Origin: Spirulina sp. SIO3F2
Lineage (GTDB): Bacteria > Cyanobacteriota > Cyanobacteriia > Cyanobacteriales > Spirulinaceae
Direction of reading: 5' to 3'
Assembly (NCBI GenBank): GCA_010672165.1
Contig: JAAHHN010000047.1
Span: forward strand, 1 to 35,852
Length of the DNA: 35,852 nt
This document shows, in pieces, positions 1-35,852 of the stretch. Every line of letters starts with the position of its first letter. Within the stretch, counting starts at the first letter, position 1. The notes beneath the pieces were generated by a model. The model was given only the letters and a program-made list of their open reading frames with translations. It did no database searches and was not told the DNA's origin. The translations under genes and the position numbers were made by a program.

Positions 1-561
1 CAACACTTCAGCCGCAGTTCCCGGCATGGAATCCAAACCGGCCTGGTGCAGCGCCGTAATCACCTCGGCATAACTAAGATCATCCTGTTGGGCTATGAAC
101 TGAATTTCTTGGGGCGAGAAAGCATGGAGATGGAGCGTTGGAAAGTCAGTTTTAATCGTCTCCACTAGACGCAGATAATAGTGCAGCGAGGAGCCATTTA
201 CCTGGGCAGCAGGATGCAGACCGCCTTGCATACAAATTTCGGTTGCCCCCTGAGCAACCGCTTCGGCAGATTTACTAAGGATCTGTTCCCAAGAGAGCCA
301 GTAAGCCCCTTCGGTGTCTGGATCGCGGCGGAAGGCACAAAAGCTGCAATGCTGTTCACAAATATTGGTGAAGTTAATATTGCGGTTGACCACATAGGTC
401 ACGGTCTCACCCGCTTGTTGCTGACGGAGGCGAGCGCTTGTAGCTCGGATTTGAGCCAGGCTCTCGGAGTCGCGGGCTTCTAGTAGTGCAACCCCTTCAG
501 CGGGGGTAAGGTCATGGCCCTGTTCAGCTTTAGTGAGAATGTTGAGGAGAGAAGCAGTCAT
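1..561 (-). CDS. cofH: 7,8-didemethyl-8-hydroxy-5-deazariboflavin (FO) synthase subunit CofH, 5' part
   Basis: Radical SAM enzyme that, with CofG, makes the deazaflavin chromophore FO, the precursor of F420 and the antenna cofactor of some photolyases. The visible 187 codons run off the left edge of the window, so the C-terminal half is missing here. The sequence starts MTASLLNILTKAEQG. It carries the FO-synthase stretch VVNRNINFTNIC followed by the CxxxCxxC iron-sulphur motif as CEQHCSFCAFRR, then the glycine-rich AdoMet-contacting segment EICMQGGLHP. CofH and BioB/MqnC-like enzymes share this layout, but the NFTNIC and CAFRR wording is typical of CofH. The gene is divergent from the small gene beginning at 647. 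Basis: motifs are seen directly; function is from the family. Confidence 0.9.
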   Translation of the reverse strand, partial: MTASLLNILTKAEQGHDLTPAEGVALLEARDSESLAQIRATSARLRQQQAGETVTYVVNRNINFTNICEQHCSFCAFRRDPDTEGAYWLSWEQILSKSAEAVAQGATEICMQGGLHPAAQVNGSSLHYYLRLVETIKTDFPTLHLHAFSPQEIQFIAQQDDLSYAEVITALHQAGLDSMPGTAAEVL

Positions 562-646
562 AATACAAATCGGAAGGCGATTTAGAATGCTATTGAGTTT
601 AGATTGCTGTTTAGTTTAGGGTGTTGGGGGTCAGAAAAGGGGGTTT

Positions 647-1066
647 ATGGAGAGAGGTTTACTCTGGTTGCCGTTGCTGCTCGGTTTTATTGGTTTGACG
701 TGGGCGGGTTGGCATGAATATCAAAAGGTGCAGGTCTATCAGACCTGGTCACAGGGATTTGAGCGCACCAAATATGACATCTATGCAGTCATGGGTCTGA
801 AAGATAACGAAATTACCTGGGGCTATCCCACCCGCCAAGGCCCCATTAATCTGCAACAGTTCTCGCTGGCAACAGTGGAGAGCATTTTGCTGGAAGTCAA
901 CCAAACTGTGGTGACCGATTGGGAGCGCCCACCACGCAAGGGCAAAGCAATCTTGAAGTTTGTGCGGTCGGAGCAAGGCGCAGTTGAAATTCCGTTTACC
1001 GAAATTAAGCTGGCGATCGCTTGGGGCAAGTTCCTGCAAACGCAGCTTTCAGAACTCAAGGAATGA
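647..1066 (+). CDS. Small membrane-anchored protein of unknown function
   Basis: I do not recognise a family for this 139-residue protein. Residues 4-22 form one hydrophobic segment (LLWLPLLLGFIGLTWAGW), so it is probably anchored by a single N-terminal helix or uncleaved signal. The remainder is soluble, mixed in charge and ends QLSELKE. The ATG at 647 has a G-rich leader (GGGGGTCAGAAAAGGGGG) that could serve as a ribosome site. It is divergent from cofH with an 85-bp gap, and kptA follows about 90 bp downstream with its own promoter-like sequence, so co-transcription with kptA is not needed. It reads as an intact gene with cyanobacterial codon use, including a GCGATCGC site near its end. 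Confidence 0.7.
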   Translation: MERGLLWLPLLLGFIGLTWAGWHEYQKVQVYQTWSQGFERTKYDIYAVMGLKDNEITWGYPTRQGPINLQQFSLATVESILLEVNQTVVTDWERPPRKGKAILKFVRSEQGAVEIPFTEIKLAIAWGKFLQTQLSELKE

Positions 1067-1144
1067 AGAAGGTATCTGCAATTAGCTATCGACACCCCAC
1101 ACCCGAAGCCCTACACCCAGTTCTTACTCCTTGAGCAATTTATG

Positions 1145-1150
1145 TATAAT
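1145..1150 (+). promoter_or_regulatory. Probable -10 element of kptA
   Basis: A perfect TATAAT lies ten bases before the ATG at 1160. If it is used, transcription would begin at about 1157 and the kptA mRNA would be almost leaderless. I see no convincing -35 hexamer at the usual distance. The element overlaps the upstream in-frame ATG at 1142, which argues against that ATG as the start codon. Confidence 0.5.
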
Positions 1151-1159
1151 TTATGCATC

Positions 1160-1720
1160 ATGGACACCAAACGACTCACCAAAATTAGTAAATATCTCAG
1201 CCGTCATCTGCGTCATCAACCCGAACGGTTAGGGCTAACGCTCGCGCCAGGGGGCTGGGTAGAAGTGGAGGACTTGCTGAAGGCCTGTGCCAAACAACAA
1301 TTCAAAATCCACCGTTGGGAACTAGAGCAAGTGGTGGCCAAGAATGATAAACAACGCTTTTCCTTGGATGAAACCGGGACACGGATTCGTGCGAATCAAG
1401 GTCATAGTGTCGAGATTGATTTGCAACTTGAAGCGACTGAACCGCCAGCGGTGCTCTATCACGGGACAGGTCATGGCTCAGTTGCCGCAATTTGGGAATC
1501 AGGTTTGCTCAAGATGTCGCGCCATCATGTGCATCTCTCACCTGACCCTGAAACTGCCCGCAAGGTGGGCAGCCGTCATGGTCGCCCGGTGATTTTTGCG
1601 GTGGATACAGCGGCAATGCAGAAGGCAGGCTTCACATTTTTCTGTTCTGAGAATGGGGTATGGTTGGTGGCGCATGTGCCATCGCAATATCTCAAGCTTG
1701 TGGAGCAGGGAATGGTTTAG
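1160..1720 (+). CDS. kptA: RNA 2'-phosphotransferase, Tpt1/KptA family
   Basis: Removes an internal RNA 2'-phosphate using NAD+, forming ADP-ribose 1'',2''-cyclic phosphate and nicotinamide. In eukaryotes it finishes tRNA splicing; the bacterial role is unclear. The 186-residue protein has the family architecture: an N-terminal winged-helix lobe (KYLSRHLRHQPERLGL, then GGWVEVEDLL), the RIRANQGHS motif, YHGT, and the C-terminal ADP-ribosyltransferase-like lobe with SRHHVHLS and GVWLVAHVP. The conserved arginines and histidine of the catalytic set are all present. An in-frame ATG at 1142 would add six residues, but it overlaps the TATAAT at 1145, so 1160 is preferred. It is convergent with jetD, with only 16 bp between them. 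Length is normal for the family. Confidence 0.93.
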   Translation: MDTKRLTKISKYLSRHLRHQPERLGLTLAPGGWVEVEDLLKACAKQQFKIHRWELEQVVAKNDKQRFSLDETGTRIRANQGHSVEIDLQLEATEPPAVLYHGTGHGSVAAIWESGLLKMSRHHVHLSPDPETARKVGSRHGRPVIFAVDTAAMQKAGFTFFCSENGVWLVAHVPSQYLKLVEQGMV

Positions 1721-1736
1721 GGTGATGCTGAATCGC

Positions 1737-2912
1737 TCACATCATCAGCCCTCCTGCACTAAACTCATGTAACACCGCGTTCACATAACGCTGATGGATA
1801 TGTTCCTGTTCAAGGCGCTGCTGGGTTGTGGCGAGATGCTCATAGAGTTGTTGCTCGGCGGCAGTAAGGTGGGGCAACTTTTCGAGACTGGCTCTTGTAT
1901 CCGCCACCACAAAAGCCTGAAACGTCTCCAAGGTACGCTGATCCATCATCACGGAGAGAGTTTGAGGAAAGTGCGATCGCAACTGAGATAAAATCTTGAA
2001 CCCATCCACATCCAAATCCCCCCAATAAAATATCGGACAGTCTTGGAGCCAAGCGGCCGCTTTAAGCTGCCCCACGGCATAACCACTGCCAAAAATGCCA
2101 ATACTCTGAGCCAAAGGCGGCAGGGTCAAAAAATTCATCAAGTTTTCGGTGAGCCAGCATTGGGGTTGAGCCAAATTGAGTTGAGCGAATTCCGAAAGGG
2201 GCAGGCTGAGATCACTGGCCGAAAACTGGACGCGATCGCGCAACATTGGATCTAAAATTCGCAGACGAACCAAGGGCTCCCGGTATTTCAAACCCAGACG
2301 TTTCTCAAAACGATAGTCTTTCTCCCCCGTAATATCAACTAACTGCTCGGGGGGTAAAATCGCCTCTAGCAACGCTTGAATAATGCTTTTGTGCTGCTCA
2401 ATAAATTTAGTATGTACCCGAATGGGTAGCTCACGGATATACAAATTCGGTCGGGGACAGCGCTGAAAATAGTGACACACATCCAATAATGCCTCCCAGT
2501 CATTGCTGTATTCGATTACTTTTTTGGGATGGGCGCTGAGCCAGGGCTTGAGTTGGGGCTGCACTCGGAGGGTCAAGCGAACCTGCTGGCGAAAGCGCTC
2601 GACTTCTTTGGCTTTGCGCAGCAGGCGGAGATAATCTGCTTCGTTGTCAATCCAAACCTTAGTCGGCAGCGACTGCATGCCGTGGCGGCGGGTATTGCGC
2701 TGCACCAGTTCGAGATGGTAGCCATAGCCGCGCTGTACTTTCGCCTGGTTGAGCAGTTTGGTGACAGCATCCCGTAGGGCAGGGTAGTCGCTGGGCACTT
2801 TGCCCACCGGAAATTCCAGCGGGAAGAAATTGTCGCCTTCTTCAATCACACTCGTGAGGAATTTGCTGTACTGGCGTTCCGCTTTTTGCTTAATTTCATC
2901 AGGAGAGATCAT
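1737..2912 (-). CDS. jetD: Wadjet anti-plasmid system protein JetD (DUF3322/DUF2220, Toprim nuclease subunit)
   Basis: JetD is the nuclease of the Wadjet system; it cleaves small closed circular DNA once the JetABC SMC-like motor has extruded it. The 391-residue protein begins with the DUF3322 region (residues about 1-190, with WIDNEADYLRLLRKAKEVERF) and ends with the DUF2220 Toprim-like region. Visible Toprim features are E256 in the TENLMNF stretch, the GSGYAVGQL turn, and FYWGDLDVDGF with D299 and D301. The start lies 19 bp after the stop of the DUF1016 nuclease gene on the same strand, so the two should be co-transcribed. It is separated from jetC by more than 3 kb, which is unusual, because jetABCD are normally contiguous. 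All expected acidic residues are intact. Confidence 0.92.
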   Translation of the reverse strand: MISPDEIKQKAERQYSKFLTSVIEEGDNFFPLEFPVGKVPSDYPALRDAVTKLLNQAKVQRGYGYHLELVQRNTRRHGMQSLPTKVWIDNEADYLRLLRKAKEVERFRQQVRLTLRVQPQLKPWLSAHPKKVIEYSNDWEALLDVCHYFQRCPRPNLYIRELPIRVHTKFIEQHKSIIQALLEAILPPEQLVDITGEKDYRFEKRLGLKYREPLVRLRILDPMLRDRVQFSASDLSLPLSEFAQLNLAQPQCWLTENLMNFLTLPPLAQSIGIFGSGYAVGQLKAAAWLQDCPIFYWGDLDVDGFKILSQLRSHFPQTLSVMMDQRTLETFQAFVVADTRASLEKLPHLTAAEQQLYEHLATTQQRLEQEHIHQRYVNAVLHEFSAGGLMM

Positions 2913-2931
2913 AAAATTGGCGATCGCCCCC

Positions 2932-3975
2932 CTAGCCTAAATCACTCAACTGGGCTTCAATTTGCGCGATTGTGGGCAAACTGGCCTGGATTTCATCCGG
3001 CAACTCCCGCATTAATTGGTATTCCGAGATTCCGATGGGTTTATGGATATCGCTGAGCGCCCATTCCGCCACCAAGCGATCGCGTCGCTTACACAGCAGC
3101 AAGCCCATACTGGGTGCATCTCCCTCGCGCCGTAGCTGCTCATCCACCGCCTTGAGATAAAAGTTCAGCTTGCCTGCATGTTCCGGTTCAAACTCTCCGG
3201 TCTTCAACTCGATTACCACATAGCAATGGAGCTGAACATGATAAAAAAGCAAGTCTAAAAAGAACTCCCGCTCCCCCACTTGCAAAGGGACTTGCCGCCC
3301 CAGATAGGCAAACCCTGCGCCTAGTTCTAGTAGCACTTGGGTGATGTGTTCGACTAAGCCACGCTCTAGATCCCGCTCATTGTAGTCAGATGTCAGGGTC
3401 AGAAAGTCAAATATATAGGGATCTTTGAGAGTTTGTTGGGCTAAATCCGATTGGGGCGTAGGCAGGGTGGTAGCGAAGTTGGCCACCGCTTTGCCTTCCC
3501 GCTGCCAAAGCTGACTCTCGATTTGATGCGTCAGCACATTACGACTCCAGCCATGCTCAATGGTTTTGTTGACGTAGTAGAGAGCTTCAACCTGAGTTTT
3601 GCACTTGGAAATGATGACCAAATTATGTCCCCACGGAACCAGAACTAAATTGGCAACAGCCTGTTGCCAATTTGCCTCGTTGGCGGCGTAGAAGAGATAC
3701 CATTGCCGAATTGAGCGAAGATTGCGGTAAGAAAACCCCTTTAGCTCCGGGAATTCTGCCCGCAGGTCTTGACTCAACTGCTGTAGAAAGCCATCGCCCC
3801 AACGGCGTGTTTTTTGCTTTTCAACGATTTCCGCACCGAGTTGCCAATAAAATTCCAACAATGCTGAGTTGACAGCCACTGCGGCTTTGAGTTGGAGCGA
3901 TCGCAACCGGGTTTTCAGTGCAATAACCCAGTCTTGATAATCTGCTGACTGTTGCAGGGATTTAGGTTTGCCCAT
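2932..3975 (-). CDS. DUF1016 / YhcG-type PD-(D/E)XK nuclease family protein
   Basis: A 347-residue protein with the two-part layout of the YhcG/DUF1016 family. The N-terminal helical domain (residues about 12-150) carries AVNSALLEFYWQLG, GFSYRNLRSIRQWY and WGHN. The C-terminal PD-(D/E)XK-like nuclease domain starts near DPYIFDFL and has candidate metal residues E209, D241 (FFLDLLFYH) and E256-L-K258 (VVIELK). Members occur in defence islands and near restriction systems, but their substrate is not settled. Here the gene is the first of a two-gene unit with jetD (19-bp gap), so it may act with Wadjet or simply drive jetD expression. It is divergent from terD, with a 171-bp shared upstream region. 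Family assignment is firm; the role is inference. Confidence 0.9.
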   Translation of the reverse strand: MGKPKSLQQSADYQDWVIALKTRLRSLQLKAAVAVNSALLEFYWQLGAEIVEKQKTRRWGDGFLQQLSQDLRAEFPELKGFSYRNLRSIRQWYLFYAANEANWQQAVANLVLVPWGHNLVIISKCKTQVEALYYVNKTIEHGWSRNVLTHQIESQLWQREGKAVANFATTLPTPQSDLAQQTLKDPYIFDFLTLTSDYNERDLERGLVEHITQVLLELGAGFAYLGRQVPLQVGEREFFLDLLFYHVQLHCYVVIELKTGEFEPEHAGKLNFYLKAVDEQLRREGDAPSMGLLLCKRRDRLVAEWALSDIHKPIGISEYQLMRELPDEIQASLPTIAQIEAQLSDLG

Positions 3976-4146
3976 GACAGGTGGAGATACAGTTCAATAC
4001 GTGCAAGCGTACCGTGATTTGTGGGTAAAGCTGGGGTTTGGAGAAGATTCTTTAAATGCGATGAATGTTTACGGTTACTGCGGCAGGCCGGTTGTAATCT
4101 TGTAATCTGACAAGTTCTGTTATGGACGCAAAGAGGAGGATGCTGC

Positions 4147-4734
4147 ATGGTGTCAGCAAAAGGTGGCTCAATGGATTTAACAAAAGGTCAAAGCTTTAAT
4201 CTCACAAAAGGCGGTCAGCCACCGCAAGCGATGTTTGTGGGTTTGGGATGGACGCCCCAACGCGGCAGGCAAAATATGGATCTGGATGCATCGCTATTTA
4301 TGCTGGATGCCAATGGGATGATGCCCAGTCAGCAGCATTTGATCTATTTCAACAATCTCATCAGTCCTGATCCGTCCCAGTCCATTCGACATTTGGGCGA
4401 TAATCTCACAGGGGATGGAGAAGGGGACGATGAGCAGATTATTATCAATCTGCACCAAATTCCGAGCAATGTTGATTCCCTGTTGGTGGTGATCAATATC
4501 TACGATGCGCTCAGTCGGGGTCAGAATTTCGGCCAAATTGAGGAGGCGTTTGTCCGCTTAGTAAATATGCAGACCCAACAGGAGGTTTGTTTCTTTGATT
4601 TAGATGAGGACTTTTCTTCGGCTACATCAATGCAAATGGCGAAGATCTATCGCTCAGGTGGGAGCTGGCAAATTCAGGCGTTGGGTTTGCCTGTGGCGGG
4701 TGGATTGCAGGAATTGATCAATATCTATTTGTAA
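4147..4734 (+). CDS. TerD-family stress protein
   Basis: A 195-residue single-domain TerD protein. TerD proteins are cytoplasmic Ca2+-binding proteins linked to tellurite, phage and general stress resistance. Visible features are LTKGQSFNLTKG near the start, VGLGWTP, DLDASLFMLDANG, the acidic segment GDNLTGDGEGDDEQI that supplies calcium ligands, LVVINIYDA and the C-terminal YRSGGSWQIQALG. The ATG at 4147 is preceded by the strong ribosome site GAGGAGGA (4133-4140), six bases away, so this start is preferred over the internal ATG at 4171. It stands alone on the plus strand between two parts of the Wadjet locus. No other ter genes (terABCEF) are visible, so a full tellurite operon is not present here. 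Confidence 0.92.
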   Translation: MVSAKGGSMDLTKGQSFNLTKGGQPPQAMFVGLGWTPQRGRQNMDLDASLFMLDANGMMPSQQHLIYFNNLISPDPSQSIRHLGDNLTGDGEGDDEQIIINLHQIPSNVDSLLVVINIYDALSRGQNFGQIEEAFVRLVNMQTQQEVCFFDLDEDFSSATSMQMAKIYRSGGSWQIQALGLPVAGGLQELINIYL

Positions 4735-5203
4735 TTTGGTGATTGGAGTTAGGACATCACGCTGTACAACGCTCAAATTCAACTCGACTCCAGCGATCGC
4801 CATTTTCTAAAGAACTGTGAAAGTGTTGTGATCATAAAAGTGTTGTGATCATGATCTCTTGCCCAGCATCATGATTTCTATATTATGGGACAGTATTAAG
4901 TCCGCTTAGAGGAGGGAAAGAGGTGAGCACGCTCAAATCTTGAATTGCTTGAGTTCTAGGTTTGAAGCGATCGAGCTTGGTGAGCAATGAAGCGTAGAGA
5001 TCCAGCCAGATATCTGATCATTTGTGTGAAGATGCCAAAATGGGTTGCCATCCTCTTAAATCTTTGAGTATCTTAAAAATCTAGGGAGAGAAAAATACTT
5101 TGAGGTTTCAGTCTAACTAAGTGAAGCCTGGCCTACTTGGGCAGATTTCACTCCATCATCACAATCACACTCACCACCCATTTACACAACCCAAATTCTG
5201 TCG
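4735..5203. other. Intergenic region upstream of the PEP-CTERM gene
   Basis: There are 469 bp without a credible gene. The region holds one HIP1 site (GCGATCGC, near 4793), the 17-bp-period direct repeat at 4820-4852, and A/T-rich stretches that could contain the promoter of the gene at 5204. A purine-rich GAGGAGGGAAAGAGGTG near 4911 resembles a ribosome site, but the frame after it closes within a few codons. I see no terminator-like hairpin for terD. Confidence 0.6.
4820..4852 (+). repeat. Direct repeat, two copies of a 16-bp word at 17-bp period
   Basis: The word AAAGTGTTGTGATCAT occurs at 4820-4835 and again at 4837-4852, identical in both copies and separated by one base. Each copy contains the palindrome TGATCA. 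A perfect tandem pair at this spacing could be a regulator-binding site or a slippage product. It lies about 350 bp upstream of the PEP-CTERM gene. Confidence 0.7.
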
Positions 5204-6040
5204 ATGAAGCTTCCTACAATCATGCGTGCCTACAAATCCTGCTTACCCCTGCTCACATTAGCGACTGCGATCGCAGCGGCGAGTGCAGCGCCAGCCCAAG
5301 CGTTTACACTTTTCTTTGGGGAAGATATTAACCCCAATCCCCAAGATACCAGCAGCACCTTCGATGATATTGTTAACTCTCGCGCTGCTGAGCAGGACTT
5401 TCTCGCCGAGTTAGACCGTTATGGCACGGAGGACTTTGAATCGTTTGAACCGGGTACGCCTGGCCCCTTGGCTTTGGAATTTGAGGGTTTAGGTTCGGCA
5501 ATTCTCAATGGTGGTGGCAATAAATCATCAATCAAGACTGTAGATGAGAGTTTACTCAACGATCCTAATGTGCCTCAAGCGCTCAAAGATGATATCGAGC
5601 GAGAAATTCGTCTGGGGCGGAATGCATCTTCGGGTGATCAGTATTTCTTAACCAACGCTGCCCAGAACTTCCAAGTTGATCTGGAAAGCCCAGCTAAAGC
5701 CTTCGGTTTCTACGCCTATGACTTGGGGGATTTTGAAGCGAAGACTTACCTGGATCTGTATGCAGCAGGTGAATTGATTGATTCGATCGAAATTCCCAAT
5801 CGTGACGGTTCTAATGCAAGCACCAATGGCTCAGCCTTTTACTTTGGTCTTTTGAGCGAGGACGAGAGCGAGTTTTTTGATCAGGTTGTCTTCCGAATGA
5901 ACGGGGTGCAGGGTGATGAATTTGCCTTTGATGATCTGACGATTTCAGCAGGCAAAGCTGTTCCCGAACCAACTACGCTCCTGGGCTTGTTGGGCTTTGG
6001 TTCCATTGCTTGTTTAACCTTGCGCAAGCGCTCGGTGTAA
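5204..6040 (+). CDS. Secreted PEP-CTERM sorting-domain protein
   Basis: A 278-residue exported protein. The N-terminus is a classic signal peptide: positive start, the hydrophobic run LPLLTLATAIAAASAA, and a likely cut after APAQA at about residue 33. The C-terminus has the PEP-CTERM tripartite signal: VPEPTTLLG, a hydrophobic helix (LLGFGSIACLTL) and the basic tail RKRSV. This signal is recognised by exosortase-type transpeptidases. The mature part is acidic (DFESFEPG, FAFDDLTIS) and resembles a beta-sandwich surface protein; its ligand is unknown. An alternative ATG at 5222 would shorten the signal peptide by six residues. No exosortase gene is visible in this window. It converges on jetC, with a shared hairpin terminator between them. 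Confidence 0.9.
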   Translation: MKLPTIMRAYKSCLPLLTLATAIAAASAAPAQAFTLFFGEDINPNPQDTSSTFDDIVNSRAAEQDFLAELDRYGTEDFESFEPGTPGPLALEFEGLGSAILNGGGNKSSIKTVDESLLNDPNVPQALKDDIEREIRLGRNASSGDQYFLTNAAQNFQVDLESPAKAFGFYAYDLGDFEAKTYLDLYAAGELIDSIEIPNRDGSNASTNGSAFYFGLLSEDESEFFDQVVFRMNGVQGDEFAFDDLTISAGKAVPEPTTLLGLLGFGSIACLTLRKRSV

Positions 6041-6091
6041 GCTGAAGCACACGTTTGCTCGGAAGCATCCCAGTTAAACAGCCCTTACCCT

Positions 6092-6123
6092 AAATCCCTC
6101 TTCCAAGTTTGGAAGAGGGATTT
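6092..6123. terminator. Bidirectional intrinsic terminator between PEP-CTERM gene and jetC
   Basis: A perfect 13-bp stem: AAATCCCTCTTCC (6092-6104) pairs with GGAAGAGGGATTT (6111-6123) around a six-base loop. The plus-strand side ends in TTTTGAT and the minus-strand side in a U-rich run, so it can stop transcription from both convergent genes. Confidence 0.85.
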
Positions 6124-6133
6124 TGATATCTAG

Positions 6134-9100
6134 CTATTTCCCCTCCGAATCATGTAACGCCTCCTGCCGCTTGGCACGATAGTCTGCAATGCCAATCGAA
6201 GCCACGCTAGAATAATCCCCTTCTGGGGTATTGGCAACAAAATGTAAATTGGCAATGTAGGGTTCAATAACATTGATTTTATCTTTGGGTGTAATTACCA
6301 ACAGTTGCAGTTGCAGGTTTTCAAAGAGTTCCATCGCATAGCGGGCGTTGCTATCATCCGATTTACTAAACGCTTCATCAATAACCACAAACCGAAAGGA
6401 TTTGGCTGCCGTACGGGTTTGGTTGAGACCAAATTGATAGGCGATCGCCGAGGCCAGAATTGTATAGGCGAGCTTCACCTTTTGTCCCCCTGACTTCCCC
6501 GAAGAATCCGTATGGTGCTCTTTTTCTGAGTCATCTGAGCGATATCGCTCGCTCACAGAGAAATCCAGCCAGTTACGCACATCAGTGACTTTGGTTGTCC
6601 AGCGGTCTTCCTCTTTAAACCGCTTAATCAAGCGCTTTTGAATGTTCTCAAACCGTTCTTCGTTGTCTGCCGCCGTCTGACGCGCCACATCCCCCAAACA
6701 AATTCGGAGATCCGCCTGAAAATCACGAATTTCGCGATCGCGGTTCTTATCACAGCACAGCTCAATATAGGTCGCGCTGGTGTAGTCAATGCCTCGTAAA
6801 GAAGCATTCAGTTGAGCCACCGCTTCTTCGATACTTTCTTCTTGCTTTTCCAGAGCACTTTTGAACATGGAGATGGCAATAATCACCTTCTCATTCATCA
6901 ATTCTTTGAAGCGTTTCTCGTGTTTGGGCAGATCATCATATTCAATTTTTGCTTGCAGTTTGAGATATTCCGGTAAGGATGCCAAGGTGGTATCTAAATC
7001 CGCTACCGTTTCAGGAAACGCCGTTTTGAAATTAAGCATCCGGATATTTAAGGTGTTCTGGCTCTCGTTTTGGCGCTTTTCTTGCCGACGAAGCTCGTCT
7101 TGGAGCTTGTCTCGCAGGTCAATTTCTGCGCGATCGATCGTCGCCAAGCTCAGGTCATAACGTCGCAAACGTGGGGTAAGCTGGGCTTGAAACTGCTGAA
7201 TTGCTGTCATGTCTGCATCGACCAGAACCGCATGACATTTTTGCAGCTCTTTCTGATACCGCTCATGTTGGTCTTTTAAGCTGCGGATATCGCTGAGGAG
7301 ACGATCGCGGTTTTTCTGCACCTGAGTGAGATCGGCCTTAACGATCTGGAGCTGGGTTTCTAGCTCCCGTAGGTGATCAGAGCTGGCTTCGAGTTCAGCT
7401 TTCTGGTGCTCTAGTTCGAGTCGCTCACTTTCCGTTGTGCGCCAATCGATTGTGGCAAAATCAGTGACGTTCATAAAGTCCTGCAACCAAGACTGTTGCT
7501 GGTTGCGTTGGCGCTGCTGTTTTTCGAGGGTGGTGATCTGCTGTTGAGTTTGCTGAATTTGCACCTCTAACTGAGCCAGATCGGCTTCAAGTGCTGCAAT
7601 TTTGCTGGCGTTATTCCACCCTAAGATGTAGGTACTGCGATCGCTAATGCGGCTGCGATCATCCTTTTCGTGACGTTCCTGACCATGCTTCAGCAAACCC
7701 TCCTGGGTCAGTGCCCGGGGTTCATGGCGAAACTGTGCCTCATCCTCACAGCAAACATAGTTGAACTGCTGGTTGAGGCGATCGTGTAACCAGTCTGCAA
7801 AGGCTTCATCTTGCTTAATTTCCAAGCGGTAAGGGACTTGATCGGGTTTAGGGGCACGTTGCATCGGACTTGCGTCACTGGGCTTAACGCGAAAATATAC
7901 CAATCGTCCCCGGAGATGGGTTTGGCGGACATAGGCATTCACCGCCCGATAATCGGCATCGGCAACCAAAACACAAAGCCCAAAGCTTCGGAGCAATCGC
8001 TCGATCGCCCCTTCCCAATCCTGGTGTTCTGGGCGCACTTGCAATAGCTCTCCCACAAAGGGGAGGTCGGCTTCGTCCAAACCCAAATCAGCGCAGAGGC
8101 GATCGCGGATATCGAGATTACGCTTGGGGATTTGGCTTTTACGGCTGCGCAGGGAATCCAGTTCTGTTTGTAGATGTTCACGCTGCTTCAGCCCTTCCGC
8201 TTCCTGGAGTTTCAGCTCATCTCGCTGGGTCTGGAGCTGATGCAGATGATCTGTTATTTCCTGCTGGAGGGTTTCCCCTTGGGCACGTGCCGTGTAAAAG
8301 GTGGTGCGATCGCCATAGGCCGCTAGCCCCAGTCGCTCTGCCAGGTCATCGTATTTCTGGGTTTGCTGGCGTTTTTGTGCGACTTCGGCTGCGGCGCGTT
8401 GAATTTCTTGCTTGAGTGCTTGGAGACGTTGACCCACACTATCCTGCTTAATGGTCACTTCGAGATCGATTGCCTGTTGTTGCAGCTCCCCAAGGCGGCG
8501 ATCGCAGTCAGCCTGTTCGGCTTGGCGCTGCTCAAGGTCTCGGGTTAGGCTTTGCAAAGCCGTAGTGAGCAGGGTTTGTTTGCGATCGGCAAAAAAGTGG
8601 GGCAAGATCGCCTGTTGTTGGGTAATTGTCGCCAGAGTTTGCAGGAGTTGCTCATAGTTTTGGGCTTCTGCACTTAAGGGGGCTAGGGCTTCCAGTTGTC
8701 GCCGCGCTTGCAAAATTTGCGTATGGGAGAACGTTAGGTTCTCATAGCTCTCCTGCAACCCCTCAATTTTGGCTTGCACATTCATTTTTTCGAGCATATG
8801 CTCTCGCACAAAGGAATTAAGACCGCCCACTTCCTTAATGCTCACGGTTTGATTAAACAAATCCAAGGCTTTTTCGGATTGCAACCCCAGCCGTTTACGA
8901 AATTGCTGGCTGTAGCGCCGAAATTGCTCAAAAATCTCTGCCCCTTGGGCCTTGAGCGATCGCTTTAAGTCACTGACCCGCGTGCAATTCATAAAGTCTG
9001 CTTGGATGCTCAGGGCGAGATCAGCAATCACAAAAAACTTATGCACCGACCCGTCTTTGATCCAGAGCAATTGAGCGAGGGTGACGGCCGTCTCGGTGAC

Positions 9101-9502
9101 GCGATCGCGAAAACAAGCCAACAAGACCGAAAGCTTACCTTTCTCCCGCAGTAACTTGGGCTTTGAGCCGTAAGCATCTTCAGCGCGAGTGCGACCATAG
9201 GCCCCTTGGACATAGCTTTTTTCATTGCGCTCCTTACGGGCTGTGGTGCTAGAGGCTTTGTTATAGTTGCGTCGCTGGTTGGGCACTAGCAATGTCAGCA
9301 GCCCATCGACAAGGGTAGATTTGCCTGAACCGTTGGCTCCGGTCAAGAGCGCGATTCCCCCCTGCAAGTCCACAACCCAGGGCTGTTCATGGAACGTGCC
9401 CCAGTTGAGTACTTCAAAGCGCTGGAGCCGAAAGCCAGGAAGTGGCTGGGGTTCAGTTGGCAATTCGGGGTTTGGGATCTCAAGTTGGGTCAACAACACC
9501 AT
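6134..9502 (-). CDS. jetC: Wadjet anti-plasmid system SMC-like ATPase JetC
   Basis: JetC is the MukB-like motor of Wadjet; with JetA (kleisin) and JetB it forms a loop-extruding complex that detects small circular DNA for JetD to cut. The 1122-residue protein has an N-terminal ATPase half with Walker A GANGSGKST (55-63). Long Q/E/L-rich coiled coils follow, at about 260-420 and 620-780, around a central hinge-like globular region with LCVLVADADYRAVNAYV. The C-terminal ATPase half has the signature SGGQK (1004-1008) and Walker B VVIDEAFSKSD (D1042, E1043). All catalytic motifs are intact and length is normal. The usual upstream neighbour jetB is about 830 bp away, beyond nested repeats, so jetC may now depend on its own promoter. 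Confidence 0.93.
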   Translation of the reverse strand: MVLLTQLEIPNPELPTEPQPLPGFRLQRFEVLNWGTFHEQPWVVDLQGGIALLTGANGSGKSTLVDGLLTLLVPNQRRNYNKASSTTARKERNEKSYVQGAYGRTRAEDAYGSKPKLLREKGKLSVLLACFRDRVTETAVTLAQLLWIKDGSVHKFFVIADLALSIQADFMNCTRVSDLKRSLKAQGAEIFEQFRRYSQQFRKRLGLQSEKALDLFNQTVSIKEVGGLNSFVREHMLEKMNVQAKIEGLQESYENLTFSHTQILQARRQLEALAPLSAEAQNYEQLLQTLATITQQQAILPHFFADRKQTLLTTALQSLTRDLEQRQAEQADCDRRLGELQQQAIDLEVTIKQDSVGQRLQALKQEIQRAAAEVAQKRQQTQKYDDLAERLGLAAYGDRTTFYTARAQGETLQQEITDHLHQLQTQRDELKLQEAEGLKQREHLQTELDSLRSRKSQIPKRNLDIRDRLCADLGLDEADLPFVGELLQVRPEHQDWEGAIERLLRSFGLCVLVADADYRAVNAYVRQTHLRGRLVYFRVKPSDASPMQRAPKPDQVPYRLEIKQDEAFADWLHDRLNQQFNYVCCEDEAQFRHEPRALTQEGLLKHGQERHEKDDRSRISDRSTYILGWNNASKIAALEADLAQLEVQIQQTQQQITTLEKQQRQRNQQQSWLQDFMNVTDFATIDWRTTESERLELEHQKAELEASSDHLRELETQLQIVKADLTQVQKNRDRLLSDIRSLKDQHERYQKELQKCHAVLVDADMTAIQQFQAQLTPRLRRYDLSLATIDRAEIDLRDKLQDELRRQEKRQNESQNTLNIRMLNFKTAFPETVADLDTTLASLPEYLKLQAKIEYDDLPKHEKRFKELMNEKVIIAISMFKSALEKQEESIEEAVAQLNASLRGIDYTSATYIELCCDKNRDREIRDFQADLRICLGDVARQTAADNEERFENIQKRLIKRFKEEDRWTTKVTDVRNWLDFSVSERYRSDDSEKEHHTDSSGKSGGQKVKLAYTILASAIAYQFGLNQTRTAAKSFRFVVIDEAFSKSDDSNARYAMELFENLQLQLLVITPKDKINVIEPYIANLHFVANTPEGDYSSVASIGIADYRAKRQEALHDSEGK

Positions 9503-9691
9503 GATTGCAAAGAAATGACTGCTCCGATTTTGTATTGTTGGTGCGATCGATTGCTAGGTGATGTAACGATATTTAATTCAGTGTTGCCGCACAACCTCAG
9601 GTAGACTGCGATCGCCTCCTACCTTCTGAGGATAATTTTTTAGAGCGGGCGAATTTCGCAATCGCTAGAATCCTGATTGGGTGGGCAATGT

Positions 9692-10024
9692 CTAGTACTG
9701 CGAGGCGGAGTTCAGAGTTCAAAGTTCAGAGTTCAAAGTTCAGAGTTCTATGAATTTTGAATGGATGGCTTATTTCTGGGTGCATCCCAGTTGTGCAATG
9801 AGTATAAATACTCAAGAGCTTTAGAGCTGTTAAATTGCAATTTTTGGCTGCATAGAAGATCATTGGGGGGGATTTCACTATCGATCTGAGCCTTGATCAC
9901 TGAGAGTGGTTCATACATTCTGATTAAATTGCTATGTTTTTATTCAAATTTATTCAAAATAGATAGTTTTCTTGTACTGTCTGCATAGCTGGGATGCCCC
10001 CTTATTTCTGCCGTTCTGTACTAG
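9692..10024 (-). mobile_element. Miniature inverted-repeat element, copy 1 (interrupted)
   Basis: It runs from CTAGTACTGCGAGGCGGAG (9692 onward) to CTGTACTAG (10016-10024) and is the reverse of copies 2 and 3. Left arm 9707-9748 is six tandem heptamers of the AGAGTTC/AAAGTTC type; then comes TGAATTTTGAATGGATGG, and the element resumes at 10011 after an insertion. Removing the inserted block 9779-10010 gives about 101 bp, the same size as copy 3. It has no coding capacity. Confidence 0.8.
9778..10001. mobile_element. Second miniature element nested in copy 1, with target-site duplication
   Basis: About 222-224 bp with inverted ends: GGTGCATCCCAGTTGTGCA at 9779-9797, and at 9982-10000 a sequence whose complement reads GGGGCATCCCAGCTATGCA (16 of 19 match). 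It is flanked by the perfect direct repeat CTTATTTCTG at 9769-9778 and 10001-10010. Because the element may begin one G earlier and end one C later, the true duplication is 8-10 bp. There is no internal reading frame, so it is a non-autonomous (MITE-like) derivative of an insertion sequence. Confidence 0.8.
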
Positions 10025-10125
10025 TGCAGCGTCAAGCTTAAAACTGTGAGTTGTTCGTTTCCACATCACTTACTCGGCAATAGTGCTATCGATAGACAAC
10101 ACACAAAATTAGAGCTGACAGAATA

Positions 10126-10237
10126 CTAGTACTCGACGGCGGAAATAAGCCACCTATTCAAAATCCACCCAATATCTGTCATACAGGCACTTTGAACTTT
10201 GAACTCTGCACTCTGAACTTCCGCCCTGCGGTACTAG
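10126..10237 (+). mobile_element. Miniature inverted-repeat element, copy 2
   Basis: 112 bp bounded by CTAGTAC (10126-10132) and GTACTAG (10231-10237). The ends are imperfect inverted repeats (CTAGTAC, five variable bases, GGCGGA). The inside shows GGAAATAAGCCACC, TTCAAAATCCA, then heptamers TTTGAAC and TCTGAAC. It is colinear with copy 3 and inverted relative to copy 1. Confidence 0.8.
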
Positions 10238-10333
10238 TGTCATGGCACAGCTAAAAAAGTGAAATAGAAGTCCGTTAGGTTACTGTGGCGAGCAAGATGC
10301 CGTATCCCTCCAAAAGGCTACGCCAATGACAAG

Positions 10334-10912
10334 CTATGATTTTTCATTGGCTTGAAGATTAACCAGCTTTTGCTTCAAGCGCTCCAACATTTCAGCATCA
10401 ATTTTAGCTTTGAGGAGGGCAAGCACTTCGTAGTTTTCTTCCTCACTGTTGAGCCGTCGCAAAAAGCCCAACTCAACTCCTTGCCGCACCAGTTTACTCA
10501 CATCGCTGCGAAATTTGTCTTCGTTATTACCAATGGGTAAATAGGGCTGCAAAACATCACGGATTTTTTCAATGCTCAGCACGAGTCGTCCCGTGGCGTC
10601 ACTGGCATCAAAGCGCAATAATTGTTCTCGCAGCAGGACACACAGCACAGTCAGGTTAAAACTCAACTGTCGTCGAACCATCAGGCGGGGCAACGGCTCT
10701 ATACGTGCGTCCGGGTCAGGTTCCGGTTGGCTGAGATAGGCAAAACCCTCTGTTTCGTAGTTGTGAACCTGGAGGCCAATCTTGCCCAGGTAGTCCTGGA
10801 TAGGGGTGAGATAGCTTTGCAGCCGATCCCAATGGGGATCGGTGCTATACATTGCACCTTGCAAGAGCTTGAGAATAACAGGCGCATAGGGTTGAGGTAG
10901 ATCAGGCGACAT
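10334..10912 (-). CDS. jetB: Wadjet anti-plasmid system protein JetB (DUF4194)
   Basis: JetB is the KITE/MukE-like winged-helix subunit that bridges the kleisin JetA and the SMC-like JetC. The 192-residue protein matches DUF4194: a start rich in proline with PYAPVILKLLQGAMYS, a WDRLQSYLTPIQDYLGKIGLQV segment, the conserved PRLMVRRQLSFNLTVLCVLLREQL helix pair, and the C-terminal winged-helix region with DKFRSDVSKLVRQGVELGFL. The start at 10912 lies nine bases after the end of jetA, so these two are translationally close and surely co-transcribed. Its stop is followed by the repeat cluster rather than by jetC. Confidence 0.9.
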   Translation of the reverse strand: MSPDLPQPYAPVILKLLQGAMYSTDPHWDRLQSYLTPIQDYLGKIGLQVHNYETEGFAYLSQPEPDPDARIEPLPRLMVRRQLSFNLTVLCVLLREQLLRFDASDATGRLVLSIEKIRDVLQPYLPIGNNEDKFRSDVSKLVRQGVELGFLRRLNSEEENYEVLALLKAKIDAEMLERLKQKLVNLQANEKS

Positions 10913-10921
10913 AGACTGATG

Positions 10922-12388
10922 CTAGTGATAAAACACGATACGGGGTAGGGATAACTCTAGCAACTTATTGGGGTCAAGGCTAGGAATAACCAGGGTTTCA
11001 AGCTGACTCGGATCAACGCTGTACTGGGGAGATTGGGTGGCGATCGCTAAATACGCCACCACCTCCGGTAAACCCTGGCTCACCGGATAGAGGTGCAGCA
11101 AATCGGCTAAGGTAATGCGCGATCGCTGGCTTAAGGCTTGGTCAATCTGGCGCTGGAGCAATTGTTCATCCACATAAAATTGCTCAAAGAGTTCAGCCAA
11201 CTCCGCTTCTGTGGTGAGATCAACGCGCTCGGTAAAGTCTAAATCAAAGGTGGGCGGAGCTGTTTTTTCTAAGGGATGCAGCGGCCGTGCCATCGAGAAA
11301 TCAAGGTGAGCGGGGCCTTGGAGTTGCCAAAAATCCGGCTCTGTTGGCCGCGCCTCAGTGGCGGCCAGCGCTAGCCGTTGCACCTCACTGATCAATTCAG
11401 CCACCCGGCGATTCTCTTGGCGGCTGCGCTCATCAAGCATTTGCCGTAGTTTTTCAGTGAGGTGCTGGTTGGACTGGACAATATGCTCACCGGCATTGAG
11501 TAGGTTGCGCTCAATCCGGCGCAGCAGAGGATAATCAGCGGTAAGCGATCGCAATTCCTCCAAATCATAAGCAGTGCGAATCAGTTCTTTGAGTTCTTGG
11601 CGCTTAGTAGCTGACATCAAAAAGCGCCAAAACCCATAGAAGCTCTGGCCTTGATCTGAGTCTTTGAGTTCCTGATCCGCATCCAACACCTGACCAATGA
11701 CTGTGCCTTTGCGGCTATCTTGGGCCAGTTGAGCAGCTTGGACATTACGGGTGAGAGCGCGAAAGTTTTGTTCGATTTCTCGGAAGTCGGCGATGAGTTG
11801 GCGGGTGACTTGGTTGGCGAGTAAAAACCGCTCCTGGAGTTGGGTGCGGGTGAAGCGATCGACTTTCCCTGCCGCCTGAATATCGTCAATTTCCTGTTGA
11901 ATTTGGTCACGCTCTGCTTCAAGTTGGCGGACGCGTTCCGCCACATCAACAGTGCTCCCCGCTCTGATGTCTTGGAGGAGTCTAAAAATCTGTAAAAACC
12001 GCGATTCTGTGCCTACAAATTCATCCCGTTGTTGGAGTTCTTCGAGCCAGGCGATCGCTTTTTCCGTCGCAGGGGTCAGGGTAAAAACGGGCTCATCGGG
12101 GTTGCCCGTGCTGCTGCTGCGTTCAAAGGTTTTGCGCAGTAGCTGGCTATCGCACCAAGTACGAAGATAGTCTTTGGCACTGCTAGGATAGCGATCGGGG
12201 TAGAGATCTTGGAGATAACTCAGATAATCGCTCAGTTTGCTTTCAAGCTCGGTTTGTCCAATGGTGATCTGTTGGTGTGCTTTAAATTGAGCATATAAAA
12301 AGCTCACAATTAAGGCAGCATTCGGACTCCGAAGTAGTTTGAAGGTGGGGGAGCACTCAAGTTCTTGTTTGACTTGTTCGTAGTCCAT
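10922..12388 (-). CDS. jetA: Wadjet anti-plasmid system kleisin JetA (DUF3375)
   Basis: JetA is the MukF-like kleisin of Wadjet that links the two JetC heads. The 488-residue protein starts MDYEQVKQELECSPTFKLLRSPNAALIVSFLYAQF, the expected N-terminal winged-helix of DUF3375. A helical linker region follows (RVRQLEAERDQIQQEIDDIQAAG, VTRQLIADFREIEQNFR) with the conserved SFYGFWRFLMSATKRQEL stretch in the middle. The C-terminal small winged-helix region has ITLADLLHLYPVSQGLPEVVAYLAIA. It is the first gene of the jetAB unit. The upstream 348 bp to the divergent slipin gene must carry its promoter. Length and all regions look complete. Confidence 0.92.
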   Translation of the reverse strand: MDYEQVKQELECSPTFKLLRSPNAALIVSFLYAQFKAHQQITIGQTELESKLSDYLSYLQDLYPDRYPSSAKDYLRTWCDSQLLRKTFERSSSTGNPDEPVFTLTPATEKAIAWLEELQQRDEFVGTESRFLQIFRLLQDIRAGSTVDVAERVRQLEAERDQIQQEIDDIQAAGKVDRFTRTQLQERFLLANQVTRQLIADFREIEQNFRALTRNVQAAQLAQDSRKGTVIGQVLDADQELKDSDQGQSFYGFWRFLMSATKRQELKELIRTAYDLEELRSLTADYPLLRRIERNLLNAGEHIVQSNQHLTEKLRQMLDERSRQENRRVAELISEVQRLALAATEARPTEPDFWQLQGPAHLDFSMARPLHPLEKTAPPTFDLDFTERVDLTTEAELAELFEQFYVDEQLLQRQIDQALSQRSRITLADLLHLYPVSQGLPEVVAYLAIATQSPQYSVDPSQLETLVIPSLDPNKLLELSLPRIVFYH

Positions 12389-12736
12389 CGCAAGACAAGG
12401 GAGAACAATAATAAAGAATAGTATTGTATCGCCAGCGATATGCTACCGATTGAGCATCGAAGTTTAAGAATTGGCGATGAATCATATGGATAATTGAAGC
12501 ATACAGCGATAAGACCTTGAGGCGATCGCAAACCACGGCCGTGATATGAAGTAGGCTCAACAATTTGAGTGGGTTGAATATGATGATTACCGTTGAGTTC
12601 ATGGGGTTTTACTCCTGTGCAACCCAATCGGTAGCGCTATCAACGGCCTCATTCTAGTCTTCCGCTTTGGCCAACGCCTTAGGGTAACTGCTGTAACCTA
12701 GAGTTGGCTAGTTTAAACGATAAGGCATAGAGGAAT
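12389..12736. other. Intergenic region between divergent jetA and slipin genes
   Basis: 348 bp that should hold two divergent promoters. Close to jetA the minus strand is very A/T-rich (around 12400-12430), with -10-like words such as TACAAT and TATTCT. One HIP1 site lies near 12520. Short frames on the minus strand overlap the jetA start and have no family features, so I do not call them genes. Confidence 0.5.
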
Positions 12737-13531
12737 ATGTTTTTTGGCATCTGTAACCAGTGGGATCGGCACGTATTGTTTACCTTGGGAAAATTCACCA
12801 AGATAATTGAACCCGGTTTATATTTTCACATTCCGTTCTTGCAAGGGATTAAACGCATTGTCGATATCAGAATTGTGACTTACACTGTGCCTCTTCAGAA
12901 AGGGCTCACCAAAGACAATATTCCTGTTGAAGTTGATGCGATCGTGTTTTATAAAGTTACTAATGTAAAAGATGCGGTCTTGAATGTGGATGATTATCAC
13001 AAGGCGACCCAACTCTCTGTTCGATCTGCTATCAGAGATATGGTAGGAAAGTCAACATTGGATGAACTGCTATCACAACGCGATAAAATTGGCGATATTG
13101 TCAGAGAGCACACCTCCGAATTAGTAACACAATGGGGAGTCTTGATTGTCACGGTGGAAATCAAAGATGTGATTGTATCAAAAGAGCTTGAAGACTCCAT
13201 TGCCCGAGAGCCTGCGGCAGAACGAGAGAAGCGAGCCCGAATTCTTTTAGCAAAATCAGAAGAATTAGCGGCTGATGCGATTGTTAATGCTTCGACTAAA
13301 TATGCTTCTGATCCAGTGGCGTTGCAGCTTCGTTCGATGAACATGCTGTATGAAATGTGTATGGAGGGCAAATCCACAATGGTGTTTGTTCCTACAGTTA
13401 ACACAGGAAATGGAATGCCCAGCATTATCGGTATTGAAGGGATACAGAGTCTGCTTGTGCAGAATAAAGTGAGCGAATCGAAGCAAGAAAAATCTCCTGA
13501 CAACCTCGCTCAAGAGAGTGATGAAAACTAA
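12737..13531 (+). CDS. Slipin-type SPFH/band 7 protein without N-terminal membrane hairpin
   Basis: A 264-residue band 7 protein of the stomatin/slipin group; these scaffold membrane microdomains and influence membrane protease activity. Seen: LFTLGKFTKIIEPGLYFHIPFLQGIKRIVDIR, the PVEVDAIVFYKV strand, RSAIRDMVGKSTLDELLSQRDKI, and the helical EPAAEREKRARILLAKSEELAADA. Typical slipins begin with a hydrophobic hairpin before the band 7 domain. This one begins directly with MFFGICNQWDRHV, and the TAG at 12731 is in frame upstream, so no longer start exists. It may attach peripherally or through the domain itself. AGAGGA sits just before the ATG. The 2OG oxygenase gene follows closely on the same strand, and no NfeD partner is seen. 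Confidence 0.88.
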   Translation: MFFGICNQWDRHVLFTLGKFTKIIEPGLYFHIPFLQGIKRIVDIRIVTYTVPLQKGLTKDNIPVEVDAIVFYKVTNVKDAVLNVDDYHKATQLSVRSAIRDMVGKSTLDELLSQRDKIGDIVREHTSELVTQWGVLIVTVEIKDVIVSKELEDSIAREPAAEREKRARILLAKSEELAADAIVNASTKYASDPVALQLRSMNMLYEMCMEGKSTMVFVPTVNTGNGMPSIIGIEGIQSLLVQNKVSESKQEKSPDNLAQESDEN

Positions 13532-13570
13532 AAAGTTTCTCCTGAACCCATCCTATTGCCGAGTCAAAAT

Positions 13571-14128
13571 ATGGACAACTTTCCGCTTCAGGTTCCTTTT
13601 CGATTTGACACCATCCCACTGCTTTGGACTGTCCCTAACATTTACTCTCAGGCAGAATGTGCGGGTTTTATTGCAATGATTGAGCAGGCCAATCCAGGAT
13701 TAGCCAGCAATAATCCCACATTCCGGAATCAAGACCGAGTGATTGTTGATGACCCGGCTATTGCTAGCGACCTGTTCAATCGCTTGGAACCTCACTTACC
13801 GCATCGGATCTATCGCTTTCAACTCCGTCGTTTGAATGAACGCTTACGCTTTTATCGATACAACGTGGGTCAGCAGTTTGCACCTCATATGGATCACTGG
13901 TATCAACCAAGCGATCGCGAAATCACCTTACTAACCGTATTGGTTTATTTCAATGCCAATTTCACAGGTGGAGAAACCCGCTTTATGGAGCAGCTAGAGG
14001 ATGTGATCCAGCCTAAACCAGGCTTGGCGGCCATATTCCAACACAAAATTAGGCATGAAGGTTGTGAGGTTCGGCAGGGCACAAAGTATGCCCTGCGAAC
14101 CGATGCAATTTATGGTCTTGAGGAATAA
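13571..14128 (+). CDS. 2-oxoglutarate/Fe(II)-dependent oxygenase, prolyl 4-hydroxylase type
   Basis: A 185-residue enzyme of the P4H-like 2OG-Fe(II) family, which hydroxylates peptide or small-molecule substrates. The iron triad is visible as H106 and D108 (FAPHMDHWYQ) and H162 (IRHEGCEV). K172, ten residues after the distal histidine, is the probable 2-oxoglutarate anchor. The core strands LTVLVYFNANFTGGETRF and GLAAIFQHK are typical. A TTG five codons earlier (13556) is possible, but the ATG at 13571 gives a normal start. It lies about 40 bp after the slipin gene on the same strand and may be co-transcribed. The substrate cannot be told from sequence. Confidence 0.9.
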   Translation: MDNFPLQVPFRFDTIPLLWTVPNIYSQAECAGFIAMIEQANPGLASNNPTFRNQDRVIVDDPAIASDLFNRLEPHLPHRIYRFQLRRLNERLRFYRYNVGQQFAPHMDHWYQPSDREITLLTVLVYFNANFTGGETRFMEQLEDVIQPKPGLAAIFQHKIRHEGCEVRQGTKYALRTDAIYGLEE

Positions 14129-14168
14129 TGCAGAACTCACAACAATTGATCTTTTGCCACCATTGTAG

Positions 14169-15464
14169 TTATTTTGGAACCCCTGCTGTTAACACCTCAT
14201 TTCCTGTTTCCGTCACCAGCACATCATCCTCAATCCGGATGCCAATCCCTCGCCATTCCTCTGATACATCCGGTTGATCTTCTGCCGTTTCAATTGTTGG
14301 ACTGATATAGAGTCCTGGCTCGACGGTGACGAGATTCCCCGGCTCAAACACCGACCAATCCTCCTCGCTCACCTTATAAGTCCCTGAATCATGCACATCC
14401 AAGCCCAGCCAATGACCTGTGCGGTGCATATAGAAAGGTTTGTATTTTTCCTCTTCAATCAATGTCTCCAAATCCCCTTGCAGTAGACCCAAATCAATCA
14501 ATCCCTGAGTTAGCACACAAACCGCGATATCGTGATATTCATTGTAAGCCTTACCTGCTTTGACCTCCTCGATCGCCTTAAGCTGAGCCGCCAACACCAA
14601 CTCATACAATGCCTGCTGCTGCTTGGTGAACTTGCCATTAACTGGAAAGGTGCGGGTGATATCAGCGTTGTAATAGTTGTACGCGCCGCCTGCATCAATT
14701 AGGAGTAAATCCCCATCCTGAAGTTGACTGCGATTATCGATATAGTGCAGCACGCAGGCATTAGCGCCCGCTGCCACAATGGAGGGATAAGCAGGCTCCG
14801 CCCCATGCATTGCAAAAGTATGCTCCAGTTCCGCTTGAACTTGGTATTCATACAGCCCTGGTTTAGCAAGTTTCTGGGCTCGGTTGTGGGCTACCGCCGA
14901 AAGCTCTGCCACCTGGCGGAGCAGCATTAATTCTGCGGCGCTCTTGACCTGGCGCAGGGGGTGGAGCAAAAAACGAGCATCTTCGAGAGCGCGGGGACCA
15001 TAGCCATTTTTGGCAATTTTCCGTACACATCGCTGCCAATGGCGCAAAATTCGCCCATCTAAACGCTCATTGCGCCCGAGACTGTAATAGAGTCGATCGC
15101 TCTTTTTAAGATATTGCGGCAAATGCTCATCTAGCTCCGTGATCGGATAAGCTTCATCAGCCCCATACCGCTCTTTTGCAGCTTCAACCCCCGTGAGAAT
15201 ACCCGTCCAGGTTTCTTGTTCCGGGTCTTTGGGTTGGACAAAAAGAATAAACTGGTGTTCTTCATGGTGGGGGGCCAACACCGCGATCGCGTTGGTTTCG
15301 TTAAACCCAGTCAGATAGTAGAAGTCACTGTCCTGACGAAAGCGATATTCCACATCATTGTGCATCGTTGCCAACGGCGCACTGGCAAAAATTGCGGTTC
15401 CTTGCCCCAACTTTGCCAAAAGGGTTTGTCGTCGTTGCTGATATTCTGCCGCTGCGATCGCCAT
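14169..15464 (-). CDS. pepP: Xaa-Pro aminopeptidase (peptidase M24)
   Basis: Cleaves the N-terminal residue from peptides with proline second; cytoplasmic, with two metal ions. The 431-residue protein has the N-terminal aminopeptidase P domain (1-165, with RFRQDSDFYYLTGFNE) and the C-terminal pita-bread domain. Metal ligands are D257 (LLIDAGG), D268 (NADITRTFP), H351 (HRTGHWLGLDVHD), E382 (VTVEPGLY) and E412 (GIRIEDD). Length and spacing match PepP. It converges on the oxygenase gene with a 40-bp gap. The start MAIAAAEYQQRRQ is followed by a HIP1-bearing codon run. The upstream side carries a heptamer repeat tract at 15511-15573. Confidence 0.95.
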   Translation of the reverse strand: MAIAAAEYQQRRQTLLAKLGQGTAIFASAPLATMHNDVEYRFRQDSDFYYLTGFNETNAIAVLAPHHEEHQFILFVQPKDPEQETWTGILTGVEAAKERYGADEAYPITELDEHLPQYLKKSDRLYYSLGRNERLDGRILRHWQRCVRKIAKNGYGPRALEDARFLLHPLRQVKSAAELMLLRQVAELSAVAHNRAQKLAKPGLYEYQVQAELEHTFAMHGAEPAYPSIVAAGANACVLHYIDNRSQLQDGDLLLIDAGGAYNYYNADITRTFPVNGKFTKQQQALYELVLAAQLKAIEEVKAGKAYNEYHDIAVCVLTQGLIDLGLLQGDLETLIEEEKYKPFYMHRTGHWLGLDVHDSGTYKVSEEDWSVFEPGNLVTVEPGLYISPTIETAEDQPDVSEEWRGIGIRIEDDVLVTETGNEVLTAGVPK

Positions 15465-15510
15465 ACTGTCTAAAAACTCACCAATAGATTCATGTTGCTG
15501 AACTATTTTA

Positions 15511-15573
15511 AGGGTTTAGGGTTCAGAGTTCAGGGTTCAGGTTTCAGAGTTCAGAGTTTAGGGTTTAGGGTTC
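15511..15573 (+). repeat. Heptamer tandem repeat, nine units (STRR-like)
   Basis: Nine uninterrupted 7-bp units of the consensus AGGGTTC/AGAGTTC/AGGGTTT fill 63 bp. This is the class of short tandem heptamers known as STRR in cyanobacteria. The same AGAGTTC unit builds the arms of the miniature elements at 9692, 10126 and 17508, so the two repeat types are probably related. Confidence 0.85.
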
Positions 15574-15606
15574 AAAACTGTCCTGGAACCCAGTGTGATG
15601 CGTTGA

Positions 15607-15954
15607 TTACTTGAACTGTGCTTCGTAGGTAACCGTATGATGGACAAAATACTTCTCGTAGAGCGCTCGCTCTAAACCGACAATCGCTATCTCGATCAAG
15701 GTTTCATCTGCTTCCTCAGAGAGGTCTTCGATACCCACACCAACGCAAGGTTCGAGAGCAAAGTCTTGCTCAGTTCTGACTTGCAGATTTAGCTTTTCTA
15801 TCGTGTCAAAGTCTTGTTTCCTGATGATTGCTTGGTATTGCCAATAGTTCTCTGTCGGTTCCATCGCACCAAAAGCAACTCCCATTGGCGAATCACCACG
15901 TTCAAGTTCAGACTCGCCAATCAGTTCCTCGTTTGCATAGATTTTGTATTTCAC
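15607..15954 (-). CDS. Small protein of unknown function
   Basis: I do not recognise a family. From the GTG at 15954 the product is 115 residues, beginning (V/M)KYKIYANEELIGESELERGD, then PMGVAFGAMEPTENYWQYQ and an acidic C-terminal half with ALEPCVGVGIEDLSEEADETLIEIAIVGL. The frame stays open upstream to an ATG at 16047, but GGAG lies five bases before the GTG and the upstream residues look like unselected sequence, so the short form is preferred. The pattern of alternating strands suggests a compact beta-rich cytoplasmic protein. It is divergent from the pentapeptide-repeat gene. Confidence 0.65.
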   Translation of the reverse strand: MKYKIYANEELIGESELERGDSPMGVAFGAMEPTENYWQYQAIIRKQDFDTIEKLNLQVRTEQDFALEPCVGVGIEDLSEEADETLIEIAIVGLERALYEKYFVHHTVTYEAQFK

Positions 15955-16105
15955 GCTTACTCCAAAAGCAAACACGATGGCGTTCCACTTCCCTAAACCA
16001 TTAGGTGTTCCTGTAAAGGATGTCATCGCATTAGGGCATGTTGTCAATTAACACAATGATACGTTCTGCTTCAGAAGCAGCAACAATATCATTACTCGAC
16101 CTATC

Positions 16106-17491
16106 ATGATGGCAAATATTCTCCTGAAACCAAAAAAGCCGATGATGAACCCATGGCTGTGGCGATCGCTCCTCACCCTAACTCCCCTTTGCATGAGCCT
16201 GCCCGCTTGGGCTGCTGACCCTGCCGCGATCGCACAATTGCTTGAAACCAACCAATGCGTCAACTGTGACCTCTCTGGCGCAGACTTAGCCGGGGCGAAT
16301 CTGTTTGGGGCGAATCTGGTGAATGCGGATCTCTCAGGAGCAGACTTATCTGGTGCGCATCTGGGCAGCGCCAACCTGATGGATGCAAATCTGACGGATG
16401 CGAATCTAGAGCGGGCCTATCTCTACGAAGCCCGGCTTGATGATGCCGTCCTCGATCGCGCCAACCTCTCCTCGGCTTATTTACGCGAACAGGATCTCTC
16501 TAGTACCAGTTTGACAGGGACACAGTTTCGGAATGCCAACCTCTCCTATGCCTATCTAGCCGGGGTTTCCCTGGCTGGGGCGGATCTTGAGGGGGTGAAT
16601 TTCAAGCAGGCTCACCTCAGTGGCACTGACGCAGAACTGGCCAATATTTTCGGCGTTAAACTCACACAAGGGGTCTTGGGGATGGCGTTTTGCAACGGAT
16701 TTCTAGAGGATTTTCCCCTGTTTGGCTCGCCCGGCTCCAACGCAACCACGCCAATTCAACTTGAAGAAGAACGCGACTTCCTCTCCTTTGCTAACTTAGC
16801 CGATGCCAATCTTACCGATGCCAATCTCCAAGGCGCCAACTTGATTGGGGCCAACCTACGGGGCAGTAATCTCCAAGGGGCCAATCTGCAAGCTGCCTGT
16901 ATGCCCTATGCTGAACTCCACGGCGCAAATCTGACCAACGCTCAACTCGAAGGGGCGACAGTGAACCGAGCGATGTTTGCCCGCACCACACTTCAAGGCG
17001 CAACGGGGGTTGACCTCAGTGAGGCATATCGGTCTGAACAGGAGCGTCAGATTGCAATTTGGCAAGTTGCCACCCGACGCTATGTCCGGTCGGCGGCAAA
17101 TGAGCAGTCTTACAAAACCGACTATGAGGAGAGTGAGTTTAGCGAGACGCTTAGTCAACTGGATGCTGAACAACCGGATGATGGCGCGTATGAATATCAA
17201 CAAACGATTCAGGCATCGGAAGGTTCAGGACTGGACATTGTGATTATTGAAGCAACTCCGCGCCGTGCTGGGCTGAAGGGTTATATTGCGGTGGTGGTTG
17301 CAATCGTCGCAACGGAGGAAGATGCCGCTGACGATCCGGATGCATCCCAGTGGAGCGGCACACGGGTTTATATGTGCGAGAGTGAAACCAATACGACCAG
17401 CGCTTTGATTGAATTGCCGATCGCGCTAACTGCGGATCAACCGTTTGAATGTCCAGCCGGAACGATTGAAACCTCACCCTATGGTTATTAA
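16106..17491 (+). CDS. Exported pentapeptide-repeat protein with an extra C-terminal domain
   Basis: A 461-residue protein. Residues 1-36 are a signal peptide (basic start, WLWRSLLTLTPLCMSLPAWA, likely cut after AWA), so it acts in the periplasm or thylakoid lumen. Residues about 50-185 and 228-305 are two blocks of pentapeptide repeats A(D/N)LXX (for example SGADLAGANLFGANLVNADL), which form a right-handed quadrilateral helix. The gap between them (about 186-227) holds CNGFLEDFPLFG. Residues about 310-461 have no pentapeptides and form a separate acidic region with EQSYKTDYEESEFSETL and a strand-rich part (LDIVIIEATPRRAGLKGYIAVVVAIVAT). The tail domain is unknown to me. A strong terminator follows at 17633. 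Confidence 0.88.
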   Translation: MMANILLKPKKPMMNPWLWRSLLTLTPLCMSLPAWAADPAAIAQLLETNQCVNCDLSGADLAGANLFGANLVNADLSGADLSGAHLGSANLMDANLTDANLERAYLYEARLDDAVLDRANLSSAYLREQDLSSTSLTGTQFRNANLSYAYLAGVSLAGADLEGVNFKQAHLSGTDAELANIFGVKLTQGVLGMAFCNGFLEDFPLFGSPGSNATTPIQLEEERDFLSFANLADANLTDANLQGANLIGANLRGSNLQGANLQAACMPYAELHGANLTNAQLEGATVNRAMFARTTLQGATGVDLSEAYRSEQERQIAIWQVATRRYVRSAANEQSYKTDYEESEFSETLSQLDAEQPDDGAYEYQQTIQASEGSGLDIVIIEATPRRAGLKGYIAVVVAIVATEEDAADDPDASQWSGTRVYMCESETNTTSALIELPIALTADQPFECPAGTIETSPYGY

Positions 17492-17507
17492 GTCAGGGTT
17501 TTAGGGA

Positions 17508-17611
17508 CTAGTACAAGGTGGCGGAAATAAGCCATCCATTCAAAATTCACAGAATGCTTGTTGTACAAGCACTTTGAACTCTGAACTCTGAACTCCGCCT
17601 CGCGGTACTAG
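17508..17611 (+). mobile_element. Miniature inverted-repeat element, copy 3
   Basis: 104 bp bounded by CTAGTAC (17508-17514) and GTACTAG (17605-17611). The outer 18 bases of the two ends match at 14 positions when one is inverted. It contains GCGGAAATAAGCCATCCATT and three TCTGAAC/TTTGAAC heptamers, and it is uninterrupted. It is the cleanest copy and defines the element. It lies directly after the pentapeptide gene and before its terminator. Confidence 0.85.
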
Positions 17612-17632
17612 GGGGTTTGAGTTGAGTAAGCC

Positions 17633-17669
17633 GCGATCGCTCATCTCATTTTGAGCGATCGCTTTTTTT
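17633..17669 (+). terminator. Intrinsic terminator built from two HIP1 sites
   Basis: GCGATCGCTCA (17633-17643) pairs perfectly with TGAGCGATCGC (17652-17662) and is followed by seven T (17663-17669). Each arm contains a complete HIP1 octamer. It would end transcription of the pentapeptide-repeat gene through the miniature element. Confidence 0.9.
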
Positions 17670-17677
17670 CCACCCCC

Positions 17678-18256
17678 CTAACTTGCCCCAATCTGCCGTT
17701 TTCCCAGCCAATTGCGGAAGCGTCGCCAGAGCGCCCGCACAACCTTTCGCTGATCGATCAAATGCAAGATCACCACAGCCAAAAAGAGACTCGCGCACAA
17801 CCCATGCAGATCGCTGGCAAACCCTAAAACTGCTTTGTTCTCAGGAAAGAGATCGGGCAAGACCAAACCGAAGAAACGCACGTTTTGGGCCTTGAATGAG
17901 TTGGAGAGGAAAATGCCTGTGAGGGGAACCGCCAACATAAAGCCGTAGATCACAGTGTGAAGCACCACATGGCGCAACCAAGGCAGTGTGAATTTGGGAT
18001 GACGTTTGACATATTTGCGCAACCATACTTGCAGGAGAGTCACGATCCGCCAACTCAGGAGCATCAGGGTCAAAATCCCGAGGGATTTATGAAAGCTATA
18101 AAGGGGCGATCGCACTGGATTGTCCCGCTGGAGCTCTTCCATAATCCACCCGCCGATAAACAGCACGGGATAGAGACCTGCCATCCACCAATGGATAGAC
18201 ATCAGTCGTTGAAAGGCGGAATTGCGGCGGGGTTTAGGGGGGCTGGGGGCAGTCAT
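17678..18256 (-). CDS. Cytochrome b561-like membrane protein
   Basis: A 192-residue protein with four predicted membrane helices. Histidines are placed as in bacterial di-haem cytochrome b561: H22 (SIHWWMAGLYPVLF), H57 (YSFHKSLGIL), and those in LRHVVLHTVIYGFML and LFLAVVILHLI. Such proteins move electrons between quinone and a partner within the membrane. The N-terminus is basic and cytoplasmic, and a basic tail (RRFRNWLGKRQIGAS) follows the last helix. It converges on the pentapeptide gene, with the HIP1 terminator between. No obvious redox partner gene adjoins it. The family is clear; the physiological partner is not. Confidence 0.87.
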   Translation of the reverse strand: MTAPSPPKPRRNSAFQRLMSIHWWMAGLYPVLFIGGWIMEELQRDNPVRSPLYSFHKSLGILTLMLLSWRIVTLLQVWLRKYVKRHPKFTLPWLRHVVLHTVIYGFMLAVPLTGIFLSNSFKAQNVRFFGLVLPDLFPENKAVLGFASDLHGLCASLFLAVVILHLIDQRKVVRALWRRFRNWLGKRQIGAS

Positions 18257-18613
18257 GGGGGTTCAGGGAGTTGATACCAGTTTGCGGTCATTATCCCTTA
18301 AGTTAAGTCGAAGAAATCTGCGATCGCTGCCAGCTTGCAGTAAGTGATTGCCAAATGCACATCCAGCCCACGAAGAACCCTGGCTTCGATTAAGCGCGAT
18401 CGCCTCATTCTGCCGTTTCGCTTGGTTCCTAAACAACCTCTGAGGACTCTAAGGTGAAGCCACTACCAAATGTTACTCTATGTCGGTTTTGCCGTGTCCC
18501 GTCCAGACTATCTTTTAAATCAAATGTATTGTTCTTGCGCGACCTGTCCCATCCCTTTTTCCACCAACGTTTAGATGTCTTCCTGACCCCACGCCAATTG
18601 CACCAACAATCAC
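18257..18613. other. Intergenic region with a doubtful short minus-strand frame
   Basis: 357 bp. Two HIP1-containing stretches lie near 18320 and 18395. On the minus strand a frame of 62 codons (18429-18617) opens with a GTG that overlaps the stop of the gene at 18614-18952 (GTGA overlap). Its product is tryptophan- and lysine-rich (RKTSKRWWKKGWDR) and has no family features. It could be a coupled tiny gene but is more likely chance. I see nothing else here. Confidence 0.4.
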
Positions 18614-18952
18614 TCACTCCAACAGTAATTCAAACTCATTACGGAGCATCTCAACATTGGCGACCCGTGCCACCAGTACATTGTCTTGCCCCACCGTAGC
18701 AAGCTGTCCTTGCCAGTAGTGAATACGCTCCTCGTGTTTGAGCCAGAAGTTCACCATGCGTTGGATTACCTCATCCCAATTCCAGTTGGGTTTGGGGACA
18801 AGTAAATCTGTAGATTTGATTAAGCCATCAAGGGTGCATTCAGGACTACCCAGGTAGGCTTTGCTGTGATGGGGATTCTGCGCCACCCGTTGTTGATATT
18901 CAAAAACGGTCAGGAGGGGAGCGATGCCGAGGATATCAAAGGTATAGGTCAT
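18614..18952 (-). CDS. Small protein of unknown function
   Basis: A 112-residue protein I cannot place in a family. It begins MTYTFDILGIAPLLTVFEYQQRVAQNPHHSKAYLG, continues through LDGLIKSTDLLVPKPNWNWDEVIQRMVNFWLKHEERIHYW, and ends in a helical, acidic tail (MLRNEFELLLE). It is predicted soluble, mainly helical after residue 60, with no signal peptide. The aromatic-rich centre and clean codon structure argue that it is real. It stands alone on the minus strand with A/T-rich DNA upstream (18953-19000) suited to a promoter. Confidence 0.65.
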   Translation of the reverse strand: MTYTFDILGIAPLLTVFEYQQRVAQNPHHSKAYLGSPECTLDGLIKSTDLLVPKPNWNWDEVIQRMVNFWLKHEERIHYWQGQLATVGQDNVLVARVANVEMLRNEFELLLE

Positions 18953-19206
18953 AACAGCAAGATTATTAAAAAAAGCTAAATATTAAACATAATGCCATTC
19001 TAGCGAAGTACTTTAGGCAAATTTGTATTCTGTAAAGCCCTTTTAACCGAATTTTTGTATACGGCTTTTGGGGGTTGACAAATAAGCGCCCTAGTAAATT
19101 GACTTAGCTGTATCCAGTCAATGCCCAATCCGATCGCGCCGCCATCATTTGCTCCAGACCATCAAGCTATGGTTTGATGCGAGAAACCCCTTAAACTCAG
19201 ACTTTC

Positions 19207-19890
19207 ATGCAACAAACCACCCTCAACCTGATCGCGCTGGGCATTTTTTTGATGACGCTCTCGGTCGTGCTTGGCCCCTTGATCCATTTGCCCCAAAGTG
19301 TGCCTGCGATCGCCACGTTAGGTGTATTAGTGTTGGCTACCGCCGATCGCTTTGTCTGGCAGGGTTTGGGCGGCACATTACTTGTTGATTTTGTGGCCCG
19401 GTTTTCTGAGGAGCACCGAGAACGCATCTTGCACCACGAGGCGGGGCATTTCTTGGCTGCCTACCTCTACGAGATTCCGGTGACGGACTATAGCCTCTCG
19501 GCGTGGGAAGCATTTCGCCAAGGTCAGCCAGGGTTTGGGGGTGTGGTATTTGCGGCAGCGGCCCCTGAAGCAAGCAAAACCCTACTGGAGCAACAACAAC
19601 AGGTGAATCGCTATTGCATTACCCTCATGGCGGGTATTGCTGCTGAGCAACTGGAATATCAGAGCGTTGAAGGAGGCGGTGACGATCGTCGTCAATTGAT
19701 CAATGCGTTGGCAGATTTGGGCTTAAGTGGTGAGGCAATCCGGCTTAAACTGCAATGGGCCCAGGTACAAGCTCAGGGATTGATTGAGCGGAACCAAGCG
19801 GCTTATGCGGGTTTGGTGGCAGCCATGCGCGATCGCAAACCTGTCGCAGATTGTTTAGACCTGCTGGCAGCTCAAACTGCAACAGCCTAA
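19207..19890 (+). CDS. Membrane-bound M41 (FtsH-like) zinc peptidase domain without AAA+ ATPase
   Basis: A 227-residue protein with two N-terminal hydrophobic segments (about 5-30 and 34-48), followed by a peptidase-like domain. The zinc-binding HEAGH motif is at 77-81 (LHHEAGHFLAAYLYEIPV). Helical segments GIAAEQLEY and GGGDDRRQL follow; D159 or D160 is the likely third zinc ligand, as in FtsH. The AAA+ module that feeds substrates to FtsH is absent, so this would be an ATP-independent or partner-dependent membrane peptidase, or a regulator. Such stand-alone domains are annotated in cyanobacteria as ATP-dependent Zn proteases, although no ATPase is present. The pseudouridine synthase gene follows after a ten-base gap. 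Confidence 0.82.
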   Translation: MQQTTLNLIALGIFLMTLSVVLGPLIHLPQSVPAIATLGVLVLATADRFVWQGLGGTLLVDFVARFSEEHRERILHHEAGHFLAAYLYEIPVTDYSLSAWEAFRQGQPGFGGVVFAAAAPEASKTLLEQQQQVNRYCITLMAGIAAEQLEYQSVEGGGDDRRQLINALADLGLSGEAIRLKLQWAQVQAQGLIERNQAAYAGLVAAMRDRKPVADCLDLLAAQTATA

Positions 19891-19900
19891 ATCTTGTTTT

Positions 19901-20812
19901 ATGCCTCTTAACCAAGGCTGGGTTTACCGCGATCGCATCACGCCTAAAACCGCTGGCCAAACTGCTCTCGACTATTACACTCACCGTTACAGCCACTCTA
20001 GCTGTGAGGAATGGCGCAATCGCTTCGACGCTGGTCAGATGCGTCACCAGGGGGAACCGATTGCCCCAGATACCTGGCTAAAATCAGGTTGGCAACTGGA
20101 ATATCACCGGCCGCCCTGGTCAGAACCCGAGGTTCCCCTCACCATTGAGACCCTGTACGACGATGCCGATCTATTGGTCGTCGCCAAACCTGCTGGGTTG
20201 CCCGTCTTGCCAGGAGGCGGCTTTGTGCAACATACCTTGCTGCACCAGTTGCAACAACAATATCCTGGCATTGCACCTGTGCATCGTTTGGGACGGGGAA
20301 CCTCGGGGGTGATATTGCTGGCGCGATCGCCCCAGACCCGCGCAGCCCTAAGCGCCCAGTTTCGCCACCAACAGATTCAGAAAGTCTATCGGGCGCTGGT
20401 GGGCCCAATTGAACCCGATATGCCTGATACCGTTGAGTTGGCCTACGCGATCGGCAAATGTCCTCATCTGCATCTAGGCTACCTCTACAGCGCTACGCCT
20501 AAAGGACAAGCAGCCTGGAGTCGCGCCACAATTCTCGATCGTCGCCACGACAGCACTCTGCTGGATGTGGCAATCCGCACCGGCCGCCCCCATCAAATTC
20601 GCATCCATTTGGCCGCTTGGGGCTATCCACTGCTTGGCGATCCCCTCTACACGGTCGGTGGTGTGGCTAACCCTTCCAATCCTCATGCCACTCCTGGTGA
20701 TTGTGGCTATTGGCTCCATGCCCATCGCGTGCAGTTTCAGCATCCAAGCACAGGTAAGGTTATTCGCGTTGAAGCAGCGGCCCCTCCCTGTTTGTTGCGA
20801 TTGGAGTCATAA
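19901..20812 (+). CDS. RluA-family pseudouridine synthase with Gly in place of the catalytic Asp
   Basis: A 303-residue protein resembling RluA/RluD-type RNA pseudouridine synthases. The N-terminal part (about 14-70) is S4-like, and the catalytic domain begins near TIETLYDDADLLVVAKPAGLPVLPGGG. The active-site motif, normally HRLDxxTSG, reads HRLGRGTSG (128-136), so the nucleophilic aspartate position is glycine 131. Other family landmarks are present: VYRALVGPI and the GRPHQIRIHLAAWGYPLLGDPLY block. I recall HRLGRGTSG in a divergent branch of plastid and cyanobacterial homologues, but cannot confirm that here. It is co-directional with the zinc peptidase gene (ten-base gap), suggesting one transcript. 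Whether it is catalytically active is uncertain. Confidence 0.88.
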   Translation: MPLNQGWVYRDRITPKTAGQTALDYYTHRYSHSSCEEWRNRFDAGQMRHQGEPIAPDTWLKSGWQLEYHRPPWSEPEVPLTIETLYDDADLLVVAKPAGLPVLPGGGFVQHTLLHQLQQQYPGIAPVHRLGRGTSGVILLARSPQTRAALSAQFRHQQIQKVYRALVGPIEPDMPDTVELAYAIGKCPHLHLGYLYSATPKGQAAWSRATILDRRHDSTLLDVAIRTGRPHQIRIHLAAWGYPLLGDPLYTVGGVANPSNPHATPGDCGYWLHAHRVQFQHPSTGKVIRVEAAAPPCLLRLES

Positions 20813-20869
20813 GCTGTATGGGGATTATGCCTGTGCTGTACCCACCCTTCAGCTCTTGTGGGTTTTGAG

Positions 20870-21775
20870 TTATTCCAACGCTGCCCGGAGCTGACCTTGA
20901 TGCTCTACCAACCGCACTTCTGCCGTTGCCCGATCGCATCCGCCCCAATGCATCATCAGCGCTAACTTCACTGACTTACCGCTAGCCACCAACAATTCCT
21001 CTGCTGCTGCGCGATCAAGATCAGTGAGATCCTGCAAAATTCGTAGGGCGCGATCGTGCAGCTTGCTATTAGTCACCGCCACATCAATCATACGATTGCC
21101 ATAAACCTTGCCCAGCTTAACCATTACCCCCGTTGAGAGGATATTCAGCGCCATCTTCGTCACTGTCCCTGCCTTTAGCCGCGTTGACCCTGCCAACACC
21201 TCCGGTCCCACCAATAGCCGCAAATTGACATCTGCCTCACAGAGTACTTGCTCGGCCGGTACACAAGCAATAAAGATCGTTGTCGCCCCTCGCTGACGCG
21301 CTTCACTTAAAGCCCCATGCACATAGGGCGTTGTTCCCCCTGCGGTGATGCCCACTACGACATCATTAGCCGTGATGGCGCGATCTGCGATCGCTACTGC
21401 CCCATCTTCAGCGCGATCTTCCAGGGCTTCCGAACTGCGAAACATTGCCCCTTCACCCCCCGCGAGAATGCCCTGTACCATTTCTGGTTTAGTGCAAAAC
21501 GTGGGGGGACATTCAGCGGCATCCAGTACCCCTAAGCGACCACTAGTGCCCGCCCCCACATAAAAGAGGCGTCCACCTTGACTTAAAGATGCACTAGTGA
21601 GATCCACTGCTTGGGCCAGTTCAGTTCGGCAAGCTGCGATCGCTTGCACCGTCTGAGCGTCTTCCTGGTTGAAAACATCCACCAGTTCCACTGTGCTCAG
21701 CTCATCCAAATTTTGGCTGTTGGGGTTAATCTGCTCTGTGAGCAAATGCCCCCGTGAAGATGTTGGAGTTGTCAT
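20870..21775 (-). CDS. murQ: N-acetylmuramic acid 6-phosphate etherase
   Basis: Cleaves the lactyl ether of MurNAc 6-phosphate to give GlcNAc 6-phosphate and lactate, in peptidoglycan recycling; cytoplasmic. The 301-residue protein has the SIS domain with YVGAGTSGRLGVLDAAECPPTF, where the glutamate of AAEC is the catalytic acid. The second conserved segment GITAGGTTPYVHGALSEARQRGA and the C-terminal LTDLDRAAAEELLVASGKSVKLALMM are also present. The length is standard. Its upstream neighbour, the DUF3110 gene, ends six bases before the murQ start, so the pair forms an operon with murQ second. It converges on the pseudouridine synthase gene. Confidence 0.96.
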   Translation of the reverse strand: MTTPTSSRGHLLTEQINPNSQNLDELSTVELVDVFNQEDAQTVQAIAACRTELAQAVDLTSASLSQGGRLFYVGAGTSGRLGVLDAAECPPTFCTKPEMVQGILAGGEGAMFRSSEALEDRAEDGAVAIADRAITANDVVVGITAGGTTPYVHGALSEARQRGATTIFIACVPAEQVLCEADVNLRLLVGPEVLAGSTRLKAGTVTKMALNILSTGVMVKLGKVYGNRMIDVAVTNSKLHDRALRILQDLTDLDRAAAEELLVASGKSVKLALMMHWGGCDRATAEVRLVEHQGQLRAALE

Positions 21776-21781
21776 AACGGA

Positions 21782-22195
21782 CTAGAGCAACCCCTCCAAA
21801 AACCGACGTTTGGCATCGAGTTCTTCTTGGCTCATTTCACCTGTCTGTTCTCGCTCAGGCATTTCAGCCGGGGCATTAGGCTCAGGGGCGACTCCCTGCT
21901 CTAGGGCCGTTTGATCAACGTTGTTTTCTGGGGGAATTTCTAAGCGCCCTGATTCAACCCATTCAAACTCGTAGCCCGCTTCCCGACAAAATTCTTCAAT
22001 CTCATCAGCCGGAAATTCTTCTACGCTAGGAGCCGGAAAGTCCTGAGCCTCCAACAACAGCGCATAGCGAGTCGCATCATCTTGATCTTCAAACATCAAG
22101 ATTTTGTTGCTCCCACCCATTTGAATGGTGTGGATGCCTTCATTTTCACTCCCAGCGTTAATGAGAAGCACAAACACGCGTTTTGGGGCAAGCAT
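21782..22195 (-). CDS. DUF3110 domain protein
   Basis: A 137-residue cyanobacterial protein of the DUF3110 family. The domain covers about residues 5-85: RVFVLLINAGSENEGIHTIQMGGSNKILMFEDQDDATRYALLLEAQDFPAPSVEEFPADEIEEFC. A short acidic and proline-rich tail follows, ending in the helical EELDAKRRFLEGLL. The family is restricted to oxygenic phototrophs and its molecular role is not established. It is the first gene of a two-gene unit with murQ. The upstream 190 bp to the divergent Uma2 gene is A/T-rich. Confidence 0.85.
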   Translation of the reverse strand: MLAPKRVFVLLINAGSENEGIHTIQMGGSNKILMFEDQDDATRYALLLEAQDFPAPSVEEFPADEIEEFCREAGYEFEWVESGRLEIPPENNVDQTALEQGVAPEPNAPAEMPEREQTGEMSQEELDAKRRFLEGLL

Positions 22196-22391
22196 AACGA
22201 CCTTTTTTCACAGATATCCTTATTATATTTTTTCTATTGTGCCAGAAGTCTGGCTCAGATATTGGGGAGTTTTTCGGCAATGCGAGTGCGGGGACGCAAT
22301 ACCAGCCCGTTCTTCCCCATTTCTTGACGCTTGCTTCAATTTCTCCAAACCCCCGCTACAATCATAGGAATAAATCCTGCCCGATCGCGCC

Positions 22392-23123
22392 ATGCTTGCC
22401 ACCCCGCGCCCCCTCATCATCACCTGGGACAAACTCCCAGATGACTACCTTCTTCCCGATGACCCTGTGGACAATCGTACCCAACCTGCCCTTGCTGAAG
22501 CGCTCAGCAACGCCCTGCGCAGCAACCAATACACTAGCGATCGCAGTCTCACCGCCACCAACTATGCCATCTGTGCCACCGTCAATGGTCACACTGTCGT
22601 CAAAGCTCCCGACTGGTTTTATGTGTCCCGATTTAGCGCTGAACCGAATGAAATTGAGCGCAGCTATACCCCCCAACTCCAAGGCGATTTCCCAATAGTC
22701 GTGATGGAATTCCTGTCTGAAACTGAAGAAACTGAATACTCCGTCAAACCCACCCATCCCCCTGGTAAATGGTTCTTTTATGAACAGGTGCTCAAGGTTC
22801 CGGTCTATATCATCTTTGAACCCCACCAAAATATCTTGGAAGTCTATCGCCTGGATGATGCCGGAAAATATCAGCTCTCGACCCCCAACGATCAGGGATA
22901 CTACTGGTTACCGGAACTGAAACTGTTTTTAGGCACCTGGTTCGGTCATGGCTTTGAGCGCACTGGCCATTGGTTGCGCTGGTGGGACACCAACGAAAAT
23001 TTACTACTCTGGAGTGATGAACAGGTCGAACAGGAACGTGAACGGGCTGATAAAGAACGAGCGCGGGCTGAGAAACTCTTGGCGCAACTCCGGGCAGCAG
23101 GCATTGATCCTGTAGAGGAATGA
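22392..23123 (+). CDS. Uma2 family (DUF820) predicted restriction-endonuclease-fold protein
   Basis: A 243-residue member of the Uma2/DUF820 family, very abundant in cyanobacteria and predicted to have a PD-(D/E)XK fold. The fold region runs from about residue 60 to 190. Candidate acidic residues lie in KAPDWFYV and in FPIVVMEFLSETEETEY, followed by the family sequence KWFFYEQVLKVPVYIIFEPHQNILEVYRL. The C-terminal 40 residues form a charged coiled coil (EQVEQERERADKERARAEKLLAQLRAAGI), a common Uma2 ending. No activity has been firmly assigned to most members. The P-type ATPase gene begins 49 bp downstream on the same strand, probably with a separate role. Confidence 0.88.
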   Translation: MLATPRPLIITWDKLPDDYLLPDDPVDNRTQPALAEALSNALRSNQYTSDRSLTATNYAICATVNGHTVVKAPDWFYVSRFSAEPNEIERSYTPQLQGDFPIVVMEFLSETEETEYSVKPTHPPGKWFFYEQVLKVPVYIIFEPHQNILEVYRLDDAGKYQLSTPNDQGYYWLPELKLFLGTWFGHGFERTGHWLRWWDTNENLLLWSDEQVEQERERADKERARAEKLLAQLRAAGIDPVEE

Positions 23124-23172
23124 TCAAAGCGATCGCCACCTTCCATGCCAAAACCCCACATAATAGGGAACG

Positions 23173-25998
23173 TTGTCTTCTTCTCGACCGGCGATCGTGA
23201 CCTCATCCTCCTCAGCAAACTTCCCGACCCTCGGCCAGCCTTGGCACACCCGCACTACTGACCAATCCCTCCGCCAGCTTGCCAGCGATCCCGAACAGGG
23301 TTTAAGTCCTACAACCGTACAAACGCGACAAAACCGTTATGGTCTTAATGAGATTCAAGAGACCGCTGGGCGCAACCAATGGGAAATTTTAATTGATCAG
23401 TTCAGTAACATTATGTTGCTGATGTTGATTGCAGTGGCGATCGTCTCAGGGGTTCTGGATTTCCTCGCCCTACGCAGCGGTGAACTCGATGGGGGCATTC
23501 CGTTCAAAGATACGATCGCTATTCTCGCCATTGTGATTCTCAACGGCGTGTTGGGCTATGTACAGGAAGTCCGTGCCGAGAAGGCTCTCGCCGCTCTCAA
23601 GCAACTCTCTTCGCCTCAAGTACGTGTGCTGCGCGGCGGTCAGGTTCAGGAAGTGGAAGCGACTACATTGGTTCCGGGCGATATCGTTTTTATTGAAGCA
23701 GGCAGTCAGTTCGCTGCTGATGGAAGGTTATTAGAGGTCGCCAACCTGCAAGTGCGCGAAGCCGCGCTGACCGGAGAAGCTGCGGCAGTCATCAAAGATA
23801 CAAAGACCTTAGACCAGGAAGATACGCCCCTTGGCGATCGCCATAATCTCGTCTTTACCGGCACTGAGGTGGTACAAGGACGAGGCAAGTTTGTGGTCAC
23901 AGCCACAGGCATGGACAGCGAGTTGGGTAAGATCGCGGCTTTGCTTCAGGGCGTTGAGACTGAACCCACGCCCCTCCAACAACGGATGACCCAACTCGGT
24001 AATGTGCTGGTCACGGGCTCTCTGGTATTAGTAGCGCTGGTGGTGGTCTATGGGGTACTGCAAGCCGGAAACTTTAGTCGTCTGCGGGAACTGGTCGAGG
24101 TTTCCTTAAGTATGGCAGTGGCGGTGGTTCCGGAAGGCTTGCCCGCTGTGATTACCGTTACCCTGGCGATCGGCACTCAACGCATGGTCAAGCGCCATGC
24201 CCTGATTCGCAAATTACCTGCTGTGGAAACTCTTGGCAGCGTTAACACCATTTGCTCGGATAAAACGGGAACCTTGACCCAAAACAAAATGGTGGTGCAG
24301 GAAATCCAGAGTCTCAGCAGTCAGCTCCGGGTTACGGGGGAGGGCTATACTCCTGACGGCAAATTTTGGGAAACCGATGCCAAAGCCGTGCTGACCCGCG
24401 ATCGTCCCGAAATTCAAGCCTTACTGATGGGTGTGGCGCTTTGCAACGATGCCCTATTGCAATATGACCAAGCCAAGGAAGAGTGGCAGGTGCTTGGCGA
24501 TCCCACCGAAGGTGCATTGCTCACTGTCGCCGCCAAAGCCGGCCTCGATCCAGAACCGCTACGTAAAGAATATTCCCGTCTCGCTGAAGCCCCCTTCTCC
24601 TCGGAGCGCAAGCGTATGAGTGTGATTACCCAGGGTTCGCCCTCGGCTGACCCGTTGCTGTTTTGTAAAGGCTCGCCCGAATTGCTCTTAGCGGCTTGCA
24701 CAAACTATCAGTTTGAGGATGTCCCCCATCGGTTGACGTCTGCCAACCGAGAAGCGATCGCTGCCCAGAACGACCAGATGGCTCAGCGGGGACTCCGGGT
24801 TTTGGGTGTTGCCTATAAAGCCATCAACCCTAAACATCTCGATCAAGACCCCGCTAAACTCGAAACGGATTTAACCTGGCTCGGACTGGTGGGGATGATG
24901 GATGCGCCTCGCCCGGAAGTCGCCCAAGCTGTGCAGCAATGCCGTGCTGCCGGGATTCGACCGGTGATGATTACCGGAGATCATCAGCTCACCGCAACAG
25001 CGATCGCCCAGCAGTTGGGCATTGCCGATGAGCAAAGCCAATGCCTTACGGGAGCACAACTGAGTAAACTCTCCCAAGCCGACTTGGAACAGCAAGTGGA
25101 TCATGTCGCGGTTTACGCCCGCGTTGCCCCCGAGCATAAGCTCCGGATTGTTCAAGCCCTGCAAAAGCGGGGTAAATTTGTGGCGATGACTGGAGATGGG
25201 GTGAATGATGCCCCGGCCCTTAAGCAAGCGGATATTGGCATTGCGATGGGAATTACGGGGACAGATGTAAGCAAAGAAGCCAGCGATATGGTGTTGCTGG
25301 ATGATAACTTTGCCACGATCGTGGCGGCCACAGAGGAAGGGCGTGTGGTCTATACCAATATCCGGCGCTTTATTAAATATATTCTGGGTAGCAATGTGGG
25401 GGAGGTGATTACGATCGCGGCAGCTCCCCTCCTGGGTCTTTCGGATGTACCTTTAACGCCCTTGCAAATTCTTTGGATGAACCTCGTTACCGATGGCTTA
25501 CCCGCCCTGGCTCTGGCTGTTGAACCGGCTTCACCCAACATCATGAAACAGCCCCCCTTGAGCACCAAGGAAAGTATCTTTGCTCGCGGCTTGGGGTCAT
25601 ATATTGTCCGGATTGGCATTATCTTTGCGATCATGACGATCGCGCTGATGGTGTGGGCCTACCATGCGGGAGGGAACTATAGTGAGCATTGGCGCACGAT
25701 GGTCTTTACCACGCTTTGTTTAGCCCAGATGGGCCATGCGATCGCAGCCCGTTCCTTTAGTCGCCTGACGATTGAGATCAATCCTTTCACTAACCCCGCG
25801 CTCCTAGCGGCAGTGGTGGGCACAACATTATTGCAATTGGCGTTGGTTTATATTGAACCGCTGCGTAATTTCTTCGGTACCACAGTACTCACACCCACGG
25901 AGTTACTGATTTGCCTTGGATTTAGCTCCTTGATGTTTGTTTGGGTGGAAATGGAGAAGGTGTTTGTTCGCTTGATGGGGCGCGATCGGGCAGCGTGA
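23173..25998 (+). CDS. P-type Ca2+-transporting ATPase (type IIA, PacL-like)
   Basis: A 941-residue P2-type cation pump in the cytoplasmic or thylakoid membrane. Domains in order: cation-ATPase N domain (about 20-90), the actuator with LTGEA (E202), M4 PEGLP (E321), phosphorylation site DKTGTLT (D363), nucleotide domain with [10 protein letters not shown] and KGSPE, hinge [22 protein letters not shown], then six C-terminal helices. The ion site resembles sarcoplasmic Ca2+ pumps: E321 in M4, N741 and E744 in M5 (SNVGEV), and N770, T773 and D774 in M6 (NLVTDG), so Ca2+ is the likely cargo. No ATG fits the start; TTG at 23173, with AGGGA before it, or GTG at 23197 are the options. The canonical TGES is TGEA here. 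Confidence 0.92.
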
Positions 25999-26185
25999 TT
26001 GATAGTTAATCTGCCTTGCCAATTCACATAAACGCCGCCCAATTCTTCTTCTTGTTCTCGCTTACAGTTTAGCTACTTCTTTGGGTCACTTTTTTGCTCA
26101 GGGTCGGCTGTTCTTTCCCTTGTTCCCTCTTCTCTTCAGCTTCCTTGTCATCCCTAAAGGTGGATTTGTTGGCTGACCAAATAGC

Positions 26186-26231
26186 AGCAAAAGCCCACCA
26201 GCCGAACCGATTTGGCTGTATGGGCTTTGCT
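26186..26231. terminator. Hairpin terminator between the P-type ATPase and hupE
   Basis: AGCAAAAGCCCA (26186-26197) pairs with TGGGCTTTGCT (26221-26231) with one bulge, and an inner AGCC/GGCT helps close the loop. The plus strand continues TCTATTCTAA and the stem itself is T-rich on that side. It lies between convergent genes and could serve both. Confidence 0.6.
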
Positions 26232-26273
26232 TCTATTCTAACTACTCAGCACAGTATCTATTGAGTTCTTGAC

Positions 26274-26966
26274 TTAACCGAGAATCGCCCCAGATAAGAA
26301 GGCAAAACCGATACCACTCAACGTAAAGCCAGCAAAACGCAAAGGTAAACGGGGCTGCTCAGCAGTTTGATGACCAGCAAGCAAAACAGTCGCTAAATTA
26401 TAAACGCCGATCGCAATGCCCAGTTGAATCAAGGCAAAGCCAGCCAAGTAGGCCACCAGCGGCGTCATCTCAGCGCCAAAGATCGCCTCACCGTAGGCAA
26501 AACCATGAAAGATCCCCGCCAAGCTTGCGAGGAAGGCGATCGCCCCCATCGGCAATTTCAACTTCTGGGGCAGCGCCAGCAAAACGCCAAAGCATAATAC
26601 TGAAGCACTGATCACCAGTTCCGGGACAGGCAGATTCACCTCGCCCAAATGCACCAGCGTACCCAGAACGGTCATCAGGGTAAATGCAACGGGTATTACC
26701 CAACCCCGTTGGGCATAGAGCACCGCAATGCAACCCGCCGCGATCACAAACGCTAAATGATCAATGCCAATTACAGGATGCCCTAGCCCTGAGAGGAAGC
26801 CTGTGAGCCAATTGTCAGGGGTTGTACTACCGAAGGGATGGTGGGCAGCAGCACTGTCGGCATTGAGCAGGAGCGCGATCGCCAAACTTGCAGCTAAAAA
26901 CGGTTTCCAAGACCGTAGCGGTAAAAATAGTGGTGATGCCAAAAGATTGTGGGCAACTTGAATCAT
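26274..26966 (-). CDS. hupE: HupE/UreJ-family metal permease, probable cobalt importer
   Basis: A 230-residue membrane protein with an N-terminal signal segment (PFLAASLAIALLLNADSAAA, then HHPFG) and about six further helices. Two HupE signatures are present: GHPVIGIDHLAFV (HPxxGxDH) and GIFHGFAYGE (FHGxAxGxE); their histidines are thought to bind Ni2+ or Co2+. The frame stays open to 27062, but those 32 extra codons lie in the cobalamin riboswitch and its leader, so the ATG at 26966 is chosen. Control by a B12 riboswitch points to cobalt rather than nickel; comparative genomics has proposed the same for cyanobacterial HupE. No hydrogenase or urease genes adjoin it. Confidence 0.92.
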   Translation of the reverse strand: MIQVAHNLLASPLFLPLRSWKPFLAASLAIALLLNADSAAAHHPFGSTTPDNWLTGFLSGLGHPVIGIDHLAFVIAAGCIAVLYAQRGWVIPVAFTLMTVLGTLVHLGEVNLPVPELVISASVLCFGVLLALPQKLKLPMGAIAFLASLAGIFHGFAYGEAIFGAEMTPLVAYLAGFALIQLGIAIGVYNLATVLLAGHQTAEQPRLPLRFAGFTLSGIGFAFLSGAILG

Positions 26967-26976
26967 GAAACAATAT

Positions 26977-26995
26977 CGGCTGTACAGCGCAGCCG
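26977..26995 (-). promoter_or_regulatory. Hairpin between riboswitch and hupE start (expression-platform candidate)
   Basis: On the minus strand CGGCTG and CAGCCG form a six-base-pair stem around a seven-base loop, ending ten bases before the hupE ATG, in the region where a ribosome site would lie. It may control translation initiation in response to the aptamer. The following AUAUUGUUUC is only weakly terminator-like. Confidence 0.5.
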
Positions 26996-27015
26996 TAACG
27001 AATGTAATGTCAGTA

Positions 27016-27168
27016 TGAATCGGTGGGCATCCTGCCTTAGAGCCAATCTCATTTGAGCCCATTGCTCACAAATAAATTGCTCATCACAGTTGCGCGACAG
27101 GGCCAGATTCTCACTGGACTTTCCCCAAATTGCTTCTCGATCGCTGATCCCAATCTAGAACCGATTCA
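27016..27168 (-). ncRNA. Cobalamin riboswitch aptamer upstream of hupE
   Basis: Read on the minus strand, the 5' arm TGAATCGGT (27168-27160) pairs perfectly with the 3' arm ACCGATTCA (27024-27016) as P1. Inside are the hallmarks of the cobalamin aptamer: GGGGAAAGTCCAGTGAGAAT, then CTGTCGCGCAACTGTGA (the conserved CGCxACTGT core), and near the 3' end GGCAGGATGCCCACC, the B12-box segment. It ends about 50 bases before the hupE ATG at 26966. Known action of the class: cobalamin binding turns off downstream expression. Sequence signs are seen; ligand response is inferred from the family. Confidence 0.92.
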
Positions 27169-27260
27169 GCCCCATCAATCTATCACAGTTGTCCGATTTC
27201 TTAACTCTTTCCGTGATTTTGTAGATTCCCTGACAACTGTGCCTAACCTAAGAGTAGACC

Positions 27261-27284
27261 GCTAGAGTGCAAAAGCGCTCTAGC
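27261..27284. other. Stable hairpin in the divergent hupE / 27323 region
   Basis: GCTAGAGTGC (27261-27270) pairs with GCGCTCTAGC (27275-27284), with a single T-G wobble, across the loop AAAA. No T-run follows on either strand, so it is not a standard terminator. It lies 39 bases before the gene at 27323 and could be a 5'-leader structure of that gene or an operator. Confidence 0.55.
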
Positions 27285-27322
27285 TACTGCGTGACTGTGA
27301 ATGGGATTTTAAAGAAGGGGCC

Positions 27323-27769
27323 ATGAACGACGCATTGGGAACAATTTTTGGTTTTTTGGGAGGCACGATTGTCTCCTGTGCTGAGGGATACCGAGTCCTC
27401 GAGCACCCGAATTTTAAGCGGGTTTACCCACGGCTGTCTGAAGCCAAATGGTTTTTGGCTCTGCGTTGGTGTGAGCAACTGAGCACTCCGGCTGGCATCC
27501 TTAACCATGAAGGGCATTTAGCCTTTTACAATGCTGCATCTCTACGGGTTGGGGATGAACAGTTTGTCCCTGTTTACTATCGCACGCTGGTATTTGAACA
27601 ATGCCTGAAACGACCGTTAGGGGAAACGTTTCTCTATCCCTGCCCTTGGAATGTTGGGAAACAAACACTGCGCGTCATTGGCCTCGAAATTGATCCTCGC
27701 TTTGGTCGAATTGCTCTGGTTCAGTCCATTGGGAAGGACATTGTTCCCCGGCAAATCCCTTCCTCTTAA
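27323..27769 (+). CDS. Protein of unknown function, PAS-like segment
   Basis: A 148-residue soluble protein without a recognised family. The start MNDALGTIFGFLGGTIVSCAEGYRVLEHPNF is followed by PRLSEAKWFLALRWCEQLSTPAGILNHEGHLAFYNAASL. The segment PAGILNHEGHLAFYNAA has the rhythm of a PAS-domain entry strand, but the remaining PAS features are not convincing. The C-terminal half (TLRVIGLEIDPRFGRIALVQSI) is strand-rich. GAAGGGG lies just before the ATG as a ribosome site. The lipoprotein gene follows 49 bp downstream on the same strand and may share its transcript. Confidence 0.65.
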   Translation: MNDALGTIFGFLGGTIVSCAEGYRVLEHPNFKRVYPRLSEAKWFLALRWCEQLSTPAGILNHEGHLAFYNAASLRVGDEQFVPVYYRTLVFEQCLKRPLGETFLYPCPWNVGKQTLRVIGLEIDPRFGRIALVQSIGKDIVPRQIPSS

Positions 27770-27818
27770 GTTGTTATTTGTTGAGTTTATTTGCGCCTAA
27801 TTTCGACTTATTGCTTTT

Positions 27819-28544
27819 ATGTTGTTGAAACGAACTCCATGTCTATTTTTCTCTCCCCTTCGTGACCCAATTGGGCTAAGCCGATTGATAATCTGGGCAG
27901 GTCTGGGGATTGTGTTATTGCTGCCAGCCTGTGGTGGCGATTCGGTTCCGCCAACAGATAGCGGGTCTAATGCGGATGATGCGACTACAGCACCTGCGTT
28001 AGCTGATCCAACCGTTGATTCTCTCCCCGCAGCCCCAGAAACCACCGCCAGTCCTATTCCCCAAGTACCCCAAAGCACACCCCTGACGCCAGAAATCCGT
28101 TTAGGCTTGACCGGGTTTGGCCCGATTCAAGTGGGCATGACGATCGAACAAGCTGAAGCCGCAACCGGGATGACGTTTAAATCTGAAAGCAGCGGTGGTG
28201 AGGAATATGGTTGCGAATATTACCGCGTTGAAGCTTTTGATGGGATTGCGCTGATGGTGACGGATGGCACGATCGCCCGTGTTGAGTTGCGCAAGCCCAA
28301 CCTCGCAACAATTAGTGGGGCTAAGCTGGGCTCGACTGAAGCCCAAATTCGCAATTTATATCCGGGCCAGATCCAGGCTGAACCCCATGAATATATCCCC
28401 AACGGGAAGTATCTGCTCTATGTGCCTAAGGATGCCGACAGTCAGGACTATCGGGTCATCTTTGAGGTAGATGCTCAGGGAAATGTGGTCGCAATTCGAA
28501 GTGGTCAGTTACCGGAGGTCGGTTACATTGAGGGCTGCGTCTAA
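27819..28544 (+). CDS. Predicted lipoprotein of unknown function
   Basis: A 241-residue exported lipoprotein. A hydrophobic segment (LIIWAGLGIVLLLPAC) ends in the lipobox LPAC with C38 as the lipidated residue; the region before it is rather long and basic. Residues 39-90 are a flexible acidic/Thr/Pro-rich spacer (SVPPTDSGSNADDATT). The folded domain (about 93-241) starts IRLGLTGFGPIQVGMTIEQAEAATG, a pattern seen in cyanobacterial lipoproteins with an internal repeat: a second, similar stretch SGAKLGSTEAQIRNLYPGQI follows. It contains C133 and C240, which could form a disulphide. Its ligand is unknown. It converges on futC with only four bases between the stops. Confidence 0.8.
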   Translation: MLLKRTPCLFFSPLRDPIGLSRLIIWAGLGIVLLLPACGGDSVPPTDSGSNADDATTAPALADPTVDSLPAAPETTASPIPQVPQSTPLTPEIRLGLTGFGPIQVGMTIEQAEAATGMTFKSESSGGEEYGCEYYRVEAFDGIALMVTDGTIARVELRKPNLATISGAKLGSTEAQIRNLYPGQIQAEPHEYIPNGKYLLYVPKDADSQDYRVIFEVDAQGNVVAIRSGQLPEVGYIEGCV

Positions 28545-28548
28545 CACT

Positions 28549-29610
28549 TTAGATTACAAAACCATACAGCGATGATGCCCGCACCTCGATCGCTACCGCC
28601 ATTCCCATTTTGCCCCTCTCAGACCCTAAAGCTTGCACCTGAAGCGATTGCCCCTCTGGCAAAGCGACTGTATAAAGACGTGAGCGCCCCAAAAACTGAA
28701 CCTCTGTGATTGTCCCGATCCCATCGGGGTCAGGGTGAAGCGTGATCGCCTCAGGACGAATCATTATATCAGCCCGCTCGCCTGCGATCGCATTCGCCAG
28801 TGCAAAGTCTCCCAGCACTGTACGCCATTGCTCCCCCTGACGGTGAGCTGGCAGAAAATTCGCTTGGGTGACAAACTCCGCCACAAACCGCGATCGCGGC
28901 TGTTGATAAACTACCTCTGGGCGATCGAGTTGCTCTAGGCAGCCTTGGTTAATCACCCCCACTTGATCAGAAATTGCCAGCGCTTCCTCTTGGTCATGGG
29001 TGACAAAAATTGCCGATGTGCCTGCGGCTTTAAGAATCCGCCGCAGCTCTTGACGCAAGCGTAAGCGCACCTGCACATCCAAGTTACTCAACGGTTCATC
29101 CAGCAACACTAGAGCGGGACGAGGGGCTAATGCCCGCGCCAAGGCCACACGCTGCTGTTGCCCCCCTGAAAGCTGATAGGGATAGCGATGCCCCAAATGC
29201 TCCAAACCCACCAGATGCAGTACCATTTGCACCCGTTCATTCACAGTTGATTTTCCCTGCCGTTGCAAACCAAACCCCACATTTGCTGCCACTGTTAAAT
29301 GGGGGAACAGGGCATAGTCTTGAAACACCATCCCCACGCCCCGTTGTTCTGGGGGTAGCGATCGCCCCGGTTGGGCAACAACTTGTTGATTTAGTACGAT
29401 CGTGCCCCGGTCAGGGGTTTCAAACCCTGCGATCAATCGCAGTAGCGTAGTTTTACCACAACCGGATGGCCCCAAGAGCGTCAGAATATCCCCCTGTTGA
29501 AGCTGTAGCGATAGATTATCAATTGCTGGGGTACGACTGGTTTGAAATTGCTTCCGAATCTGACGTAACTCTAGGAGGGTCGAGGTTGACGGCGGATGCT
29601 CAATAGTCAC
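28549..29610 (-). CDS. futC: Iron(III) ABC transporter ATP-binding protein (Fut/Fbp type)
   Basis: A 353-residue ATPase that would energise uptake by the permease encoded divergently at 29799. Seen: Walker A GPSGCGKTT (47-55), the Q-loop in GMVFQDYALFPHLTVAANVGFGL, signature LSGGQQQRVALARAL, Walker B LVLLDEPLSNLD and switch histidine FVTHDQEEAL. The C-terminal part (about 240-353) is a TOBE-like regulatory domain (ADIMIRPEAITLHPD). The overall wording matches the ferric-iron FbpC/FutC group, though sulphate, thiosulphate and polyamine ATPases are close. The iron assignment rests partly on the two-domain permease next door. No periplasmic binding protein is encoded within this window. Confidence 0.85.
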   Translation of the reverse strand: MTIEHPPSTSTLLELRQIRKQFQTSRTPAIDNLSLQLQQGDILTLLGPSGCGKTTLLRLIAGFETPDRGTIVLNQQVVAQPGRSLPPEQRGVGMVFQDYALFPHLTVAANVGFGLQRQGKSTVNERVQMVLHLVGLEHLGHRYPYQLSGGQQQRVALARALAPRPALVLLDEPLSNLDVQVRLRLRQELRRILKAAGTSAIFVTHDQEEALAISDQVGVINQGCLEQLDRPEVVYQQPRSRFVAEFVTQANFLPAHRQGEQWRTVLGDFALANAIAGERADIMIRPEAITLHPDPDGIGTITEVQFLGRSRLYTVALPEGQSLQVQALGSERGKMGMAVAIEVRASSLYGFVI

Positions 29611-29723
29611 GGTTGCACTGCGAGTTCACGAGGGGGATGCCTTGAGTACCTTACACCATCTCGCTCATCCTCTGATTGCTCAGATGAAATGCCCTTGAAC
29701 CTAAAAGCAAAACGTTCAAGAAA

Positions 29724-29765
29724 GATAAAGGCTCAGTTCCGATCCCTATCGGTCAGGCTTTTATC
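29724..29765. other. Extended inverted repeat between futC and futB
   Basis: Outer arms GATAAA (29724-29729) and TTTATC (29760-29765) enclose an inner perfect stem CCGAT/ATCGG (29739-29743 and 29748-29752) with a four-base loop. It lies in the 188-bp divergent gap, 34 bases before the futB start. It could be an operator or a leader hairpin; no regulator can be named from sequence. Confidence 0.4.
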
Positions 29766-29798
29766 CTAGTATTATTGAAAAGCTTTTGCACTTAACTG

Positions 29799-31526
29799 GT
29801 GCCCTTAGCAATTGTTTCATTCAAATCTGAATTTATTTTGTCCCGTTTAACTCTCAACTCCCCTCCTCGTTGGCTTCAGTCTCTCAATCGCTTGGGTTTG
29901 GAGGATCTCTGGACTTGGGGAGTGGGTGCGATCGCCATTGTTGTTGCCACCCCGGTTTTTGCAGTTTTAGTCAATCTTGTTCAAGGCTCCAGTTCAATTT
30001 GGCAACATTTGGTCGAAACCGTCCTTGCTGATTACATTGCTCACTCTTTCATCCTCATGGTCGGTGTGGGTTTAGCGGTGCTGATCCTCGGCACCGGCAC
30101 GGCTTGGTTAGTCACCATGTGTCGTTTTCCCGGTAGCCGCATTTTGGAATGGCTACTCCTGTTGCCCCTGGCCTCCCCTGCATATCTGCTAGCTTACATT
30201 TACACTGAATTTCTGGACTATTACGGCCCGGTGCAACTGACCTTACGCCAATGGTTTGGCTGGCAGAGCGCCCAAGACTATTGGTTCCCCGACATTCGCT
30301 CGATGGGGGGCGCGATCGTGTTGTTGGCCCTGACGCTCTATCCCTACGTTTACCTCTTGGCACGCGTCGCCTTTCTGGAGCAGTCCACTCGTACCTTAGA
30401 AGCCAGTCGCTCCCTCGGGTGTAGTCCCTGGCGAGCCTTCTGGCAGGTGGCACTGCCCTTGGCGCGGCCTTCTCTTGCTGCTGGCTTGGCTCTGGCATTG
30501 ATGGAAACCCTCAATGACTTTGGCACGGTGCAGTTCTTTGGCATTACCACCTTCACAACCGGGATCTATCGCACCTGGTTGGGCATGGGTGAACGAGCCG
30601 CAGCCAGCCAGTTGGCAGCCTTATTACTGCTATTTATTGGTGTGTTGATCGCCCTAGAGCGTTGGTCACGGCGACAGGTACGCTACTACCAAAATTCGGC
30701 CCATACTCAACCGTTCCAACCCTATCAATTGAAACCCATGCAAGCGGGCGGGGCTGCGATCGCCTGTGGTTTGCCTGTAGTTCTGGGTTTTGTGCTGCCC
30801 CTGGTGCTGATTATCCAAATGACCTTAACAAACACCACGGAAAGCTTCACCGCAGAGTTTTGGGAACTGGCTCGGAATACATTACTGCTAGCAGTGTTAA
30901 CTGCAATCCTGGGTATGGTCGTGGCGCTGGTGCTGGCCTACGGGCAGCGACTGCGCCCCACCTGGAGCATGGGGCTATTTGTACGTTTGGCAGCAATGGG
31001 CTATGCCATCCCCGGCTCTGTGATCGCGGTGGGGATTTTGCTGCCGCTGGGGCAACTAGACAACTGGTTAGCCAAGGGCTTGGCTGATCAGTTTGGTCTC
31101 TCTGTCGGGCTACTGTTTAGCGGGACGATTTTTGCCCTCTTGTTTGCTTATTTGGTGCGCTTTTTAGCCCTCTCATTTAATACGGTGGAATCGAGCTTGG
31201 GCAAGATTCAACCGACGCTGGATGAAGCTTCGCGTAGTTTGGGCCAAAGTCCATTGCAAACCTTAGTAAAGGTGCATGTGCCCTTGTTACGCGGAGGGGT
31301 GATGACTGCCATGATGTTGCTGTTTGTGGATGTAATGAAAGAGTTACCCGCCACGCTAGTGATTCGGCCATTTAACTTTGAAACATTAGCCACGCAGGTC
31401 TATCGCTATGCTGCCGATGAGCGTTTGGTGGAGGCAGCGGCTCCGGCGTTGGCAATTTTGGCAGTGGGGCTAATTCCGGTGATCTTCTTGACCATGCAGG
31501 TGGCGCGATCGCGGACAGTAGCCTAA
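29799..31526 (+). CDS. futB: Iron(III) ABC transporter permease, two-domain (FutB/FbpB type)
   Basis: A 575-residue permease with two fused membrane domains of about six helices each. Each half carries the EAA loop that docks on the ATPase: TLEASRSLGCSPWRAFWQVALP (about residues 197-218) and TLDEASRSLGQSPLQTLVKVHVP (about 471-493). This doubled layout is characteristic of ferric-iron FbpB/FutB permeases. The start GTG at 29799 gives MPLAIVSFKSEFILSRLTLN; a TTG about 16 codons later is also possible. It is divergent from futC, its probable partner. The binding protein (FutA) must be elsewhere or borrowed from another system. The iron assignment is from family layout, not from a substrate site. 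Confidence 0.87.
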   Translation: MPLAIVSFKSEFILSRLTLNSPPRWLQSLNRLGLEDLWTWGVGAIAIVVATPVFAVLVNLVQGSSSIWQHLVETVLADYIAHSFILMVGVGLAVLILGTGTAWLVTMCRFPGSRILEWLLLLPLASPAYLLAYIYTEFLDYYGPVQLTLRQWFGWQSAQDYWFPDIRSMGGAIVLLALTLYPYVYLLARVAFLEQSTRTLEASRSLGCSPWRAFWQVALPLARPSLAAGLALALMETLNDFGTVQFFGITTFTTGIYRTWLGMGERAAASQLAALLLLFIGVLIALERWSRRQVRYYQNSAHTQPFQPYQLKPMQAGGAAIACGLPVVLGFVLPLVLIIQMTLTNTTESFTAEFWELARNTLLLAVLTAILGMVVALVLAYGQRLRPTWSMGLFVRLAAMGYAIPGSVIAVGILLPLGQLDNWLAKGLADQFGLSVGLLFSGTIFALLFAYLVRFLALSFNTVESSLGKIQPTLDEASRSLGQSPLQTLVKVHVPLLRGGVMTAMMLLFVDVMKELPATLVIRPFNFETLATQVYRYAADERLVEAAAPALAILAVGLIPVIFLTMQVARSRTVA

Positions 31527-31678
31527 ACAACACTAAGCTTTCAATGCTGAGTCAACGCTAAACTTGCCGCAAAAACTGAGTCGATCGCCCCCGTCAGCCG
31601 CTCAAGTTGTTCCCATGTGTAGTATTTAAAGTTTTTGGTAAACGTTGGTTGAGGAAGAAAACTTAACATTCAATCCAA

Positions 31679-31706
31679 CGATAGCTACTATCGATAAAAT
31701 CGATAG
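31679..31706. promoter_or_regulatory. Three-half-site palindrome upstream of the LysR gene, operator candidate (copy A)
   Basis: Half-sites CGATAG (31679-31684), CTATCGAT (31688-31695) and ATCGATAG (31699-31706) with three-base spacers, so that each neighbouring pair is a perfect inverted repeat. It is 49 bases upstream of the LysR ATG at 31756. The inverted form of this 28-base block recurs at 33177 with 24 of 28 identical bases. Confidence 0.75.
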
Positions 31707-31755
31707 ATACCCTGGCTCAAATGCCCGATTATAGCCAAAAGTGCCCCGAGGCATT

Positions 31756-32670
31756 ATGTCAAGCATCAACCCCTTCAAGGTCAAGATCTCCCAACTCCGT
31801 GCGCTGGTGACAGTGGCAACACATCACAACTTTAGTGCAGCAGCTTTGGAGTTAGAGCTATCTCAATCAACCGTAAGCCATGCGATCGCGGCCCTCGAAG
31901 ACCAGCTTGGGGTACAACTCCTCACGCGGGGTCGCCAAGGTGCAAATCTTACTCCCGTCGGCGATCGCGTCGTCCATCATGCTCAAGCCATCTTGCAGCA
32001 CCTTGAAGAGATTAGTCATGAGGCGAATCGGGATAAAGGCTTAAAAGCAGGCGTGGTCAAGATTGCGGCTTTTCGGAGTGTGGCAACCCATTTGCTACCG
32101 GGAGCGATCGCTCGTCTCCACGAACTCTATCCCCAGATTCAGGTGCAAATCACTGAATTTGATGAGGGTTATGATGTTGAGAAAGCCCTGCTCTCCCATC
32201 AAGCAGATATTAGTGTTGCTGAACCCCCGGGTGGTGCGGAGTTTGATACTTGGCCCCTACTGCGAGATGAATACGTGGTTTTACTCTCCCCCCACCTTGG
32301 CCCCCACCCAGCTCAACTGACTTGGGAACAACTGGCGAAATACCCGCTGATTGTACCTTCGACAAGCATCTGTGCCGATCGCATTCATCATTGTCTTCAA
32401 AATGCGGCTGTGCCCGTCAACATTGCCTACAAAATCCGTGAAGACTCCACCATGATTGGGATGGTGCTTCAGGGCTTGGGCGCGACAATCCTACCCCGGA
32501 TGGCGGCGGAGCCGATTCCCGATCGCATTCAAGTCTGCCAATTGCCCTGCACTCTCACCCGGACGATCAGCGCTGCACTGCTGCGGAATGTGTTGCATCC
32601 GCCTGCGGTCTATGCGTTTTTGGATGCGTTGCGGGGGGTGGGGTCGTTTAGTGAAGCGATCGCAGGTTAG
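31756..32670 (+). CDS. LysR-family transcriptional regulator
   Basis: A 304-residue LysR-type regulator. The N-terminal winged helix-turn-helix covers about residues 9-68 (ISQLRALVTVATHHNFSAAALELELSQSTVSHAIAALEDQLGVQLLTRG), followed by the linker helix (VHHAQAILQHLEEIS) and a two-lobed effector domain (VVKIAAFRSVATHLLP to the end). The ATG at 31756 is preferred over the GTG at 31741. The co-inducer is not recognisable; NdhR, CmpR and RbcR-type branches are more similar to each other than to this protein as far as I can judge. A strong palindrome lies 49 bases upstream, suggesting autoregulation. The HAD-like gene starts 20 bases downstream and is likely co-transcribed. Confidence 0.9.
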   Translation: MSSINPFKVKISQLRALVTVATHHNFSAAALELELSQSTVSHAIAALEDQLGVQLLTRGRQGANLTPVGDRVVHHAQAILQHLEEISHEANRDKGLKAGVVKIAAFRSVATHLLPGAIARLHELYPQIQVQITEFDEGYDVEKALLSHQADISVAEPPGGAEFDTWPLLRDEYVVLLSPHLGPHPAQLTWEQLAKYPLIVPSTSICADRIHHCLQNAAVPVNIAYKIREDSTMIGMVLQGLGATILPRMAAEPIPDRIQVCQLPCTLTRTISAALLRNVLHPPAVYAFLDALRGVGSFSEAIAG

Positions 32671-32690
32671 CGCAAGAGTAATCTGTCCTT

Positions 32691-33161
32691 ATGAAGATTT
32701 CTTTTGATCTAGACGATACCTTAGTTTGCAGACAGAACAATATTCCCCAAGAACCTAATCCAATTCCCTTTTTCCTCAAGCCTTGGTTCCGCGAACCGTT
32801 ACGAGCAGGAACATGTCAATTGATGACAACATTGAGAAAACAGAGCCATGAAATTTGTATTTACACCAGTTCTTACCGTTCACCGTTTTATATTCGATGC
32901 TGGTTTTGGTTGTATGGCATTACGTTAGGTGAAGTCATCAATCAAACTGTTCACAATCAGCATCTTCAAAATAGTCAAAGGCGCGATCGCCCGAGCAAAG
33001 ATCCCCGTTTATTTGGGATTCATCTCCATATTGATGATTCTGAAGGTGTTAAGCAAGAAGGGAAAAAGCTTGGTTTTAGGGTTTGTCAAATTTCTCCCCA
33101 AGATGATTGTTGGGTAACACGTGTTTTTGAAGAGGTTCAGGGTCTGAGCGATCGCTTTTAG
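32691..33161 (+). CDS. HAD-superfamily phosphatase-like protein
   Basis: A 156-residue HAD-like protein. Motif I is FDLDDTLV at residues 5-12 (the first Asp is the nucleophile), motif II is ICIYTSSYRSP near residue 60, and the late acidic motif is HIDDSEGVKQEG near residue 113. No large cap domain is present, so it could act on a macromolecular or bulky substrate, though that is a family generalisation. A basic segment (QRRDRPSKDPRLFG) precedes the last motif. It sits 20 bases after the LysR gene on the same strand and likely shares its transcript. Substrate unknown. Confidence 0.82.
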   Translation: MKISFDLDDTLVCRQNNIPQEPNPIPFFLKPWFREPLRAGTCQLMTTLRKQSHEICIYTSSYRSPFYIRCWFWLYGITLGEVINQTVHNQHLQNSQRRDRPSKDPRLFGIHLHIDDSEGVKQEGKKLGFRVCQISPQDDCWVTRVFEEVQGLSDRF

Positions 33162-33176
33162 CATAATCTTGTATAT

Positions 33177-33204
33177 CCATCGATTTTATCGATAGCCACT
33201 ATCG
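33177..33204. promoter_or_regulatory. Three-half-site palindrome, operator candidate (copy B)
   Basis: This is the inverted counterpart of the block at 31679: ATCGAT, TTT, ATCGATAG, CCA and CTATCG. Its 28 bases match the complement of copy A at 24 positions, and spacing is identical. It lies after the HAD gene and 84 bases before the ATG at 33289. The likeliest ligand is the LysR protein encoded between the two copies. Confidence 0.75.
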
Positions 33205-33288
33205 ACCTCCTGCTTTGCCCTCCTTTAAACCTCGCCCTAAAGTAAAAACTGTCCGCACCAAAGCATCGTTTTCAGGAGGTGTTTGACC

Positions 33289-33573
33289 ATGACAAACTTT
33301 ACCCTTATCCAACAACGCCAACAGCTAGAGCGAGTTTACCAACAGTCCCAAACCCTATATTCTGGGCAAACTCGTCTGCGCAAGATGCTGCTCGGCTTCT
33401 TGCATAAACTGGTCATGGCTCTAACAATGCCTAAGGAACCTCGGATTTGGACAACATTAACATCTCAGGGTCAGGTGCAATACCACGCTTATGATCCGGT
33501 CGATGGTCAACGGTTTGTTGGTGATAGTGAAACTGCGCTCCGAGCTTGGTTAGAGCAGCGCTATTACTGCTAG
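33289..33573 (+). CDS. Small protein of unknown function, probable LysR target
   Basis: A 94-residue protein with no recognised family. It starts MTNFTLIQQRQQLERVYQQSQTLYSG, a Q-rich helix, then QTRLRKMLLGFLHKLVMALTMP, an amphipathic or weakly membrane-associated helix, and a strand-rich end (RIWTTLTSQGQVQYHAYDPVDGQRFVGDSETALRAWLEQRYYC) with a terminal cysteine. AGGAGG at 33274-33279 lies nine bases before the ATG at 33289, so this start is preferred over a TTG six bases earlier. The LysR-type palindrome copy B is 84 bases upstream. This strong ribosome site with an upstream operator suggests a regulated, well-expressed gene. Confidence 0.78.
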   Translation: MTNFTLIQQRQQLERVYQQSQTLYSGQTRLRKMLLGFLHKLVMALTMPKEPRIWTTLTSQGQVQYHAYDPVDGQRFVGDSETALRAWLEQRYYC

Positions 33574-33624
33574 GACGTTAGCAACAACACTCATATCTTT
33601 ACTCTCCATTGTGCTGAAGATACT

Positions 33625-33655
33625 GATAGGGGAGGGTTTAAAAAACTTCCCTATC
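33625..33655. terminator. Possible terminator after the 94-residue gene
   Basis: GATAGGGGAGG (33625-33635) faces CTTCCCTATC (33646-33655) around a loop containing TTTAAAAAA, with one bulged G. An A/T-rich stretch follows but no clean T-run. It lies between convergent genes. Confidence 0.45.
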
Positions 33656-33713
33656 GAGTATTATTATATGATGAAAGTCCGAAAATTCTGATTTAGTGAA
33701 TAATCTACCAAGC

Positions 33714-35390
33714 TCAAGCCAGTTTCCCTCGAAGCTTACGGCGCTTTTTCCCTAGTCGCTCTGTCTCTGAAGCGAGGGTTTCTTGCAATTTGGTCTGTTC
33801 CTGCTCATCAAGGATCGGGAGCTTCAAAATAACCCCGACAAAGAGCCAATAGTAAACTGCAACCGGATCAGTGTCGAGAGGATACCAATAGGGAAAAAAA
33901 CTAATAATTAAGATAAAAACCCAAAGACTGCTGCCAATATTTCGTAAGCTTTTGGTTTGAGTCGATCGTGTTATCCAAAACGTCACCCAAGCAATATTGG
34001 TTGTAAAAGCAATATAGGCAATCACGCCGGGATAGCCCATCTCATACATGATTTTAGGATGGAAGGTTTCAACCAAAGCAGTTGACCCAAACACACGGGT
34101 AGAATTGGTGGCTTTCCCCAAACCTCGCCCCAGAAAACCCCGCTGCTCAGCCATCGCCCAATGAAACTGATGAATAATAAACTCTTGGGGGGGTGAAGCT
34201 TCAACCCGACCTGTAAAACTATCAAGGCGCTCTTGCACCAATTCAGGGTTTGTCGCCATCACCCCTGTGAGTAAAACGGCTAAACCCACACCAATCGGTA
34301 AAAAACGTTTAAGGTTAGCCACTTGCCCAGTTAGCACCAGCAAAATAACCGTAACCACAGGGACAAGAGCCAAGGCAATTCGTTGGCCAGAAATCACCGC
34401 ATTCACAAAAACGAGAGCCATCCCCACCAGCCCGCCTAAGCGCCACCATAGGGACACATCACAAAAAGCGGTGGTAAACGTGATGGCACTATTGGAAATT
34501 AAAAACCAAGCCCAATGCCAAGGCGAGGCAAAGGTGCCGGGCAGGCGGATAAAATTCTGTTCTGGGGTAAAACCCACCGCCCCTCCCACCAAACACTTAG
34601 CCTCAATACTCGCCTTAAAGAGCGCATCGCCAATTTCATTACGGGTTCCCACGCAGATCCCTTTGTTGAGCATGAGATATTGCAAAACACCCAAGCCACA
34701 ACAGGCGATCGCTAGCAACAGATGAAATCGCCCCAACCAGAGCAATTGACGCTGGTTTCGGATAAAGTGGTAGCCGCAAAAAATCAATGGGACGTAGCCC
34801 ATCAACACCTTAAAACCCAACACACCCTGAGCCAAGGGAATGCCATCTTTGCAGAGTTGCCCCCGCCCTTCATTCGGCAAATTCTCGCACAATGGCAAAA
34901 CAAACTGCATCGCCCCATTAACCACCAGCAACGTTAAACTCGCCGTAACCGTCAAAATGCCGAGCGTGACCAGAATTTTGTCGCTGACCCAAAGGGATTG
35001 TTTACGGCGTTTGCTCTCTAGCACCAGCGCAATCAGAGCTGGAATAAAAAAAGCATCCTTGGCCAGGTTAAAAATCGCATTTCCCCCCACCACTTGGTAG
35101 AGCACTGTGCCGCCAAAGGGCATATAGGCCAGAAACATCCATAGGGCAGTGCGGGGATATTGGAATGACCAATACATCACGGGTAGACCTGCACCAGCGG
35201 CGAGTCCAATTTTCGGGTCAATCGCCATCAACGGTAGACCCAACAACCCAAACATCAAAAGGCAGGTTGTTGCCACCGTAACGCGCTTTTTTTGAGTTTC
35301 CTTGGCTTTGCGCTTGGCCAATGCCTGTTCCTTGGGGCTGAGAGGAGGAGAGGCGGGATTTGGGGATTTTCGCTTTTTTTTCTTCGCCAT
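33714..35390 (-). CDS. hpsL: Polytopic membrane protein, HpsL-like / O-antigen ligase-polymerase type
   Basis: A 558-residue membrane protein. The first 35 residues are very basic (MAKKKKRKSPNPASPPLSPKEQALAKRKAKETQKKR). About eleven membrane helices follow, starting with VTVATTCLLMFGLLGLPLMAI, with a large loop around residues 380-440 containing RLDSFTGRVEASPPQEFIIHQFHWAMAEQRGFLGRGLGKATN. That loop plus the GQRIALAL segment fits Wzy/WaaL O-antigen polymerase-ligases. The basic lysine-rich start and size match the hormogonium polysaccharide protein HpsL as I remember it, needed for slime secretion and gliding in filamentous cyanobacteria. The tail is basic again (LGKKRRKLRGKLA). The membrane class is firm; the HpsL name is tentative. 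Confidence 0.7.
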   Translation of the reverse strand: MAKKKKRKSPNPASPPLSPKEQALAKRKAKETQKKRVTVATTCLLMFGLLGLPLMAIDPKIGLAAGAGLPVMYWSFQYPRTALWMFLAYMPFGGTVLYQVVGGNAIFNLAKDAFFIPALIALVLESKRRKQSLWVSDKILVTLGILTVTASLTLLVVNGAMQFVLPLCENLPNEGRGQLCKDGIPLAQGVLGFKVLMGYVPLIFCGYHFIRNQRQLLWLGRFHLLLAIACCGLGVLQYLMLNKGICVGTRNEIGDALFKASIEAKCLVGGAVGFTPEQNFIRLPGTFASPWHWAWFLISNSAITFTTAFCDVSLWWRLGGLVGMALVFVNAVISGQRIALALVPVVTVILLVLTGQVANLKRFLPIGVGLAVLLTGVMATNPELVQERLDSFTGRVEASPPQEFIIHQFHWAMAEQRGFLGRGLGKATNSTRVFGSTALVETFHPKIMYEMGYPGVIAYIAFTTNIAWVTFWITRSTQTKSLRNIGSSLWVFILIISFFPYWYPLDTDPVAVYYWLFVGVILKLPILDEQEQTKLQETLASETERLGKKRRKLRGKLA

Positions 35391-35478
35391 TGCAATGGAA
35401 GCTGACAGATTACAGTAGCGTCAGGCGCTGGTTATAAAAGTCAAGCCAATTGGATTGTTTATGATGCCCCCTGGCCCA

Positions 35479-35852
35479 TTATGGCACGGGGCTCGGGGCA
35501 GCTTGGGGATATTGATTACGGGTGTAGCGCAAACGCTTTAATAGCTCATCTGCACGCTGATTGCGCCAATACAACAAGGGCGATTGGGCCAGCTGATAGG
35601 TAATGCTCAGGGCAGATTGCCATTGTTGGGCGACGATCGCTTGCTCAAACGCTGCTTCCAACTGCTCAGCCTGCTGCCACTGCGTTTGCCAGGTTTCAAT
35701 GGCAGTGCTGGCAGTGGCAGCTAAGGGACTATTCGGCGGAATCCGTCGGGCTGTAAGAATCGCCTGGTTTAAATCACCTTGACGGAGGATTGCTTGGGCA
35801 CGATCGAAAGCCCACTGAGACCAATCTTCCAGAAGCTGGCGTTGCTCCGAAT
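35479..35852 (-). CDS. C-terminal fragment of a helical (TPR-like) protein, truncated by the window edge
   Basis: The last 123 codons of a gene that begins beyond the right edge. The frame is open from 35850 down to the TAA at 35479. The visible part reads from SEQRQLLEDWSQWAFDRAQAILRQGDLNQAILTARRIPPNSPL to AFEQAIVAQQWQSALSITYQLAQSPLLYWRNQRADELLKRLRY and a Pro/Ala-rich end. The repeated pattern of helix pairs with small residues resembles tetratricopeptide-type repeats found at the C-termini of cyanobacterial regulators and kinases. No catalytic motif is visible, so the function cannot be called. It is on the same strand as, and upstream of, the HpsL-like gene. Confidence 0.7.
   Translation of the reverse strand, partial: SEQRQLLEDWSQWAFDRAQAILRQGDLNQAILTARRIPPNSPLAATASTAIETWQTQWQQAEQLEAAFEQAIVAQQWQSALSITYQLAQSPLLYWRNQRADELLKRLRYTRNQYPQAAPSPVP

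Follow-up and report, generated by a model that had tools for sequence, protein, structure and literature searches.

The window, by which we mean the whole 35,852-nucleotide stretch of Spirulina sp. SIO3F2 DNA that was analysed, carries on its minus strand, from 12388 to 1737, a full type I Wadjet gene set, recognized through its open reading frames and through Pfam and PADLOC models. The four genes follow one another in the order A-B-C-D and are all read from one strand, jetC being 831 bp away from jetB and jetD 3221 bp away from jetC. The features of the locus are collected in Table 1.

Table 1. Features of the Wadjet locus, in the order in which the jet genes are read.
Feature	Positions	Strand	Basis and remarks
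jetA (kleisin-like, DUF3375), 488 aa	10922..12388	-	PF11855 9.3e-108; PADLOC JetA1 4.7e-143
jetB (KITE-like, DUF4194/MksE), 192 aa	10334..10912	-	9 bp after jetA; PF13835 6.3e-33; PADLOC JetB1 1.2e-57
Spacer between jetB and jetC, 831 bp	9503..10333		repeat-rich
Nested MITE-like repeat complex, 546 bp, CTAG ends	9692..10237		own-genome matches, inverted arms
jetC (SMC/MukB-like ATPase), 1122 aa	6134..9502	-	PF13558 9.7e-26; PF13555 1.7e-22; PADLOC JetC1 1295.6 bits
Short repeat between the convergent PEP-CTERM and jetC genes	6055..6133		5 other genomic copies at 81-86%
PEP-CTERM protein gene	5204..6040	+ (opposite to jet)	PF07589 1.5e-05; TIGR02595
terD-like gene	4147..4734	+ (opposite to jet)	PF02342 7.7e-63
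yhcG-type PD-(D/E)XK nuclease gene (PADLOC PDC-S02), 347 aa	2932..3975	-	PF06250 2.4e-63; PF17761 1.7e-40; PDC-S02 6.3e-149
jetD (CAP + Toprim nuclease, DUF3322), 391 aa	1737..2912	-	PF09983 6.4e-46; PF11795 2e-41; PADLOC JetD1 1.4e-144

The Jet proteins

The original prediction of four Wadjet proteins with intact motifs is borne out by the reading frames, the Pfam and PADLOC matches and the motif residues. None of the four genes shows a frame-disrupting change, and the Pfam and PADLOC models are covered over most of their length. In the translation of JetC the motifs GANGSGKST, SGGQ and VVIDEAF are legible, which we take to be the Walker A, signature and Walker B motifs, respectively, and the TEN and GDxD residues of JetD do not vary when it is aligned with seven relatives. 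Highly conserved columns are departed from at 0 of 25 positions in JetA, 0 of 7 in JetB, 1 of 117 in JetC and 0 of 44 in JetD, figures that equal the family medians. Judged from their sequences, the four Jet proteins are an ordinary intact type I Wadjet set, for which plasmid restriction is predicted. Compared with a typical type I system (JetABCD / MksBEFG), the locus keeps the subunits, their order, their strand and the conserved residues, and differs in its non-contiguity: the single compact operon, which is a usual but not a defining trait of type I Wadjet, is absent here.

The two separations

The original prediction had jetC cut off from jetB by 831 bp of repeats. The distance is right and the spacer is repeat-rich, but the repeat complex itself takes up only 546 bp, with 96 bp on its jetB side and 189 bp on its jetC side lying outside it. 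The complex is nested: its outer inverted pair is formed by 9692-9776 and 10142-10237, and its inner composite unit spans 10021-10237 (217 bp), with the same limits in five other copies. The CTAG found at both ends of the complex may either belong to the element or represent a target-site duplication. When the spacer was compared with its own genome, 97 match rows were obtained, including the window's own, from the 40 of 271 candidates scored; the parts that match elsewhere in the genome are about 9692-9778 and 10001-10237. The middle stretch, 9779-10000, lies between arms of 77% complementarity, and no further genomic copy of it was found among those 40 candidates. The inner unit and the outer ends are short, contain no ORF of at least 80 aa, occur in many copies and have inverted ends, and are in this sense MITE-like, a description that does not extend to 9779-10000.

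Multi-copy repeats are a common place for false joins. As the spacer between jetB and jetC holds such repeats, and the window is an entire contig of a 453-contig draft assembly, the contig could in principle have been falsely joined at this point. Such an artefact is nonetheless very improbable: a false join would have had to restore the order and strand of jetAB and jetC by chance, and the A-B-C-D arrangement is kept around the genome's only JetA match and its only JetD match (jetD being the single PF09983 match genome-wide). Moreover, the second separation was searched for repeats over 3976-6133 and holds only the short one behind jetC and one 40-bp match.

This second separation was described in the original prediction as two opposite-strand genes, terD and a PEP-CTERM gene, beyond which jetD would lie 3.2 kb further on. 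Both genes and the distance are confirmed, but the interval contains three genes, since an intact yhcG was missed; this gene has the orientation of the jet genes and lies 19 bp ahead of jetD. The division into three units (jetAB, jetC and jetD) is therefore seen, with the correction that the third unit is yhcG-jetD; jetC and yhcG are 2158 bp apart, an interval that contains the two opposite-strand genes. YhcG harbors both the DUF1016 N-terminal domain and the YhcG PDDEXK C-terminal domain, nearly at full length, and a motif-like region (LDLLFYH...VIELK) is discernible by eye; the protein is a probable DNA-cutting enzyme. It has the same domains as other YhcG/DUF1016 nucleases (PDC-S02) and differs by its site next to jetD. 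The yhcG family has several members in this genome, with 11 match rows when fragments are counted, and the neighbours of three other copies are varied.

The composition of the inserted genes gives no sign of a foreign origin, as the GC contents of yhcG (0.50), terD (0.47) and the PEP-CTERM gene (0.49) are close to those of the jet genes. Relatives of the PEP-CTERM gene occur at 54-59% in three genomes of the same family, with no terD, yhcG or jet match in their available flanks, and the idea that terD and the PEP-CTERM gene travel as a pair was discarded, since 0 of 19 other PEP-CTERM-like loci have a terD match in their flanks. PADLOC models matched none of five genes that neighbour the Wadjet locus within the window, namely kptA, the orf at 647 and those at 12737, 14169 and 16106.

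Comparison with other Wadjet loci

A contiguous jetABCD had been taken as the norm, and the comparison agrees. Among 148 relatives (own genome included), full JetA and JetD are present in seven other genomes, one of which (G012) belongs to the same family; all seven are contiguous, with a jetA-jetD span of about 6.5 kb. The wider comparison was made on a JetD-centred set with a profile-based measure of the gaps. In this set the gap is smaller than 250 bp at 126 of 130 measurable C|D junctions (median -1 bp), 104 of 109 B|C junctions and 100 of 105 A|B junctions; by the same measure the B|C gap of the window is 897 bp, versus a median of 25 bp over the 109 loci. The remaining junctions, with gaps of at least 250 bp, are four at C|D, five at B|C and five at A|B; locus L075 and the window each contribute to both C|D and B|C, and the five A|B gaps measure 270-625 bp. 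The window departs from the compact spacing that is usual in these loci. Inserts that contain a gene of at least 100 aa were found four times at C|D and three times at B|C (L158, L197 and L075). The proposal that C|D is a preferred insertion junction is not borne out by these counts, which give no excess over A|B or B|C.

In three other loci a full-length JetD is encoded 1.0-5.0 kb away from jetC. The insert of L052 (Oscillochloris MAG), which displaces jetD by 4.3 kb, is a type III R-M system; that of L075 (Bacteroidia MAG, 5.0 kb) consists of a regulator, a type IIG R-M gene and an unassigned protein; and that of L081 (Saprospiraceae MAG, 1.0 kb) is a BRO-N (PDC-S13) gene. All of these inserts lie on the jet strand, whereas in the window two of the three inserted genes are read from the opposite strand, and the role of candidate-defence gene falls to yhcG. 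What the three loci share with the window is that the closest gene of some size upstream of jetD has the same orientation as jetD. Two of the three do not offer a clean precedent: jetC of L052 is read in two frames, and in L075 the B|C gap is also enlarged and jetA lies beyond the available stretch.

The four C|D inserts all carry an R-M or PADLOC candidate-defence gene. At B|C, the two genes of L197 and the gene of L075 are without a PADLOC match, and the insert of L158 matches pVip (4.2e-22, a radical SAM protein), HEAT-repeat and other models (to 1.1e-66). The difference in defence content between C|D and B|C inserts is not clean. A background scan of 116 nearest neighbour genes against PADLOC (of 207 found; loci L029-L115 only, up to 700 aa) gave 164 families at E <= 1e-10, families and not genes being counted, and the 25 of them that were listed include SoFic (3), mads_2 (3), AbiEi, BrxL, GajA, GajB, PDC-S41 and PDC-S01. 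Because the neighbours of Wadjet are, by this background, also often defence genes, no p-value is claimed for the defence content of the C|D inserts. It could be proposed that the C|D junction is a recurrent slot, where the type III R-M, type IIG R-M, BRO-N and YhcG genes were inserted independently while jetD was kept last, and that the system tolerates this, JetD being a dimer of its own that is recruited and whose co-translation with the motor is not needed; with n=4, we regard this as a tentative lead and rather doubtful. No paper on genes inserted inside Wadjet loci was found among the titles and abstract openings searched. On viral contigs, 78 pattern matches yielded no confirmed JetD relative, and the 12 matches among plasmid records are all below 60% identity.

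Origin and possible working of the split locus

The reading that we favour, with a probability of about 0.7, is that an intact type I Wadjet was encoded by a compact jetABCD operon that insertions later interrupted at two junctions, since contiguity is the norm both among the relatives and in the JetD-centred set. Insertion is supported by the multi-copy parts of the spacer and by the common ends of its other genomic copies. The nested MITE-like cluster would have entered between jetB and jetC, and the block with the YhcG-type nuclease, terD and the PEP-CTERM gene would have come between jetC and jetD, in one event or several.

Insertion at two of the three junctions would also be expected if the locus were in early decay, its expression already broken (no promoter for jetC, no coupling for jetD) and its proteins not yet degenerated. 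Broken Jet loci are known elsewhere (JetD of G275 is split by about 1.4 kb, and remnants occur in L058 and L047), promoter-like sites are not in excess (13 found versus 11.3 expected in the scan), and some repeat stretches of the spacer share as much as 98% identity with other genomic copies, so that the insertion may be recent. The inner composite repeat, on the other hand, differs by 4-17% between copies, so that its family is not brand new, and the four unbroken frames, with near-full-length matches and conserved columns at the family medians, give no support to the original suggestion of a locus being dismantled. We therefore consider early decay unlikely.

Quite improbable, in our view, is an adaptive rewiring in which jetD was placed under yhcG control and the supply of the nuclease separated from that of the motor. 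The co-directional, closely spaced yhcG and jetD would fit it, as would the co-directional upstream genes of the other three C|D inserts. However, the pairing is not recurrent, as a yhcG profile has just one other match across 137 loci, in L096, where it lies some 4 kb downstream of jetD, and YhcG is common anyway, being present in 10 of 20 Wadjet genomes tested. Terminator-like sites (9 found versus 13.1 expected) are, like the promoter-like ones, at chance level, and the cut does not fall cleanly between motor and nuclease, given that jetC is also parted from jetAB and that the partner of jetD is itself a nuclease gene.

Under later opening by insertion, the loop-extruding motor would still be formed by JetA, JetB and JetC. 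JetD, probably translated from a transcript shared with yhcG, would join it in trans and act as the recruited nuclease by which small circular plasmids are cut. The near-overlap of jetC and jetD that is typical of other loci is gone, and with it any coupling that it may provide. Plasmid suppression requires all four Wadjet subunits, according to one review (PMC10586767), so the system would fail if any one unit were poorly expressed.

Wadjet acts as a multi-subunit complex, and a split locus with intact proteins is a natural test of the part that co-translation and fixed subunit ratios play in anti-plasmid defence. If it is true that defence genes keep landing at the C|D junction, one defence system would serve as a landing place for another.

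Arrangement of the jet genes

The window comprises a whole contig, G000:C396, from a 7.3-Mb draft genome split over 453 contigs; relatives of this genome with named records are cyanobacterial. The four genes of a type I Wadjet system lie on the minus strand of the window in the order jetA, jetB, jetC, jetD, with gaps of 9, 831 and 3221 bp, so that jetAB, jetC and jetD stand apart as the original prediction had it; an assembly artefact is a very improbable source of this arrangement. The two genes that it placed between jetC and jetD, terD and a PEP-CTERM gene, are both found there, but a third, yhcG, had been missed. As yhcG adjoins jetD on the jet strand, the three units are jetAB, jetC and yhcG-jetD. 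On its other side jetD is convergent with a kptA/Tpt1 gene.

Features of the Wadjet locus and its surroundings (window positions)
Feature	Position	Strand	Remark
jetA	12388-10922	-	
jetB	10912-10334	-	
jetC	9502-6134	-	
jetD	2912-1737	-	
yhcG	3975-2932	-	YhcG/DUF1016 family nuclease, 347 aa
terD	4147-4734	+	jetC-jetD gap
PEP-CTERM gene	5204-6040	+	jetC-jetD gap
kptA/Tpt1	1142-1720		RNA 2'-phosphotransferase; ends 16 bp from jetD stop
Repeat complex	9692-10237		546 bp; nested, inverted arms
Outer left part	~9692-9778		
Middle	9779-10000		
Outer right part	~10001-10237		
Inner unit	10021-10237		217 bp; CTAG at start and end
7-base tandem repeats (AGGGTTC / GAGTTCA)	15511-15574 and 9708-9748		second inside the repeat complex

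Contiguity of jetABCD in other genomes

JetD was found in 8 of 148 genomes (relatives, own included) and JetA at full length in the same eight, three others matching only its last ~80 residues; the jetA-to-jetD span is ~6.5 kb in all seven other JetD-bearing relatives. A wider sample comprised 80 loci (the best 80 of 340 relatives from a JetD-alignment scan), stretches from the seven relatives with JetD, 45 of the 55 genomes with a match among 395 searched in the phylum to which L068, a Cytophagales MAG, belongs (the other ten being L068 itself and nine left out), five additional ones out of 386 genomes in the window's own phylum, six stretches from five genomes of the phylum of L062, a Chloroploca locus (400 searched, 26 matched, one being L062 itself and 20, with weak matches only, left out), and, in the phylum of the Methanoperedens locus L065, four more (392 searched, 5 matched, one being L065). 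With the window this gave 148 stretches, or 137 after removal of 11 duplicates. Median gaps from profile matches were -1 bp for jetC-jetD (130 loci), 25 bp for jetB-jetC (109) and 30 bp for jetA-jetB (105), which, with the spans in the seven relatives, upholds contiguity as the usual state. Gaps of at least 250 bp numbered 4/130, 5/109 and 5/105, respectively, showing no enrichment of inserts at jetC-jetD; the sample is centred on JetD, which hides systems with jetD past the flank, and loci truncated at a contig end do not enter the counts.

Other rearrangements were observed among these genomes. On contig G681:C33 (L276 = 1-19900; L201 = 8000-21652), from a genome in the L068 phylum, there are three stop-free jetD genes, whose proteins are 91-94% identical; jetC sequence lies directly upstream of two of them and a matching stretch upstream of the third, and two are separated by jetC fragments together with SLFN_AlbA and DUF4062 genes, a pattern suggestive of tandem duplication, or of accretion, around the jetC-jetD end. 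In loci L158, L167, L175 and L195 a complete jetD has short fragments near it whose match to the JetD model is confined to the final 40-50 residues, as if jetD tails had been left behind by recombination; the L068-phylum search also gave longer partial matches in other genomes. In L181 (G275:C3), from the same order as the window genome, ~1.4 kb interrupts jetD near residue 347, jetA, jetB and jetC being full length.

Content of the gaps

The jetB-jetC spacer, predicted to be 831 bp of repeats, does hold a repeat complex, but this covers only 546 bp and does not account for the 189 bp ahead of jetC or the 96 bp that follow jetB. With 40 of 271 candidates scored, the spacer repeats gave 97 match rows in their own genome, the window's own included; the outer left and right parts match elsewhere in that genome, and the middle had no match among the candidates scored. 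The inner unit has identical limits in five other copies, and the repeat may be termed MITE-like. In the jetC-jetD insert, of which 3976-6133 was searched, a short repeat that has five further copies lies behind jetC, and there is one 40-bp match. YhcG genes are numerous in the window genome (11 match rows including fragments, versus 0-3 in 18 relatives); of 20 Wadjet genomes examined for YhcG, 10 have it.

Three other loci have jetC-jetD inserts, all within the best-80 JetD-scan loci: L052 (Oscillochloris MAG; 4.3 kb; type III methyltransferase and restriction subunit), whose jetC is read in two frames; L075 (Bacteroidia MAG; 5.0 kb; HTH/S24 regulator, type IIG R-M protein and a 243-aa protein without family match, with an ExK-like motif by eye); and L081 (Saprospiraceae MAG; 1.0 kb; BRO-N protein, PADLOC PDC-S13). 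Counting the window, the first gene of any size upstream of jetD is co-directional with it in 4/4, at a distance of 19 bp in the window, 43 bp in L081, 76 bp in L052 and 404 bp in L075, and R-M or candidate-defence genes are present in 4/4. A strong reading of this last count is weakened by the lack of enrichment at the junction, by the jetB-jetC insert of L158, which likewise matches defence models, by the frequency of defence genes as Wadjet neighbours anyway (PADLOC scan, counting families rather than genes), by the absence of such inserts from the stretches added beyond the best 80, and by the PDC labels, which denote candidates and are not known to mark tested systems. The most interesting lead, seen at four loci, is that the jetC-jetD junction may take up defence genes. 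The L158 insert (6450-13450; 6.9 kb) holds a GNAT gene and genes for an 815-aa radical SAM/SPASM protein and a 918-aa HEAT-repeat protein.

Condition of the system

Profile matches span nearly the whole model for each of the four window proteins. At conserved columns (kept in at least 95% of sequences; n = 100 JetA, 103 JetB, 111 JetC, 128 JetD), departures number 0/25, 0/7, 1/117 and 0/44, the family medians being the same (0, 0, 1 and 0), so that the dismantling proposed earlier is disfavoured. Walker A, signature and Walker B are all readable in JetC, and the acidic residues of JetD are invariant in the alignment. The conserved columns and motifs speak against long decay but would be compatible with a recent loss of expression; early decay of that kind is unlikely. 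Promoter-like and terminator-like sites occur in the locus at chance level only.

PMC10586767 describes JetABC as motor and sensor and JetD as a dimeric nuclease whose activity is withheld before JetABC has acted; none of the four subunits is dispensable, and MksBEF probably arose through JetD loss. The mksFEBG operon order is conserved between Corynebacterium and Pseudomonas, according to PMC10123090. A separate JetD could be supplied in trans, so that displacement of its gene would not have to be fatal, and the lost near-overlap with jetC would change the level of JetD. That the locus has been rewired adaptively is quite improbable. Judged on its sequence, the window Wadjet appears intact and is probably functional (probability roughly 0.7). 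The arrangement is real and unusual, and the Wadjet system itself is ordinary.
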